Below, in pieces: positions 1 through 64,000 of a stretch of 64,000 nt of DNA. The notes beneath the pieces are model-generated. The model saw only the letters and a list, made by a program, of their open reading frames with translations, did no database searches and had not been told where the DNA came from. Where the stretch lies: positions 663,780 to 727,779 of the forward strand of contig NZ_JALGCL010000001.1 in assembly GCF_022808325.1 (NCBI RefSeq). Reading direction: 5' to 3'. The position numbers were made by a program, and so were the translations under genes. Origin of the DNA: Cognatiluteimonas sedimenti (GTDB taxonomy: Bacteria; Pseudomonadota; Gammaproteobacteria; Xanthomonadales; Xanthomonadaceae). Position 1 is the first letter of the stretch. The number at the start of each line of letters is the position of its first letter.

Positions 1-765
1 CTGCTGGCCGCCAACCAGCCGCTGACGCTGGCGCAGCTGCACGGCCTGTTCTCGCTGGACGAGCCGGCGCCCGACGGCAGCGTCGAACAGGCGCTGGCAA
101 CCCTGCAGGCGGGCAGCGAGGGGCGCGGCGTGGAGCTGGTCGAGCTGGCTTCCGGTTTCCGCTTCCAGGTCCAGGAAGACGTGCACCCCTGGGTTGCGCG
201 GCTGTGGTCGGAGCGACAGACCCGCTACACCCGCGCCACCCTGGAAACCCTGGCGCTGATCGCCTATCGCCAGCCGATCACCCGTGGCGAGATCGAGCAG
301 GTCCGCGGCGTAGCGGTCAACAGCAACATCATCAAGGCGCTGGAGGAGCGCGAGTGGATCCGCGTGGTCGGCCACCGCGACGTCCCCGGCAAGCCGGAAC
401 TGCTGGCCACCACCCGCACCTTCCTCGACTACTTCGGCCTCAAGCGCCTGGACGAGCTGCCGCCGCTTTCCGAACTCAAGGACATCGGCGAGCTGGAACC
501 GCAACTGCAGTTCGACCGCAACGACCCGGCCGTGGCCGGGATGGCGGTCGGCGACATGGCGCTGGACGCCGCCGACGGCGACATTCGCCCCGGCGACGGC
601 GCCGACGAATCCCCGTCCAGCGACCCGGACGAACCCGAAGCCGCGCCGGGCGAGCGCGCGGCGGACGAGAACGACATCGCACCAGACAACGCCGTCGAGA
701 CGACGACCGTTCCCGAATTGGAGGCTGCGTCCGACGGCCAGCCGGAGCATGAAAAAAATGACTGA
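1..765 (+). CDS. scpB: Segregation and condensation protein B (ScpB), 5' end outside window
   Basis: The frame is open from base 1, so the start codon lies upstream; 254 codons are visible. ScpB binds ScpA and SMC in the chromosome-condensing complex. The family signature is the winged-helix segment containing LIAYRQPITRGEIEQVRGV, followed by GHRDVPGKPELLATT and FLDYFGLKRLDELPPL. After that the protein runs into an Asp/Glu/Ala-rich tail of about 85 residues, which looks disordered. An internal GTG at 130 would give a shorter product, but conserved N-terminal sequence (NQPLTLAQL) continues upstream of it. The stop overlaps the start of rluB by 17 bases, as is common for scpA-scpB-rluB operons. 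Confidence 0.93.
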   Translation: MLAANQPLTLAQLHGLFSLDEPAPDGSVEQALATLQAGSEGRGVELVELASGFRFQVQEDVHPWVARLWSERQTRYTRATLETLALIAYRQPITRGEIEQVRGVAVNSNIIKALEEREWIRVVGHRDVPGKPELLATTRTFLDYFGLKRLDELPPLSELKDIGELEPQLQFDRNDPAVAGMAVGDMALDAADGDIRPGDGADESPSSDPDEPEAAPGERAADENDIAPDNAVETTTVPELEAASDGQPEHEKND

Positions 766-2449
766 AGACAAGGGCCGCAAGCTTTCGCTGAAACGCGGCG
801 ACACCAGCGCAGACGCGCCGCGCCTGGAGGAGCGGCTGCACAAGGTGCTGGCGCAGGCCGGGCTGGGCTCGCGCCGCGCGCTGGAACAACGCATCGCCGA
901 CGGCCTGGTCAAGGTCAACGGCGAGGTCGCGCAGGTCGGCGTGTCCGTGACCGGCGGCGACAAGATCGAACTCGACGGCCGCACCTTCGTCGCCAGTGCC
1001 CTGACCGAGCCGGCGCGGGTGCTGATGTACAACAAGCCCGAGGGCGAAGTGACCACGCGCGAGGATCCGGAGGGCCGCCCGACCATCTTCGAGGCCCTGC
1101 CCGCGCTGAAGGGCGCGCGCTGGATTGCGATCGGGCGCCTGGACATCAACACCACCGGCCTGCTGCTGCTGACCACCGACGGCGAGCTGGCCAACGCGAT
1201 GATGCATCCCTCGTTCGAGGTCGAACGAGAATACGTCTGCCGCGTGCGTGCGCCTGAAGGCGACGACGGCGTGTCCGACAAGCTGGTCGACCGCCTGCGG
1301 CGCGGCGTCGCGCTGGAGGACGGCCCGGCGAAGTTCGACGAAATCGAGCGCATCGGCGGCACCGACGTGCCCGACAAGGGCCGGCACGACTGGTTCCGGG
1401 TGCTGCTCAAGGAAGGCCGCAACCGCGAAGTGCGGCGGCTGTGGGAATCGCAGGGCTGCCAGGTCTCGCGGCTCAAGCGCATCCGCTATGGCAAGGTCGA
1501 GCTGCCGCAGCCGCTGCTGCGCGGCCAGTCGCAGGAACTGCCCGCCGACCGCGTCGAGGCATTGCGCAAGGAGCTGGGTCTCGAGGACGGCGCGCCGTCG
1601 GCACTGACGCTGCAGCCGGTGATCGGCCAGCGCAAGGCCGGCAAGTCGACGGTGCACGTCGGCGGCCAGCATCGCTCGCACGGTTACGTTGGCGGCCACA
1701 GCACCGCCGACGAAGGTCGCGAACTGCGCCGCTTCGACCACGTGCGCGAGGATCGCGGCCGCGGCCGTGGCGGCCCGCGCAAGCCCGGCGGCCTGACCGT
1801 CAGTGGCGAAGCCGCGGCCAAGCAGGTCAACAAGGCGTTCAAGCCCAAGGGGCCGCGCCAGCCCGGCCAGCGTGGCCCGCGCCGCGGCGACCAACAGCCC
1901 GGCGCCGGCCATGACGCCGGCAATCCGGCGGCGTTCCGCACCTGGTACGTGCCCGACGGCGTCACCACCGGTCCCAGCGGCCATCGCAATCCCGATGGCG
2001 CGCGCGGCCCGCGCAAGCCCTACGGCAACAAGCCGGCCGGCGCAGGCCGGCCGGGGGGCCCGCGTCCGGGCGGCGCGGGTGGGCCGCGCGGCGGCGGCCC
2101 CGGCTTCCAGGGGCGCGGCGAACGCGGCCCGGGCGGCGGCGGCTTCGGCGGCGAACGCAGCGGCCAGCGGGGTCCCGGTGGCGGACAGGGGCAGCGCAGC
2201 CCGCGTCCCTACGGCCATCCCGGCAATGCGCCGAGCTTCCCCTCCGACCACGCCAACCCCGGCAGCTTCAATCCCTACGGCGACAAGCCGCGTGGCGCGC
2301 GCCCTGGTGGCAGTCCCCGCCCCGGAGGGCGTCCGGGGGGCGGTCCGCGCCCCGGCGGTGCGGCCAGGCCCGGCGGGCCCAGGCCGGGCGGCCCGCGCGG
2401 CGGGCGCCCCGGGGGCGGCGGACGCGGCCCGCAGGGTGGCAATCGCTGA
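749..2449 (+). CDS. rluB: 23S rRNA pseudouridine(2605) synthase RluB with long Gly/Arg/Pro tail
   Basis: RluB isomerises U2605 of 23S rRNA. An S4 RNA-binding domain spans about residues 25-80, and the RsuA/RluB-type catalytic domain follows, with the nucleophile Asp132 in GRLDINTTG. The family is usually 250-300 residues; this protein has 566. From about residue 300 it is a low-complexity tail rich in Gly, Arg and Pro (repeated RPGG, PRPGG and GGPR units) resembling RGG-type RNA-binding tails. The ATG at 749 overlaps the end of scpB; a second ATG at 758 is an alternative start. The enzymatic assignment is strong. Any function for the tail is inference. Confidence 0.93.
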   Translation: MKKMTEDKGRKLSLKRGDTSADAPRLEERLHKVLAQAGLGSRRALEQRIADGLVKVNGEVAQVGVSVTGGDKIELDGRTFVASALTEPARVLMYNKPEGEVTTREDPEGRPTIFEALPALKGARWIAIGRLDINTTGLLLLTTDGELANAMMHPSFEVEREYVCRVRAPEGDDGVSDKLVDRLRRGVALEDGPAKFDEIERIGGTDVPDKGRHDWFRVLLKEGRNREVRRLWESQGCQVSRLKRIRYGKVELPQPLLRGQSQELPADRVEALRKELGLEDGAPSALTLQPVIGQRKAGKSTVHVGGQHRSHGYVGGHSTADEGRELRRFDHVREDRGRGRGGPRKPGGLTVSGEAAAKQVNKAFKPKGPRQPGQRGPRRGDQQPGAGHDAGNPAAFRTWYVPDGVTTGPSGHRNPDGARGPRKPYGNKPAGAGRPGGPRPGGAGGPRGGGPGFQGRGERGPGGGGFGGERSGQRGPGGGQGQRSPRPYGHPGNAPSFPSDHANPGSFNPYGDKPRGARPGGSPRPGGRPGGGPRPGGAARPGGPRPGGPRGGRPGGGGRGPQGGNR

Positions 2450-2490
2450 TCCGCCCCCGTGACCGGGGCGAAATCCGCTCCGGCTGCAAC

Positions 2491-2517
2491 ACGAAGGGCG
2501 CCATCGGCGCCCTTCGT
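2491..2517. terminator. Hairpin between convergent rluB and amidase genes
   Basis: A perfect 12-bp stem (acgaagggcgcc / ggcgcccttcgt) with a 3-base loop lies 42 bases after the rluB stop and 26 bases after the end of the convergent amidase gene. It is symmetrical and could end transcripts from both sides, but no clear T-tract follows on either strand. Confidence 0.6.
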
Positions 2518-2542
2518 ACATCCGCGATCCGGCTGGAGCGGT

Positions 2543-3355
2543 TCAGGCGAGCGTGAACGCATCCCCGTCCAGCATCGCCGGGAAACGCTCGCGGTGCGCG
2601 AGCAGCGCGTCCGCCCGCAGCGTGGTGGTGGTGACGATTTCCTCGTCGGTCGATTCGCTCAACGGATGGCCGAGGAAATCGACCACCACGCTGTCGCCCG
2701 CGTAGTGCAGGCCGTTGCCGTCGGTGCCGACGCGGTTGAGGCCGGCGACGAAGCACAGGTTCTCGATCGCGCGCGCGCGCAGCAGCGTCTTCCACGGATA
2801 CGCGCGTGCCGACGGCCAGTTGGCGACGTACAGCAGCAGGTCGTAATCCAGCCCTCCCGGCCGCTCGACGTCGAAGCGGTTGCGCGAATAGACCGGGAAG
2901 CGCAGGTCGTAGCAGACCAGCGGGCAGATCCGCCAGCCCTTCCACTCCACCGTCAGGCGCTCGCGGCCTGCGGCATAGCGTTCATGCTCCTTCGCGTAAC
3001 GGAACAGGTGGCGCTTGTCGTAGTGCCGCAGTCCACCGTCCGGGGTGGCGAAGAACAGGCGGTTGAAGACCTTGCCCGGCGAGGCGCAGTCGCCGTCACG
3101 CACCTGCACGCTGCCGGTGATCGCCGCGCCCAGCCGGTGCGACTGCTCGCGCAGCCAGTCCACGGTCGGGCCCTGCATCGTCTCGGCCTGGTCGATCGCC
3201 TCGTTGCTGAAACCGCTGGTGAAGGTTTCCGGCAGCAGCACCAGGTCGGTGTAGCCGCGCAGGGGCGCGACCAGGCGGCCGTAGTAGTCGCGGTTGCCGG
3301 CCGGATCGTGCCAGCGGGTGTCGCCCTGGACCAGTGAGATGCGGAGGTCCTGCAT
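2543..3355 (-). CDS. yafV: Nitrilase-superfamily omega-amidase (YafV type)
   Basis: This carbon-nitrogen hydrolase (270 residues from the chosen start) carries the complete nitrilase triad: Glu43 in LLPETFTSG, Lys114 in YDKRHLF and Cys148 in LVCYDLRFPV. The closest characterised relatives, YafV and Nit2, hydrolyse alpha-ketoglutaramate or alpha-ketosuccinamate. They repair the keto acids produced by glutamine/methionine transaminases. The next gene upstream on the same strand is a methionine-type aminotransferase, which fits that pairing. I chose the ATG at 3355 (MQDLRISLVQG) because the family begins there; an ATG at 3373 adds six residues. Confidence 0.88.
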   Translation of the reverse strand: MQDLRISLVQGDTRWHDPAGNRDYYGRLVAPLRGYTDLVLLPETFTSGFSNEAIDQAETMQGPTVDWLREQSHRLGAAITGSVQVRDGDCASPGKVFNRLFFATPDGGLRHYDKRHLFRYAKEHERYAAGRERLTVEWKGWRICPLVCYDLRFPVYSRNRFDVERPGGLDYDLLLYVANWPSARAYPWKTLLRARAIENLCFVAGLNRVGTDGNGLHYAGDSVVVDFLGHPLSESTDEEIVTTTTLRADALLAHRERFPAMLDGDAFTLA

Positions 3356-3392
3356 GTACGTCTCCAGTATCACGAACCGGTGTGGGTTCCTT

Positions 3393-3473
3393 GTGGGAGC
3401 GGCTTCAGCCGCGAGCTTTTCGAGGCAACGCCGGATTCCGGAACAAGGAGCTCGCGGCTGAAGCCGCTCCCAC
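3393..3473. repeat. REP-like palindrome, 25-bp perfect arms
   Basis: The arms at 3393-3417 and 3449-3473 are perfect reverse complements containing GTGGGAGCGGCTTCAGCC, separated by a 31-base spacer. The element sits between the amidase and the aminotransferase genes. A degenerate single arm occurs at about 52797-52821. This looks like a dispersed REP/REPIN-type repeat; it may also act as a transcript hairpin. Confidence 0.8.
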
Positions 3474-3482
3474 GTGGGGTTG

Positions 3483-4664
3483 CTACAGCTTCCGCAGCCG
3501 CTGGATCGCCGCGTCCAGCGTCGCCTCGTTCTTGGCGAAGCACAACCGCGCCAGGCGCTGGCCGGGGGGCGGATTCTCGTAGAACGGCGACAGCGGGATC
3601 GCGGCGACGCCGTGCTCGGTCGTCAGCCAGCGGCAGAACGCGAGGTCGTCGAGGTCGCTGACCGCCGAATAGTCCACCAGCTGGAAGTACCCGCCCGGCA
3701 CCGGCAGCGGCTTGAGCCGGGTCGACAGCAACTGCTCGCGGAAACGGTCGCGCTTGGCCTCGTAGAACGCGCCCAGCTGTTCGTAGTGTTCCGGCTCGGC
3801 CTGGATCATCGCCGCGAACGCATGCTGGGCCGGGGCGAAGCTGCAGAAGGTGTTGTACTGGTGCACCTTGCGGAATTCGGCGCTGAGCGCCGGCGGCGCG
3901 ATGCAGTAGCCGAGCTTCCAGCCGGTGCAGTGGTAGGTCTTGCCGAAGCTGGAGACCACGAACGCGCGCTCGCGCAGTTCCGGGTAGCGCAACACCGACT
4001 CGTGGCGCGCGCCGTCGAAGACGATGTGCTCGTACACCTCGTCCGAGAGCAGGAAGATGCCGGTACCGCGCAGCAGGTCCGCGATCGCTGCCATGTCGCC
4101 GGCATCCAGCATCGCGCCCGACGGGTTGTGCGGGCTGTTGATCAGCAGCATCCGCGTCTTCGCGGTGATGGCGGCGCGGACCAGGCCCCAGTCGGGGGCG
4201 AAGGTCAAGGGATCCAGCGGCACATGCATCGCGCGGGCCCCGGCCAGTTCGATCGCCGGTTCATAGCAGTCGTAGCACGGGTCCAGGACGATCACTTCCT
4301 CGCCCGGATGGACCACCGCGTGGACCGCGTCGAAGATCGCCTCCGAAGCGCCGGAAGTGACCGTGATCCCGGCGTCCACGTCGGGGCGCCAGCCGTAACA
4401 GCGCCCGGTCTTGTCGGCGATCGCCTGGCGCAGCGCCGGGATCCCGGTCATCGGCGGGTACTGGTTGTGGCCGGCGCGCATGGTCTTGTCCAGCTCGTCG
4501 ACAAGGCGGGCCGGCACGGCAAAGTCCGGGAACCCCTGGCCGAGGTTGACGGCCTGGTGCTCGGCCGCCAGCTGCGACATCACGGTGAAGATGGTGGTGC
4601 CTACCCGGGGCAGCTTGCTGGCGGGGGTCGGGGGCAGCGGGTGCAACGGCGGTGTCTCGGGCAT
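3483..4664 (-). CDS. ybdL: Class I/II PLP aminotransferase, methionine aminotransferase type (YbdL)
   Basis: At 393 residues this is a standard fold-type I aminotransferase. It shows the N-terminal NLGQGFPDF, the substrate/PLP motif NSPHNPSG near residue 177, SDEVYEHIVF, and the PLP lysine Lys242 in SSFGKTYHCTGWKLGY. The sequence is closest to YbdL/kynurenine aminotransferase-like enzymes that use methionine, phenylalanine or histidine with 2-oxo acids. With the downstream omega-amidase gene it could form a transaminase/omega-amidase pair for methionine salvage. Substrate choice is inferred from family resemblance and context only. Confidence 0.85.
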   Translation of the reverse strand: MPETPPLHPLPPTPASKLPRVGTTIFTVMSQLAAEHQAVNLGQGFPDFAVPARLVDELDKTMRAGHNQYPPMTGIPALRQAIADKTGRCYGWRPDVDAGITVTSGASEAIFDAVHAVVHPGEEVIVLDPCYDCYEPAIELAGARAMHVPLDPLTFAPDWGLVRAAITAKTRMLLINSPHNPSGAMLDAGDMAAIADLLRGTGIFLLSDEVYEHIVFDGARHESVLRYPELRERAFVVSSFGKTYHCTGWKLGYCIAPPALSAEFRKVHQYNTFCSFAPAQHAFAAMIQAEPEHYEQLGAFYEAKRDRFREQLLSTRLKPLPVPGGYFQLVDYSAVSDLDDLAFCRWLTTEHGVAAIPLSPFYENPPPGQRLARLCFAKNEATLDAAIQRLRKL

Positions 4665-4715
4665 CGGTGCAAGGCTGAATCGTTACAATATCGGACTTTG
4701 TAGCACGGTTGCAGG

Positions 4716-5213
4716 TTGTCGCTGGTGACACATAGCCCCTTGGAAGATGCCCGCGTCACCGCGTTGATGCAGGCGTACCTGGATGCCGAATACCGCTGGG
4801 AATGGGGCGGCGAGTGGTATCCGCTGCAGATCGGCGCGACCGCGCCGGACCTGGAGGCGACCTTCCCCGACGCCGCGGAGTTCGGCCTGCTCTCGGCCTG
4901 GAACCCGCAGTCGCTGGAACGCCCGGAGGAGACCAACCGTGCCGCCGATGCCACCCTGCACGCGGCGTTGCGCGCCAGCGGCGCCATCTACCGGCCCGGC
5001 TTCTCCTCGGCCCGCAACCGCAGCTGGCGCGAACCCAGCTGGGTGACGGTCGGCCTGCCGCTGGCCGACTTCGACGCCCTCGCCCTCCGCTTCGGGCAAC
5101 TCGGCACCCTTTTTTGCCGTCGTGGCGAGCCGATGCGGCTGCGGATGTACCACGCGCGGCCGGCAGCGGTCGCGGCGCCCTTCGTCGACTGGCTGCCGGC
5201 GGTCGCAGGCTGA
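4716..5213 (+). CDS. DUF3293 domain protein
   Basis: A 165-residue protein of unknown function matching DUF3293. Recognisable elements are a [15 protein letters not shown] segment near the N-terminus, [25 protein letters not shown], and a [17 protein letters not shown] end. No catalytic motif is obvious. The frame opens with TTG at 4716; a GTG at 4725 (VTHSPLED) is an equally good start. Its stop overlaps the ccmA ATG as TGATG, so it is probably co-transcribed with the cytochrome c maturation operon, although I know of no functional link. Confidence 0.8.
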
Positions 5214-5878
5214 TGCCCGACATCGCGCCGACCGCTCCGCCGCTGCTGGCCGTGCGCGGCCTGGCCTTCGCGCGCAACGAGCAGCCGGTATTCGGCCCCC
5301 TGGATTTCGACGTCGACGCCGGCGAGGCGCTGCTGGTGCAGGGCGACAACGGCGCCGGCAAGACCACCCTGTTGCGGGTGCTGGCCGGGCTGCTGCGTGC
5401 CGACGCCGGCACGATCGTCATCGACGGCCAGCCGGCACGGGCGTCGCTGCGCGCGCGCGCGATCAGCTACCTCGGCCACCTGCCGGCGCTGAAGGCGGAC
5501 CTGACCGCGCTGGAAAACCTGCAGTTCCTCTGCGGCCTGCACGGGCGCCGCCGCGGGCAGCGCCCGGACGACGCGTTCGGCATCGTCGGCCTGGGCGGGC
5601 ACCAGGACACGCTGCTGCGCCAGCTCTCGGCCGGGCAGAAGAAGCGCCTGTCGCTGGCGCGGCTGTGGCTGGCGCCGGCGCCGCTGTGGCTGCTCGACGA
5701 GCCCTATGCCAACCTCGACCTGGAAGGCATCAACCTGGTCAACCGCATGGTCCAGGCGCACCTGCGCGATGGCGGCGCCGCGCTGCTGACCACGCACGGC
5801 GCCTACGCGGCGCCGCCGGTGCGCACGCGCATGCTGGTGCTCGGCCGGGCCCAGCCCGCTTCGGCGGGGGCGGAGTAA
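5213..5878 (+). CDS. ccmA: Cytochrome c maturation ABC transporter ATP-binding subunit CcmA
   Basis: CcmA is the ATPase of the CcmABCD complex, which releases holo-CcmE for System I cytochrome c maturation at the inner membrane. The 221-residue protein shows Walker [10 protein letters not shown], the signature LSAGQKKR, Walker [13 protein letters not shown] and the switch histidine in TTHGAY. The start is fixed by the TGATG overlap with the upstream gene; longer readings of the frame run through unrelated sequence. It is the first gene of ccmABCDEFGHI. Confidence 0.96.
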
Positions 5879-5882
5879 CGCG

Positions 5883-6569
5883 ATGGAAGGCAGCCCGACC
5901 CTGTGGCCGGCAACCCGCGCGCTGATGCTGCGCGACCTGCGCCTGCTGTGGCGGCGCCGCGGCGATGCGCTGCAACCGGCGCTGTTCGCGCTGCTGGTGG
6001 TGGTGCTGTTCGCGCTGGCGCTGGGTGCCGAAGCGCAGGCGCTGGCGAAGGTCGCCTCCGCGGTGCTGTGGCTGGCGGTGCTGCTGGCCGGGTTGCTGGC
6101 GCTGGACACACTGTTCCGCGGCGACGCCGAGGACGGCTCGCTGGAGCAGTGGATGCTGGCGCCGGTACCGTTGGCCTGGCTGGTGCTGGTGCGCACCTTC
6201 ATGCACTGGGCGACCACGGCGCTGCCGCTGCTGGTGGCCACGCCGTTGCTGGCGGAACTGCTGCACCTGCCGCGCCCCCAGTTGCCGGTGCTGCTGGCAT
6301 CGCTGGCACTGGGCACGCCGCTGTTGAGCCTGCTCGGCGCGGTGGTCGCGGCGCTGACGGTCGGCATGCGCCGCTCCGGCATCCTGGTCGCGCTGCTGGC
6401 GCTGCCGCTGTACGTGCCGGTGCTGGTGTTCGGCGCCGGCAGCGTGGTCGCGGCGGCGCAAGGCCTGGACCCGGTCGGCGCGTTGCTGTTGCTGGCGGCC
6501 GGGCTGGTGCTGGCGCTGGTGCTGGCGCCGCTGGCGGCCGCTGCCGCGATCCGCATCGCGCTGTCTTGA
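5883..6569 (+). CDS. ccmB: Heme exporter membrane subunit CcmB
   Basis: A 228-residue protein with about six hydrophobic helices. It carries the family signature around DTLFRGDAEDGSLEQW near residue 80, followed by long Leu/Ala/Val helices. It is the integral membrane subunit of CcmAB(CD), working with the CcmA ATPase four bases upstream. Length and position are standard. Confidence 0.95.
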   Translation: MEGSPTLWPATRALMLRDLRLLWRRRGDALQPALFALLVVVLFALALGAEAQALAKVASAVLWLAVLLAGLLALDTLFRGDAEDGSLEQWMLAPVPLAWLVLVRTFMHWATTALPLLVATPLLAELLHLPRPQLPVLLASLALGTPLLSLLGAVVAALTVGMRRSGILVALLALPLYVPVLVFGAGSVVAAAQGLDPVGALLLLAAGLVLALVLAPLAAAAAIRIALS

Positions 6570-6653
6570 TGCAGGTCCGGACGGTCGCGTGATGCTGCAT
6601 GAGACAATGGCCACGTCCCCTTCCCCCGCACCGCCGGGACGCAGGAAAAGCGC

Positions 6654-7403
6654 ATGAACCCCGTGCTCCGCTGGTTCCACCAACTCGGTTCGCCACCGTA
6701 TTTCGACCGTTTCGCGGCGCGCTGGACGCCGTGGGCCTACGGGCTGGCGATCCTGGCGATGGCCTGCGGACTGTACGGCGCCCTGTTCGTGGTGCCGGCC
6801 GACTACCAGCAGGGCGACAGCTTCCGGATCCTCTACATCCACGTCCCCAGCGCGTGGATGAGCATGGCGATCTTCGCGCTGATGGCGCTCTACGCGGCGA
6901 TCGCGCTGGTGTGGCGGATCAAGCTGTGCGAAATCCTGGCGATGGCCTGCGCGCCGATCGGCGCTGCCTTCACCCTGGTCACGCTCGCCACCGGCTCGAT
7001 CTGGGGCAAGCCGATGTGGGGCACCTGGTGGGACTGGGACCCGCGCCTGACCACCGAGCTGGTCCTGCTGTTCCTGTACCTCGGCGTGATCGGCCTGTAC
7101 AACGCGATCGACGACCGCCGCGCCGCCGCGCGCGCCGCCGGCCTGCTGGCGATCGTCGGGGTCGCGCTGCTGCCGGTGATCCGTTACTCCGTCACCTGGT
7201 GGAACTCGCTGCACCAGGGCCAGACGATCCGGCTCCTGGGGCAGTCGTCGATGGACGCGAGCATGTTGCCGCCGCTGTGGTGGATGGTACTCGGCACGCA
7301 CATCTGGTTCGTCGGCTCGCTGCTGGCGCGGGCGCGCGCCGACAACCTGCGGCGGGAAGCCGGCAAGGACTGGGTCCGCAGGCTGGATGGGGCGACGGCA
7401 TGA
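6654..7403 (+). CDS. ccmC: Heme-handling protein CcmC
   Basis: CcmC belongs to the heme handling protein family. It binds heme through a periplasmic tryptophan-rich WWD motif and two histidines, and attaches it to CcmE. The 249-residue product shows the motif as WGTWWDWDPRLT and about six membrane helices. The ATG follows an AGGA-type ribosome site in caggaaaagcg. The gene is separated from ccmB by 84 bases, the widest gap in the operon, and overlaps ccmD by an ATGA. Confidence 0.96.
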   Translation: MNPVLRWFHQLGSPPYFDRFAARWTPWAYGLAILAMACGLYGALFVVPADYQQGDSFRILYIHVPSAWMSMAIFALMALYAAIALVWRIKLCEILAMACAPIGAAFTLVTLATGSIWGKPMWGTWWDWDPRLTTELVLLFLYLGVIGLYNAIDDRRAAARAAGLLAIVGVALLPVIRYSVTWWNSLHQGQTIRLLGQSSMDASMLPPLWWMVLGTHIWFVGSLLARARADNLRREAGKDWVRRLDGATA

Positions 7404-7564
7404 GTTACCAGGACTATGTCATTGCCGCATATGCGGTCTTCGCGGTCGTGCTGGCGTGGGATTTCGTTGCGCCACGACTGCAGCTGCGGCGTGAACTGCG
7501 CGCCGCCCGCCTGCGCGCCCAGCGCGCCGGCAACCGCAACCCGCAAACGGAGCCGACGCGATGA
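7400..7564 (+). CDS. ccmD: Heme exporter protein CcmD
   Basis: A 54-residue single-span membrane protein ([20 protein letters not shown], then an Arg-rich cytoplasmic tail). Small size, topology and place between ccmC and ccmE identify it. CcmD stabilises the CcmABC/CcmE assembly and helps release holo-CcmE. It overlaps ccmC (ATGA) at its start and ccmE by four bases at its end. Confidence 0.93.
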
Positions 7565-8031
7565 ACCCCACCCGCAAACGCCGGCTGTGGCTGCTGCTGG
7601 CGCTGGTCGTGGCCGCCGCCATCGCCACCACGCTGGTCGCGCTCGCGTTGCAGCGCAACGTCGCCTACCTGTACACGCCCTCGGAAGTGCTTCGCGGGGA
7701 AGCCGGCGCGCATGCGCGCTTCCGCCTTGGCGGCATGGTCGCGGCCGATTCGTTCCGGCGCGCGCCCGGGTCGATGGAAGCGCACTTCGTGGTCGACGAC
7801 GGCGACGCGCGGTTGCCGGTGGTCTACACCGGGATCCTGCCCGACCTGTTCCGCGAGAAGCAGGCGGTGATCGCCACCGGGCGCATGCGCGGCGACACCT
7901 TCGTCGCCGAGCAGGTGCTGGCCAAGCACGACGAGACCTACATGCCCAAGGAAGTCGCCGACAAGATGGGCGCGGCGCACCGCAAGCACGACGTGCCGGC
8001 GTCCGCCGACGCCCCCGTGGACATGCGCTGA
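7561..8031 (+). CDS. ccmE: Periplasmic heme chaperone CcmE
   Basis: CcmE carries heme covalently in the periplasm between CcmABCD and the CcmF/H ligase. The 156-residue protein has an N-terminal membrane anchor (about residues 9-30), an OB-fold domain and the signature [10 protein letters not shown], with the heme-binding His123 and the accessory Tyr127. The soluble domain ends in a short His-containing flexible tail (AHRKHD), as usual. Confidence 0.96.
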
Positions 8032-8045
8032 GCGTGGTCGCAGGC

Positions 8046-9983
8046 ATGCTGCCCGAACTCGGACAGGTTGCGCTGCTGCTCGCGCTGCTGGTCGCGGCGC
8101 TGCAGGGGCTGCTGCCGCTGGTCGGCGCGCAGCGCGGGACCGCATCGTGGATGGCGGTCGCGCGGCCGGCGGCGTACGCGCAGCTGCTGCTGGTGGCCGG
8201 CGCGTTCGCGATCCTGACCCATGCCTTCGTCACCCAGGATTTCTCGGTGCTTTACGTCGCCGAGAATTCCAACTCGCTGCTGCCCTGGTACTACCGTTAC
8301 ACCGCGGTCTGGGGTGCGCACGAGGGTTCGCTGCTGCTGTGGGCGCTGATCCTGGCGCTGTGGACGGCGATGGTCGCGCGCTTCTCGCGGCGCCTGCCCG
8401 ATGTCGTGGTCGCGCGCGTGCTCGGGGTGATGGGCCTGGTGGCGGTCGGCTTCCTCGCATTCCTGGTCTTCACCAGCAATCCGTTCGCGCGCCTGCTGCC
8501 GGGCGCGGTCGAGGGCCGCGACCTCAATCCTCTCCTGCAGGACCCGGGGATGATCATCCATCCGCCGATGCTGTACCTGGGATACGTCGGCTTCTGCATC
8601 CCGTTCGCGTTCGCGATCGCCGCGCTGCTCGACGGCGACGCCGGGCGCGATGACCGGCAATGGCGCGACTGGCTGCGCTGGACGCGCCCGTGGACCAACA
8701 TCGCGTGGGCGTTCCTGACCTGCGGCATCGCGCTGGGCTCGTGGTGGGCGTATTACGAACTGGGCTGGGGCGGCTGGTGGTTCTGGGATCCGGTCGAGAA
8801 CGCCAGCTTCATGCCGTGGCTGGCCGGCACCGCGCTGCTGCATTCGCAGGCGGTGACCGAGAAGCGCGGCAGCTTCCGCGGCTGGACCCTGCTGCTGGCC
8901 ATCGCCGCGTTCTCGCTGTCGCTGCTGGGTACCTTCCTGGTGCGCTCGGGGGTGCTGACCAGCGTGCACGCGTTCGCCGCCGATCCGACCCGCGGGCTGT
9001 TCGTGCTGGTGTTCCTGGGCATCGTCATCGGCGGCTCGCTGGTGCTGTATGCGCTGCGTGCGCCGGAGGGCGACGATGGCGCCCGCTTCGCGCCGGCGTC
9101 GCGCGAAACCCTGCTGCTGGTCAACAACCTGCTGCTGGTGGCGGCCTGCGCGATGGTGTTGCTGGGCACGCTGTACCCGCTGCTGGCCGATGCGCTGGAA
9201 CTGGGCAAGATCTCGGTCGGCCCGCCCTACTTCGCGCTGCTGTTCGTGCTGCTGATGGCGCCGCTGGTGCTGCTGCTGCCGTTCGGCCCGCTGACGCGCT
9301 GGCAGCGCGAGCAGCCGTCGAAACCGCTGGCGATGCTGCTGCCGTGGGCTGGGCTGGCGCTGGGCGCCGGCATCGCCGCGTTCTTCCTCGCGCCGCAGGG
9401 CCCGTGGAAGACGGCGGCCGGGCTTGCCGGCGCGACCTGGGTGCTCGCCGGGACGGTGCGTTTCGCGTGGACGCGATTCGCGAACCAGGGCAGCCGTTTC
9501 ACCGCCGAGATGCTGGGCATGACCCTGGCGCACGCCGGCATCGCGGTGTTCCTGGTCGGCGCGCTGCTGACCGAAGGCCTGAGCATGCAGCGCGAACTTG
9601 CGCTGTCGCCGGGGCAATCGGTCGAACTGGCCGGGCGCGAGTTCCGTTTCGATGGCGTCGAGCGCCGCGCCGGCCCCAACTATCTGGCCGACCATGGCAC
9701 CGTGCAGGTCATGCGCGACGGACGCCCGACCAGGACCCTGCATCCGGAAAAGCGCAACTACGCCAGCGGTGGCCAGGTGATGACCGAGGCGGCGATCGAC
9801 GCGGGCCTGCTGCGGGACCTCTACGTCGCGCTCGGCGAGCCGCTGGGCAACGGCGCCTGGGCGGTGCGCGTGCACGTCAAGCCGTTCGTGCGCTGGATCT
9901 GGCTGGGTGCGGCGCTGATGGCGCTGGGCGGCTTCGTCACCGCGACCGATCGCCGCTTCCGGCGCAGCGGGGCGAACCCGTGA
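8046..9983 (+). CDS. ccmF: Heme lyase CcmF
   Basis: CcmF is the large polytopic subunit of the System I cytochrome c heme lyase. The 645-residue protein has many membrane helices and the WWD heme-handling motif within GGWWFWDPVENASFMPWL near residue 255. I place the start at the ATG at 8046 because MLPELGQVALLLAL matches the usual CcmF N-terminus. A GTG at 8034 would add four residues. It overlaps ccmG by GTGA. Confidence 0.96.
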   Translation: MLPELGQVALLLALLVAALQGLLPLVGAQRGTASWMAVARPAAYAQLLLVAGAFAILTHAFVTQDFSVLYVAENSNSLLPWYYRYTAVWGAHEGSLLLWALILALWTAMVARFSRRLPDVVVARVLGVMGLVAVGFLAFLVFTSNPFARLLPGAVEGRDLNPLLQDPGMIIHPPMLYLGYVGFCIPFAFAIAALLDGDAGRDDRQWRDWLRWTRPWTNIAWAFLTCGIALGSWWAYYELGWGGWWFWDPVENASFMPWLAGTALLHSQAVTEKRGSFRGWTLLLAIAAFSLSLLGTFLVRSGVLTSVHAFAADPTRGLFVLVFLGIVIGGSLVLYALRAPEGDDGARFAPASRETLLLVNNLLLVAACAMVLLGTLYPLLADALELGKISVGPPYFALLFVLLMAPLVLLLPFGPLTRWQREQPSKPLAMLLPWAGLALGAGIAAFFLAPQGPWKTAAGLAGATWVLAGTVRFAWTRFANQGSRFTAEMLGMTLAHAGIAVFLVGALLTEGLSMQRELALSPGQSVELAGREFRFDGVERRAGPNYLADHGTVQVMRDGRPTRTLHPEKRNYASGGQVMTEAAIDAGLLRDLYVALGEPLGNGAWAVRVHVKPFVRWIWLGAALMALGGFVTATDRRFRRSGANP

Positions 9984-10534
9984 ACGCATCGAAGCTGGGG
10001 CGCTGGTTGCCGCTGGCGGTGTTCGCCGCGCTCGCGGTGCTGCTCGGCGCCGGCGTCTGGCTCAGCCGCCAGTCCAATCGCGACGCCCTGCCCTCGCCGC
10101 TGATCGGCAAGCCGGCGCCGCGGTTCTCGCTGCCGGTGCTGCACGAGCCCGGCCGCCTGGCCACGCTCGACGATTTCAAGGGCGCTCCCTTCGTGCTCAA
10201 TGTCTGGGGCAGCTGGTGCGTCTCGTGCCGGATCGAGCATCCGGTGCTGACCCGCTTCGCCGAAAGCAAGCGCGTGCGCGTGGTCGGCTACAACTGGAAG
10301 GACGAGCGCGCCGACGCGCTGCGCTGGCTGGACCAGTTCGGCAACCCGTTCTGGATGGTGCTGGTGGACTACGAAGGCCGCTACGCCATCGACTGGGGCA
10401 TCTACGGCGCGCCGGAAACCTACCTGGTCGATGCCGACGGCATCATCCGCTGGAAGCACGTCGGCCCGCTGGACGACGCCATTATCCGCGAGCAGTTGCT
10501 GCCGGCGCTGGCGCAGGCGGAGGCGCAGCGGTGA
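9980..10534 (+). CDS. ccmG: Thiol:disulfide interchange protein CcmG/DsbE
   Basis: A membrane-anchored periplasmic thioredoxin that reduces apocytochrome c cysteines for heme ligation. The 184-residue product has an N-terminal anchor (about residues 9-29), a thioredoxin fold, and the active site WCVSC (Cys80/Cys83) in NVWGSWCVSCRIEHP. The cis-Pro loop appears as YGAPETYLVD. The GTG start at 9980 overlaps the ccmF stop; the stop overlaps ccmH in the same way. Confidence 0.95.
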   Translation: MNASKLGRWLPLAVFAALAVLLGAGVWLSRQSNRDALPSPLIGKPAPRFSLPVLHEPGRLATLDDFKGAPFVLNVWGSWCVSCRIEHPVLTRFAESKRVRVVGYNWKDERADALRWLDQFGNPFWMVLVDYEGRYAIDWGIYGAPETYLVDADGIIRWKHVGPLDDAIIREQLLPALAQAEAQR

Positions 10535-10971
10535 CGCGCTGGCTGCTCGCGCTGCTGCTCGCCATCGCGCCGCTGGCCACGATGGCGCAGGCCGTGGTCG
10601 ATCCCGCCCCGCTGCAGTTCCGCGACCACGCCGAGGAGGTCCGCTTCCACGCCCTGGTCGGCGAACTGCGCTGCGTGATGTGCCAGAACCAGTCGCTGGC
10701 CGATTCCAACGCGCAGATCGCGCACGACCTGCGCCGCGAAGTGCTGCAGCTGATGCGCCAGGGCATGAGCGACGCGCAGGTCAAGCAGTTCCTGGTCGCG
10801 CGTTACGGCGAGTTCGTGCTGTACCAGCCGCGGGTGGAAGCCAAGACCTGGCTGCTGTGGTTCGGGCCGGCGCTGTTGCTGCTGGCCGGCGGTTTCGTGG
10901 TCGCGCGCGTGGTCCGCGGGCACGCCGCGAGCCGTGGCGACCTCCCCGGCAACGACGACCAGGAGTGGTGA
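10531..10971 (+). CDS. ccmH: Cytochrome c maturation thiol-reductase subunit CcmH
   Basis: A 146-residue protein with a signal peptide (cleavage likely after ATMAQA), the redox motif LRCVMCQNQS (Cys48/Cys51) and one C-terminal membrane helix (about residues 105-125). It works with CcmF and CcmI in presenting reduced apocytochrome c. This is the short, single-domain CcmH; the TPR part is the separate ccmI gene that follows. The GTG start overlaps the ccmG stop. Confidence 0.95.
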   Translation: MTRWLLALLLAIAPLATMAQAVVDPAPLQFRDHAEEVRFHALVGELRCVMCQNQSLADSNAQIAHDLRREVLQLMRQGMSDAQVKQFLVARYGEFVLYQPRVEAKTWLLWFGPALLLLAGGFVVARVVRGHAASRGDLPGNDDQEW

Positions 10972-11996
10972 TGACCGGCACCGGCGCTGCCTTCGCCGCC
11001 CTCGCGTCCGCGCTGACGCTGGGCGTGCTGGTCTTCGTGCTGCGGCCGCTGTGGCGTGGCCGCGCCGCGCCGCTGCCAGTGCTGTCGCTGCTGGCGGCGC
11101 TGATGCTGGCCACGTTCGGACTGTACCGGCTGGTCGGCACGCCGGCCGCGCTCGATCCCGCCGCGCGCAAGGCGCCGGACACGCTGCAGGACGCGATCGC
11201 GCAGCTCCAGGCGCAACTGCAGCGCGACCCGCGCCAGGTGGAAGGCTGGCGCCTGCTCGGCCGCGCCCGGGCCGCCAACGGCCAGGCCGAGCAGGCGCGC
11301 GAGGCCTATGCCCGCGCCGCGAAGCTGGCCCCGGACGAGCCCGACGTGCTGGTCGAAGCCGCCGAATCGCGGGCCCTGGCCGATCCGCGGCACCGTTTCG
11401 ACGCGCAGGCCGTGGTGATGCTGCGGCACGCACTCGATGTGCAACCCGAACACCAGCGCGCGCGCTGGTTCCTCGGCATCAGCCAGCGCCAGGCCGGACA
11501 GCCGGCCGAAGCGGCGAAAACCTGGGAGCCGCTGTTGGCGCGCGTCGACGCGGCCGCCGCGGGTCCCTTGCGCACGCAGATCGACCTCGCCCGCGCCGAA
11601 GCCGGGCTGCCGCCGTTGCCGGCGGTGGCAGCGGCGCCTGCCGGCAACGCGCTGCGGGTCGCGGTCAGCCTCGACCCGACCCTGGCGGCGCGCGTGCGCC
11701 TGCGCGGCGAGGCCAGCGTGTTCGTGATCGCGCGCGCGCCGGGCGGCCCGCCGATGCCGATCGCCGCGGAAAAGCACGGCGTGGCCGAACTCCCGTTCAC
11801 CGCCTCGCTGGACGACGCCGACAGCCCCATGCCGACGCAGAAGCTGTCGGGGGTGCAGGAGGTGGAAGTGATCGCGCGCCTGTCGATGAGCGGCGACGCG
11901 ACTCCGCAACCCGGCGACCTGGCATCGAAGCCGGTGCGCGTGCGACTGCCGGCGACGGCACCGGTCGAACTGGTCATCGGCCAGCAAGCGCCTTGA
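10971..11996 (+). CDS. ccmI: Cytochrome c maturation TPR factor CcmI
   Basis: A 341-residue apocytochrome c chaperone. Two N-terminal membrane helices (about residues 3-25 and 33-55) are followed by tetratricopeptide repeats from about residue 65 (GWRLLGRARAANGQAEQARE, ARWFLGISQRQAGQPAEAAK). A periplasmic beta-rich C-terminal domain from about residue 220 resembles the CcmI/NrfG C-terminal part. The ATG overlaps the ccmH stop by one base. It is the last gene of the operon. Confidence 0.92.
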   Translation: MTGTGAAFAALASALTLGVLVFVLRPLWRGRAAPLPVLSLLAALMLATFGLYRLVGTPAALDPAARKAPDTLQDAIAQLQAQLQRDPRQVEGWRLLGRARAANGQAEQAREAYARAAKLAPDEPDVLVEAAESRALADPRHRFDAQAVVMLRHALDVQPEHQRARWFLGISQRQAGQPAEAAKTWEPLLARVDAAAAGPLRTQIDLARAEAGLPPLPAVAAAPAGNALRVAVSLDPTLAARVRLRGEASVFVIARAPGGPPMPIAAEKHGVAELPFTASLDDADSPMPTQKLSGVQEVEVIARLSMSGDATPQPGDLASKPVRVRLPATAPVELVIGQQAP

Positions 11997-12069
11997 TCGC
12001 GCGCCTGTTGCGCACCTGCCGTTCGCGCGCACGGGTTCTGCCGCGATCGACGCCCGGTAAACTGCCGCG

Positions 12070-13221
12070 ATGACCGAATTCATCCCGCCCGGCACCCGCT
12101 GGCTCGACCTGCCTTCCCCGTTCGCGATGAAGCGTGGCGGCAGCCTGCATGGCGCCCGCCTCGCCTACGAAACCTGGGGCCAGCTCGACCCCGCGCGCGG
12201 CAACGCGATCCTGATCCTGCCAGGCCTGTCGCCCGATGCGCATGCCGCGGCCAACACCGGCAACCCGGAACCGGGCTGGTGGGAAGCGATGCTCGGCCCC
12301 GGCAAGCCGATCGATACCGATCGCTGGTTCGTGGTCTGCGTCAATTCGCTCGGCAGCTGCAAGGGCTCGACCGGCCCGGCCTCGATCGATCCGGCCAGCG
12401 GCGCGCCGTACCGGCTCGACTTCCCGGAGTTGTCGATCGAGGACGGCGCCGACGCCGCCTTCCACCTGGTGCGGGCGCTGGGGATCGAGCGCCTGGCCTG
12501 CGTGATCGGCAACTCGATGGGCGGCATGAGCGCGCTGGCCTACCTGTTGCGGCATCCCGGGTCGGCACGCGCGCACCTCAACATCTCCGGCGCCGCGCAC
12601 GCGCTGCCGTTCTCGATCGCGATCCGCTCGCTGCAACGCGAGGCGATCCGGCTCGACCCGCAGTGGAACAACGGCGATTACGACGACGCGCACTACCCGG
12701 AATCGGGCATGCGCATGGCGCGCAAGCTCGGCGTGATCACCTACCGCTCGGCGCTGGAATGGGACGGGCGCTTCGGCCGCGTGCGCCTGGACCAATCCCG
12801 ACAAGAGCATGATCGCCGCGACGACGAGGACCCGTTCGGGCTGGAGTTCGAGGTCGAGAGCTACCTGGAAGGCCATGCGCGCCGCTTCGTGCGCCGCTTC
12901 GATCCCAACTGCTACCTCTACCTCAGCCGCTCGATGGACTGGTTCGACCTGGCCGAATACTGCGACGCGCCCTGCGGCGACCGCGGCGGCGACGTGCTGC
13001 AGGCGCTGGCGAAGATCCGCGTCGACAAGGCGCTGGCGATCGGCGTGTCCACCGACATCCTGTTCCCGCTGCAGCAGCAGGAGCAGGTCGCCGACGGCCT
13101 GCGCGCCGGCGGCGCCGACGCCAGCTTCCTGCCGCTGGACTCGCCGCAGGGGCACGATGCGTTCCTTGTCGATTTCGCGCGCTTCGGCCCGGCCGTCCGC
13201 GGCTTCCTCGACGCCCTGTAA
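12070..13221 (+). CDS. metX: MetX-family acyltransferase, probably L-serine O-succinyltransferase
   Basis: An alpha/beta-hydrolase acyltransferase of 383 residues, with the nucleophile Ser149 in GNSMGGM, the acid Asp in STDILFP and His in GHDAF near the end. The first third (LSPDAHAA, NSLGSCKGSTGPAS) is that of the Xanthomonas-group enzymes assigned as serine O-succinyltransferases rather than classical homoserine O-acetyltransferases. I recognise this by resemblance, not by a search. O-succinylserine would feed cysteine synthesis, and the neighbouring cysteine dioxygenase points to cysteine metabolism. Homoserine as substrate remains possible. Confidence 0.85.
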   Translation: MTEFIPPGTRWLDLPSPFAMKRGGSLHGARLAYETWGQLDPARGNAILILPGLSPDAHAAANTGNPEPGWWEAMLGPGKPIDTDRWFVVCVNSLGSCKGSTGPASIDPASGAPYRLDFPELSIEDGADAAFHLVRALGIERLACVIGNSMGGMSALAYLLRHPGSARAHLNISGAAHALPFSIAIRSLQREAIRLDPQWNNGDYDDAHYPESGMRMARKLGVITYRSALEWDGRFGRVRLDQSRQEHDRRDDEDPFGLEFEVESYLEGHARRFVRRFDPNCYLYLSRSMDWFDLAEYCDAPCGDRGGDVLQALAKIRVDKALAIGVSTDILFPLQQQEQVADGLRAGGADASFLPLDSPQGHDAFLVDFARFGPAVRGFLDAL

Positions 13222-13259
13222 CCGCGGAATCGGCCGCAGCCGCGATTTCCCGGCTGGGC

Positions 13260-13265
13260 TAGAAT
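13260..13265 (+). promoter_or_regulatory. Possible -10 element of the cysteine dioxygenase gene
   Basis: TAGAAT lies 7 bases before the ATG at 13273, in the context ctagaatcg that recurs before other starts in this window (34382, and as tacaat at 45182). No convincing -35 is visible. Such closeness would imply a very short or leaderless transcript. Confidence 0.3.
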
Positions 13266-13272
13266 CGACCCC

Positions 13273-13878
13273 ATGACCGACGACTGCTGCCCCGACATCG
13301 CCTTCCCCGGCCACGACAAGCTGGTGTCCGCGATCGACACCGCGATCGCCGCCGGGGACCAGCATGCGGTCACCGCCGCAGTGCGCAACGCGCTGTGCCG
13401 CTTGATCAAGGACCAGGACGTCACCCTGCCGGCCTGCGTGCACGAGCCGATCGTCGACCATTACGCGCGGCGCGAGCTCTACCGCAGCCCCGTCCACGGC
13501 TACAGCGTGGTCGCGATGACCTGGGGCCCCGGCCAGGGCACCCCGCTGCACGACCATTCCGGCCTCTGGTGCGTGGAAGGCGTGTGGGACGGCGAACTGG
13601 AGATCGTCCAGTACGAACTACTCGAGCATGTGGGCGGGCGTTACCGGTTCCGCGCCGCCGGCGGCATCCACGCCGGCCCCGGCAGCGCCGGCAGCCTGAT
13701 CCCGCCGCACGAGTACCATACGATCCGCAACGCCAGCGCCGACGCCATCGCGATCTCGCTGCACATCTACAAGGCCGAAATGGCGTGCTGCGCCAAGTTC
13801 GTCCCCGAGCGCCCGGGCGCCGACGACGAATGGTTCGTGCGCGAGGATGCGACCCTCAGGACCGACGAGGCCGCCTGA
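13273..13878 (+). CDS. Cysteine dioxygenase-family protein
   Basis: A cupin-fold non-heme iron thiol dioxygenase of 201 residues. The 3-His iron site is visible as His93 and His95 (TPLHDHSG) and His149 (HEYHTIRN). These enzymes oxidise cysteine to cysteine sulfinate, or 3-mercaptopropionate to its sulfinate; the sequence alone does not separate the two. The N-terminus has a CC pair and the C-terminal half an unusual MACCAK. It follows metX by 51 bases on the same strand and may take part in the same sulfur amino acid balance. Its end is 24 bases from the tRNA-Leu gene. Confidence 0.85.
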   Translation: MTDDCCPDIAFPGHDKLVSAIDTAIAAGDQHAVTAAVRNALCRLIKDQDVTLPACVHEPIVDHYARRELYRSPVHGYSVVAMTWGPGQGTPLHDHSGLWCVEGVWDGELEIVQYELLEHVGGRYRFRAAGGIHAGPGSAGSLIPPHEYHTIRNASADAIAISLHIYKAEMACCAKFVPERPGADDEWFVREDATLRTDEAA

Positions 13879-13885
13879 GCCCCGC

Positions 13886-13891
13886 TATACT
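13886..13891 (+). promoter_or_regulatory. -10 box of the tRNA-Leu gene
   Basis: TATACT lies 11 bases upstream of the tRNA 5' end, a typical position for a tRNA promoter. The -35 region would fall inside the end of the cysteine dioxygenase gene and is not clearly consensus. Confidence 0.5.
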
Positions 13892-13902
13892 TCGCACCCC
13901 GC

Positions 13903-13988
13903 GCCGGAGTGGCGGAACGGTAGACGCAGCGGACTCAAAATCCGCCGAGCTAACACTCGTGGGGGTTCGAGTCCCCCCTCCGGTACCA
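13903..13988 (+). tRNA. tRNA-Leu (anticodon CAA), chimeric at the island junction
   Basis: An 86-base class II tRNA with a 7-bp acceptor stem (gccggag / ctccggt), D-loop GG, anticodon stem gcgga/tccgc, and anticodon CAA at 13936-13938. It has a long variable arm (cgag/ctcg stem), T-arm ggggg-ttcgagt-ccccc, and an encoded CCA. The 56 bases from 13933 to the CCA are matched by a diverged copy at 25774-25829. The 3' half here was therefore almost certainly brought in by the integrated island and completes the host 5' half. Confidence 0.95.
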
Positions 13989-13994
13989 ATAAAA

Positions 13995-14026
13995 GCAAGG
14001 GCTTAGCCGCGAGGCTAGGCCCTTGC
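13995..14026 (+). terminator. Hairpin after tRNA-Leu, supplied by the island
   Basis: A 14-bp stem (gcaagggcttagcc / ggctaggcccttgc, one G-T pair) with a gcga tetraloop begins six bases after the tRNA CCA. No strong T-run follows. It lies inside the island and replaces the host terminator now stranded at 25841. Confidence 0.65.
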
Positions 14027-14045
14027 CCTTTGGGGGCCACGCAAC

Positions 14046-14055
14046 TTTGTAAGTG
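14046..14055 (+). other. Possible integrase arm-type site, left end
   Basis: TTTGTAAGTG here recurs as TTTGTAAGT at 25609-25617 and TTTGTAAGTG at 25620-25629, just upstream of the integrase gene at the other end of the island. Short direct repeats at both ends are what tyrosine integrases bind as arm sites. The rest of 13989-14200 shows no gene. Confidence 0.4.
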
Positions 14056-14227
14056 TTTTGTACATGCTTGGACATACGGTCGCTCGCAGGAGCGCATAGA
14101 GAGGGCGCCATTTCGTGACTCACGTGCGAGCATGTGACGATCATCGGATGCCGTCTCACATTGAGCGACCTAGATCAGCAACTCTGAGCCAAGAGCTCGG
14201 TTGTTCAAGAACGTGGAGCGAGTGGTG

Positions 14228-15418
14228 TTGGCTAAAACAAAAATAACGCAACGACCCTATCCGCAGTACATCAAGTACATGGGCTCGAAGTCGAAGATCA
14301 TGGACTTCGTGCTGTCTGGCATCAACGATGTCTATGAGGATGGCGGGATTTGCGACCTTTTCGGCGGGAGTGCTTCTCTTGCTGGTGCAGTCGGCGACCA
14401 AGTCGCCATCCACTCCAACGACATTCAGGCCTATTCGGCAGTGCTGGCTGGCGCCTACTTGACCGCGTGGAGGAAGAACTCCACCCCCGAAGCGGCAGCG
14501 ATTATCGAGCAAGCCAAAGCCATCGTAAGCAGGAACCGGAAGGCGATTAGATGCCTACACGACTATGCACACCCCGTTTCTATCAAGCGCTTCAATGCTA
14601 TTGAGCGGGAACAACAATCGCTTATTGAGCGAAACTTCCGGCGACCATGGCATCTTTTTCTTAAGTATTACTCAGGCACTTGGTGGTCTGCAGAGCAGGC
14701 GTTATGGATTGATGCCATTAGGGAGGTTGCGGATCAGTACAAGGCCGACCCCACTTATGACGTAATCCTCTCTTCGCTGATGTTCGCGATGGCTTATTCC
14801 AGCCAGGGAACAGGGCACTACGCTCAATATCGAGATGCAAATACTGCATCTTCGATGAAAGACATATCAATCTATCGAAAGAAGTCAGTAGCGCAGTTGT
14901 TCGTCAAGAAGTATTCCGGCGCACTAGCCACTTTGGCGACGCAGCCCTCTGACTTTCAGCACAAAGTCACCTCCTTAGACTATCGAGAATGTCTTAAGGA
15001 GTTCTCGGGTGGGACAGTCTATGCAGACCCGCCATACGCATTCGTGCACTACAGCCGCTTCTATCATGCGCTCGAAACGCTTGTTCTTTATGACTACCCT
15101 GAAATTCAAGAGAAGAACGGCGTAGTGGTCAAAGGACGGTATCGAGAGAATCGACATCAGTCGCCATTCTGCATTCGTTCTTTGGTGGCGGGTGCATTTG
15201 AAGACCTGTTCCGTGGTGTGAGCGAAAGCGGTTCAAACCTCGTTCTGAGCTATAGCAATACAGGCATGATTTCCATTGACGATCTTGGCGAGATCGCATC
15301 ACGAGAATTTGCAGGCAAATCCATCGAGCTGGTGTTTACCGACTACAAGCACATGACCTTGGGGCGCCAATTCGACCGACACCGAGAGGTCGAGGAATGC
15401 CTGATGCTGGTGAAATAG
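14228..15418 (+). CDS. D12-class N6-adenine DNA methyltransferase
   Basis: The protein transfers methyl from S-adenosylmethionine to adenine N6 in DNA. It shows the Dam/D12 order of motifs: IKYMGSKSKI (motif X), CDLFGGSASLAGAVG (motif I, SAM binding) and YADPPYAF (motif IV catalytic DPPY). Length is about 396 residues. I take the TTG at 14228 because a GGAG at 14215-14218 lies 9 bases before it and the product begins MAKTKITQ. GTG at 14222 or 14225 and TTG at 14201 are alternatives. The following putative nuclease gene suggests a type II restriction-modification pair. Codon use is A+T-richer than in flanking host genes. Confidence 0.85.
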   Translation: MAKTKITQRPYPQYIKYMGSKSKIMDFVLSGINDVYEDGGICDLFGGSASLAGAVGDQVAIHSNDIQAYSAVLAGAYLTAWRKNSTPEAAAIIEQAKAIVSRNRKAIRCLHDYAHPVSIKRFNAIEREQQSLIERNFRRPWHLFLKYYSGTWWSAEQALWIDAIREVADQYKADPTYDVILSSLMFAMAYSSQGTGHYAQYRDANTASSMKDISIYRKKSVAQLFVKKYSGALATLATQPSDFQHKVTSLDYRECLKEFSGGTVYADPPYAFVHYSRFYHALETLVLYDYPEIQEKNGVVVKGRYRENRHQSPFCIRSLVAGAFEDLFRGVSESGSNLVLSYSNTGMISIDDLGEIASREFAGKSIELVFTDYKHMTLGRQFDRHREVEECLMLVK

Positions 15419-15462
15419 CGAGGCATTAAAGCCCCTACTTCACGCGACGATGCCTGATTGAT

Positions 15463-15494
15463 ACGATCACAGCCCCATAGGGGCTGGAGATCGT
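15463..15494 (+). promoter_or_regulatory. Hairpin around the nuclease ribosome-binding site
   Basis: acgatc pairs with gatcgt around an inner perfect stem agcccc-ata-ggggct. The likely ribosome site (ggag at 15486-15489) lies in the 3' bulge of this structure, and the ATG at 15499 follows directly. The fold could hold down translation of the nuclease relative to the methyltransferase, or be a dyad bound by a protein. Confidence 0.45.
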
Positions 15495-15498
15495 CAGG

Positions 15499-16626
15499 AT
15501 GACTGACCTGTCAAGATTGAAGGTGTCGCTCACCAAGCATAACGCGCATAAGATTGCGCCGCTTCTGAAGAAGTACAAGGCGAGTAGCGTTCTCTCTAAA
15601 TTGAGCGAAGTCCATGCAGAGACCGTTCAGGCCCACAAAAATCTATCGGTGCAAAACGGCACTCAAGTTCCGAAGGTCTGGGCTAAGGTCAGAAAGCTTG
15701 GCGGAAACGCAGTCGATGCGCTCGTACTAGTTGGCATCATCTTTAGCCACCATGAACTAATTTTGGCGATGTCGAATGCCAGCTCCCGCTCAAGGTACTC
15801 GGGGAGAATCGAACGCAATGTCCAGCTCACAGGAAAAGCCTATACGAACTTCGTACAGATAGTGGACCAACTGGGCTATGCGACGAAGCGAGATCTTAAG
15901 GGCGTCACTTTTAACTTGCGATCTATGTTCAGCATGCCCGGCCTCGGACCGCTTGTAGGCGAGCTTCTTAAGTACAAGCTAATAGCGGCCAACTGGAATC
16001 AGGCAGGAACAGTTGCAGATGAGGCAATCGCGCTCAGCTTTCAGAATGTTTTTGGGGTCACCGACAAGGAATTTCGAGATTGGATCACCGTCGGAGCGGA
16101 GCCTCTTGATGCCGGCACTCAGCTCATTTCTAAAGACGAAGAGTTTTTCGATTCTCCAGACGAAGGAGTTACGGGAACATTCGCATTCAAGCCCGGTCAC
16201 GAACAGCGTTCTGTAGATCCAGTCTCCAAGAAGGCATCTGCAAAGACAAAAGCGAACCAGCTTCACAACGACATACAGAACCGTCTTTACGAGTACCTGA
16301 AAGCGAAGATTGGAGCTCCAAACGTAGGGACAGAGTTAGACACAGGGAGTGGGACAGCAATTGACCTCGCGACTAAGCAACCTGGAAAACTTACGTTCTA
16401 CGAGATCAAGACCAGTAGCTCCGTCCGAAGCTGCATCCGTCAAGCTATTCCGCAACTACTTGAGTACGCTTATTGGCCAGCCGAAGAGCGAGCTGACGAG
16501 TTGGTGATTGTTTCTCATTTGCCGATCACGAAAGCCGCAGACAAGTATTTGGCTCACCTCCGCGATAAGTTCGAGCTTCCTATTACCTATCGGCAGTTCT
16601 CGCTTACGGACAACCGGCTGATCTGA
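15499..16626 (+). CDS. Putative PD-(D/E)XK restriction endonuclease
   Basis: A 375-residue protein without a family I can name. The C-terminal third has a convincing PD-(D/E)XK core: Glu279 (GTELDTG), Asp289 (TAIDLAT), then Glu302-Ile-Lys304 (FYEIKTSSSV). A helix with Gln315/Gln319 in RQAIPQLLEYAYW follows, like the QxxxQ helix of many such nucleases. The N-terminal 230 residues are helical and may recognise DNA. It starts 80 bases after the methyltransferase stop on the same strand, the usual arrangement of a type II restriction pair. Function is inferred from motif and context, not from a homologue. Confidence 0.7.
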   Translation: MTDLSRLKVSLTKHNAHKIAPLLKKYKASSVLSKLSEVHAETVQAHKNLSVQNGTQVPKVWAKVRKLGGNAVDALVLVGIIFSHHELILAMSNASSRSRYSGRIERNVQLTGKAYTNFVQIVDQLGYATKRDLKGVTFNLRSMFSMPGLGPLVGELLKYKLIAANWNQAGTVADEAIALSFQNVFGVTDKEFRDWITVGAEPLDAGTQLISKDEEFFDSPDEGVTGTFAFKPGHEQRSVDPVSKKASAKTKANQLHNDIQNRLYEYLKAKIGAPNVGTELDTGSGTAIDLATKQPGKLTFYEIKTSSSVRSCIRQAIPQLLEYAYWPAEERADELVIVSHLPITKAADKYLAHLRDKFELPITYRQFSLTDNRLI

Positions 16627-16784
16627 ACGCGCCAATCGATTTCAGAATTTTCCTACGCCTCGGTTGGCGAACGCCCGATTCCAGCCCCGTGATTGCGCCA
16701 GCAATCTATACCCGTCGGCAACGCGCGCACCTCTGAGGTCATCCAATCGCGCGGGCCCTGCAGGGATGCAGGGCTGCCGGCAGA

Positions 16785-16816
16785 TATCGAGGACAAAGAT
16801 CACCTATCGCGGACAA
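16785..16816. repeat. Tandem TATCGMGGACAA motifs, possible IS end remnant
   Basis: tatcgaggacaa (16785-16796) and tatcgcggacaa (16805-16816) are spaced exactly 20 bases apart. Read on the minus strand they give TGTCC-containing repeats that resemble the multiple terminal repeats of IS21-family elements. No transposase is present. The last codons of the HEPN-like gene lie within them. Confidence 0.35.
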
Positions 16817-17784
16817 GTCGCGAGCATCAAGCCTTGCCCAACGAGTAATCCGTGAACAAACGCCGACGTCATGATGGCGGCGCCTAAGAGAGCAGAATAG
16901 AGACTTATCGGGAATAGGACCTTCACCCAAATCCTGGTGTATGGGTCGTGCGGGTTGCCTATCTTCGTCGAGAACTCTTTGAATGCCGCTTCAAAGTTGC
17001 TTGGGATTTTCGCTGCTTCGCTGAACTGAAACGCCGCTGTGTTCATCCGGCGCATATTGAACGCATGCCAGAACACGTAGATCGAGAGCGACACGACGAT
17101 TGTGATAGCAACCGCAAACTCCGTCGTTTGGCACATGGTGTCTCGCATGAAAGACCAGACGGCCAGCAGCCCAACGTATCCAGCAGATATCAGCAAGTTG
17201 GTCATTCTCTCGCCCCAATCAAATATCTTCTCCATCAATGATTCAGGGGATGGTGCTGCAAGGGTAGCGGGAGTTGAGCCAGCCTCAGTCGCCACCTCGG
17301 AATCCGCGGGAGGGCGGCTGCGAGCAGCTGGAGGTAGAGGAATATGAAACTTATCCAATAAGACGAACGTAACGTGTGCGGTGGCGCTCGTCAGAGCCTG
17401 GGTTCGATCAAGGCCTACATACATGGCCTCATGGACCATCATGTCGCGATATTCTAGTGCGTACCTGAAGACGGCCCACTTCTCAGAACCGAATGCTTCC
17501 TCCGGTGCTTCGCCTCTGATAGACAGCATCGCCTCAATCATGGAATCGACGCGAGCATTGCGGAGTCCTTCAAACGTACTTCGACGTTCTTCGGGAGCCG
17601 TGTGGTGCACTAGCCATGAACGGACGACTGCCTCAATAGCTGCCAGAGCATTGATGAGCTCCATTTGATTTGGAGCAACATGCAGCAACCGCTCTACGCC
17701 GAGATTGAACCTGTTCTCTGGCAACCATTCGATGCAAACTTTTGAGAGTTCGGCGAGATGCCAGTCGTAATTGTCGGTAGTCAT
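16804..17784 (-). CDS. HEPN-like domain protein with C-terminal membrane helices
   Basis: A 326-residue protein without an assigned family. Residues about 40-150 are all-helical and contain RDMMVH (Arg113 to His118), an Rx4H motif in a predicted helix. This is the catalytic signature of HEPN ribonucleases used in toxin and abortive-infection systems. A Pro/Ala-rich linker (about 150-180) leads to a membrane part with helices near 196-213, 222-241 and 288-318. Soluble HEPN plus membrane anchor is a plausible defence effector design. The gene ends convergently with the restriction pair and lies downstream of terL. The last residues (ATCPR) are encoded in the TATCGMGGACAA repeat, so the C-terminus may have been altered by an insertion. 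Domain call is by eye. Confidence 0.6.
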   Translation of the reverse strand: MTTDNYDWHLAELSKVCIEWLPENRFNLGVERLLHVAPNQMELINALAAIEAVVRSWLVHHTAPEERRSTFEGLRNARVDSMIEAMLSIRGEAPEEAFGSEKWAVFRYALEYRDMMVHEAMYVGLDRTQALTSATAHVTFVLLDKFHIPLPPAARSRPPADSEVATEAGSTPATLAAPSPESLMEKIFDWGERMTNLLISAGYVGLLAVWSFMRDTMCQTTEFAVAITIVVSLSIYVFWHAFNMRRMNTAAFQFSEAAKIPSNFEAAFKEFSTKIGNPHDPYTRIWVKVLFPISLYSALLGAAIMTSAFVHGLLVGQGLMLATCPR

Positions 17785-17884
17785 ATACCTTCCCCAACTG
17801 CAATCTTTGCATCGTGGGATTCACTGCATTTGCAGTCAAGGACTAGTAGAGCCACTAGCCTCACGCTTCGACGGTGCCTCTGAC

Positions 17885-19270
17885 CTACGTCGGCCGCTCG
17901 ATCCTGACATCCGCAACGGTCGCCCAGGCCACCCGCTGGGTGCCGTAGCGCATAGCATCTAGGGCGTGGTCGGCCCCTGAGCTGTCCACGTCCTCGGGCC
18001 TCTTGAGGTCCCGACCGGCATAGGGCGCGGTCAGCCAGAAGTAGCGGCAGGTTCGCGAGACGTACAGGCCGGGGCGGTCCAGCTTCCCAGCGTCCGCTAG
18101 CATCCGGCGCATCCGCTGCCAGCCCTGTACCCGGTCGCCCTTCTGCGCGGGTACAAAGTGCACCCCGGCCCGCTGGAACTCGTCAGCGATGGAGCCGACC
18201 GAATGCCCGCTCCGAGCGAAGCAGGCGTCATCGGCGACACCCTCGGGGTCGATCTTCCAGCGCTCGCACATTTCCTTGATGGCGTCGGACAGCACTGGCA
18301 CGGTCCAACCGATTCCTTCGTTGAGCCGGTCGTCGCTCCGGTTCGTGGCCAGTTCGTCTACGGCCACAATTGATCCGCGTGGATAGAACTTGCTGTCCGG
18401 ACCTTCCCCTCCGGGACTCTCGGCCAGCACGTAGGTCACCGAGGGGGCCGCCGACCCGAAGTCATGGGCCAGCCAGGTCCACCAGCCGCGCGGAATCTCT
18501 GGCCACAGGTTGGTCGCCACCCGGTCTTCATCCAAACAGTCGGCGAAGTACGCTCCGCGCGCAACGCTCCAATCGCCATCCACCCAAGCCCGCAGTAGCT
18601 CAGGATCATCCGCGCAAGCCGCGCCGAGCTGTTCTCGGTACATCTCAACGTCGAGAAACTGATTCGCCGCGAACGTGCTGGGCGCGTTGACGCATAGTCG
18701 CTTCGACTTCTCGTCGGTGAATGGCGTCCATGGCGCAGCTTTCGTGAAGACGAAGCGTCGGGCGATCCACATGTGACCAACGCCGCCCGGGTTCGCCGCG
18801 TAGACGGTCCGGATCGGCAAGTCTTTGGGGCCACGCAAGTTGGAGCGCAGCATGTCGAGCAGCGAGGCGTCTTGATATTGGCCACATTCGTCGGCCATCA
18901 GCAGCGTGAAGCTGCGCCCTTGGTACTTGGCGTAATCGGCTTGCGACTCAAGCTGCCCGAGTTCAAGGATCCCACCGCTCGGTAGTTTCCACACATGCTC
19001 GGCGCCGTTGTAGCGGGCTGCTGGCCCGTAGACCTTGGCGAACAGGTCCTGCGTGGTCAGCACGAAATCTTCTAGGCCCTTGTAGGTGCGCCGGATGTAC
19101 AGCACGCGAGCGCGCTTGCCGTACTGCTCGATATGCCGCAACGCGAGCAGCGCCATTAGGTAAGACTTGCCGCCACCGCGACCGCCCGTCAGGGCGAGAT
19201 CGATGGACTCCGGCACCAGCAGCGCGCGCTCTTGGAACGCATTGAGTTCGATGCCGTCACTCATGTTCAA
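17885..19270 (-). CDS. Phage terminase large subunit (TerL)
   Basis: TerL is the ATP-driven motor and nuclease that cuts and packages phage DNA. The 461-residue protein shows an N-terminal ATPase with Walker A GGRGGGKS (Lys35), Walker B LLMADE (Asp127/Glu128) and the coupling region YAANPGG. A C-terminal RNase H-like nuclease follows, with acidic residues in AHDFGS, ADDACF and DHALDAMRYG. It appears intact. It overlaps the TerS-like gene by 14 bases. It is encoded without portal or capsid genes, which is unusual for a prophage and matters for how the island is read. Confidence 0.88.
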   Translation of the reverse strand: MNMSDGIELNAFQERALLVPESIDLALTGGRGGGKSYLMALLALRHIEQYGKRARVLYIRRTYKGLEDFVLTTQDLFAKVYGPAARYNGAEHVWKLPSGGILELGQLESQADYAKYQGRSFTLLMADECGQYQDASLLDMLRSNLRGPKDLPIRTVYAANPGGVGHMWIARRFVFTKAAPWTPFTDEKSKRLCVNAPSTFAANQFLDVEMYREQLGAACADDPELLRAWVDGDWSVARGAYFADCLDEDRVATNLWPEIPRGWWTWLAHDFGSAAPSVTYVLAESPGGEGPDSKFYPRGSIVAVDELATNRSDDRLNEGIGWTVPVLSDAIKEMCERWKIDPEGVADDACFARSGHSVGSIADEFQRAGVHFVPAQKGDRVQGWQRMRRMLADAGKLDRPGLYVSRTCRYFWLTAPYAGRDLKRPEDVDSSGADHALDAMRYGTQRVAWATVADVRIERPT

Positions 19271-19829
19271 TCACCCGAGGCATACGTGGCAACGGCACCA
19301 CTTCTAGCCTGCCGTTGCGCTCCACGTAGGTTTTGAGGTCCGGCGCTGCCGCAGGGATATGGAAGGTGATGCTGACCCTGTTGCGGTTGTCTTCGGGTTC
19401 CTGTTCTCTGTACCCATGGCGACTTCTTAAGAGAAACTGCGCCGCCCCCAGGTCGCGCTTGTAGATCGCCGCCTCGTACAGAGTGCGATGCAATAGTTCG
19501 CGCTCAAGCTCCTTGCCTTCATCAAAGGCTTTGCGGAGTGATGCATTTGCATCCAGCCACCGCTTGAAGTCATCGGCAGACACCGCGAATAGCGTGTGCA
19601 TGGCTTTCAGGGAACCACCCTTGCTGGCCGCCACCCGTACCCGCTCAGGGGCATCGCTAGGGACGCTGTCTGCCGGCGGTGCGAGTGCTTGGGGCGGCGG
19701 GGGCGCGGATGAGCTTACAACAGCGGGCACGAGCGCAGCCGGGGCCGCAATGGGCCCGGGTGCCTCATCCACCCGCCACGGTGCACGCGGAGGCTGCTTG
19801 GGGGATGGCGGTGGCGACTTGCTGGACAC
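19257..19829 (-). CDS. Probable terminase small subunit (TerS-like)
   Basis: A 190-residue protein placed directly before terL with a 14-base overlap, the classic terS position. Residues 1-60 are Pro/Ala-rich and probably disordered. The middle (about 75-140) is helical (DFKRWLDANASLRKAFDEGK ... HRTLYEAAIYKRDLGAAQFL), like phage proteins that recognise the packaging site. The end has a short beta-rich tail. The helical part resembles small terminase-type sequences, but I cannot name a family. The call rests mainly on position. Confidence 0.6.
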   Translation of the reverse strand: MSSKSPPPSPKQPPRAPWRVDEAPGPIAAPAALVPAVVSSSAPPPPQALAPPADSVPSDAPERVRVAASKGGSLKAMHTLFAVSADDFKRWLDANASLRKAFDEGKELERELLHRTLYEAAIYKRDLGAAQFLLRSRHGYREQEPEDNRNRVSITFHIPAAAPDLKTYVERNGRLEVVPLPRMPRVIEHE

Positions 19830-19841
19830 AGATGCGATGCC

Positions 19842-20657
19842 TCAAGCCTTCCGTAGGTCCGACAATGCTTGCGCGGCGTCGAAGTCCACGACCGAGTTCA
19901 TGAGCTTCGGGATTCCGGCCTCCAACTTGTCCACTACCGCGAAGGCCTTGGTCAGGCCGGGCTCCAGTTGCAACAACTTGGGATCACGCAGGCCAAGTAG
20001 TGTCGTGCGCTTCTGCATCTGCTGTCCCACCTGGGAGCCGGTCAGGAACGCCGGTGCGCCGCCGATCGCGTAGTCGATAATGAGTGCTTCATCTCCACGC
20101 GCACGGGCAATGAGCGCTTCACGATCTTCGGTTTTCATCGCGCGCAACACGTCGCGTGCCTGCTCGACCATACCCGCGAGATGCGGCGGTGGAGTCATGG
20201 CAGCCCGCAGACGTTCCTCCACGTCCCCGCGGGTCCGATGCAGACTGTTGCGCAGGCCGTTGATCGTGTCGGTGTGCTGGGCCAACGTTTCATTGCCGAT
20301 CCTCGCCACTTGGGCGATTCCCTGTGGCCCGCTGAGAAGCTCGTTATCAAACGTGCGGGCCATCGCTTCGAACGTGCTGACCACCGACTTGTGGATGTTC
20401 TCGCGGGCGGTGCGCAGACCGTTGAACTCGGGCGCATCCGGCAGCGGGTCATGCACGCCGAGGGTTTCGATAGCCACAATGGCTGCTTCTTCGGCTCGGG
20501 CCTTGGCGCGCTTGCGCGGTTCCTGTGCGGCTTTCTGTTGGGCTTCCAGCGCATGTTGGGCGGCATTGTTCATACGCACACGTTCTGCGCGCCGTTCTTC
20601 GGCCTGTTGGATGGCTTGCTTTGAGCTGTAATCGGTGGGTGTGCTGGTAGTGGTCAT
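19842..20657 (-). CDS. Island protein of unknown function, helical
   Basis: A 271-residue protein I do not recognise. The first 60 residues are Lys/Arg/Glu/Ala-rich and likely coiled coil (QQAEERRAERVRMNNAAQHA). The rest is predicted mostly helical, with no catalytic motif and no signal peptide or membrane span. It stands 12 bases upstream of the TerS-like gene on the same strand, so it probably belongs to the packaging transcription unit. A structural or scaffold-like role is possible but unsupported. Confidence 0.65.
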   Translation of the reverse strand: MTTTSTPTDYSSKQAIQQAEERRAERVRMNNAAQHALEAQQKAAQEPRKRAKARAEEAAIVAIETLGVHDPLPDAPEFNGLRTARENIHKSVVSTFEAMARTFDNELLSGPQGIAQVARIGNETLAQHTDTINGLRNSLHRTRGDVEERLRAAMTPPPHLAGMVEQARDVLRAMKTEDREALIARARGDEALIIDYAIGGAPAFLTGSQVGQQMQKRTTLLGLRDPKLLQLEPGLTKAFAVVDKLEAGIPKLMNSVVDFDAAQALSDLRKA

Positions 20658-20669
20658 AGCGGCGTTTCC

Positions 20670-20966
20670 CTAGTGGTCAGTGGGATCGATGAAGGTTTGT
20701 TCGTGCATGCGGTACAGCCCTTCCAGCCTTCGCATTGCACGAGCGAAGGTGTCTGCGTCTCTGTCACTAGGGTGTGTGACCAAATACATGCGCACGGCTT
20801 GAACGCAGTCACCGACTTCGGCCACGCATGCGAGCAGCCGGTCGGTATTCCGGTCCGTTGCCGGGTTAGTCTTGGATCGCTGGAACCGGAAATCCAGCGC
20901 TGCATTGCTGGCTGCAACGTGCAGCTCATCGATGGACGACAGCAGCCGGTTGATTGGTCGAGACAT
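20670..20966 (-). CDS. Small island protein of unknown function
   Basis: A 98-residue helical protein (MSRPINRLLSSIDELHVAAS at the N-terminus, MRRLEGLYRMHEQTF near the C-terminus) with no motif I recognise. It precedes the 271-residue gene by 12 bases and would be the first gene of the left-hand transcription unit, starting just after the non-coding iteron-like stretch. A longer overlapping reading in another frame (to 21109) is Cys/Trp-rich and looks random, so I prefer this frame. Confidence 0.55.
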   Translation of the reverse strand: MSRPINRLLSSIDELHVAASNAALDFRFQRSKTNPATDRNTDRLLACVAEVGDCVQAVRMYLVTHPSDRDADTFARAMRRLEGLYRMHEQTFIDPTDH

Positions 20967-21652
20967 CGTGCAATCCGGTTACGAATGGGTGCAGTTTTGC
21001 CTCCGTCCCGCGCTGCTATTCCCCCGGGGAAGGCGCCACACCCAGCTTTCCGGCCAAGCCATGTACAAAATCGCGCGCGGAACTGCCACACGCACGGAAG
21101 CAAGCGCATTCCTGCAGTTCACGGCTGATAGCAGATGAGCTGCGCTTAGGGGCTGTAAGTTTGCTGCAGACGCAGCAACGGCCTCCATTCCCTATTCCCG
21201 CTTTCATTCCCTATTTCATTCCCAGTTTTGGAAGCTAAAAACAAGCGATATCTGCTTAATCATGGAATAAATGGAATGGATTGGACTTTGGTAATTAAAG
21301 GTTACGACACGGTTACGACAGGCAGCCCTTTCCCTGCATTTGCATTCTTCATTCCCTTCATTCCTTGATATGCAGGAAACCGCTTAAAAATAGCTGCCAA
21401 AAGCGGGAATAAAAGCGGGAATGGAGCCATTCCCTGCATTCCCTGTCGGTTTTGCGAATCCCATCCACTTCATCTATCAATGCGGAATCACAGCAGGAGC
21501 GCGTAGGAGCGCGATCAACCCCGACCCGCTGCCACGGTAGCGACCCCGGGGACGGACAACGCGGAAACTCGCGGGGAGGAAGCCCTAGCAGCAGGACAGC
21601 CGCTGGTACTGCTCTTACCGGGGTGAAAGCGCATCTGTGTCCATTGCGGGGA
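20967..21652. other. Island non-coding stretch with ATTCCC iterons, candidate replication origin
   Basis: Some 690 bases without a credible gene. ATTCCC occurs at 21187, 21194, 21206, 21218, 21351, 21439 and 21448, and its complement GGGAAT at 21415 and 21427. Two adjacent copies of ggttacgaca lie at 21300-21309 and 21311-21320. The area around 21220-21300 is A+T-rich. It lies directly downstream of the DUF3987 (replication-like) gene and upstream of the packaging genes. Iterons plus an A+T-rich stretch next to a rep-type gene suggest an origin; operators or a packaging site are alternatives. Confidence 0.5.
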
Positions 21653-23215
21653 CTAGTCAGACCAGAACTTGATCGGTGCTGAGTTAGACACAGGCCTAGG
21701 TGCCAGCGTAGGCCGCGGGGCGGGTTTAGCCGCAGGGAGCCCATATGCCTCTGGGTCGCCCAGGACATACATTTCGCTGCGGAGGCCGAAGCGCTGCAGC
21801 GCCGCATGCGAGTCCAACTTGAACAGTGCACCGGTCTGGCACATCGCCAGTAGTATCGAATTCAAAGCCATGCCAACGCCGCGGCGGTCTTGATTGAAGG
21901 CGATGCACTGCTTTGCGCGCCGGCGGAGGTATGACAGGGGGACGACGCCTTCATAGAGAATCTTCTGAGGGACTCCGTACTTGGTTTGGCGCTGTAGCGG
22001 CTTCATCCGGAAGTACTCGAGTACGTACTTTTTGAGTTCCGCCTCCTGTCGCGATTCACCGGCCCCCACCATTCCTTCGCGGAACTGGTTTGCGAGGGTG
22101 CCCACGCAATGCTCCACAAACTTATATGCCCAATCGACGTGTTCGCGTTCAATGACGGGGATGGAGTGCTGCCCGGGCATGCAACCGACTGCGACAAGCG
22201 CGGCGATGCGCCTGATGTTGAGTCCTGCTCGATTCCAAAGGGCGCGATCAAATACATCGCGTGACTTGTCATTGAAGTCGGCGTCGAACTTAGCTTGAAT
22301 GGCTTCGAGCGCCTTTGCGCCGTCCTCGCTGGTCACAATCTGGCGGGGCTCCATGGGCATCGGATCGAGTCCGCCTAGCTGCATGACTGTGGCCACAAGG
22401 TCAGCGAATCGATTGACCAGCTGCGCTGGCGGCGGAAAATAGGCCGTCGGGTTTGTTGGTGGCCGGTCACCCGTAACCTCGATGACTAGCGTGCGCGGCA
22501 GCAAGCCGTCCTCAATGTCGCGGAACGAGAGGTTGTCAAATACGTGACCGGGGGTCGATTCGCCGAGAATGCTTATTGCCGGCGCTTTGACGATTTGGGT
22601 GTCTTTCTCCCGATCTGCGTAGGCGGTCGCGCGGAAGGTGTTTCCCTTGCCTGATTTTGCATATAGATCTAGCAGCGAGAGTCGCAACTCGCTTGTAGAG
22701 GCCGGTGCGCGCGGATCGTTCAACTCCTTTAGGCGCAGGCCAAACTCGCTCTGGATCGACAGAAAGCAAGGGTTGGATGTCAGCGCTCGGTTCAACGCTT
22801 GTCCTGATGCGAACTTGCGTGGTCCCACGAAGTCGTCCGCGAACGAGCTGCGCTCGCGCACAGCGTCAAGTACTCGTTCTATGCCGCGAGCCATGTCCTC
22901 CTTGCCACGCCCGCTTTCCGCGAGCAGCAAGAGGTAAAGATTGAGCCCCGTACCTTCGAAATTGAAGGCGCGGCCCGCGACACCCGCCATGAGCCCCAGC
23001 GCGCCAAGCATCGCACCCTCGAGCATCGGATAGCGCGCACTGGCGTAAAAATAGCTTGCGAGTTCGCCCAGCAGTCCAGGCGGCTGCGGAATACTAAAGC
23101 TGGACCGGATTGCCTCGTGCGCGTCGCCGGGAGCGGCGCTAAGCTCAACGGACAAAGGTTGGGTTTCCTCAGCGCCCTCGGTTGCCGCCGGGGGCGTTTC
23201 TTTTGGGGCCCTCAT
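21653..23215 (-). CDS. DUF3987 (YfjI-like) protein, probable replication ATPase
   Basis: A 520-residue protein matching DUF3987/YfjI, a family common in satellites and integrative elements and related to primase-helicase C-terminal parts. Features are GLMAGVAGRAFNFEG, a degenerate P-loop AESGRGKE (residues 99-106, with Ala and Glu where Gly and Ser/Thr are usual), LRLSLLDLYAKSGKG, and an acidic ISILGESTPG strand. The C-terminus is Pro/Ala-rich. It overlaps the AlpA-like gene by ATGA, so the two are co-translated, with the candidate origin just downstream. A replication role is inference from family and location. Confidence 0.75.
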   Translation of the reverse strand: MRAPKETPPAATEGAEETQPLSVELSAAPGDAHEAIRSSFSIPQPPGLLGELASYFYASARYPMLEGAMLGALGLMAGVAGRAFNFEGTGLNLYLLLLAESGRGKEDMARGIERVLDAVRERSSFADDFVGPRKFASGQALNRALTSNPCFLSIQSEFGLRLKELNDPRAPASTSELRLSLLDLYAKSGKGNTFRATAYADREKDTQIVKAPAISILGESTPGHVFDNLSFRDIEDGLLPRTLVIEVTGDRPPTNPTAYFPPPAQLVNRFADLVATVMQLGGLDPMPMEPRQIVTSEDGAKALEAIQAKFDADFNDKSRDVFDRALWNRAGLNIRRIAALVAVGCMPGQHSIPVIEREHVDWAYKFVEHCVGTLANQFREGMVGAGESRQEAELKKYVLEYFRMKPLQRQTKYGVPQKILYEGVVPLSYLRRRAKQCIAFNQDRRGVGMALNSILLAMCQTGALFKLDSHAALQRFGLRSEMYVLGDPEAYGLPAAKPAPRPTLAPRPVSNSAPIKFWSD

Positions 23216-23427
23216 TGGCTGGCCCCTTGCTGCTCCCTACCCAGCGACTCCAGCCATGCTTGTATGTCGCTCTGGCGATAACGCAGCCTGCCGCCCACCT
23301 TGACGCATTGCGGGCCGTAGCCACGCATCCGCCAGCGCTTGAGCGTGAACGGATGGATGCCCAGTGCGGCGGCGGCAGCGTCTTTGCTGAGGTAATCCCG
23401 GACGAGGTTTGGGGTTTCGTTTTCCAC
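23212..23427 (-). CDS. AlpA-like helix-turn-helix regulator/excisionase
   Basis: A 71-residue protein of the MerR-like HTH_17/AlpA type. It has LSKDAAAAALGIHPFTLKRW (helix-turn-helix) followed by GPQCVKVGGRLRYRQSDIQAWL, the wing and C-terminal helix typical of excisionases. In P4-like and PICI satellites such proteins activate excision or the replication operon. Its stop overlaps the DUF3987 start (ATGA). Confidence 0.85.
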   Translation of the reverse strand: MENETPNLVRDYLSKDAAAAALGIHPFTLKRWRMRGYGPQCVKVGGRLRYRQSDIQAWLESLGREQQGASQ

Positions 23428-23499
23428 AGTGGCGCCCTTCTTGGATGGGGCACCTATTAGCTATCCGTTTGCTCGTAGCTATTCCCTGGGGGAAAGGGG

Positions 23500-24189
23500 T
23501 TAATCCCACTCCGGAGGATACGTAAACTTCTTGTCGCGATCGCGATGCCACTGGTATTGCCTGAACGATACGGAGATGAGGCCTTCGCACAGCTCCTCGT
23601 CAATCTCCAAGATGTTTCGCCCGAAGACTTCGCTCTCGGATGACACGTCGCGACTGTATTTCCATCGGACGAACTGCACAAGTCGCGCCTGTACGTCGCG
23701 GTAGAGTTCAGGGCGAGTCTTGATCGGCAAACCGGGTCGTTGAAAGTCTGTGGTTAACGCGACTTTTAGATCGGCATCGGTCAGTCGATCTTTGTCGAAT
23801 GGGAGATCGCCATTCGCAACGATTGCTCCGATGATTCTCTCGACCTCGACTTTATCCTTGCGGCCATGCTTCGCCATGGCCCTGTGGTTGGCGCCATTGA
23901 AGAACATTAGAGGTTTGACGGGTACTACTGCCCCAGATTTCTTGTCGCCTTTAACCTTCACCGTATTGGCCACATGGTGCGCAACATCCAATGCTCCATC
24001 AATGATGGCGTCCATAACCTCGGGGTCGATCATCTCCCTGCGGTACAGGCGTGGCCACATCAATAGCTCGATGGCCGCGCGGCTATCGCCGTCGCGCGCT
24101 TGTTGCAATAGCTCGCGCTCGGGCTTGACCTCGCGCGCTGCACCGCATGCCGCCCAGTCGCGGTCGTCTTCGCTGTCCGTGCCCATCAT
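23500..24189 (-). CDS. Island protein of unknown function between integrase and AlpA
   Basis: A 229-residue soluble protein I cannot assign. It is rich in charged residues, has the segment MFFNGANHRAMAKHGRKDKV near the middle and ends FTYPPEWD. No membrane span, metal motif or P-loop is visible. It overlaps the integrase stop by ATGA (start ATG 24189, second ATG 24186), so it is translated with the integrase and may belong to the integration/excision control unit. Confidence 0.65.
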   Translation of the reverse strand: MMGTDSEDDRDWAACGAAREVKPERELLQQARDGDSRAAIELLMWPRLYRREMIDPEVMDAIIDGALDVAHHVANTVKVKGDKKSGAVVPVKPLMFFNGANHRAMAKHGRKDKVEVERIIGAIVANGDLPFDKDRLTDADLKVALTTDFQRPGLPIKTRPELYRDVQARLVQFVRWKYSRDVSSESEVFGRNILEIDEELCEGLISVSFRQYQWHRDRDKKFTYPPEWD

Positions 24190-25586
24190 CCAGCCCTCCG
24201 TAGCGGCACAACGTTGGATTTCTCACCCTGTAGCATGCCTTCCAGCCGGCGCCACCACTTCTCCAGCGCTTCCCGCTTCTCGTCCAGATAGTCGTACATG
24301 TTGTAGTGCTGGCCGCCTACACTGGCATCAATATGGTTCAAGACGCGATCACGGTACTCCTTGGGCACCTTAGCGGCTGCCATACCGGTTTCTACGGTGC
24401 GACGAAGATCGTGCGGGGTGAACGGGTCGACGCCTAACAGGACACCCCCAAATCCCGCGCGCTGCAGTTCCTTGCATATCTCTCGCAGCGGGCGGCTAAG
24501 GTTTTCATCTACCAAGTGCGGGCTGCGTGCAGCCGGGAACACATGGTCGCCTTCCACGGTCTCGCGCCGGCGACGCAGCAGGTCCACCGCCACTGGGATG
24601 AGCGGGATTAGATTGGGTCGCTTGTTCTTGGAGCGCGCTGCCGGCAGCAGCCAGGTCGCTGCATCTAAGTCCAGCTCTGCCCACGGAAGGTCGCAAACCT
24701 CGCTCGCCCGTGCCCCTGTAAGCAGCAGCAAGCGCAGGGCATCCCCTTCCCCATGGGCAAACCGCTTGTCGCGCAGGCTCGCAGCAGTACGGCGCTTAAC
24801 AGGTGCACGGCTCCAAATGCTCTCGGGGTCAGTAATACGCCACAGCACGCGCAACTCTTTGGGCGTAGTCAGCGCGCGTGTCCGGGGCTTCGGTTTGCCG
24901 CCGGGAATCTTCATCCGCAGGCACGGGTGGACCTCGACGATTTCCTCGTCCAGTGCATACGAGTACATCTTGCGGACCAACGCGAGCCGATGCCCTGCTT
25001 CTGCCAGTCGCGGTGCAATGCCGTTCTGCGGATCGCCGATTGCCACAGGTTTGATGAGCTGGTGCACATCGGCACGGGTGATTTCCTTGGCCTTACGGTT
25101 GCCCCACGTAGGCTTGATGACAAGCTCGATTCTGCGCTCGTCCTCTTTCCAGCTGCGCTTGTTTGGCTTTGCCCATTCCTTGAGGTAGCGATCGGCCAAT
25201 GTGGCCACAGTGACCTCCTTCGCTGCCTGCTGCTTTGCCGCCTCCCGGGCAGCGCGCGAGTCCTTTTTCTGTTGGGACGGATCGTGGCCGGCAGCGATGC
25301 GTCCGATCAGCTGCTTGGCTTCTTGCCGCGCCCAGTCCAGCGTGCCGACGAACTCACGGGTAGCGGGTCCGCCTAGTCGGTTCGACGGAGGCGGCATCCA
25401 GCGTCCGATGGTGAACCGCTTGTTCTTCCCGTCGAACGTGTAGGCCAGGACGAAGTGGCGGGATCCGCCTTTGGTGATCCGGGCGGTGAGCCCTTTGACC
25501 TCGGTGTCCCAATGCAGCTCGTAGAGGGATCCGCTGGGTACGGGCATGGACTTGATGTAGCTCTCGGTGAGCTTGGCGCGCGGCAT
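24186..25586 (-). CDS. P4-type tyrosine integrase
   Basis: A 466-residue site-specific recombinase. The N-terminal DUF4102 arm-binding domain (about residues 1-95, with KGLTARITKGGSRHFVL) is followed by a core-binding domain and the catalytic domain. Catalytic residues are Arg293 (LTGARASEV), His392-x-x-Arg395 (PHDLRRT), His418 (VLNH) and a Tyr within 428-433 (HYNMYDY). P4-type integrases insert into tRNA genes, and this one lies 188 bases from the right-hand tRNA-Leu fragment. It is full length and should be active. The promoter presumably lies in 25587-25773, among the TTTGTAAGT repeats. Confidence 0.95.
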   Translation of the reverse strand: MPRAKLTESYIKSMPVPSGSLYELHWDTEVKGLTARITKGGSRHFVLAYTFDGKNKRFTIGRWMPPPSNRLGGPATREFVGTLDWARQEAKQLIGRIAAGHDPSQQKKDSRAAREAAKQQAAKEVTVATLADRYLKEWAKPNKRSWKEDERRIELVIKPTWGNRKAKEITRADVHQLIKPVAIGDPQNGIAPRLAEAGHRLALVRKMYSYALDEEIVEVHPCLRMKIPGGKPKPRTRALTTPKELRVLWRITDPESIWSRAPVKRRTAASLRDKRFAHGEGDALRLLLLTGARASEVCDLPWAELDLDAATWLLPAARSKNKRPNLIPLIPVAVDLLRRRRETVEGDHVFPAARSPHLVDENLSRPLREICKELQRAGFGGVLLGVDPFTPHDLRRTVETGMAAAKVPKEYRDRVLNHIDASVGGQHYNMYDYLDEKREALEKWWRRLEGMLQGEKSNVVPLRRAG

Positions 25587-25608
25587 GGGACACCCCTGTG
25601 GTCGATGT

Positions 25609-25629
25609 TTTGTAAGTCGTTTGTAAGTG
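25609..25629 (+). other. Paired TTTGTAAGT repeats upstream of the integrase
   Basis: TTTGTAAGT at 25609-25617 and TTTGTAAGTG at 25620-25629, spaced 11 bases apart (about one helical turn). The motif is also at 14046 at the far end of the island. They are probable arm-type integrase sites or an operator of the int promoter. Confidence 0.45.
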
Positions 25630-25773
25630 CGGGACTGCTACGGGAAGGCTCCCTCCCCGCACCCGCAGCGTATCCACGGTGCACCAAAAATGCACGTAGA
25701 ATCAAAGACTTACGTCAACATCATGCCGCGAAACCGCTTGCCTTTCAATGGGTTACCGGACCCCAATTCGCCC

Positions 25774-25829
25774 ACTCAAAATCCGCCGCCCTTAAAAGCG
25801 TGAGGGTTCGAGTCCCTCCTCCGGTACCA
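25774..25829 (+). repeat. attR: stranded 3' half of the original tRNA-Leu
   Basis: These 56 bases run from the anticodon loop to the encoded CCA. They have their own paired variable arm (cgc/gcg) and T-stem (gaggg/ccctc), both different from, yet as well paired as, those in the intact gene. There is no 5' half. This is best read as the host's original 3' end, displaced 11.8 kb by the island. Confidence 0.9.
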
Positions 25830-25840
25830 GGTCGGAAAGA

Positions 25841-25866
25841 AGCCCGCGAGCGATCGCGGGCTTTTT
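25841..25866 (+). terminator. Rho-independent terminator, originally of tRNA-Leu
   Basis: A 9-bp stem agcccgcga/tcgcgggct with a gcga loop followed by TTTTT, 11 bases after the displaced tRNA end. It is the normal distance for a tRNA terminator and supports this side being the ancestral 3' flank. Confidence 0.8.
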
Positions 25867-25966
25867 CATGCCCGGGAGCGCCCGTGGCCACGACGGCGCC
25901 GCCCATTCAAGCGCGCTTTAGCCATCCGCGGCGATCATCCCTGCGCCCCGCCCCCCGGATCCGGCC

Positions 25967-26803
25967 TTGCCTCGACTCCCTGCCCTGGCCTGCACCTTCC
26001 TGCTCGCAGCCTGCGCCACGCTGGCCTGCCGCGCCGACGCGGCCGCCACGGCCACGGGCGACGCCTGGGGCGTGCGCGTTCTGGGCAGCGGCGCCCAGCG
26101 CAACATTGAAAGCCTCAGCGAGATCAATGCCGGCAAGCCCGCCCGCGCGCAGCCGCCGGCGACGCGCGTCGTGGCCAGGCGCGCACTCGGCGACGCCAGC
26201 GTGCAGTTGCTGGCCGACGCACCCAGCGCGCGCGTGCTGCAGGCGCCCGACGCCGCCTTCGGCCCGGAACTGGACAAGGCAGTGGAATGGCTGCAGAAGC
26301 TGCGACCTCGCGGGCAGCCGCCAGCGCGCATCGTGCTGACGCTCGTGGAGGACAGCTACCACCTGCGCACCCGCCGCAGTCATCCCGGCGCCGATGCCCT
26401 GGTCGTCGACCTGGTGATGGCATTGCCGGCAAGCGGCGCCGTGGCGCCATCGACCGCGGTCGGCAAGGCCCTGGCGGTGGCGCTGCACGAGGCCAGCCAC
26501 GCCTACGCGGCCCTGCTGCCACCGGGCAAGGCGCCCAGCCGCCGCGATGACGAATACCGGGCCTCGCTGGTCGAATCCTGTTACCTGGTCGACACCTTGC
26601 GCGCCAGCGACACGCTGCAGCTGGCGCCACGGACGGCGGCCGATGCCGGCGAGTACTTCGTGACCGCACAGAGCCGCGACGCGGGGCGCGACGTGGTCGC
26701 CGAACTGGTCCGCGCCGCCGGCGGCGGGCATGTGCGCGGCAACGACAACGTCGCCATGCTCGGCCTGGACCTGGCCTGCGCAGTGCGGCTGGCACAACGC
26801 TGA
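25967..26803 (+). CDS. Secreted HExxH protein of unknown function
   Basis: A 278-residue protein starting with TTG, with a signal peptide (ALACTFLLAACATLACRADA; the cysteines could allow a lipoprotein). It contains H174EASH178 in a hydrophobic helix context (AVALHEASHAYA), the zinc motif of metalloproteases. Glu196 (DDEYRA) or Glu203 (VESCYL) downstream could be the third ligand of a gluzincin. I do not recognise a named family. It is the first host gene beyond the island and has no clear operon partner. Protease activity is a motif-based inference. Confidence 0.6.
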   Translation: MPRLPALACTFLLAACATLACRADAAATATGDAWGVRVLGSGAQRNIESLSEINAGKPARAQPPATRVVARRALGDASVQLLADAPSARVLQAPDAAFGPELDKAVEWLQKLRPRGQPPARIVLTLVEDSYHLRTRRSHPGADALVVDLVMALPASGAVAPSTAVGKALAVALHEASHAYAALLPPGKAPSRRDDEYRASLVESCYLVDTLRASDTLQLAPRTAADAGEYFVTAQSRDAGRDVVAELVRAAGGGHVRGNDNVAMLGLDLACAVRLAQR

Positions 26804-27180
26804 CCGACGCGACCGCGCTGCATTGCGCCACCTGCTCGAGCAGCGCGACGCTTATTCAACGGCTTGCGCGGATGCACGCACGGATTTCATCAGCGCGTTC
26901 GTGCAAATGCCTGTGTCGCAGGCGCGGCGTGCTGTTGCGACGCCGCAAAAGGTGAAGGCCCAGTCTCCCGGGTGTGACCCCGGTCGGCTGAGCCTTCGAT
27001 GTCAGAGCTGTTGAAACCTGCGCTTGCGTTCCGCCGGCTTGCGCCTTTGTCCCGCCTTCGCCGGCCTCTTTTTCTCCGACGCCTGCACGCTATCGCAGTG
27101 GCTGTTATAAAAACGTCAAGCGGCCCGACCGTTCGTCGGCACGCACGCCTGTCCTGCCGCGTGCGCATTGTTGCAGTGCA
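26804..27180. other. Intergenic region with a structured hairpin
   Basis: 377 bases between convergent genes. A two-part hairpin lies at about 26954-26997: a 9-bp outer stem (gaaggccca/agccttc side, with G-T pairs) and an inner cccgg/ccggg stem. On the minus strand a TATAAC box stands at about 27107. The hairpin may end the upstream gene's transcript; a small RNA is conceivable. No credible protein gene was seen. Confidence 0.35.
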
Positions 27181-27579
27181 TTACCACGGCCACCAGCCGT
27201 GCCCGCACTGCGCATAACGATCGGCGGCACGCTCGAAGCGGTTGCGCACGCTGACGCCGCCGCAGAGCAGGTACAGCGGCAGGAACAACGGGCCCAGCGC
27301 CATGTACTGCAACACGTGCGCGCGCTCGTGGTCGGCGAGCACGATCGCGGGTTCGTCGCCGTGGCCGGCGCGGTGCGCATAGGTCACGCACGGCGAATCC
27401 AGCGTGTCGCCGGTGTGCAGGATGATGTTGCCCAGGGTCAGCGCGCCGCCCGGGCCCCAGGGCATGCGATGGAACACGAGCGCGAGATCCTGCGGCCGCA
27501 GGTGCGCGTGAGCGCCGAAGGCGACGCCGATGCTGCCCGCAACCATGCCGAGCGCGGTGTTCGGCGCCGTCCACAGCAT
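27181..27579 (-). CDS. Small membrane-associated protein with HExxH and ExxAD motifs
   Basis: A 132-residue protein containing H84ERAH88 in LADHERAHVLQYM, a hydrophobic segment (ALGPLFLPLYLLCGG), then N-x-x-E-x-x-A-D in RNRFERAADRYA (Glu117, Asp120). That spacing of HExxH and ExxAD is the minimal zinc site of M48-like peptidases, in an unusually short protein. I take ATG 27579. The frame also opens at a CTG (27618) that overlaps the pspC stop as CTGA, adding 13 hydrophobic residues. It is the last gene of the phaE-phaC-pspC unit. Activity is unproven. Confidence 0.65.
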   Translation of the reverse strand: MLWTAPNTALGMVAGSIGVAFGAHAHLRPQDLALVFHRMPWGPGGALTLGNIILHTGDTLDSPCVTYAHRAGHGDEPAIVLADHERAHVLQYMALGPLFLPLYLLCGGVSVRNRFERAADRYAQCGHGWWPW

Positions 27580-27614
27580 TCCCAGCGCGCGCAGTGCCAG
27601 CCGCAGCGACGGGT

Positions 27615-27809
27615 TCAGGGGCCTTCCTCCGGCATCAGCAGCCACAGGATCAGGTACACGAGGATCCCGGGGAATGCGGCCGAGGCGATCGACAGGACGA
27701 CGTACACCACGCGCAGCAGGGTGGAATTCCAGCCGAAGCGCCGTGCGATGCCGCCCATGACGCCAGCCAGCACGCGGTCGTTGCGGGAGCGCGAGAGGCC
27801 CCTGCTCAT
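27615..27809 (-). CDS. PspC-domain protein
   Basis: A 64-residue protein: SRNDRVLAGVMGGIARRFGW is the PspC domain signature, followed by one long membrane helix (TLLRVVYVVLSIASAAFPG onward). PspC-type proteins belong to the envelope phage-shock response; a lone short PspC downstream of a PHA synthase has no known role there. Its ATG overlaps the phaC stop (ATGA). Confidence 0.88.
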   Translation of the reverse strand: MSRGLSRSRNDRVLAGVMGGIARRFGWNSTLLRVVYVVLSIASAAFPGILVYLILWLLMPEEGP

Positions 27810-28873
27810 GCGCGCCGCTCCAGCCAGTCGTGGATCGTCTGCGGCACCTGCACCTGCGCGCGGCCTGAGACGTAGATGCCGATGTGCCCGCCGCGGAACG
27901 ACAGCTCGGTGTAGTCGTCGCTGCCCACCAGGTCCTTGAGCGCGCGCGACGCATCCGGCGGTACCAGGTGGTCCTGCTCGGCGTAGATGTTGAGCACCGG
28001 CATCTCGACCAGGCCCAGGTGCACCTCGCGCTCGCCGATGGTGATGCCGCCGTTGACGAAGCCGTTGCCCTGGTAGAACTGCTTGATGAACTGGCGGAAC
28101 GCCTCGCCCGCCTGGTCGGGCGAATCGAAGATCCACTTTTCCATGCGCAGGAAGTCCTCGACCGCGCGCTTGTCGTCGAGGATGTCGACCAGGCCGACGT
28201 ACTTCTGCAGGTTCAGCCGGAACGGCTTGAGCATCAGGTAGCAATGATTCATCAGGTCCGCCGGCACGTTGCCCAGCGTATCGACGAACAGGTCGACGTC
28301 CATCGCCTGCACCCAGTTCGACAGCATGTTGTCCGGCGTCTGGAAATCCACCGGCGTCACCATGGTGACCAGGTTCCTGACCTTGTCGGGATGCAGCGCC
28401 GCGTAGCACAGCGAGAACGCGCCACCCTGGCAGATGCCCAGCAGGTTGATCGCATCGAGCCCGGAGGCCTTGCGCAGGTGGTCGACCGCGCCGCCGAGGA
28501 AGCGCTCGATGTAATCCTCCAGGGTGAGGAAGCGGTCGGAGCGGTCCGGGTAGCCCCAGTCGATGATGTACACGTCCTCGCCGCGCGCCAGCAGGCCCTT
28601 GACGATGGAACGGTCGGCCTGCAGGTCGACCATGTACGGGCGGTTGACCAGCGCGTAGCTGATCAGCAGCGGCACCCTGGCCGTCGGTTTGCTGTCGCCG
28701 CGATAGCGGTACAGCACCACCTTGCCGTCGCGCCAGACCTCTTCCTTTGCGGTCGCGCCGTAATCGACGTCGTCGACCTCGCGCAACGTGCCGAGGCCGG
28801 CACCGAGCTTGGCCTGCAGTTCCATCGCTTCCCGGGCGAGCGCCTGCGGGGTGAAATCGAGCGGGCCGGTCAT
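27806..28873 (-). CDS. phaC: Class III poly(3-hydroxyalkanoate) synthase subunit PhaC
   Basis: PhaC polymerises (R)-3-hydroxyacyl-CoA, mainly 3-hydroxybutyryl-CoA, into granule polyester. The 355-residue length is that of class III enzymes. The lipase-like box is GICQGG with nucleophile Cys148; Asp301 (YAEQDHLVPP) and His330 (RGGHIGIY) complete the triad. It overlaps phaE by ATGA, and the two subunits act as a complex. Longer readings of this frame run into phaE and are not real. Confidence 0.95.
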   Translation of the reverse strand: MTGPLDFTPQALAREAMELQAKLGAGLGTLREVDDVDYGATAKEEVWRDGKVVLYRYRGDSKPTARVPLLISYALVNRPYMVDLQADRSIVKGLLARGEDVYIIDWGYPDRSDRFLTLEDYIERFLGGAVDHLRKASGLDAINLLGICQGGAFSLCYAALHPDKVRNLVTMVTPVDFQTPDNMLSNWVQAMDVDLFVDTLGNVPADLMNHCYLMLKPFRLNLQKYVGLVDILDDKRAVEDFLRMEKWIFDSPDQAGEAFRQFIKQFYQGNGFVNGGITIGEREVHLGLVEMPVLNIYAEQDHLVPPDASRALKDLVGSDDYTELSFRGGHIGIYVSGRAQVQVPQTIHDWLERRA

Positions 28874-29946
28874 CGCGGCTTCCTCTTCGCGCTCGGTTTG
28901 CCGGAAGGCGCCGCGGCGCGGCCGGGCGCGGGCTTGGCCGCCGGCTTCGCGGCTCCTTGCGCTGCGGGTTTGGCTGCGGGTTTGGCTGCAGCCTTCGCTG
29001 CCGGCCTCGCTGCTGGTTTGGCTTCCTGCGTGCGCGGCGCGGGTTCGGCGCGCGGCGCCGCGGGCGCGGCATCGCGCATCCGCCGCAGTGCGCGCTCCAG
29101 TTCGGCGATCTTGCGGTGCGCGGCATCGACCTCGCCGCGCGTGGGCATGCCCAGCTGCGCGCAGGCCTGTTCGACCTGCTGCTGCACGCCCTGGCGCACG
29201 CGCATCTGCGCGTTGACCAGCGCGCCGTACACCTCGCGGAATTCCGGCGACAGCGCGATGTCGGCGTACGCCTCCTCGGCGGCGTCGATCCACAGGTCGA
29301 ACAGGGCGCGCGCCGAGGCCAGTTGCCGGCCCGGCTCCTCGCGCTCGGCGAGCTTGCCTTCGAACACTTCGTAGGCGCGTTGCAGGGCCTTGAACATCAG
29401 CGCGTTGTAGGCGGCGTTGCGCTGCTGGTAATCCAGCTGCGCCTGCGCCAGCTGCTGCAGCCGCTCCTGGTGCTCGCGACCGATGCCGAAGGCCGGCATG
29501 CCGAGCCAGGACGCGCCTTCGCGGCGCATCGCCTCCAGCCACGGCGTGGCGTCCTCGATCCAGCGATCCAGGCCTTCGGCGCCGCGCCCGCGCAAGGCGC
29601 GGAACATTTCCGGGAAGGGGTTCTCGCCGACCGCGCCGAGCGCACGCCTCCATTCGGCGGCGATGTCGGCGGCGCCGGCGTCGCGGCCGGCGAACTGCGC
29701 GGCAAGCTGCTGCATCTGCCCGTACCAGTCGCGCGCCTGCGCATTGAAGCGCTCGACCGCGGCATTGGCTTCGCTGCGGCCGCCATGCGCCAGCTGGCTC
29801 CACCAGTCGATCGCGTCCTGCCAGCCGGGGATGCCGGTGGCGTCAGTGTGCGCGCCGACGCCGCCGCGCCGCATCGCGTCACCCCAGGCATTCCAGTACT
29901 GGCGTGCCAGCGCTTCTAAGTCGCCGGTTCCCTGCGTGTTGGCCAT
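28870..29946 (-). CDS. phaE: Class III PHA synthase subunit PhaE
   Basis: A 358-residue partner of PhaC required for synthase activity. It is a helical, Gln/Arg/Ala-rich protein with the PhaE signatures NPFPEMFRALRG and ALMFKALQRAYEVFEGKL, and FREVYGALVNAQMRVRQGVQ toward the C-terminal half. From about residue 290 it ends in a repetitive Ala/Lys/Pro tail (AAKPAAKP) resembling histone H1-like or phasin tails. A Shine-Dalgarno GGGAGGA lies just upstream of the ATG at 29946. Confidence 0.93.
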   Translation of the reverse strand: MANTQGTGDLEALARQYWNAWGDAMRRGGVGAHTDATGIPGWQDAIDWWSQLAHGGRSEANAAVERFNAQARDWYGQMQQLAAQFAGRDAGAADIAAEWRRALGAVGENPFPEMFRALRGRGAEGLDRWIEDATPWLEAMRREGASWLGMPAFGIGREHQERLQQLAQAQLDYQQRNAAYNALMFKALQRAYEVFEGKLAEREEPGRQLASARALFDLWIDAAEEAYADIALSPEFREVYGALVNAQMRVRQGVQQQVEQACAQLGMPTRGEVDAAHRKIAELERALRRMRDAAPAAPRAEPAPRTQEAKPAARPAAKAAAKPAAKPAAQGAAKPAAKPAPGRAAAPSGKPSAKRKPR

Positions 29947-29967
29947 GCATCCTCCCGTGTTGCGCCC

Positions 29968-29973
29968 ATGCTA
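29968..29973 (-). promoter_or_regulatory. Possible -10 box of phaEC
   Basis: TAGCAT (minus strand) 21 bases before the phaE ATG, with a strong ribosome site (complement of 29950-29956) between. No obvious -35. Confidence 0.3.
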
Positions 29974-30055
29974 GCGCCGCGGATGTTGCACTGCCACATC
30001 GGGGCTGCCCGGTCCGGGCTCCCGCATCGGGCGCGCTCGCGGCCCGAAGGCCGCG

Positions 30056-30676
30056 CTACGGTTTCGGAATGCGCAGGGTCTTGCTGATCATCAGCGAGCC
30101 CGAGAGCGCATAGACCAGCACCAGTGGATGCAGCAACCACGGCCCCAGCCGGTACTGGCCGAACCACAGGTCCGCGCCGAGCCGGCCGCTGAACGCCGCG
30201 AGCGCCAGCAGGCCGACGATCACCACGCTGGTCGGGATTGGCGTGCCCTCGAAGAACCTCACCTTGCCTTCGTCGCCGGACAGCGATTCGGCGGTGACGT
30301 TGTAGCGCGCCAGGCGGCTGACGCCGCAACCGACGAAGTACGACAGCACCGCCCAGTCCCAGCCGCCCTGCAGGCCGCAGGCATAGCCGAGCGCGGCCGG
30401 GGCCACGCCGAAGGAGATCACGTCGGCCAGCGAGTCGAGCTCGCGCCCCAGCGTGGAGGCGACCTTGCGCCAGCGCGCGATGCGGCCGTCGAGCGCGTCG
30501 AACACGAACGCCAGCGGGATCAGCGCCATCCCCCACAGCAGGTCGGCGACCACGCCTTCCTGCAGGAAGCGCATCGAAGCGAAGATCGCGCCGGTGCCGC
30601 AGAAGGCGTTGCCCAGGGTGAACCAGTCGGCGAGATGGAACTCGCGCAGCATCGAGAAATGGCGCTTGTTCATCAT
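30056..30676 (-). CDS. pssA: CDP-diacylglycerol-serine O-phosphatidyltransferase (CDP-alcohol phosphatidyltransferase family)
   Basis: An integral membrane enzyme of 206 residues that makes phosphatidylserine from CDP-diacylglycerol and serine. It is assigned from the CDP-alcohol motif DG-x2-AR-x8-G-x3-D-x3-D, seen as DGRIARW with GRELDSLAD, and about seven hydrophobic helices. The N-terminal MNKRHFSMLREFHLADWFT is like PssA type II enzymes. The head-group acceptor is inferred. Start at ATG 30676 (or the adjacent ATG 30673), preceded by GGGG; upstream in-frame sequence is low complexity and not conserved-looking. Confidence 0.83.
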   Translation of the reverse strand: MMNKRHFSMLREFHLADWFTLGNAFCGTGAIFASMRFLQEGVVADLLWGMALIPLAFVFDALDGRIARWRKVASTLGRELDSLADVISFGVAPAALGYACGLQGGWDWAVLSYFVGCGVSRLARYNVTAESLSGDEGKVRFFEGTPIPTSVVIVGLLALAAFSGRLGADLWFGQYRLGPWLLHPLVLVYALSGSLMISKTLRIPKP

Positions 30677-30841
30677 GTTCCCCCGCATGGCGTCGGCGAC
30701 AGCGTGCCAAAGCCGGCGTGAAGCCGGCAACTTCGGGGCCTGACGGGGGTTCCTGCCGTTTCGTCCTTGCTCCCCACCCTCGCCTTGGTTTGCCGCGCGA
30801 GCCACTGCGCTGCGCGGGCGAGGAGAACGCACTGCCAGTGC

Positions 30842-32683
30842 CTACGGAATCGCGAGGTCGTCCGCCGTCAGCGCGGCGCTACCACGCGGTTTGTTCGCGA
30901 TCACCGCATCCGCGGGTAACGCGCCCTTCCCATCGAGGAAGGCATCGACGCGATCCAGCGCGGCATACACGTACGGCAGCATCGGCACGTAGCGCGCCGC
31001 GTAATCCGGGAAACCGAGGAAGGCGTCGAAGTGCTCCGCGTTGCCCACCTGCCAGTAACGCACCTCGCGGCCCGCGGCCCGGGCGGCGGCCACGTACGGC
31101 GCGCTGCTGAAGGCCGGCGGCACCAGGCCGTCGTCGAGGCCGTGGACCACGATCACCGGCAAGCCGGCGCGCGGCAGCGCGGCACGGGTTTGGGCGATGC
31201 CGGCACGCACGCGCTCGGCGTCGGCGCCCTGCCCGTCCCAGAGCGCGCGCAGGCACTGCAGCCCGGCAATGGTGAAGTCCGGTGGCACCATCCTGCCGTC
31301 GACCAGGTTCACGCCATTGCCCGGCGGGATGCCGGCGCTGTCGGACCACCACGCGGCGCGTTCGGCGTCGGTCGCAGCACGCAGGCTCAGGTCCGCGTTC
31401 TGCGCGGAGAACGCGTAGCCGCAGGGATGCTCGCCGGCGCCGTAGCGGCCGTAGGCCGAGGCATAGGTCGCCGCCACCGAGCGCCACAGGTCGAAACCGC
31501 TGGAAGCCGCGCCCGAGCGCATCGCTTCATCGGTCCAGCCGCTCGCGCGCATCGCGTCGTAGGCCGACTTGGCCTGCTCGGCCACGGTGTCGCCGGACAC
31601 CAGCCCCAGCGACTTCAGCGTCGCGCAACGCAGCGTCCACCACGGCTCCACCGTGGCGCGCATCGGCGGCTGCGCCATCGATGCCGGATCCAGGTGCAGC
31701 AGCGCGCACGGCTGCAGCAGCGCGGCCTCGGTGGCGTAGTCGTACAGCGCGCGGCTGCCCGGCGCTTCCGGGTAGACATTGGGTTCACCGGCGACCACCG
31801 CATCCAGCCAGCCGCCTTCGAGCTCTGCAGCGCGCAGCACCGCGCCGCCACCGTTGGAAATGCCGACCGCGATCACCCGGGTGTTGTCGAAGGTGAACGG
31901 CGCGGCGCCGGGCAGCGCCTCGCCCAGCACCTGCAGCGCGTACTGCGCGGCCTGCCGCACGTGCCGGCCCCAGTCGGCCTCCGGGTTGTCCTGCGAATGC
32001 GCGTGGCGGAAGGCGACGCCCTTCGCGCCCGCCGGCACGTCCGGCGCGAACGCGAGGCCACCGTCGGCCACGGCGCCGCTGGTGCCATCCACGCGCACGC
32101 CGATGCCGGCATCGAGGTCGAAGAAGTCGCTGCCCGCGCCCTTGTCGGTGTAGGCCACGGCGCAGCCCTGCGGCAGGCCCCAGGCACCGGCGACCGAGAT
32201 CGCGCCGTACACGCCGCGCGAGCCGGAAGCCGGTGCGACCACCACGCAGCGCTTCGCCGCGTCGAACGCATCGGGCACCTGTACCAGCACCCGGTGCGGA
32301 TGCTTTGCGCCCGGCACCGTCGCCAGCGCCGAGAACTCGCGCCCCGGCACCGCGCCCGCATGGCCGTACACCGTGCCGTAGCCGCCGCCCGGCGACAGGT
32401 CGGCGATGCCGCGCCAGTTGCTCCAGATCGCGCGCCGGCGCGCTTCGGCCGCGGTCGGACGCGCCGCATCGGCGAACGCCGGCGGCACCACCGCCTGCAG
32501 GCCCGCCAGGCCCAGGCCCGCGGTCAGCAGGTCGTCGCCGTCGCGATGCGCGGTCACGACCTGGCCGCTGATACCCAGGCTCGGTTGGCTGGCAACAGGC
32601 GACATGGCAGTTCCGGGGCGGGTGGCGCAGGCCGTCAGCGACAGGGCAAGGGCGGCAAGCACCGCAGGATGGATGGCGTTCAT
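30842..32683 (-). CDS. D-(-)-3-hydroxybutyrate oligomer hydrolase
   Basis: An exported lipoprotein-type hydrolase (613 residues) that cleaves 3-hydroxybutyrate oligomers to monomers after depolymerase action on poly(3-hydroxybutyrate). It has the signal sequence LALSLTACA, the nucleophile box GISNGGG around residue 265, VVHGLDDGLVPP (acid) and NAEHFDAF (His). The whole-length pattern (GSRGVYGA, TDKGAGSDFFDL, RHAHSQDNPE) matches the oligomer hydrolase family. ATG 32683 is preferred; a GTG at 32689 adds two residues. It is divergent from 3-hydroxybutyrate dehydrogenase, the next step, across 106 bases that must hold both promoters. Confidence 0.88.
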   Translation of the reverse strand: MNAIHPAVLAALALSLTACATRPGTAMSPVASQPSLGISGQVVTAHRDGDDLLTAGLGLAGLQAVVPPAFADAARPTAAEARRRAIWSNWRGIADLSPGGGYGTVYGHAGAVPGREFSALATVPGAKHPHRVLVQVPDAFDAAKRCVVVAPASGSRGVYGAISVAGAWGLPQGCAVAYTDKGAGSDFFDLDAGIGVRVDGTSGAVADGGLAFAPDVPAGAKGVAFRHAHSQDNPEADWGRHVRQAAQYALQVLGEALPGAAPFTFDNTRVIAVGISNGGGAVLRAAELEGGWLDAVVAGEPNVYPEAPGSRALYDYATEAALLQPCALLHLDPASMAQPPMRATVEPWWTLRCATLKSLGLVSGDTVAEQAKSAYDAMRASGWTDEAMRSGAASSGFDLWRSVAATYASAYGRYGAGEHPCGYAFSAQNADLSLRAATDAERAAWWSDSAGIPPGNGVNLVDGRMVPPDFTIAGLQCLRALWDGQGADAERVRAGIAQTRAALPRAGLPVIVVHGLDDGLVPPAFSSAPYVAAARAAGREVRYWQVGNAEHFDAFLGFPDYAARYVPMLPYVYAALDRVDAFLDGKGALPADAVIANKPRGSAALTADDLAIP

Positions 32684-32789
32684 GCCCACACCCTAGCAAG
32701 CGCGCGCGCCACGGCCATCGTACTTTGGTCCGAACTCGACGCCCGCGGGCCCCTGCTAGGCTAGCGAATCCCCCTTCCGCGAGGCGCCC

Positions 32790-33554
32790 ATGGCCACCCG
32801 CTGCATCCTGATCACCGGCGCCGGCAGCGGCATCGGCGCCGGCATCGCCACCGAACTGGCCGCGGCCGGCCACCACCTGGTGGTCACCGACGTGAACCAT
32901 GAATCCGCCAACGCAGTCGCCGCCGGAATCCGCGACGCCGGCGGCTCGGCCGAAGCGCTGGTGCTCGACGTCACCTCCGACGACAGCGTCGCCGCCGCCC
33001 TGGCGGCGGTCTCGCGCCCGGTCGACGTGCTGGTCAACAACGCCGGGCTACAGCATGTCGCGCCGCTGGAGGAGTTTCCGATCGCCAAGTGGGATTTCCT
33101 GGTACAGGTGATGCTGGTCGGCGTCGCCCGGTTGACGCGCGCGCTGCTGCCGGGCATGCGCGCGCGCGGCTTCGGCCGCATCGTCAACGTCGGCTCGATC
33201 CATTCGCTGGTCGCCAGCCCCTACAAGAGCGCCTACGTCGCCGCCAAGCACGGCCTAGTCGGATTCTCCAAGGTAGTCGCGCTGGAAACCGCCGACACCG
33301 ACATCACCATCAACACCCTCTGCCCGACCTATGTCAAAACACCGCTGGTCGACAGGCAGATCGCCGACCAGGCCCGCACCCGCGGCATCCCCGAATCGCA
33401 GGTGGTCAGCGACGTGATGCTCAAGCCCATGCCCAAGGGCGTGTTCATCGAATACGACGAACTGGCCGGCACCACCGCCTTCCTGATGTCGCACGCCGCG
33501 CGCAACATCACCGGCCACACCCTCGAGATCGACGGCGGCTGGACTGTGCAGTAA
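32790..33554 (+). CDS. bdhA: 3-Hydroxybutyrate dehydrogenase (SDR family)
   Basis: A 254-residue short-chain dehydrogenase that oxidises D-3-hydroxybutyrate to acetoacetate with NAD+. It has the Rossmann motif TGAGSGIG, NNAG, the catalytic Ser in NVGSIHSL, and Tyr/Lys in SAYVAAKHG. The segment LCPTYVKTPLVDRQI and the QA-type substrate loop are typical of the HBDH subgroup. It lies beside the oligomer hydrolase and downstream in pathway order, which supports the substrate. Confidence 0.9.
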   Translation: MATRCILITGAGSGIGAGIATELAAAGHHLVVTDVNHESANAVAAGIRDAGGSAEALVLDVTSDDSVAAALAAVSRPVDVLVNNAGLQHVAPLEEFPIAKWDFLVQVMLVGVARLTRALLPGMRARGFGRIVNVGSIHSLVASPYKSAYVAAKHGLVGFSKVVALETADTDITINTLCPTYVKTPLVDRQIADQARTRGIPESQVVSDVMLKPMPKGVFIEYDELAGTTAFLMSHAARNITGHTLEIDGGWTVQ

Positions 33555-33578
33555 TGACTCGATGCGGCTTCGGGTGGG

Positions 33579-33655
33579 GCCTTCCGGTACGCGGTGCCCG
33601 CCCAAGTCGCTCCCCGATACACGCTTGGTTGGTCGGGCACCGCGTACCGGAAGGC
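33579..33655. repeat. Palindrome with 22-bp perfect arms after bdhA
   Basis: The arms 33579-33600 and 33634-33655 (gccttccggtacgcggtg and beyond) are perfect reverse complements around a 33-base spacer. Size and spacing match the element at 3393-3473 but the sequence differs. It may be a second REP-type family or a transcript hairpin between bdhA and the response regulator. Confidence 0.75.
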
Positions 33656-33699
33656 ATCACAATTCCGGAGAACAGTATTTCCCGTCATTCACCGAACCC

Positions 33700-34359
33700 A
33701 TGCCCAGCCTGCTGATCGCCGACGACCACCCGCTGTTCCGCGCCGCCTTGCGCGGCGCCGCCGCCGATGCCGTCGCCGACCTGCAGGTGCAGGAAGCCGA
33801 CTCGCTCGACAGTGTGCTCGCCGCGCTCGACGCCGAACCCGGCATCGACCTGGTGCTGCTGGACCTGCACATGCCGGGCAACCACGGGCTGGCCGGACTG
33901 GCCGCGATCCGCGCGCAGCATCCGGGCGTTGCGGTAGTGGTGGTGTCGGCGAACGACGATCCGCGCGTGATCCGGCGAGCGCTGGATCATGGTGCCGCCG
34001 GCTACCTGCCCAAGAGCACCGGGCTGGAAGACCTACGCGAGGCGATCCGCGCCGTGTTGGGATTGCAGCAATGGCTGCCGCCGTCGCTGCGAAATGCCGT
34101 GGGTGGCGCAAAGTCGCTGCCCGGAGATGCCGAGCTCGCGGCGCGCCTGGCCAGCCTGTCGCCGCAGCAGTTCCGGGTACTGGCGCTGGTGGCCGAAGGG
34201 TTGCTCAACAAGCAGATTGCCGACCGGCTCGGCGTGCAGGAGCGGACGGTCAAGGCGCACCTGACGGCGATCTTCGAGCGGCTGGGGGTGCGGAACCGCA
34301 CCCAGGCCAGCGTGGTGTTGCGGGAGCTGGAACTGAGCGATCCCTCGCGTCAGGCGTAG
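33700..34359 (+). CDS. NarL/LuxR-family response regulator, CrbR/ErdR-like
   Basis: A 219-residue regulator: receiver domain with the DD pair (IADDHPLF) and phospho-acceptor Asp55 (VLLDLHMPG), then a LuxR-type HTH at about 150-210 (LSPQQFRVLALVAEGLLNKQ, VKAHLTAIFERLGV). The ATG at 33700 starts the receiver exactly. A hybrid kinase with a solute-symporter-like sensor lies two genes away. In Vibrio and Pseudomonas such a pair (CrbS-CrbR, MxtR-ErdR) controls acetyl-CoA synthetase and acetate use. The pairing here is inferred from domain types and proximity. Confidence 0.82.
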   Translation: MPSLLIADDHPLFRAALRGAAADAVADLQVQEADSLDSVLAALDAEPGIDLVLLDLHMPGNHGLAGLAAIRAQHPGVAVVVVSANDDPRVIRRALDHGAAGYLPKSTGLEDLREAIRAVLGLQQWLPPSLRNAVGGAKSLPGDAELAARLASLSPQQFRVLALVAEGLLNKQIADRLGVQERTVKAHLTAIFERLGVRNRTQASVVLRELELSDPSRQA

Positions 34360-34381
34360 TCGCATGCGTGCCACGGCTGGC

Positions 34382-34387
34382 TAGAAT
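34382..34387 (+). promoter_or_regulatory. Possible -10 box of the deacetylase gene
   Basis: TAGAAT 27 bases before the ATG at 34415, in the same ctagaatcgg context seen before cysteine dioxygenase. The -35 is not recognisable. Confidence 0.3.
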
Positions 34388-34414
34388 CGGCCGCAATCCA
34401 TTTCCGGAGTCGCC

Positions 34415-35503
34415 ATGAAAGTCGTCCATTCGCCGCTGCACCGGCGCCACGACGGCGGCATGGAACTGCATCGCAGCAAGCTCGTGCCCTGCTTCGAGTC
34501 GCGGGCGCGGGCCGAGGACATCCGCGAGGCACTGGCTGACGCCGGGCACGCGCTGGTCGCACCGCGCGCGTTCGCCATCGACAGCTTGCTGGGCGTGCAC
34601 GATGCCGATTTCGTGGAGTTCCTGCGGACGGCCTGGGCGCGCTGGCAGGAAGACGGCCGCGACGGCTTCATGCTGCCCAGCGGCTTTCCCGCGCGCGGCA
34701 TGCGCCGCGACCGCGTACCGGCAGGCATCCACGGCGCGATGGGGCATTACGCGTTCGACGCCGGCACCCCAATCGTCGCCGGCACTTGGGACGCGGCCAT
34801 GGCCGCGGCACAGTGCGCGATGACCGCCGCGGCGCTGGTGGCCGAGGGCGAAGGCGCGGCCTATGCCCTGTGCCGCCCGCCAGGGCACCACGCGGGGCGC
34901 GGCACCTACGGCGGCTACTGCTTCCTCAACAATGCCGCGCTCGCCGCGCAACTGTTGCGTGAACGCGGATCGCGCAAGGTCGGGCTGCTGGACGTGGATT
35001 ACCACCACGGCAACGGCACCCAGGATATCTTCTGGACCCGCGACGACGTCCTGTTCGTCTCCATCCATGGCACCCCGGACACCGAGTATCCGTACTTCCT
35101 CGGTTATGCCGACGAGCGTGGCGCCGGCGCCGGCGAAGGCTTCACCCTCAACCTGCCCCTGCCGCGCGACACCGGCTGGGACGATTACGCACAGGCGCTG
35201 GATACCGCCCTGCAGGCGATCCACGCCTACGGTGCCGACGCCCTGGTGGTGTCGCTCGGCGTGGACACCTTCGAAGGCGACCCGATCAGTGCGTTCCGCC
35301 TCGGCGCCGAACGCTTCCCGCAACTTGGCGCGCGCTTGGCAGCGCTGAATTTGCCCACCGTGCTGGTACAGGAAGGCGGCTATGCGGTGAAGGAGCTCGG
35401 CAGCAACGTGGCCGGCGTGCTGCAGGCGTTCAGCGCACCGACCTGGCGGCCAGCAGCCGGTCCAGCACGGACTTCAGCGCCAGCGGCTTCAACGGCTTCA
35501 TGA
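34415..35503 (+). CDS. Histone deacetylase-superfamily amidohydrolase (acetylpolyamine aminohydrolase type)
   Basis: A 362-residue zinc deacetylase. It has RPPGHHAGRGTYGGYCFLNN (catalytic His pair), DVDYHHGNGTQDIF (metal ligands), SIHGTPDTEYPYFLG and a C-terminal QEGGYAVKELG. The form is that of bacterial acetylpolyamine amidohydrolases (HDAC10/AphA-like), which release acetate from acetylated polyamines or other acylated amines. The last 74 bases overlap convergently with the sensor kinase gene, and the tail after about residue 345 (Ala/Pro/Ser/Thr) looks like read-through of that overlap. Substrate unproven. Confidence 0.87.
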   Translation: MKVVHSPLHRRHDGGMELHRSKLVPCFESRARAEDIREALADAGHALVAPRAFAIDSLLGVHDADFVEFLRTAWARWQEDGRDGFMLPSGFPARGMRRDRVPAGIHGAMGHYAFDAGTPIVAGTWDAAMAAAQCAMTAAALVAEGEGAAYALCRPPGHHAGRGTYGGYCFLNNAALAAQLLRERGSRKVGLLDVDYHHGNGTQDIFWTRDDVLFVSIHGTPDTEYPYFLGYADERGAGAGEGFTLNLPLPRDTGWDDYAQALDTALQAIHAYGADALVVSLGVDTFEGDPISAFRLGAERFPQLGARLAALNLPTVLVQEGGYAVKELGSNVAGVLQAFSAPTWRPAAGPARTSAPAASTAS

Positions 35504-38500
35504 GCAGGGGCAGCCCGGCTTCGTGCACTGCGGCCCGCACCTCGATGCCTGCGTCCGCGCTGAGGATCACCGCGGGCCGCGCACCGAACTCGCCTGCCAG
35601 TCGGGAATGCAGGCGCACGCCGGTATCGCCGTCGTCGAGGTGATAGTCGAACAGCCATAGATCGACCGGCGCGTCTTGCAGGTGTCGCCGCGCACCTTCG
35701 CCGCCGCTGGCGTCGACCACGACGCATCCCATGCCCTCCAGCAACTGCCCCAGGCCGGCCCGCGCGGGCGCCTCGTTGTCCACCACCAGCACCCGCGTTC
35801 CCGCCAGGCCCTGCCGCGTCCCCGCGACCGGTTGCGGCGCGGGATCGGCGCAGCGCGCGGCGCGCGGCAACGTCAGCGCAAAGACCGTGCCGGTTCCGGG
35901 GCGGCTGTCCAGCCCGATGCGCGCATCCAGCAACCGCGCCATGCGATCGGCGATCGCCAGCCCCAGGCCCAGTCCCTGCCCTGCCGCGCCTTCGCCGCGG
36001 CGGAACTCTTCGAACAGCGATGCCTGCACCTGCGGGTCGATGCCGGGGCCGGTGTCGTGCACCTCGATGCGCACCGCGTCGCCCGCGCGGCGCACGCCCA
36101 GCAGCACGCGGCCACTGGCGGTGTAGCGCACCGCATTGGCGAGGAAGTTCTGCAGCACGCGCCGCAGCAGCTGCGGGTCGCTGTGCACCCACGCGCGCGT
36201 GGGCACGTAGTCGAACTTCAAACCTGCTTCGGCCGCCAGCACGCGGAACTCCGACGCCAGCGGCTCCAGCACGTCGGCCAGCGCGAAGTCGCGCGGTTGC
36301 GGGTCGAGCCCGCCCGCTTCCAGCCGCGACAGGTCCAGCAGGTCGGTCAGCAGGCCGGTCGTGGAATCCAGCGCGCCGCGCACCTGGCGCACGGACTCGC
36401 GCGCGCTCTCGGGCACCTGCCCGGCGAGCGCGTCGGTGAACAGGTGCGCGGCGTGCAGCGGCTGCAGCAGGTCGTGGCCGATCGCGGCCAGGAAGCGGCC
36501 CTTGGCGTCGTTGGCGCGCTCGGCTTCGCGGCGCGCGGCTTCGGCGGCAGCGGTGCGTTCCTCGACGCGCTGCTCGAGCGTCTGCTTGGCCTGCAGCAAC
36601 TCGGCCTCGGTGCTGCGGAACGCGGTGACGTCGGTGAAGGTGGCGACGAAGCCGCCGCCGGGCATCGGGTTGCCGCGGATTTCGACGATGCTGCCGTCCG
36701 GGAACACGCGCTCGGTGAGGTGCGCGGTGCCGGCGCGCATGTGCGACAAACGCCGTTGCAGGGCGTGTTCGATGTCGCCCTGCGGCGGCATGCGCTGCAG
36801 GGCGTGCCGGGCCAGGTCGGCGATCGGCATACCGACCTTGAGCATCGCCTCGGGGTAGCCGAACAGTTCGGCGTAGCGGCGGTTCCAGGCCACCAGCCGC
36901 AATTGCGCATCGACCACGCTGATGCCCTGGCTCATGTTCTCCAGCGCGGCTTCGAGCACGCGCTGGTTGAAGCGCAGGTCGCGCGAGGCCTCGCCGACGA
37001 TCGCCGCGACCGTGTCCAGATGCCCGGTCTCGCGGCGCGCCGCATCCAGCAGCACGCGCGCGGAGGCCGAGCCGAGCACCGCGGCCAGTTCGCGCTCCAC
37101 CTGCGCCTCGGTTCGCGCCGGCACCGCGCCGCTGGCGGGGGCATCGAGCAGCAGCTGGTCGACGCGGTCGCGCGCGAGGAAGCGCAGGCCGGCATCGCGC
37201 AGGGTCTGCGCATCCAGGCCGCGGCGTGCGCGGCGCGGGGCCTCGCGCCGCCACAACGCGACCAGCACTGTCGTCGCGGTGCCGACGAACAGGCTGGCGC
37301 CGACCGCGCGCCCGAGCCGGCTCCAGCCGGTGAGCCCGAACAGGCCGTCCGATGACAGCCACGCCCAGCCCAACGGCCCCTGCCGCAGCCACTCCGGGGC
37401 GATGCCGCGCAGGTCCAGCGCCATCGGCAGCAGCAGCACCCAGCTCCACACCGCGAACCCGGCCAGCACGCCCGCGACCGCCGCGCGCGGCGGCGTCTGC
37501 GGCCGCCACACCGCGAACGCCAGCGCCGGCACCAGCGTCGCCAGTGCCGAGAACGACACCGCGCCGACGTCGGCCAGCGCCTCGCTGCCGGCCACCACGC
37601 GGCTGTACACCCAAGCCAGCAGCATGATCGCGACGATGCCGACGCGCCGCAGCGTGAGCACGCTGCCGCGCAGGTCGCTGCCGTCGTTGCGCGCCCACGC
37701 GCCGCGCAGCAGGCCCGGCGCGAACCAGTGGTTGCCGATCATCAGGCTCAGCGTCAGCGTGCTGACGACCACCATGCCGGTGGCCGCGCTCAGCCCGCCG
37801 AGGAATGCGAACAGCGCCAGCCCGTGCTGCCCCTGCGACAGCGGCAGCGCCAGCACGTACAGGTCCGAGGGCACGCGGCCGCCCAGCAGCGCTTCGCCCG
37901 CGCGCGCCAGCGGCAGCACCGGCAGCGCGATCAGCAGCAGGTACAGCGGAAACAGCCAGCGCGCGGTGCGCACGTGCCGTTCGTCGCGGCATTCCACCAC
38001 GGCGATGTGGAACTGGTGCGGCAGGATGAACATCGCGAACGCGCCCAGCAGCATCAGCGGCGCGAAGCCACCGCCGGCGGACGGCGGCGTCGGCGGCGTT
38101 GCGGCCACTTCCGGCAAGGCGTCCAGCCCGAACCAGACGAAGGCGGCCAGCGCCAGCATCGCCGCCAGCTTGAACAGGGATTCCACCGCCATCGCCAGCA
38201 CCAGCCCGCGGTTGTGCTCGGCGGCGCTGGCGCGGCGGGTGCCGAACAGCATCGCGAACGCGGCCATCGCCAGCGCCACGTAGAGGGCGCTGTCCTGCCA
38301 CGCCGGCGGCGTCTCGCTGCCGGCGCGGGTGGTGAGCATCGCGAAGCTCATCGCCATCGCCTTGAGCTGCAGCGCGATGTACGGGATCAGGCCGAGCGCG
38401 GCGACCAGGGTGACGGTGGCGGCCAGCCACGCGTCCTTGCCCAGGCGGGTGGCGATCAGGTCGGCGATCGAGGTGGCGTTGGTCTCGCGCGCCAGCTGCA

Positions 38501-38765
38501 CCAGCCGCACCATGAAGGCCGCCGCCAGCGCGTACAGCACGATCGCGCCGAGGAAGGTCGGCGGCAGCGGCCAGCCGTGGCGCGCGGCCTGCGTCACCGT
38601 GCCGTAGAAGGTCCACGAGGTGCAGTGCACCGCCAGCGACAGCGCATAGACGTGGCGCCAGTGCGCGGCCAGCGCCTGCGGCCGGCGCTCGCCGTAGAGG
38701 CCGGCGGCAAACAGCAGCCCGAGCCACAGCGTTGCCGCGGCCACGACCACGGCAACGCTCAGCAT
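35430..38765 (-). CDS. Hybrid sensor histidine kinase with solute-symporter-like sensor, CrbS-like
   Basis: An 1111-residue protein. An N-terminal Na+/solute symporter-like membrane region (about 13 helices, residues 1-490) is followed by a linker and PAS domain (SQGISVVDAQLRLVAWNRRY near 595). Then come a coiled segment, a HisKA domain with the phospho-His in IGHDLLQPLHAAH, and HATPase (NAVRYTASGR; DTGPGID; GQGLGLGLAI). A C-terminal receiver has its Asp in LWLFDYHLDD. This layout is that of CrbS/MxtR, which responds to acetate or related metabolites. With the LuxR-type regulator nearby it probably controls acetyl-CoA metabolism; the signal is not shown by sequence. Confidence 0.88.
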   Translation of the reverse strand: MLSVAVVVAAATLWLGLLFAAGLYGERRPQALAAHWRHVYALSLAVHCTSWTFYGTVTQAARHGWPLPPTFLGAIVLYALAAAFMVRLVQLARETNATSIADLIATRLGKDAWLAATVTLVAALGLIPYIALQLKAMAMSFAMLTTRAGSETPPAWQDSALYVALAMAAFAMLFGTRRASAAEHNRGLVLAMAVESLFKLAAMLALAAFVWFGLDALPEVAATPPTPPSAGGGFAPLMLLGAFAMFILPHQFHIAVVECRDERHVRTARWLFPLYLLLIALPVLPLARAGEALLGGRVPSDLYVLALPLSQGQHGLALFAFLGGLSAATGMVVVSTLTLSLMIGNHWFAPGLLRGAWARNDGSDLRGSVLTLRRVGIVAIMLLAWVYSRVVAGSEALADVGAVSFSALATLVPALAFAVWRPQTPPRAAVAGVLAGFAVWSWVLLLPMALDLRGIAPEWLRQGPLGWAWLSSDGLFGLTGWSRLGRAVGASLFVGTATTVLVALWRREAPRRARRGLDAQTLRDAGLRFLARDRVDQLLLDAPASGAVPARTEAQVERELAAVLGSASARVLLDAARRETGHLDTVAAIVGEASRDLRFNQRVLEAALENMSQGISVVDAQLRLVAWNRRYAELFGYPEAMLKVGMPIADLARHALQRMPPQGDIEHALQRRLSHMRAGTAHLTERVFPDGSIVEIRGNPMPGGGFVATFTDVTAFRSTEAELLQAKQTLEQRVEERTAAAEAARREAERANDAKGRFLAAIGHDLLQPLHAAHLFTDALAGQVPESARESVRQVRGALDSTTGLLTDLLDLSRLEAGGLDPQPRDFALADVLEPLASEFRVLAAEAGLKFDYVPTRAWVHSDPQLLRRVLQNFLANAVRYTASGRVLLGVRRAGDAVRIEVHDTGPGIDPQVQASLFEEFRRGEGAAGQGLGLGLAIADRMARLLDARIGLDSRPGTGTVFALTLPRAARCADPAPQPVAGTRQGLAGTRVLVVDNEAPARAGLGQLLEGMGCVVVDASGGEGARRHLQDAPVDLWLFDYHLDDGDTGVRLHSRLAGEFGARPAVILSADAGIEVRAAVHEAGLPLLMKPLKPLALKSVLDRLLAARSVR

Positions 38766-38894
38766 CGTGCCGCCTTCAGGCCTGCGGTCGGCAGGTAAGT
38801 CGCGTGGCGTCGGTCAGGGATGCGCATTCGCGGCGAGCATAACGCGACGGCGGGCCGAAGCCCGCCGTCGTCCGGTCCGCCGATGCACGGCGGC

Positions 38895-41138
38895 TCAGAA
38901 GTCGTAGCGGACGCTCAGCGAGTACTGGCGCGGCGGGCCGTAAAATCCCGTCAGCACGCCGAGGGCTGCGTTGAGGTTGTAGCCGGTGGTGCGGTATTCC
39001 TTGTCCGTCAGGTTGGTGCCCTGCAGGCGCACCGTCCAGGGACCGCCGGTGTGCCAGGTCACGCCTGCGTTGAGCAGGCCGTAGCCGTCCTGGGTGATCG
39101 GCTGGGCCCCGGTGCGCACGATCTCGGTGGTCGCCACCACGTCCGACTGGTAGCTGTAGCCCAGCCAGGCCGCCACGTCGCCGCCACTCGCCAGCTCGGT
39201 GCGGTAGGTGAGGTTCAGCGCGCCGGAGAAATCCGGGGCGTTGGTGAACTCCTGCTCGTCGGCGATGTTGACGCCCGCGTAAATGAACTCGTCGTACTTC
39301 GCGTTGAGCCAGGCCAGGTTGCCCGACACCATCCAGTTCGCCGTCGGCAGCCACTGGTACTCGACTTCCAGCCCGTCCACGGTGCCGGACCCGGCATTGG
39401 TGAAATCGCCGAAGAACGCGTCGTCGCTGCCGTCGCCGTTGCTGTCGTAGGCGGTGAACACCGACAGCTGGATGTCCTTGTACTTGTTGTGGAAGGCCGA
39501 CAGGTTGAGGAACAGCGACTGGTCGAGCAAGCCCATCTTGGTGCCGATCTCGTAGCTGTCCACGGACTCGTCGCTGAACGGCTCGGCCGAACGCGGCACC
39601 GCGGTCGCCTGGGCGCGGATGTTGTAGCCGCCCGACTTGAAGCCGCGCGACGCCGAGGCGTACACCATCACGTCCGGGGTCAGCTGGTAATCGAGCGCAA
39701 CCTTGGGCGAGACGTTCTTGAAGTTGATGGTCTTGTCGAAGTTGGCGGCGACGGTCGTCGGCACGGTATAGGTCGCGTCGGTGTAGCCGCGGTTGAGCAC
39801 CACCGCGTGCTTGTCCTCGTCGGTGTAGCGCGCGCCGAGGTCGAGCGACAGCTTGTCGGTGAGGTCGAAGGTCCAGTCCGCGTACGCCGCGATGCTCTTG
39901 GTGTACACCGTGCCCTGGGTGTCGCCGAAGAGGAAGTTGAAGAAGTTGTTGAGCACCTGGCCACCAGCCTCGCCGTCGAAGGCGTAGATGCCCATGACGC
40001 CGCGCGAGCGGCCGCCGGCGTCATAGTTCGCCTGCACTTCGTGGCTGGTCTGCTCGTCCGAGTAGAACGCCTTCACGTCGGCGATCTTGTCCTGGAGCGT
40101 GTCGAAGTCGATGTTGGTCTCCGTATCGGACTGGCGCGTGGCGAACACGTACTTCAGCGCCCAGTCGGCGTTGGCGCGCCAGTTCACGGTGGCCGAGGCG
40201 CCGGACATGGAGGTGTCGTTGACGTTGGGCATGCCGTTGCGCACGTCGTAGCGGCTGTCGAGCGGCAGCGCCGTCGGCACGAACTTGTTCGGGCCCAGCA
40301 TCTTCGCGCCGCGCACGCCGGACTGGTCGTCCATCCAGTCGAATGCGATCTGCACGTCCACGTTGTCGCTGAGGTAGGCGCCGATCTGGCCGCGCGCGGT
40401 CAGGATTTCCTTGTCGCTGACCGGCTGGCCGGTGACCACGTTCTCGCCGAAGCCGTCGCGGCTCAGGCTGGCCACCGCAAGCCGGCCACGCAGCGCGCCG
40501 CTACCCAGTGGGCCACCGATCGCGGCCCTGACGTCGGCCTGGTTGTAATTGCCGACGGTGGCTTCCGCGAAGGCCTCGAATTCGGTCGGCAGGCCGTGGG
40601 TGATGTACTTGATGGCGCCGCCGATGGTGTTCTTGCCGTAAAGCGTGCCCTGCGGGCCGCGCAGGACCTCGATGCGGTCCACGTCCAGCACGTCGAGCAG
40701 CGCGCCCTGCGGGCGGGCGATGTAGACGTCGTCGATGTAGATGCCCACGCCCGGGTCCACGCCCCACAGCGGGTCGGACTGGCCGACGCCGCGGATGTAG
40801 GCGGTGACGGTGCTGCTGGAACCGCGCGCAGCGTAGATGGTGAGGTTGGGCACCTGCGCATCGAGGCCGCCAAGGTCCTCGACCCCGAACTGCTCCAGCG
40901 CGTCCGCGGTGAACGCAGTCACGGCGACCGGGACGTCCTGGATGGTTTCCTCGCGCTTGCGGGCGGTCACCTTGACCGTCTCCAGCGTCGAGACCTTTTC
41001 CTTCGCCTTGGCGTCTGGATCCTGCTGCTGCGACGGCGCGTCATCCCCGGCCACCGTGGTCGCCGCGTCCTGCGCCCATGCAGCGGCCGGCAACATCAGG
41101 ATGCAACCGATCGCCAGGCTCAAATGCTTGCGCTTCAT
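38895..41138 (-). CDS. TonB-dependent outer-membrane receptor
   Basis: A 747-residue receptor with a signal peptide (ending PAAAWAQ) and a TonB box region (LETVKVTARKREETI). It has the plug domain (DVPVAVTAFTADALEQFGVE; VLRGPQGTLYGKNTIGGAI) and a 22-strand-type barrel ending in aromatic SVRYDF. It imports a ligand across the outer membrane using TonB energy. The subtype is common for organic substrates rather than a clear siderophore receptor. Neighbouring PHB/3-hydroxybutyrate genes and the divergent GntP permease make a hydroxy-acid or oligomer ligand possible, but this is a guess. A GGGGAGTGAG ribosome site precedes the ATG. Confidence 0.92.
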   Translation of the reverse strand: MKRKHLSLAIGCILMLPAAAWAQDAATTVAGDDAPSQQQDPDAKAKEKVSTLETVKVTARKREETIQDVPVAVTAFTADALEQFGVEDLGGLDAQVPNLTIYAARGSSSTVTAYIRGVGQSDPLWGVDPGVGIYIDDVYIARPQGALLDVLDVDRIEVLRGPQGTLYGKNTIGGAIKYITHGLPTEFEAFAEATVGNYNQADVRAAIGGPLGSGALRGRLAVASLSRDGFGENVVTGQPVSDKEILTARGQIGAYLSDNVDVQIAFDWMDDQSGVRGAKMLGPNKFVPTALPLDSRYDVRNGMPNVNDTSMSGASATVNWRANADWALKYVFATRQSDTETNIDFDTLQDKIADVKAFYSDEQTSHEVQANYDAGGRSRGVMGIYAFDGEAGGQVLNNFFNFLFGDTQGTVYTKSIAAYADWTFDLTDKLSLDLGARYTDEDKHAVVLNRGYTDATYTVPTTVAANFDKTINFKNVSPKVALDYQLTPDVMVYASASRGFKSGGYNIRAQATAVPRSAEPFSDESVDSYEIGTKMGLLDQSLFLNLSAFHNKYKDIQLSVFTAYDSNGDGSDDAFFGDFTNAGSGTVDGLEVEYQWLPTANWMVSGNLAWLNAKYDEFIYAGVNIADEQEFTNAPDFSGALNLTYRTELASGGDVAAWLGYSYQSDVVATTEIVRTGAQPITQDGYGLLNAGVTWHTGGPWTVRLQGTNLTDKEYRTTGYNLNAALGVLTGFYGPPRQYSLSVRYDF

Positions 41139-41311
41139 TTCTCACTCCCCTTGGATGCGACAGGTACGGCATGCGCCGCAGATTGGCGGCAAGCCTAGGG
41201 GCCAAGGCTCGGCGGCGGCATCGTACCTTCGGACAATGGGCCGCCACGGCCGGCTTGCCGACACTCCGGCATCGGGAACGAAGCCCGCGGCGCGGGCGAG
41301 GGATCTGGGGA

Positions 41312-42715
41312 ATGGCGTTCGTGATCGTGCTGGCCGCGCTGTGCTTCCTGATGTATGTCGCCTATCGCGGCCACAGCGTGATCCTGTTCGCGCCGGTGGC
41401 GGCGCTGGGCGCGGTGCTGCTGACGGACCCGGCGCTGGTCGCACCGATGTTCACCGGCCTGTTCATGGACAAGATGGTCGGCTTCCTGAAGCTGTATTTC
41501 CCGGTGTTCCTGCTGGGCGCGGTGTTCGGCAAGGTGATCGAGCTGTCGGGCTTCTCCAAGTCGATCGTGGCCGCGACCATCAAGGTGGTCGGCGCCCAGC
41601 GCGCGATCCTGTCGATCGTGCTGGTGTGCGCGCTGCTGACCTACGGCGGGGTGTCGCTGTTCGTGGTGGTGTTCGCGGTGTATCCGTTCGCGGCCGAACT
41701 GTTCCGCCAGGCCGGCATCCCCAAGCGCCTGATCCCGGGCACGATCGCGCTGGGCGCGTTCACCTTCACCATGGACGCGCTGCCGGGGACGCCGCAGATC
41801 CAGAACATCATCCCGTCCTCGTTCTTCGGCACCAATGCCTGGGCGGCGCCGTGGCTGGGCACGATCGGCGCGGTGTTCATCCTGATCGTCGGCATGGCCT
41901 ACCTCGACTGGCGCCGGCGCGTGGCCCAGCGCAAGGGCGAGGGCTATGGCGACGAAGCGGCGCTGCGCAACGAACCGGCCGCGTTCGCCGGCGGCAAGCT
42001 CGCCAATCCGCTGGTCGCGATCGCGCCGCTGGTGCTGGTGGGCGTGGCCAACAAGCTGCTGACGCTGTGGATCCCGCAGTGGTACGGCCAGAGCCACAGC
42101 TTCGTGCCCGCGGTGATCGGCAACCCGGCGCCGGTGGTGCAGGAAGTGCAGAAGATCGCCGCGATCTGGGCGGTCGAGGGCGCGCTGCTGCTCGGCATCG
42201 CCTGCGTGCTGGCGTTCGCCTGGAAGACGGTCGCGGCCGGGTTCGCCGAAGGCAGCAAGGCGGCGATCGGCGGGGCGCTGCTGGCCGGCATGAACACCGC
42301 GTCCGAGTACGGCTTCGGCGCGGTGATCGCCGCCCTGCCCGGCTTCCTGGTGGTCGCCAACGCGCTGGCCGCGATCCCGGACCCGCTGGTCAACGAGGCG
42401 ATCACGGTGACCGCGCTGGCCGGCATCACCGGTTCGGCCTCCGGCGGCATGGGCATCGCGCTGGCGGCGATGTCGGAGACCTTCATCGCCAACGCGCAGG
42501 CCGCCGGGATCCCGCTGGAAGTCTTCCACCGGATCGCGGCCATGGCATCCGGCGGCATGGACACGCTGCCGCACAACGGCGCGGTGATCACGCTGCTGGC
42601 GGTCACCGGCCTGACCCACCGCCAGGCCTACAAGGACGTGTTCGCCATCACCCTGATCAAGACCCTGGCGGTGTTCGTGGTAATCGGCGTGTTCTACGGC
42701 ACCGGGGTCGTGTAG
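41312..42715 (+). CDS. GntP-family permease
   Basis: A 467-residue inner-membrane symporter of the GntP (gluconate/hydroxy-acid:H+) family with about 12-14 helices. Conserved stretches are VFGKVIELSGFSKSI, GGVSLFVVVFAVYPFA, TFTMDALPGTPQIQN and MASGGMDTLPHNGAVI. Members carry gluconate, fructuronate, serine or, in some bacteria, 3-hydroxybutyrate. The gene neighbourhood makes 3-hydroxybutyrate an attractive but unproven substrate. The ATG at 41312 follows ctgggga; sequence upstream in frame is not GntP-like. It is divergent from the TonB receptor across 173 bases. Confidence 0.88.
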   Translation: MAFVIVLAALCFLMYVAYRGHSVILFAPVAALGAVLLTDPALVAPMFTGLFMDKMVGFLKLYFPVFLLGAVFGKVIELSGFSKSIVAATIKVVGAQRAILSIVLVCALLTYGGVSLFVVVFAVYPFAAELFRQAGIPKRLIPGTIALGAFTFTMDALPGTPQIQNIIPSSFFGTNAWAAPWLGTIGAVFILIVGMAYLDWRRRVAQRKGEGYGDEAALRNEPAAFAGGKLANPLVAIAPLVLVGVANKLLTLWIPQWYGQSHSFVPAVIGNPAPVVQEVQKIAAIWAVEGALLLGIACVLAFAWKTVAAGFAEGSKAAIGGALLAGMNTASEYGFGAVIAALPGFLVVANALAAIPDPLVNEAITVTALAGITGSASGGMGIALAAMSETFIANAQAAGIPLEVFHRIAAMASGGMDTLPHNGAVITLLAVTGLTHRQAYKDVFAITLIKTLAVFVVIGVFYGTGVV

Positions 42716-42758
42716 CCCCGATCCCGGTGCGCTACGCTTCCCGCATGGGGAAGCACGC

Positions 42759-44048
42759 ATGACCGACCAGGCGCACGGTTCCAGGACCCGGGATGAGGGC
42801 GCATTCGCGCTGCCCCGGCATACGACGCCGACCTGGGAGGTCGAGCTGCTGATCTCGGGCGTGGCGGTGTTCGCGATGCTGCAGTTGCCCGGCATGTTCG
42901 ACGATGCCCTGTTTGCGCTGCGACCGCGCTTCGATGCCGCCTGGCACGAGCCGCTGCGGATGATGCACGTGTACCTCAAGAGCGCCGCGGTGATCCTGGC
43001 GGCGACCTTCGCCATCCACCTGCTGATGCGCGCGCACTGGATCGCGCTGGTCGGGATGCATTCCATCTACCCCGACGGCGTGCGTTGGGACCAGTTGCGC
43101 ATCGGCCCGGTGCAGCGCGAACACGAACGCGCGCGCAGCGGCGACGCGGCGCTGGTCATCGACCGTGCGGACAATCGCGCCACCACGGTCTTCGCCACCG
43201 GCGTGGTGATGGCGACCCTGCTGCTGTCGGTCAGCCTGCTGGCGGTGCTGGTGTTCGGGTTTTGCCTGGCCCTGCTTGCGCTGGCGGGCCTGGACGCGGA
43301 CGTGTCGACGGTGTTCCTGGCCTCCGTGCTGCTGGCGGTGGTGCCGTTCGCGCTCGCCTCCGCCATCGATCGCCGCCTCGCGGCCAGGCTCGCGCCCGGC
43401 GGGCTGCCGCGCCGGGCACTGGCGGCGATGTTCCGGTTCTACGGGATCTTCGGTTTCGGCCGCGGCAGCAATGCCATGGCCCTGCTCTCGAGCCACCAGG
43501 GTGAACGCCGGACCGTGCTGGTCGTGTTCGCGGTCTTCCTGCCGGTGATGCTGGGGGTGATGTTCGGCGCCCGCGCCATGCAGTCGCCCGAACGCCTGGG
43601 CGGTTACGGCATGTTCCCGGTCCCCGATCCGGCAGGCGGCCGCCTGCTCGACGACGCGCACTACGACCTGCGCAGGGATCCCGCGCGCGACCCTGCCGTG
43701 CCCTTCATCCCGGACATGGTGGTGGCCGGCCCCTACCTTCGCCTGCTGGTGCCGTTCACGCCCGGCAGCGACGACCGCGCGATGCGCGCCCGCTGCGGGG
43801 GAGCCGCCACGGCCGACCCGTTGTCCGCGCTGCAATGCCTGCAGGCGGTGCACGCGGTCAGCCTGGACGGCAAGCCGCTGGCGGGCCTGCGCTACGACGC
43901 CGGCACCGACCCGCGCACCGGCCGCCCGGTGCTGGTGGCGATGATCGACGTGCGCGTGCTCGCGCCGGGCCGCCACCAGTTGCGCGTGGCGCGTGCGGAA
44001 CCCGACGGCGACGGCGACCGGGACTGGCACATCCCCTTCTGGCGGTGA
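42759..44048 (+). CDS. Membrane protein of unknown function
   Basis: A 429-residue protein I do not recognise. It has four to five predicted membrane helices: about 27-50 (VELLISGVAVFAMLQLPGMF), 72-96, 140-185 (two, Leu/Val-rich) and 250-272 (VLVVFAVFLPVMLGVMFGAR). The roughly 155 remaining residues form a probably periplasmic domain. No catalytic motif is seen. Its stop overlaps the dinB GTG start (GTGA), so the two are translationally coupled, though no functional link is evident. Confidence 0.75.
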   Translation: MTDQAHGSRTRDEGAFALPRHTTPTWEVELLISGVAVFAMLQLPGMFDDALFALRPRFDAAWHEPLRMMHVYLKSAAVILAATFAIHLLMRAHWIALVGMHSIYPDGVRWDQLRIGPVQREHERARSGDAALVIDRADNRATTVFATGVVMATLLLSVSLLAVLVFGFCLALLALAGLDADVSTVFLASVLLAVVPFALASAIDRRLAARLAPGGLPRRALAAMFRFYGIFGFGRGSNAMALLSSHQGERRTVLVVFAVFLPVMLGVMFGARAMQSPERLGGYGMFPVPDPAGGRLLDDAHYDLRRDPARDPAVPFIPDMVVAGPYLRLLVPFTPGSDDRAMRARCGGAATADPLSALQCLQAVHAVSLDGKPLAGLRYDAGTDPRTGRPVLVAMIDVRVLAPGRHQLRVARAEPDGDGDRDWHIPFWR

Positions 44049-45133
44049 GCGCGCGCAAGATCATCCACGTCGACATGGACGCGTTCTATGCGTCGGTCGA
44101 ACAGCGCGACGACCCGTCGCTGCGCGGCAGGCCGGTGGTCGTGGCCTGGCGCGGCAAGCGTTCGGTGGTGTGCGCGGCCTCGTACGAAGCGCGAAAGTTC
44201 GGCGTGCGTTCGGCGATGCCGGCGCTGCGCGCCGAGCGGCTGTGCCCGCAGGCGGTGTTCGTGGCGCCGGACTTCAGCCGCTACAAGGCGGTGTCGCGCC
44301 AGGTGCGCGCGATCTTCGCCCGCCATACCGACCTGGTCGAACCGTTGTCGCTGGACGAGGCCTACCTCGACGTGACCGCCAACACCAGCGCCCTGCCCTC
44401 GGCGACCGCAACCGCAGAGGCGATCCGCGCCGCGATCCGGGAAGAAACGCAGCTGACCGCTTCGGCCGGCGTGGCGCCGAACAAGTTCGTGGCCAAGATC
44501 GCCTCGGATTTCCGCAAACCCGATGGCCTGTTCGTGGTCCGCCCGCGCCAGGTCGAGGCTTTCCTCGCGCCGCTGCCGGTCGGGCGCCTGCCGGGCGTGG
44601 GCAGGGTGATGGAACGCAGGCTGGGCGAGCTGGGCGTGGCCACGGTCGCCGACCTGCGCCTGCTCCAACCCGAGGCACTGGAGCAACGCTTCGGCCGCTG
44701 GGGGCGGCGCCTGCACGAGTTGTCGTTCGGGATCGACGAACGCCCGGTCGTGTCCGAGCGCCCGACCCTGCAGGTGTCGGCCGAAGACACCTTCGAGCAT
44801 GACCTGCGCCTGGGCGAGATCGAAGCCGACATCCGCCGGCTCGCGGAAAAGGCCTGGGCCGGCTACCAGCGCGAACTGGCGCAGGCGCCGGAGCGGATCG
44901 CGCGCACGGTCGTGCTCAAGCTCAAGACCGCCGACTTCCAGGTACTCACGCGCAGCCTGACGCCACCGCAGCCTCCGGCCACGCTGCCGGAACTTGCCGA
45001 CATCGCCTGCGCGCTGCGCGAGCGCGTCGGCCTGCCGTCGCGCACGCGCTACCGGCTGGTGGGCGTGGGCCTGTCCGGCTTCGTCGATGCCGAGCAGCTG
45101 GTCGCGCAGCCGGAACTGTTCGCCGACGCCTGA
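44045..45133 (+). CDS. dinB: DNA polymerase IV (DinB)
   Basis: A Y-family translesion polymerase of 362 residues. The catalytic acids are in HVDMDAFYASVEQ and in LSLDEAYLDVT; SYEARKFGVRSAMPA is the steric-gate/finger region. The helix-hairpin-helix LPVGRLPGVGRVMERRLGELG and a little-finger domain follow. GTG at 44045 gives the expected N-terminus (SARKIIHVDMD). A LexA site is not obvious nearby; the gene is coupled to the upstream membrane protein gene. No beta-clamp motif stands out at the C-terminus (AQPELFADA), although QPELF resembles one. Confidence 0.94.
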   Translation: MSARKIIHVDMDAFYASVEQRDDPSLRGRPVVVAWRGKRSVVCAASYEARKFGVRSAMPALRAERLCPQAVFVAPDFSRYKAVSRQVRAIFARHTDLVEPLSLDEAYLDVTANTSALPSATATAEAIRAAIREETQLTASAGVAPNKFVAKIASDFRKPDGLFVVRPRQVEAFLAPLPVGRLPGVGRVMERRLGELGVATVADLRLLQPEALEQRFGRWGRRLHELSFGIDERPVVSERPTLQVSAEDTFEHDLRLGEIEADIRRLAEKAWAGYQRELAQAPERIARTVVLKLKTADFQVLTRSLTPPQPPATLPELADIACALRERVGLPSRTRYRLVGVGLSGFVDAEQLVAQPELFADA

Positions 45134-45181
45134 GCGTCGCGCGGGCGCATGCCGGTTGCCGCCCCGTCCACGGGCCCGGCC

Positions 45182-45187
45182 TACAAT
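45182..45187 (+). promoter_or_regulatory. Possible -10 box of the P5C dehydrogenase gene
   Basis: TACAAT 24 bases before the ATG at 45212, with CGGAGG ribosome site in between. A ttgccg at 45156 is 20 bases upstream, too far for a good -35. Confidence 0.35.
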
Positions 45188-45211
45188 CGGGTTTTTCCCA
45201 CGGAGGCCGCC

Positions 45212-46837
45212 ATGTCCCTCGCCATCTCCAAGGTGCCCGTTCCGGTCAACGAACCGGTCCGCGGCTACGCGCCCGGCACGCCCGAACGCGCCAGCCTACA
45301 GGCCGCGCTGGCGCGGATGTCCGGCGAGCGCACCGAGATGCCGCTGGTGATCGACGGCAAGGACGTGCGTACCGGCCGCCTCGGCCAGGCGGTGATGCCG
45401 CACCGCCACGCGCACGTGCTCGGCGACTTCCACCAGGGCGGCGCGGCCGAGGCGCGGGCGGCGATCGATGCCGCGTTGCGCGCGCAGCGCGACTGGGCGG
45501 CGTTGCCGTGGGAGTCGCGCGCGGCGGTGTTCCTCAAGGCCGCCGACCTGCTGGCCGGCCCCTACCGCGACGTGCTCAACGCAGCGACCATGCTCGGCCA
45601 GAGCAAGACCTGCCACCAGGCCGAGATCGACAGCGCCTGCGAGCTGATCGACTTCTTCCGTTTCAACGTCGCCTTCTACGAGCAGGTGCTGCGCGAGCAG
45701 CCGCAGAGCAGCGCCGGAATGTGGAACCGGATGGAACACCGGCCGCTGGAAGGCTTCGTGTTCGCGGTGTCGCCGTTCAACTTCACTTCGATCGCCGGCA
45801 ACCTGCCGACCGCGCCGGCGCTGTGCGGCAACACCGTGGTCTGGAAGCCGGCCAGCACCGCGGTCTACAGCGCGCATTTCCTGATGCGGCTGTTGCGCGA
45901 GGCCGGCCTGCCGGACGGCGTGATCAACCTGGTCAGCGGCAGCGGCGCGGACATCGGCGACCCGGTGCTGGCGGACCCGCACCTGGCCGGGATCCATTTC
46001 ACCGGCTCGACGAAAGTGTTCCACCAGATGTGGCGCACGGTCGGCAACAACATCGACCGGTACAAGGGCTATCCGCGCCTGGTCGGCGAAACCGGCGGCA
46101 AGGACTTCATCGTCGCCCATGCCAGCGCCGACCCGGTCGCGCTGGCCACGGCGATCGTACGCGGCGCGTTCGAATACCAGGGCCAGAAGTGCTCGGCCGC
46201 CAGTCGCGTGTACATCCCGTCGAACCTGTGGCCGACGGTGCGCGCTGCGCTGGCCGACCAGGTCGCCTCCATCCGCATGGGCGATGTCGCGGACTTCTCC
46301 AACTTCATGGGCGCGGTGATCGACGGCGCCAGCTTCCGCACCCAGAAGGCGGCGATCGACGAGGCCAAGGCCGCCAGCGATGCCCAAATCCTGGTGGGCG
46401 GCGAGTACGACGACGGCGAAGGCTGGTTCGTGCGGCCCACGGTGATCGTCACCGACAACCCGGCCTACCGCACCCTGTGCGACGAACTGTTCGGCCCGGT
46501 GCTGACGGTGCACGTGTACGACGAAGACAAGTGGCTGGAGACCCTCGACCTGGGCGACCGCACCAGCCCGTACGCGCTGACCGGTGCGATCTTCGCCCAG
46601 GATCGTTATGCGGTCGAACAGGGCCTGCAGCGCCTGCGCAATGCCGCCGGCAACTTCTACATCAACGACAAGCCCACCGGTGCGGTCGTGGGCCAGCAGC
46701 CGTTCGGTGGCGCGCGCGCCTCGGGCACCAACGACAAGGCCGGCTCGGTCCTCAACCTGCTGCGCTGGATCAGCCCGCGCAGCATCAAGGAAACCTTCGT
46801 GCCGGCGCGCGACTACCGCTATCCGTTCATGGATTGA
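45212..46837 (+). CDS. pruA: L-glutamate gamma-semialdehyde (P5C) dehydrogenase, monofunctional
   Basis: Oxidises glutamate semialdehyde to glutamate, the second step of proline breakdown. The 541-residue aldehyde dehydrogenase has VSPFNFTSIAGNL (NAD site), GETGGKDF (Glu) and the catalytic Cys in GQKCSAASRVY. The long N-terminal extension and ALDH4-type sequence (SACELIDFFRFN, DKPTGAVVGQQPFGG) separate it from the bifunctional PutA usual in gammaproteobacteria. The start at ATG 45212 follows CGGAGG; sequence upstream is not conserved. Confidence 0.92.
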   Translation: MSLAISKVPVPVNEPVRGYAPGTPERASLQAALARMSGERTEMPLVIDGKDVRTGRLGQAVMPHRHAHVLGDFHQGGAAEARAAIDAALRAQRDWAALPWESRAAVFLKAADLLAGPYRDVLNAATMLGQSKTCHQAEIDSACELIDFFRFNVAFYEQVLREQPQSSAGMWNRMEHRPLEGFVFAVSPFNFTSIAGNLPTAPALCGNTVVWKPASTAVYSAHFLMRLLREAGLPDGVINLVSGSGADIGDPVLADPHLAGIHFTGSTKVFHQMWRTVGNNIDRYKGYPRLVGETGGKDFIVAHASADPVALATAIVRGAFEYQGQKCSAASRVYIPSNLWPTVRAALADQVASIRMGDVADFSNFMGAVIDGASFRTQKAAIDEAKAASDAQILVGGEYDDGEGWFVRPTVIVTDNPAYRTLCDELFGPVLTVHVYDEDKWLETLDLGDRTSPYALTGAIFAQDRYAVEQGLQRLRNAAGNFYINDKPTGAVVGQQPFGGARASGTNDKAGSVLNLLRWISPRSIKETFVPARDYRYPFMD

Positions 46838-46939
46838 GGACCGCGGTTCGCCGCAGGCGCCGACTGGCGCGCGCGGGAGCCGGCCGTTCCGGCGCGCGCG
46901 GCATCGCGCCGGCAACCATCAGTGCAAGGGAGATTGCCA

Positions 46940-48379
46940 TTGGCCACGACACGTCGCATCCACGTCCGCGCCCCGTCCGAACCCGCGCTCGAGCCGGGGA
47001 TCGAGGCGATCAAGCGCGAACTGGAACTGCCGCTGGCATTCCCGCCCGACGTCGAAGCCGCCGCGGCCGCGGCCGCTGCCCATCCGCGGCTGCCGGCCGA
47101 GGATCGCAGCGACCTTGCCTTTGTCACCATCGACCCGCCCGGCGCGATGGACCTGGACCAGGCGCTGCACGTGGCGCGCAAGGGCGACGGGTACGTGGTG
47201 CATTACGCGATCGCCGACGTCGCCGCCTTCGTCCGCCCCGGCGACCCGGTGGACCTTGAAGCCAACCGCCGCGGCGCGACCCTTTACGGTGCCGACGCCA
47301 AGATCCCGCTGCATCCAAAGGTGCTCTCCGAAGGCGCCGCGTCGCTGTTGCCGGGCCAGCTGCGCCCGGCGCTGCTGTGGACGATCGAGCTCGACCGCAG
47401 CGGCGAAGGCATCACCGTGGACGTGCATCGCGCGCTGGTCCGGAGCCGCGAACGCTTCGACTACGACGGCGTGCAGCGACGCATCGATGCCGGCGACGCC
47501 GACCCGATGTGGGCCGTGCTGCGCGAGATCGGCGAGTTGCGCAAGCAGCGGGAACAACGCCGCGGCGGGGTCAGCCTGCCGCTGCCGGAGCAGGAGATCC
47601 GGGTCGAGGGCGACTGCTGGCAGCTGGAGTTCCGCGCCCGCCATCCGGTCGAGGACTGGAACGAGCAGATCTCGCTGCTCACCGGGATGGCCGCCGCGCA
47701 TCTGATGATGGAGCACCGCGTCGGCCTGCTGCGCACCTTGCCGGAACCCGACCCGCGCGCGCTCGGGCGCCTGCGCCGTACCGCGAAGGCGCTCGGGATC
47801 GCGTGGCCCGAACGGATGGGCTATCCGGACTTCATCCGCTCACTGGATCCCGCCGATCCGCGCCACGTGGCGATGATGGTGTCCTGCACCAGCGTGCTGC
47901 GCGGCGCCGGCTACGCCGCGTTCGTGGGCGAGATGCCGACGCAGCCGCTGCATTCGGCGCTGGCTTCCACCTATGCCCACGTCACCGCGCCCTTGCGCCG
48001 GCTGGTGGACCGCTACACCGGCGAGACCTGCGTTGCCCTGTGCGCGGGCCAACCGGTGCCGGACTGGGTGCTGCAGGCATTGCCGGGATTGCCGGCGACG
48101 ATGGCCGACGCCGATCGCCGCGCGGGCCGTTTCGAGCGCGCGGTGATCGACCTGGCCGAAAGCCTGGTGCTGGCCACGCGCGTCGGCGAAAGCTTCACCG
48201 GCACGATCGTGGAGGTCGAGCGGCGTGACCGCGACGAAGGCGTGGTGATGCTGCATGCGCTGGCGATCGAGGCGCACGTGGTGGCGGAAGGCACGTTGCC
48301 GCTGGGCGAAACCGTGACCGTCCGGCTCGTGGCAGCCGACCCGGCCGCGCGCAGGGTCCGCTTCGAACTGGCGGCGTGA
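46940..48379 (+). CDS. RNB-domain (RNase II/R-like) exoribonuclease
   Basis: A single-RNB-domain protein of 479 residues lacking the usual cold-shock domains. The catalytic Asp cluster is visible in VTIDPPGAMDLDQALHVAR. Downstream signatures are YAIADVAAFV, FRARHPVEDWNEQISLLTGM, YAHVTAPLRRLVDRY and a short beta-rich C-terminal part (TGTIVEVERRDRD) that may replace the S1 domain. It would degrade RNA 3'-5'. I choose TTG 46940 because AAGGGA lies 8 bases before it, giving MATTRRIHVRAP; GTG 46922 is the longer option. Confidence 0.85.
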   Translation: MATTRRIHVRAPSEPALEPGIEAIKRELELPLAFPPDVEAAAAAAAAHPRLPAEDRSDLAFVTIDPPGAMDLDQALHVARKGDGYVVHYAIADVAAFVRPGDPVDLEANRRGATLYGADAKIPLHPKVLSEGAASLLPGQLRPALLWTIELDRSGEGITVDVHRALVRSRERFDYDGVQRRIDAGDADPMWAVLREIGELRKQREQRRGGVSLPLPEQEIRVEGDCWQLEFRARHPVEDWNEQISLLTGMAAAHLMMEHRVGLLRTLPEPDPRALGRLRRTAKALGIAWPERMGYPDFIRSLDPADPRHVAMMVSCTSVLRGAGYAAFVGEMPTQPLHSALASTYAHVTAPLRRLVDRYTGETCVALCAGQPVPDWVLQALPGLPATMADADRRAGRFERAVIDLAESLVLATRVGESFTGTIVEVERRDRDEGVVMLHALAIEAHVVAEGTLPLGETVTVRLVAADPAARRVRFELAA

Positions 48380-48626
48380 CCGCACGCCGGACAGAGGGCC
48401 GAGATAGGCCTGGGTCGAGAACCGATCAAAGCCGTAGCGTGCGCAACGATCCTTGTATCTCACTCTTCCGATCTGCACCGCCATCGAATGAAGTGGTTCT
48501 TCGGCGAGTCGGGTGAAGCCGCTGGCTGGCGGGGACGCCGGCGACGCAAGCCTTGGGTGCGACCGCACTCCGGATCCTGCGTCGGGGTGCCGAAAGAAGC
48601 AGTCCGGTGAAGCCGCTGGGCGGCGG

Positions 48627-48732
48627 GGACGCCGGGCACGCAGGCCTCGGGGTGCGAATGTCCCCCGGCGCCGGCCGTTGGCCGACGCCTCCTCCTTGAC
48701 TTCGCACCCCGAGGCCTGCGCACCCGGCGTCC
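48627..48732 (+). repeat. Hairpin element A with conserved loop
   Basis: The 32-base arms 48627-48658 and 48701-48732 pair with two mismatches around a 42-base loop. The loop begins tgtcccccggc and ends gcctcctccttgac. The same loop ends recur in element B on the other strand, while the stem sequences differ. Confidence 0.8.
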
Positions 48733-48811
48733 CAACTCGCGCGAGGCCTGCAAGGGCCGCGAGAGCAGCGCGCAAGAGCCTGGCTTTCCTTCGGACGGAC
48801 CGGCCATGCGG

Positions 48812-48920
48812 GGCCCGGCGCGGCCGCCAGCGCTGCGCGGCGAAATCAAGGAGGAGGCAGCCGCCGCCAGGCGGATGCCGGGGGACATTCGCCGCGCAGC
48901 GCTGGCGGTTGCGCCGGGCC
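48812..48920 (-). repeat. Hairpin element B with conserved loop
   Basis: The 33-base arms 48812-48844 and 48888-48920 pair with two mismatches around a 43-base loop. On the minus strand the loop reads tgtcccccggc ... gcctcctccttgat, matching element A, and the stem tips are gcgaa/ttcgc in both. Confidence 0.8.
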
Positions 48921-48981
48921 GGTCAGCTAGCGGGGAGGTACGCGCCCGGGGAATCCTCGCCCTTCGTTTGCGAGATGAACC

Positions 48982-49011
48982 AAAAAAGGACGGGCCCGCA
49001 GGCCCGTCCTT
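48982..49011 (-). terminator. Rho-independent terminator of pnp
   Basis: An 11-bp stem aaggacgggcc/ggcccgtcctt with loop cgca, followed on the minus strand by TTTTTT, about 25 bases after the pnp stop. Confidence 0.9.
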
Positions 49012-49035
49012 GGTTCATTGCGATGACGCGACGGC

Positions 49036-51144
<2,109 letters not shown>

Positions 51145-51231
51145 GTTGGAATTCCTTGGATGCTTGCTTTCGCGGTTGGACCGGAAGGCGCCCATGCGCG
51201 GTCCGGGTGGTTGCGCGCTCGCAACCGGTCA

Positions 51232-51264
51232 AAACGAAACCGCGGCGCATTGCTGCGCCGCGGT
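51232..51264 (-). terminator. Hairpin between rpsO and pnp
   Basis: An 11-bp stem accgcggcgca/tgcgccgcggt with a 4-base loop, followed on the minus strand by ttcgtttt. It is an rpsO terminator and, as in other bacteria, a probable processing site in the pnp leader. Confidence 0.75.
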
Positions 51265-51275
51265 CTTGGTATCGC

Positions 51276-51536
51276 TTACCGACGCAGGCCGAGCTTCTGG
51301 ATCAGGGCCTTGTAGCGCTCGGCATCCTTGCGGTGCAGGTAGTCGAGCAGGCTGCGGCGGCGGTTGACCATCATCAGCAGGCCGCGCCGGCTGTGGTGGT
51401 CCTGCTTGTGCGCCTTGAAGTGCTCGGTGAGCTGGGTGATGCGGGCGGTGAGCAGGGCGACCTGGACTTCCGGGGAGCCGGTGTCGTTGGCGCCGCGCTT
51501 GTGTTCTTCGATGACCTTGGAGCTGTCGATGGACAT
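51276..51536 (-). CDS. rpsO: 30S ribosomal protein S15
   Basis: An 86-residue protein with the full S15 pattern: [32 protein letters not shown] and the C-terminal [13 protein letters not shown]. It binds the central domain of 16S rRNA. The 241 bases upstream to truB hold its leader, which often carries a regulatory fold; I could not define one here. Confidence 0.98.
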
Positions 51537-51777
51537 GGTGTTGCCTCGGGTAGATGCGTGGTCGGCAGAAGCGTCGCCCAGCCGTTGCTGGAAGCGTGAC
51601 GCACCGCCCGGCCCGCCGCGTGCGGTTGGAACAGGAAGGATGCTGCCGATCGGACCCGATCAGCCCCGGAATTGTAGCCCGCTGGGGCCTTTGCGGACAA
51701 GGCGTTAGCGCAGCATGACCGGCGTTGCGCAACGCTGCCGCCGGCGAGGCGGCACGCGGCGTGGCGGCCTGCGCCGG

Positions 51778-52761
51778 CTAGGCGCGGATGGGGGCGACCT
51801 GCTGCGCGGCCCACGCGAACAGCCGCTGCGGCCGCAGGCAGCCATCCGCGCCGACCTCGCCCAGGCCCAGCGCGCGCCCGGTTTCATCGACGATGGCGAC
51901 GCTGCCGGCTGGGCGGAACTCGCCCTCCACGGCCTGCCCCTGCCCCAGCCGCAGCGCCTGCGCCGCGGCCACGCGGACCTCGGGCCAGGCGGCCATGCCG
52001 GCCTCGATCGGCAGCAGGCAGGCGTCAAGGCTGCGCTCGCCGCGTTCAGCCAGTGCCTGCAACGCCTCCAGCGTCCACATCCGCGGCTCGCGGAACGGGT
52101 CGACCCAGAGCCGCCGCAGCTCGGCGACATGGGCGCCGCAGCCCAGCGCCTCGCCGAGGTCCCGGACCAGGCTGCGCACGTAGGTACCGGAGCCGCATTC
52201 CACGTGCAGGCGAAGCAGCGGCGCGCCATCCGCAAGCAGTCCGTCGAGGAGGTCGGCGGCCGAGCGCAGTTCGAAGGCGTGGACCTCGACTTCGCGTTCC
52301 TCGACCTGGACGACCTCGCCGCGGCGCGCCTTGGCGTACAGCGGTTCGCCGCCGCGCTTGAGCGCCGAATAGATCGGCGGGCGCTGGCGGATGCAGCCTG
52401 TCAGCGCCTGCAGCGCGGCATCGATGCGCGCGATCGTGAGCTCGGGCACCGGGCGCTCGCGCAATGGCTGGCCGTCGGCGTCGTCGGTATCGGTGACCAC
52501 GCCCAGCCGCGCGACCGTCTCGTAGGCCTTGCGCGCGCCGAGCAGGCCGCCGGCGATCTTGGTCGCCTCGCCGAAGCACACCGGCAGCAGCCCGGTGGCG
52601 AGGGGATCCAGGCTACCGGTATGCCCCGCCTTGGCGGCGCGGAACAGGTGGCGCACGCGCTGCAACGCCTGGTTGGAACTCAGGCCGCGCGGCTTGTCGA
52701 GCAGCAGGATGCCGTCGAGCTTGCGGAACACCGTGCGCGGCCTTTGGGTCATCAGCGGCAT
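51778..52761 (-). CDS. truB: tRNA pseudouridine(55) synthase TruB
   Basis: Makes pseudouridine 55 in the T-loop of tRNAs. The 327-residue protein has the catalytic Asp in [44 protein letters not shown] and [19 protein letters not shown]. The C-terminal half contains a PUA-like part. ATG 52761 or ATG 52752 may be the start; both lie close to the conserved [11 protein letters not shown]. The gene order rbfA-truB-rpsO is conserved. Confidence 0.95.
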
Positions 52762-52796
52762 TGTAGGGTGGGTCGAACCCCGCCTTGTCCGAACGT

Positions 52797-52821
52797 CGCG
52801 GGAGCGGCGTCAGCCGCGAGC
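52797..52821 (+). repeat. Degenerate single arm of the REP-like element
   Basis: cgcgggagcggcgtcagccg here matches the arm at 3393 (gtgggagcggcttcagccg) with a few changes. No second arm is adjacent. It lies in the truB-rbfA gap (52762-52888). Confidence 0.5.
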
Positions 52822-52888
52822 GCTTGCCGGCCCCTGCCCGTGGCGGGAACCGGCAGGAAAGCCCACGGCTGGAGGCGCCACCACCGGC

Positions 52889-53281
52889 TCAGTCGGCCTG
52901 GTCGGGCGGGTCGGTGTCGGTGTCCGGATGCACGTCCGGCAACTGGCGCAGCAGGTTTTCGATGCGTTCGCCACGATCGACCGACTCGTCGTAGTGGAAG
53001 TGCAGTTCCGGCACGTGCCGCATCTTCACCGCGTGCGCGAGCTGGTAGCGCAGCTCCGGCGCCAGCGCCTTGAGCGCCTTCACCGCTTCGACCGAACGCT
53101 CGGGCTGCAATGCCGTCACCCAGACCTTGGCATGGGCCATGTCGCGGGTGACCTCGACGTCGGACACGCTGAGCGACGGCAGCCCGTGCTCGCGCACCGC
53201 CTCGTGCACCAGCGTGCCCAGCTCGCGCCGGAGCTGGGCGGAGACGCGGTCGGTGCGATGGAAGGACTTCTTCTGCGGCAT
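52889..53281 (-). CDS. rbfA: 30S ribosome-binding factor RbfA
   Basis: A 130-residue KH-fold assembly factor for 16S rRNA 5' processing. Signatures are RTDRVSAQLRRELGTLV, DMAHAKVWVTAL and KMRHVPELHFHYDESVDRGERI. It has a short acidic tail (DVHPDTDTDPPDQAD). It follows infB by 20 bases, in standard order. Confidence 0.96.
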   Translation of the reverse strand: MPQKKSFHRTDRVSAQLRRELGTLVHEAVREHGLPSLSVSDVEVTRDMAHAKVWVTALQPERSVEAVKALKALAPELRYQLAHAVKMRHVPELHFHYDESVDRGERIENLLRQLPDVHPDTDTDPPDQAD

Positions 53282-53301
53282 CTCGTTCTACGGTGCCCGG
53301 G

Positions 53302-55875
<2,574 letters not shown>

Positions 55876-55971
55876 TCGGATTCCGTGTCCTGTGGCCCGG
55901 TTGCGGCCGGGCGCGTGAAGCAGGCGATTCTACTGCGGTGGGGGTTGGAAGGCCGTTTTATGGCCTTTTGC

Positions 55972-57483
55972 TCACCCCTCCCGCTCCAGGCGCGCGATTT
56001 CCTCGGCACGGGCGGCCAGGATCAGCGCCGCGGCGCGCGTCTCGTCCATGCCCTCGATGCCGAATTCGACGACTTCGTCGGCACCGAGCTCGCCGAGGTC
56101 GTCGGCGGTGCGGATGCCGTGGCCGGCGAGCGCGAACGCGGTCTCGTCGTCCATGCCTTCCAGCGACAGCAGGTCGTCGGCGGGCTGGTGCTCGTCGAGC
56201 TCTTCCTCCACCGCCAGCGCGTCGTTGAGCAGCGCGTCGCGGGCGCGCGAGCGCAACTCCTCGACGATGTCCTCGTCGAAGCCCTCGACCGCGAGCAGCT
56301 CGCCCACCGGCACGTAGGCGATTTCCTCGACCGTGCTGAAGCCTTCGGCGACCAGGATCGCGGCGATTTCCTCGTCGACCTCGAGCTTGTCCTGGAACAG
56401 CGCGCGCGCGGCCTCCTGTTCGGCCTCGGACTTGGCGGTGACCTGGTCCTGCGTCATGACGTTGAGCTGCCAGCCCGACAGGCGGCTGGCCAGGCGCACG
56501 TTCTGGCCACCGCGGCCGATCGCCTGCGCCAGCTTGTCTTCCGCGACCGCGAGGTCCATCGAGTGCTTTTCCTCGTCGACGATGATCGACTGCACTTCGG
56601 CCGGCGCCATCGCGTTGATCACGAACTGCGCCGGGTTGTCAGACCACAACACGATGTCCACGCGCTCGCCGTTGAGCTCGTTGCTCACCGCCTGCACGCG
56701 CGAACCGCGCATGCCGATGCAGGCGCCGATCGGGTCGGTGCGGTTGTCGTAGGCCAGCACCGCGATCTTTGCGCGGTCGCCCGGGTCGCGCGCGCAGGCC
56801 TTGATTTCGACCAGGCCCTGGCCGACTTCCGGCACCTCGAGCTTGAACAGCTCGATCATGAATTCCGGCGCGGCGCGGCTGATGAACAGCTGCGGGCCGC
56901 GGATCTCGCTGCGCACGTCGTAGAGGTAGCCGCGGACGCGGTCGCCGGCGCGCAGCACGTCGCGCGGGATGCCCTTGTCCTTGGGGATGAAGGCCTCGGC
57001 GTTACCGCCCAGGTCGACGAAGATGTTGCCGCGCTCGGCGCGCTTGACCACGCCGGTCACCAGTTCGCCGACGCGGTCCTTCCACTGGTCGACGACCTGG
57101 GCGCGCTCGGCTTCGCGCACCCGCTGCACGATCACCTGCTTGGCGGCCTGCGCGGCGATGCGGCCGAAGTCCGGGTTCTCGATCTGTTCCTCGATGAAGT
57201 CGCCGACCTCGGCGCCTTCGCTCTCGTCGAGCGCGTCCATCAGGCGGATCTGGCGATCGGGCGATTCCATCACCACGTCGTCGGCCACCACTTCCCAGCG
57301 GCGGAAGGTCTCGTAGCTGCCGTCCTTCGGGTCCACGGCGACGCGCGTGAGCACGTCCTGGTCCGGATAGCGCTTCTTCGCCGCCGAGGCCAGCGCAGCC
57401 TCGATCGCCTCCAGGATCACCGACTCCGGCACGCCCTTCTCGGCTGCCACCGCATCGACGACCAGCAACAGTTCCTTGCTCAT
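55972..57483 (-). CDS. nusA: Transcription termination/antitermination factor NusA
   Basis: A 503-residue RNA polymerase accessory factor. It has the N-terminal polymerase-binding domain ([20 protein letters not shown]), the S1 domain ([20 protein letters not shown]) and KH1/KH2 ([34 protein letters not shown]). Two C-terminal acidic helix-hairpin-helix repeats ([28 protein letters not shown]) follow, as in enterobacterial NusA. The ATG overlaps the rimP stop (ATGA). A 96-base gap separates it from infB. Confidence 0.98.
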
Positions 57484-58106
57484 TTCTCTCGCTCCGCACG
57501 GGACGGCTTCGCGGCCGCCGGCTTCTTGTTGGATGGTTTGTTGGTACTGGATTGCGTCCCGCTGGATCGCTTCCCTGCCTGCTTGCCGGGGCGCGCGTCG
57601 CGACCCGACTTGTCCCTTGCCGGCGCCAGGCCCAGTGCCGCCCAGTCGGGCACCAGCCGCGCCTTGTCGATGTTGTCGAAGGCAACCGCGAACGGCTGGC
57701 CGTCGACCTCGAACCGGATCCCGTCGCCTTCCACCGCGACGATCCGGCCCTGCAGCCGCCGGCGCCCGTCCTGCGGCAGCTTCAGCGTGGCCTTTGCGTC
57801 CTGGCCGATGAACTGCGCGAACTGTGCCGGCGTGAACAGCGGCCGGTCCACGCCCGGGGACGACACCTCCAGGGTGTAGTGGCCGCTGATCGGGTCGGCG
57901 ACGTCGAGTTGCGCAGACACCTCGCGGCTGACGGCCTCGCAGTCCTCGATCCCGACCGTGCGCGACTCGTCCGCGGCGACATCGATGTACAGGCGCAACA
58001 CCGCGCCGCCCGGGGACGGCAGGTATTCGGCGCCCAGCAGTTCCAGCCCCAGCGATTGCACGGTCGGGGCCAGCAGCGCGGCGATTTCGTTTGCCTTGTC
58101 GGTCAT
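57480..58106 (-). CDS. rimP: Ribosome maturation factor RimP
   Basis: A 208-residue 30S assembly factor. The N-terminal domain ([51 protein letters not shown]) is followed by an SH3-like domain ([17 protein letters not shown]). The last 55 residues are a Lys/Ser/Pro-rich basic tail, longer than in E. coli RimP (about 150 residues). Start at ATG 58106 ([12 protein letters not shown]); upstream in-frame sequence lies in the leader hairpin. Confidence 0.95.
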
Positions 58107-58170
58107 GGGTCGCGAGTTCGGAAGTTGCGTCCTGCCTTCTGCCTTGGCCGTTTCCGGGCCCGGAAAACAA

Positions 58171-58193
58171 CAAGGGGCCCGGCGGGCCCCTTG
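58171..58193 (-). terminator. Leader hairpin upstream of rimP
   Basis: A perfect 10-bp stem caaggggccc/gggccccttg, followed on the minus strand by ttgttgtttt, 65 bases before rimP. It may be a second terminator after tRNA-fMet or an attenuator in the rimP-nusA leader, where NusA autoregulation is known in enterobacteria. Confidence 0.6.
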
Positions 58194-58271
58194 TCCAATA
58201 GCCAGCGTGCTCCGCTGGATTTCGGCGCGGTCGCATGCAGCGTGCGTCCGCCAAGCCCGACCTCGCAAACG

Positions 58272-58293
58272 AAAAAGGCTCCGAGGAGCCTTT
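58272..58293 (-). terminator. Terminator of tRNA-fMet
   Basis: An 8-bp stem aaaggctc/gagccttt with loop cgag, continuing into a T-run on the minus strand, 15 bases after the tRNA CCA. Confidence 0.8.
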
Positions 58294-58308
58294 ATCGCCA
58301 GCGAGAGC

Positions 58309-58385
58309 TGGTAGCGGGGGCAGGATTTGAACCTGCGACCTTCGGGTTATGAGCCCGACGAGCTGCCAGACTGCTCCACCCCGCA
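58309..58385 (-). tRNA. Initiator tRNA-fMet (anticodon CAT)
   Basis: A 77-base tRNA with the three G-C pairs in the anticodon stem (GGGctcataaCCC), anticodon CAT, loop TTCAAAT and encoded CCA. Position 1 is T opposite T72, so the end pair is unpaired, the key initiator feature; E. coli has C1-A72 instead. It sits between nuoN and rimP, as in related genomes. Confidence 0.96.
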
Positions 58386-58526
58386 ACAGGGGCGGGATTA
58401 TGGTGAATGGCGCGGATTATTGCAACCTGCCCCATCGACTTCGTTGCCGCCGGCGTGCCGCGGTTCAGCGGCGGCGGGTCCGGGCCGGCGCGATCCCGCG
58501 CATGAAACGCAGTGGCCGCGCCTGCC

Positions 58527-59969
58527 TTACAGGAACGACGCCTGGCACCAGGCCATGATCGGGTTCCAGAAGAACCCCAGCACCAGCAGCGCCAGCGCGT
58601 TGACGCTGAATGCGATCCGCAACGGGCGATCCTCGCGCAACGCGGGCACGTCGCCGTCAGGCACGTCGAAGTACATCACCTTGCACACGCGCAGGTAATA
58701 GAAGCAGCCGACCACCGCGAACACGATGCCGACGATCGCCAGCCACAGCATGCCGCCCTGGATCGCGGCGCGCAGCACCGCGAGCTTGGCCCAGAAGCCC
58801 AGGAACGGCGGGATCCCGGCCAACGACATCATCGCGATCAGCATCATCCCGGCCAGCCACGGGTTGCGCGCGTTCAGGCCCTTGAAGTCGTCGATGCGGT
58901 CGGCCTCGAAGCCGCGGCTGGCCAGCAACACCACCGCGCCGAATGCCGCGGTCGACATGATCGCGTAGGAGATCGCGTAGAACATCGCCGCCGCGTAGCC
59001 CTGTGCATCGGCCGCGGCCAGTCCCAGGAACAGGAAACCCACGTGCGACACCGTCGAGTACGCCAGCATGCGCTTGAGGTTGGACTGCGCCAGGGCGACC
59101 ACGTTGCCGACCACCAGCGACAGCACGGCAAGCGCGGCCACCAGCAGCCGCCAGCGCTCGTCCAGCGGCCCGAGGCCGGCTTCGAGCAGGCGGAAGGCCA
59201 TCGCGAACGCGGCCAGCTTCGGCGCCGAGCCGATGAACACGGTGATCGCGGTCGGCGCGCCGTGGTAGGTGTCGGGGAGCCACATGTGGAACGGCGCGGC
59301 GCCGAACTTGAAAGCGATGCCGGCGACCAGGAACACGGTGCCCGTCAGCAGCAGCGTGGTTTCCGTCGACCCGGCGACGGCCGCGTGCAGCTGCGCCAGG
59401 TCGAGCGTGCCGGTGGCGCCGTACAGCAGCGACATGCCGTACAGCAGCAGCCCCGATGCCAGCGAGCCGAGCACGAAATACTTCATCGCCGCTTCGGAAG
59501 ACAGCGAACTGTCGCGGTCCAGCGCGACCAGCGCGTAGGAGCACAGCGCCAGCAGTTCCAGCCCCAGGTACACCATCACCAGGCTGCCGGCCGAGATCAG
59601 CAGCATCATGCCCACCACCGCGAACAGCATCAGCACCGCGATCTCGCCCTGGTACAGGCCGCGCTCGCGCAGGAACGGCCACACGTACATCAGCGACAGC
59701 GCGGTGATCACGCAAGCGGTCACCTTGAGCACGTCGGCCATGGTGTCGCGCACGAACATGCCGTTGAGCACCGTGCCCTGCCCGCCGACGCCGGCTACGA
59801 TCATCGCCGCTACCGCCAGCAAGGCCACGATCGCCAGCACGTGGGTGACGACGCGGCGGCGCGGATCAAGGAACAGGTCCAGCAGCAGCAGCGCGAACGC
59901 GGCGCCGACCAGCACCAGTTCGGGCAGCAGCGGCAGCAGGTCGGCGGCGGTGGGCATGGTCGGCGTCAT
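58527..59969 (-). CDS. nuoN: NADH-quinone oxidoreductase subunit N
   Basis: An antiporter-like membrane subunit of respiratory complex I, 480 residues, about 14 helices. It contains conserved MVYLGLELLALCSYALVA, FKFGAAPFHMWLPDTYHGAP (the lysine/histidine region) and LKRMLAYSTVSHVGFLFLGL. It is the last gene of the nuo operon and ends 142 bases before tRNA-fMet. Second ATG at 59957 is an alternative start. Confidence 0.97.
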   Translation of the reverse strand: MTPTMPTAADLLPLLPELVLVGAAFALLLLDLFLDPRRRVVTHVLAIVALLAVAAMIVAGVGGQGTVLNGMFVRDTMADVLKVTACVITALSLMYVWPFLRERGLYQGEIAVLMLFAVVGMMLLISAGSLVMVYLGLELLALCSYALVALDRDSSLSSEAAMKYFVLGSLASGLLLYGMSLLYGATGTLDLAQLHAAVAGSTETTLLLTGTVFLVAGIAFKFGAAPFHMWLPDTYHGAPTAITVFIGSAPKLAAFAMAFRLLEAGLGPLDERWRLLVAALAVLSLVVGNVVALAQSNLKRMLAYSTVSHVGFLFLGLAAADAQGYAAAMFYAISYAIMSTAAFGAVVLLASRGFEADRIDDFKGLNARNPWLAGMMLIAMMSLAGIPPFLGFWAKLAVLRAAIQGGMLWLAIVGIVFAVVGCFYYLRVCKVMYFDVPDGDVPALREDRPLRIAFSVNALALLVLGFFWNPIMAWCQASFL

Positions 59970-59982
59970 CCGGCTTGCATCC

Positions 59983-61527
59983 TCAAAGCTTGCTTGCGGC
60001 GAGCTGGCCCGCCAGTTGCGCGATGGAAGGCTCCATCAGGTCGGTCAGCGGCTTCGGCCACACGCCGATCAGCAGCACGCCGGCGGCGAACACGCCCAGC
60101 ACGATCCATTCGCGCATGTCGATGTCCTGCATCTGCGCCACGTGGGCGTTGCCGACCTCGCCCCAGACGATGCGCTTGGCCAGCCACAGGGTGTAGCCGG
60201 CGCCGGTGACCAGGGTGGTGGCCACGCCGAAGGCGATCAGCGGGTGCTGCTGGAAGCTGGCCAGGATCACCATGAATTCGCCGACGAAGCCCGACGTGCC
60301 AGGCAAGCCGGAGTTGGCCATCGAGAAGAAGATCATGAACGCCGCGAACCACGGCATCACGTTGGCCACGCCGCCGTAGTCGGCGATCCGGCGCGTGTGC
60401 AGGCGGTCGTAGAGCACGCCGACGCAGGAGAACATCGCGCCCGAGATGAGGCCGTGCGAAATCATCTGCACCATCGCACCCTGCAGGCCCAGTCGCGCGG
60501 CATCGACGTTGCCGAAGTCGCGGACCAGCGCGAAGGCGATGAAGATGCCCAGGGTGACGAAGCCCATGTGCACGACCGACGAATACGCGATCAGCTTCTT
60601 CATGTCGTCCTGGACCAGCGCCACCAGGCTGACGTAGACGATCGCGACCAGGCTCAGCGCGATCACCAGCCAGGCCCATTCGTGGCCGGCGTCGGGCACG
60701 ATCGGCAGGCTGAAGCGCAGGAAGCCGTACCCGCCGATCTTCAGCATGATCGCGGCCAGGATCACCGAACCGCCGGTCGGCGCCTCCACGTGCGCGTCCG
60801 GCAACCAGGTGTGCACCGGGAACATCGGCACCTTGACCGCGAACGAGACCAGGAAGGCGAAGAACAGCCACATCTGCTCCGGCATCGACAGCGGCACCGC
60901 GTACATGTCGATGATCTGCCAGCTGCCGCCCTTCAGATACAGGTAGATCAGCCCGACCAGCATGAACACCGAGCCCAGGAACGTGTACAGGAAGAACTTC
61001 ACCGAGGCATAGACGCGGCGCGGGCCACCCCAGACGCCGATCATGATGAACATCGGGATCAGCATCGCCTCGAAGAACACGTAGAACAGCATCGCGTCCA
61101 TCGCCGCGAACACGCCGATCATCACGCCCTCGAGGAACAGGATCGAGGCCACGTACTGGTTGACCCGCTTCTGGATCGGCGTCCATGCGCCGACCAGGGT
61201 CAACACCGTGGTCAGCGTGGTCAGCGCGATCAGCGCCACCGAGATGCCGTCGGCGCCGAGGTGGTAGCGGATGTCGTAGGCCGGGATCCACGCATGCAGT
61301 TCGACGAACTGCATGCCGGGATCGGCCATGTCGAAACCCGTGATCAGCGGCACGGTCAGGGCCAGCGTCGCCAGCGCGAACAGCAGCGCGGTCCAGCGCG
61401 CGGCCGCCGCGCGGGCGTCGCCCAGCGCCAGGCACAGCGCGCCGCCGAGGATCGGCAGCCACACCAGCAGGCTCAGCAGCGGCAGTCCGCCGTTGGAGGT
61501 CAAGGTTTGCAAGGGCTCGGGGCTCAC
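59983..61527 (-). CDS. nuoM: NADH-quinone oxidoreductase subunit M
   Basis: A proton-pumping antiporter-like subunit of complex I, 514 residues. Key stretches are DGISVALIALTTL, FFEAMLIPMFIMIGVWGG (Glu), FAVKVPMFPVHTWLPDAHVEAP (Lys) and MKKLIAYSSVVHMGFVTLG. It follows nuoL by 19 bases and precedes nuoN by 13. Confidence 0.98.
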   Translation of the reverse strand: MSPEPLQTLTSNGGLPLLSLLVWLPILGGALCLALGDARAAAARWTALLFALATLALTVPLITGFDMADPGMQFVELHAWIPAYDIRYHLGADGISVALIALTTLTTVLTLVGAWTPIQKRVNQYVASILFLEGVMIGVFAAMDAMLFYVFFEAMLIPMFIMIGVWGGPRRVYASVKFFLYTFLGSVFMLVGLIYLYLKGGSWQIIDMYAVPLSMPEQMWLFFAFLVSFAVKVPMFPVHTWLPDAHVEAPTGGSVILAAIMLKIGGYGFLRFSLPIVPDAGHEWAWLVIALSLVAIVYVSLVALVQDDMKKLIAYSSVVHMGFVTLGIFIAFALVRDFGNVDAARLGLQGAMVQMISHGLISGAMFSCVGVLYDRLHTRRIADYGGVANVMPWFAAFMIFFSMANSGLPGTSGFVGEFMVILASFQQHPLIAFGVATTLVTGAGYTLWLAKRIVWGEVGNAHVAQMQDIDMREWIVLGVFAAGVLLIGVWPKPLTDLMEPSIAQLAGQLAASKL

Positions 61528-61546
61528 GTCGCGGGTCCTTGTCGGA

Positions 61547-63616
61547 TCAGTGCCAGAAGCGAAGAAGCACGGCCAGCAAACCGATCAGGCCGAGGATCAT
61601 CGCGAAAGCGTAGTGGTAGAGGTAGCCGGACTGGGTCCTGCGCAACAACCCCGAGGCGAAGTCGACCAGGCGCGCGCTGCCGTTGACGAAAAGGCCGTCG
61701 ATCAGCCGTTCGTCCACCTTGCGCGACACCTTGCCGAGCCTGACGCCGCTCCCGGCAAAACCGCCGATCCAGAGCGCATCGAAGCCGTACTTGTCCTCCA
61801 GCACCCGGACCGGCCAGGACAGCAGGCGTCGCGCCCTGTGGTGCAGTTCCGGCTTCCACCAGTACATCACCGTGGCCAGTGCGAATCCGGCCAGCGCCAG
61901 CCAGAACGCCGGCGCCTGGAAGCCGTGCAGCGCGAACGCGACCGGGCCGTGGAATTCCCCGGCCAGCTTGCCGACGACGTCGCGCGCCGCGGCCACGTCG
62001 ATCGCGCCGAGGAAGAACGGCAACTGCTTCGCATGGCCCATCACGTCGGTGCCGAACAGCATCGGGCCGATGGTGAAGAAGCCGACCAGCACCGACGGGA
62101 TCGCCAGCAGCACCAGTGGCAACGTGACCACCCAGGGCGACTCGTGCGGCTCGTGCACGCCGTGGTGGCCATGGTCGTCGTGCGCGTCGTGGCCGTGATG
62201 GTCGGCGGCCGCGTGGCGGAATCGCTCCTCGCCGAAGAAGGTCAGGTACAGCAGGCGGAAGCTGTAGAACGCGGTGACGAAGGCGCCCAGCAGCACCGCC
62301 CAATAGCCGTAGGTGGCGACCCAGTTGCCGGCCTCGTGCGCGTGCTCCGCGGCAGCCTCGATGATGGTGTCCTTGGAATAGAAGCCGCTGAAGAACGGCG
62401 TTCCGACCAGCGCCAGGGTCCCGATCAGCATGCTCCAGAAGGTCACGGGCATGTACTTGCGCAGGCCACCCATGCGGCGCATGTCCTGCTCGTGGTGCAT
62501 GGCGATGATCACCGAGCCTGCGCCCAGGAACAGCAGCGCCTTGAAGAAGGCGTGGGTCATCAGGTGGTAGACCGCGGCGCTGTAGGCCGACACGCCCAGT
62601 GCCACCGTCATGTAGCCCAGCTGCGACAGCGTCGAATAGGCGATCACGCGCTTGATGTCGTTCTGCACGATGCCGATCAGGCCGGTGAAGAAGGCCGTGG
62701 TCGCGCCGATGAACAGCACGAAGTTCAGCGCGGTTTCGCTCAGCTCGAACAGCGGCGACATCCGCGCCACCATGAAGATGCCGGCGGTGACCATGGTCGC
62801 GGCGTGGATCAGCGCCGAGATCGGGGTCGGGCCTTCCATCGAGTCGGGCAGCCACACGTGCAGCGGCACCTGCGCCGACTTGCCCATCGCGCCGATGAAC
62901 AGGCAGATGCAGATCAGCGTCGCCACCGACCATTCGTGGCCGGAGAACACCGCCACCGTCAGGCCGTCGATGGTCGGCGCGTTTGCGAACACCGTGGCGT
63001 AGTCGAGGGTGCCGAACCAGTACAGCACCGCGGCGATGCCGAGGATGAAGCCGAAATCCCCGACGCGATTGACCAGGAACGCCTTGAGGTTGGCGAAGAT
63101 CGCGGTCGGCCGCTTGAACCAGAAGCCGATCAGCAGGTACGACACCAGGCCGACGGCTTCCCAGCCGAAGAACAGCTGCATGAAGTTGTTGCTCATGACC
63201 AGCATGAGCATCGAGAAGGTGAACAGGCTGATGTAGCTGAAGAAGCGCTGGTAGCCGTCGTCCTCGGCCATGTACCCGATGGTGTAGACGTGCACCAGCA
63301 GCGACACGAAGGTCACCACGACCATCATCATCGCGGTCAGCTTGTCGACCATGAAGCCGACATGCGCTTCCAGCCCGCCGACCTTGAACCACGTATAGAC
63401 GTTCTCGTTGAACGGCGGCGCGCCCTGCCCCACCAGCTGCCACAGCACCCAGCACGACAGTGCGCAGCTGATCGCGACGCCGGCGATGGTGGCGACATGC
63501 GAGCCGGCCCGGCCCACCTGCCTGCGGAACAGGCCGGCAACGACCGCGCCCAGCAGCGGCGCCAGCACGATCGCCAGCAGCATTGATTTCGAGATCACGT
63601 GTTCGACGCCAGGCAT
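61547..63616 (-). CDS. nuoL: NADH-quinone oxidoreductase subunit L
   Basis: The distal antiporter-like subunit of complex I, 689 residues, with a C-terminal lateral helix. Conserved stretches are FFGWEAVGLVSYLLIGFWF, MGKSAQVPLHVWLPDSMEGP and IKRVIAYSTLSQLGYM. Around residue 475 it has a His-rich cytoplasmic or periplasmic loop (HHGHDAHDDHGHHGVHEPH). ATG 63616 (MPGVEHVISKSMLLAIVL) is taken; GTG and ATG codons a few residues on are possible starts. Confidence 0.97.
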   Translation of the reverse strand: MPGVEHVISKSMLLAIVLAPLLGAVVAGLFRRQVGRAGSHVATIAGVAISCALSCWVLWQLVGQGAPPFNENVYTWFKVGGLEAHVGFMVDKLTAMMMVVVTFVSLLVHVYTIGYMAEDDGYQRFFSYISLFTFSMLMLVMSNNFMQLFFGWEAVGLVSYLLIGFWFKRPTAIFANLKAFLVNRVGDFGFILGIAAVLYWFGTLDYATVFANAPTIDGLTVAVFSGHEWSVATLICICLFIGAMGKSAQVPLHVWLPDSMEGPTPISALIHAATMVTAGIFMVARMSPLFELSETALNFVLFIGATTAFFTGLIGIVQNDIKRVIAYSTLSQLGYMTVALGVSAYSAAVYHLMTHAFFKALLFLGAGSVIIAMHHEQDMRRMGGLRKYMPVTFWSMLIGTLALVGTPFFSGFYSKDTIIEAAAEHAHEAGNWVATYGYWAVLLGAFVTAFYSFRLLYLTFFGEERFRHAAADHHGHDAHDDHGHHGVHEPHESPWVVTLPLVLLAIPSVLVGFFTIGPMLFGTDVMGHAKQLPFFLGAIDVAAARDVVGKLAGEFHGPVAFALHGFQAPAFWLALAGFALATVMYWWKPELHHRARRLLSWPVRVLEDKYGFDALWIGGFAGSGVRLGKVSRKVDERLIDGLFVNGSARLVDFASGLLRRTQSGYLYHYAFAMILGLIGLLAVLLRFWH

Positions 63617-63620
63617 CGGT

Positions 63621-63944
63621 TCAGCCCTTCAACGAATCGATATCGGCGACGTCGATCGTGCGCCGGTTGCGGAACAGGGTGACCAGGATCGCAAGGCCGA
63701 TCGCGGCCTCGGCCGCGGCCACGGTGAGGATGAAGAACACGAACACCTGGCCCGCCGCGTCGCCGAGGTGGCGCGAGAACGCGACGAAATTGATGTTGAC
63801 CGCCAGCAGCATCAGCTCGATGCACATCAACAGCACGATCACGTTCTTGCGGTTGAGGAAGATGCCGGCGACGCTGATGCAGAACAGGGCCGCGCCGAGC
63901 GCGAGGAAATGGCCGAGCGCCAGCCCGGTGGTCAGGGCGGTCAT
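63621..63944 (-). CDS. nuoK: NADH-quinone oxidoreductase subunit K
   Basis: A 107-residue three-helix membrane subunit of complex I. The conserved glutamates are in [17 protein letters not shown] and in [19 protein letters not shown]. Its ATG overlaps the nuoJ stop (ATGA). Confidence 0.97.
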
Positions 63945-64000
63945 GGCGTCACCTCCTGGTCGGCGGGGGGTTCCGGCTTGCGGGTGGCGTCCATCTTCAC
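63941..64000 (-). CDS. nuoJ: NADH-quinone oxidoreductase subunit J, 3' end only
   Basis: Nineteen C-terminal codons (ending [12 protein letters not shown]) and a stop that overlaps the nuoK start as ATGA; the rest lies beyond the window. Identity rests on the fixed order nuoJ-nuoK, the proline/acid-rich tail and the tight coupling. Confidence 0.75.

Follow-up and report, generated by a model that had tools for sequence, protein, structure and literature searches.

What is a terminase pair doing in a small integrated element with no recognised head, tail, or lysis genes around it? The case considered here comes from Cognatiluteimonas sedimenti, in a window of 64,000 nt (the whole stretch of DNA analysed). 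The answer favoured here, with a probability of about two in three, is that a phage satellite has integrated here, one that brings its own packaging motor and lacks a portal; that the element is a satellite and not a relic can be said with good confidence.

The island and its gene content

The island occupies positions 13,989-25,829 of the window (~11.8 kb) and is integrated at a tRNA-Leu(CAA) gene, found intact by ARAGORN at 13,903-13,988 on the forward strand. The 3' part of this gene (13,933-13,988) is attL, and a repeat search places attR, a partial tRNA-Leu copy in the same orientation, at 25,774-25,829; the two are identical at 48 of 56 positions, with a longest exact run of 15. GC content is 0.51-0.64 in 1-kb bins from 14,001 to 26,000, against about 0.70 in the surroundings. 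No convincing empty tRNA-Leu site was found via the right flank DNA in nine genomes of the genus, its own included; two candidate empty-site stretches were retrieved, with neither a tRNA nor homologues of the flanks.

The gene order, borne out by profiles and repeats much as the original prediction had it, is integrase, a 229-aa protein, an AlpA-type HTH protein, a DUF3987 helicase, an iteron-like region, a 98-aa ORF, a 271-aa protein (u271), TerS, and TerL, followed by cargo. The core genes are all on the reverse strand and their reading frames are all open. The tyrosine integrase (466 aa, 24,186-25,586; PF00589 E 5.7e-16, PF13356 E 2.7e-11, phrog_1 E 2.7e-50) is 53% identical to that of L098, an island also adjoining tRNA-Leu(CAA). 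The 229-aa protein (23,500-24,189) has no useful match in Pfam or PHROGs and is left unassigned. The AlpA-like HTH_17 regulator or excisionase (71 aa, 23,212-23,427; PF12728 E 1.9e-10) matches the genes in the same position in L098 and L097 at 38-44%; passages of the PICMI study count the HTH_17 family as AlpA (PMC10803314). The helicase-type replication protein (520 aa, 21,653-23,215; PF13148 E 3e-9, phrog_3022 E 4e-109) aligns with positions 342-771 of 788 of phrog_3022, a "DNA primase" family. Beside it, a candidate replication origin (21,110-21,652) has nine ATTCCC/GGGAAT repeats, compared with a mean of 0.44 and a maximum of 3 in 500 first-order Markov resamplings; they include two runs of three with starts 12 nt apart, the second mixed in strand. 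The 98-aa ORF (20,670-20,966; alternative 151-aa frame at 20,654-21,109) is unassigned, with no useful profile match in Pfam or PHROGs.

Among ten island proteins scanned against Pfam and PHROGs, no portal, capsid, tail, or lysis family was matched below E 0.1, and no structural-gene fragments were recognised, in agreement with what had been read from the sequence. Portals of the PF04860, PF05136, and phrog_145 families are likewise absent from the host genome. A tail-fibre PHROG match of u271 at E 0.32 was dismissed as noise.

The terminase pair and its relatives

TerL (461 aa, 17,885-19,270; PF03237 E 3.6e-9, phrog_2 E 1.2e-25) keeps the Walker A (GGRGGGKS) and Walker B (LLMADE) motifs and the nuclease acidic residues. 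The 190-aa protein before it (19,257-19,829), with a 14-nt overlap between the genes, is TerS, as proposed; its profile match is weak (phrog_309 E 5.6e-4), but it shares 46% identity over 107 aa with the product of the gene preceding TerL in L009. At E 1e-60, TerL was found in three of 369 class-sample genomes, its own included, the other two matches being 35-37% identical. A short-pattern scan of genome contigs with TerL gave no match, which says little because the genome search did find relatives.

Thirty-four loci (the window, L008, L009, L018-L046, L051, and L058) were compared, chosen for TerL similarity (about 47% identity or more) rather than as a clade; the set excludes L047 and L048 (41-43% TerL identity, with portals), as well as every weaker locus. 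TerS is matched in 33 of the 34, and a portal profile from related full phages in none, up to E 10; this was the one portal profile used, other portal families being covered by partial Pfam and PHROG scans. A Gp13-like major capsid protein is present in 13 loci, with a scaffold-like gene in 11 of these, and u271 in at least 13, often in the place that the capsid gene has in sister loci. The proposal of a TerS-TerL pair without head genes is supported as regards the portal, as an arrangement that recurs, but the 13 loci with a capsid protein mean that the group taken together does have head genes. The L009 capsid protein is 38-41% identical to its 20 best-ranked phage matches over 97-98%. The capsid protein and u271 occur together in none of the 34, an exclusion that weakens to P 0.02-0.05 on the longer loci only, with loci that are not independent. 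L039 was scored as having neither despite a u271 homologue at E 3.6e-14; L018 and six short contigs with TAG codons received the same score.

On the TerL tree, supported sisters differ in module (L020 and L031; L046 and L043-L044), so TerL-sister elements seem to exchange different shell-related genes around one motor; such natural module differences, capsid-scaffold against u271, could be used to trace the role of u271. The capsid label is nevertheless clustered (7 changes, against a shuffled mean of 11.1, a count this small arising in 3 of 500 shuffles), so exchange is not unrestricted. L047 and L048, full phages with portals and long branches, fall inside the wider satellite-holding set; the tree also takes in L060, a locus outside the 34 in which u271 accompanies a distant TerL. 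Another candidate for a gene in the capsid position, c7, was dropped; it matches a DNA invertase family, and the c7/c11 elements (L010, L011, L052-L057, and L117-L120) were therefore kept out of the capsid/u271 comparison.

The layout recurs elsewhere, in att-bounded elements and in two that close on themselves, L046 at 7,743 bp (123-nt overlap) and L051 at 8,517 bp (17 plus 102 nt, sharing one offset). Both have an integrase, a replication gene, u271, TerS, TerL, and small ORFs. In 25 of the 27 Pfam families matched by 58 further proteins from ten sister elements and the window there was no portal, capsid, or tail family, and the only scaffold match was the scaffold-like gene of L028. These 58 are part of the 114 ORFs of 14 loci, some short or antisense ones omitted, with L097, L098, and the window added; their PHROG scan takes in 25 of 57 matched families, and weak matches may be hidden.

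The u271 protein and the islands that carry it

The 271-aa protein (19,842-20,657, reverse strand) is, from family searches and structure models, a core protein of the satellite group. It is predicted to be all-alpha (models with pLDDT 82.7 and 89.4), whereas the HK97 capsid fold is alpha-beta. As a capsid it was rejected by BLASTP against the L009 capsid, which was negative, and as a portal or capsid by HMM-HMM comparison with ten other families, where the best match, scaffold-like, had a non-significant probability of 3.2%. There was no match in tblastn of three u271 members against phages, the best PDB sequence-profile match had E 0.17, and Foldseek found none at E 0.001 among viral and PDB models; weak fold matches to alpha-pore-forming toxins have E of at least 0.05 and TM below 0.41. 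Portal or capsid homology in this protein, which the original prediction said would count against it, was thus not seen by sequence, profile, or fold.

Among 395 genomes from the family of the host, the u271 profile is matched in 12, and at E 1e-6 u271 is found in three of 339 class-sample genomes, the host's own included in both. In L097, L098, and L128 it stands beside a terminase of another, split type, one such island being in the host genome, and it is therefore not tied to one terminase family. Its position and its exclusion with the capsid gene hint, tentatively, at a scaffold-like, size-setting, or portal-recruiting factor acting on helper shell assembly, and u271 itself may have a head-related job. 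Tail or neck genes are present in many elements with u271, and the protein's role could be on the tail side.

Some larger u271 islands carry portal, head-morphogenesis, and tape-measure genes, and bear on whether the window element is a decayed prophage in which TerS-TerL is a leftover after loss of the portal, capsid, tail, and lysis genes. Decay does happen: related TerL fragments stand alone in two genomes, in loci with tRNA-Leu(CAA); the sequence is interrupted by an in-frame TAG in the first and broken into pieces in the second. The four portal-bearing islands form their own integrase clade, and the capsid profile has no match in the u271 islands of the host's family, all ORFs of these four included; their PHROG and Pfam scans took in 15 proteins, and a capsid of another family is possible. 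Gain or loss of a head module along the series of u271 islands is also possible. Stepwise head loss in larger related prophages, named beforehand as evidence that would refute the prediction, is not seen in the window itself, but larger islands with a portal exist. Against decay, the core frames of the window are all open, and the compact layout is found with a variety of integrases and replication genes, in self-closing as well as att-bounded elements. Overall a relic is unlikely, and a solitary terminase pair found in a genome should not by default be labelled as one.

A second alternative is that TerS-TerL and u271 poison helper packaging while the island spreads otherwise, for example by the helper's headful packaging. 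Five u271 islands have no detected terminase, the window island has probable defence cargo (see below), and PICMIs, in passages of PMC10803314, spread without an identified packaging-redirection gene; all this would suit such a device, but the conserved ATPase and nuclease residues of TerL and the presence of TerS in 33 of 34 loci are more than a poison needs, and the idea is quite improbable. That the group descends from capsid-forming PICIs (cf-PICIs) and the window element makes its own shell from u271 or another unassigned protein would fit the Gp13-like capsids and scaffold-like genes of sister loci and the place u271 often takes there, but is very improbable given a predicted all-alpha protein that no profile comparison links to the capsid family, and a portal profile missed in capsid and u271 types where cf-PICIs, in passages of PMC10690885, carry portal, protease, and connectors.

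A proposed mechanism

For a satellite with its own motor, the att sites and gene families suggest that the integrase and the AlpA-like protein would excise the island from tRNA-Leu(CAA), and that the DUF3987 helicase would replicate it from the ATTCCC-repeat region. Its own TerS would select island DNA and its own TerL, with the necessary residues present, would pump and cut it. Since the island has no recognised portal or capsid and none of the searched portals is in the genome, a helper phage that infects the cell would supply portal, shell, and tail; it is fairly likely that the island's motor works on helper portals. The u271 protein, which sister elements share and which is found where others have a capsid gene, would act on assembly of the helper's shell.

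More broadly, and somewhat short of even odds, these elements could be a large modular group that brings the rare, decision-making virion parts and steals the bulk, u271 being a shell-hijack protein of a new kind for which a capsid-scaffold module can be exchanged. The parts brought in might then be u271 or capsid-scaffold and usually a terminase, with portal, head-tail adaptor, neck, or tape measure in longer forms. In this view u271 might direct the capsid protein of a helper to build its shell around the motor or portal of the satellite.

Comparison with known satellites

Own motor without portal is best read as a variant of known satellite kinds. The cf-PICIs, like the window island, are integrated satellites with their own TerS and TerL; passages of PMC10690885 give them capsid, protease, portal, connectors, and HNH as well, with a helper needed for tails only. 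The island has no recognised gene for any of these five, and in the sisters with a capsid gene the portal profile finds no match. The Streptomyces satellites Mulch and Flayer share TerS and TerL with it and, unlike it, have their own portal, capsid, scaffold, and adapter, with key replication genes missing (passages of PMC10690885).

PICMIs have in common with the island the integrase, alpA, and DUF3987-type primase core and the small size. The island is at tRNA-Leu and has TerS-TerL, whereas the PICMI prototype adjoins fis, and passages of PMC10803314 report no terS, sid, or ppi homologue. None of the Pfam and PHROG matches of the ten island proteins, by profile name, is sid or psu, the P4 genes for capsid size and decoration. 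Gram-negative PICIs are defined by packaging with the helper's TerL and at most their own terS. The Gram-negative PICIs EcCICFT073 and PmCI172 are described in passages of PMC6092414 as having int, an alpA-type regulator, a replication module with adjoining origin, and cargo, some with a terS or capsid homologue. The island shares integrase, AlpA-type regulator, and replication module, the origin by repeats only, and differs in its full-length TerL; "terL" is absent from the PMC6092414 text.

The Pseudomonas satellite AH14b, whose integrase groups with those of L020 and L031, has int, AlpA, primase, and helicase and is reported in capsids of its helper AH14a (passages of PMC4936722). It differs from the island in having no annotated terminase and a tail assembly protein I, and at E 0.01 none of the u271, TerS, and TerL profiles finds a match in it. 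Tycheposons and VEIMEs are proposed marine satellite families in passages of a review (PMC11389934).

As far as these partial sources go, the satellites compared either steal nearly the entire particle or bring a whole head. Titles and abstract openings in mostly open literature, with weak coverage, gave no description of portal-less TerS-TerL satellites. A recurring type that has a motor but lacks a portal, and whose u271 form lacks a recognised capsid as well, raises the question of whether the TerL of a satellite could attach to the portal of a foreign phage.

The cargo arm

The left arm, at 14.2-17.8 kb, is probably anti-phage cargo. A D12-class adenine DNA methyltransferase (405 aa, 14,201-15,418, forward strand) has the DPPY motif and matches PF02086 (E 1.3e-12), phrog_27806 (E 6e-26), and a PADLOC type II MTase (E 1.5e-30). 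The next gene (375 aa, 15,499-16,626, forward) has a weak PADLOC PDC-S11 match (E 0.004), no curated-level family match in Pfam or PHROGs, and a C-terminal D...ExK pattern that we take to be a restriction endonuclease signature; from this and its position, it is possibly the restriction partner of the methyltransferase. The third (326 aa, 16,804-17,784, reverse), a candidate defence gene, has two R-x4-H motifs, possibly HEPN-like, with no profile match in Pfam, PHROGs, or PADLOC backing that reading, and hydrophobic stretches near 220-243 and 285-316 that may be membrane segments. None of these three genes figured in the original prediction.

Borders and gene content of the window island

The window island (13,989–25,829) is best explained as a satellite that would package itself, with its own TerS and TerL, into the shell of a helper phage. 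It adjoins an intact tRNA-Leu(CAA) gene (13,903–13,988), and each end bears a copy of the 3′ part of this tRNA, with identity at 48 of 56 positions and a longest exact run of 15. Its GC content is 0.51–0.64, compared to about 0.70 outside. From the right end, the order is an integrase (466 aa), an unknown protein of 229 aa, an AlpA-like HTH_17 protein (71 aa), a DUF3987 helicase (520 aa), a 540-bp repeat region, an unknown protein of 98 aa, the 271-aa protein u271 (19842..20657, reverse strand), TerS (190 aa), TerL (461 aa) and, beyond it on the same strand, a 326-aa protein. The repeat region holds nine copies of ATTCCC/GGGAAT, with 0.44 expected, and the Walker A, Walker B and acidic nuclease positions are present in TerL and invariant across five aligned sequences. 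With this content the element would presumably be able to excise and replicate, and its terminase to act as a motor. The left arm, on the opposite strand, has a D12 methyltransferase and a 375-aa ORF; the cargo at 14201–17784 is probably a restriction-modification pair with a possible HEPN-membrane protein, and might serve in defence. Different methyltransferases are found in two other islands with u271 (L125, L130).

Distribution of structural genes

Among the scanned island proteins, no portal, capsid, tail or lysis family was matched below E 0.1. The host genome, 99.97% complete, has one copy of a TerL of this family, and portals PF04860, PF05136 and phrog_145 were not found in it, so that any portal used would probably be the helper's. 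Elsewhere, a PF04860 portal was found in one of seven genomes searched (G051, on another contig), and a phrog_145 portal in four of 12 (control: 0 of 14 control genomes).

Relatives of TerL occur in six of 149 genomes of the near sample, own genome included (two as fragments only), and, at E 1e-60, in eight of 395 of the family sample, again including its own; 80 of 117 viral-contig stretches with such relatives were kept, L008 among them. The 34 loci with the highest TerL similarity (about 47% identity or more), chosen by that similarity and not as a clade, were examined closely. A portal profile built from a family present in seven other TerL loci (L047, L048, L050, L061–L063, L065) had no match among the 34, with a cut-off as loose as E 10. 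Thirteen encode a Gp13-like major capsid protein, that of L009 (331 aa) being 38–41% identical over 97–98% to its best 20 tailed-phage matches. Eleven of these 13 also have a c8 gene. Members of this family match head scaffolding proteins in L028 (phrog_206, E 1e-10), in L009 (weakly, 1e-3) and in L115 (6e-6), an island that has a capsid gene but is not one of the 34; the copy in L044 had no scaffold match in Pfam. Homologues of u271 are likewise present in 13 of the 34, and never together with a capsid gene (P 2e-4). Because P is 0.02–0.05 for the loci with more flank only, and because the loci are related, this exclusion is supporting rather than decisive evidence.

Eight of the viral contigs, which hold related satellites (L021, L022, L023, L026, L029, L030, L032, L058; GC 0.60–0.62), have in-frame TAG at shared TerL positions, one of them a glutamine in relatives; the only other stop within the alignment is a TGA that closes the L022 stretch. 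A tail protein of L030 is continuous only if TAG is read through as sense. A tRNA-Val on L021 was the only tRNA found among the eight. From these sequences, the contigs may use a TAG-recoded code. A second satellite type (L010, L011, L052–L057, L117–L120), with a TerL about 36% identical, encodes a primase, the DNA invertase-like c7, TerS and the 250-aa unknown c11; the portal profile had no match there either.

Possible role of u271

The predicted models of u271 are all-helical (window: pLDDT 82.7, pTM 0.64; L051: 89.4 and 0.74), with no significant relative in structure or sequence comparisons. The gene often occupies the place of the scaffold and capsid genes in sister loci, accompanies different terminases, and is present also where a terminase was not found. 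The simplest reading is that u271 would be a factor taking over the helper's shell, likened by description to Sid, CpmB, Ccm and TcaP, which do a comparable job; a tail or neck role is possible.

A u271 profile built from 14 members has matches in 12 of the 395 genomes of the family sample, the window's own among them, and the surroundings were read with profiles made in this analysis. In five islands (L121, L122, L124, L125, L130) u271 lies with an integrase, and in four of them with AlpA too; no terminase profile matched, and Pfam likewise showed no terminase among 10 of their other ORFs. Three more (L097, L098, L128) combine u271 with a different TerS candidate and a split terminase, whose ATPase and nuclease genes (11016–12655, 7214–8658 and 7213–8660, respectively) share a 10-nt overlap in every case. 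L097 is a second satellite-like island in the window's own genome (G000:C2:327501-347500), 11.5 kb long, with tRNA-Phe and 45-nt repeats. A terminase ATPase subunit is also annotated in a Meiothermus phage record.

The remaining four (L123, L126, L127, L129), islands of 15.5–15.7 kb with repeats of 30–59 nt (L126 at 2951–18726), have portal and head-morphogenesis genes besides the terminase; the capsid profile matched none of them. Tape-measure genes are present in L123, L126 and L127, a head-tail adaptor in L126, and a neck-type gene in L123; L129 encodes a 286-aa protein with a "virion structural" match as well as a 339-aa ORF that fell in no family. In G598, the genome to which L123 belongs, phrog_145 also matches a second portal away from the island. 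Of the other u271 elements, L008, L039, L040 and L045 have tape-measure genes, and L030 has a tail assembly gene. By integrase, the portal-bearing four make up a single clade (100/100) that does not include the window; the window integrase groups first with that of L098 (98/89) and next with that of L122 (100/98), where a terminase was not found. Terminase presence therefore varies among close integrase relatives, through either gain or loss.

Phylogeny and minimal elements

On the TerL tree (81 rows, with a program warning of long branches), u271-bearing L020 and capsid-bearing L031 are sisters (100/99), as are L046 (u271) and the capsid-bearing pair L043 and L044 (100/100). The u271 label requires 10 changes vs. 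10.5 when shuffled (225 of 500 shuffles as low), and the capsid label seven vs. 11.1 (three of 500), so the latter is partly clustered. The portal-bearing phages L047 and L048, on long branches, sit inside the smallest starred set holding the window (30 rows).

Two u271 elements look complete: L046 (7,743 bp) overlaps itself by 123 nt, and L051 (8,517 bp) by 17 and 102 nt at one offset. Both combine u271 with TerS and TerL, an integrase, a replication gene and a handful of small ORFs, so the minimal form comes near to what is seen in the window.

Comparison with known satellites

As described in the sections cited, cf-PICIs have TerS and TerL like the window island, but also a whole head (PMC10690885); among Gram-negative PICIs, some carry terS and some a capsid homologue (PMC6092414); a packaging-redirection gene was not found in PICMIs (PMC10803314); and AH14b is reported inside its helper's capsids (PMC4936722). 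The AH14b integrase groups with two elements of the compared set, and AH14b had no terminase match. Because of its differences from these four, the island is placed in none of them and counted as a new satellite variant. The best-ranked phage among the TerL matches listed is a 41-kb record with an integrase (33% identity), and the capsid family of the sister loci points to siphophages such as PaMx25.
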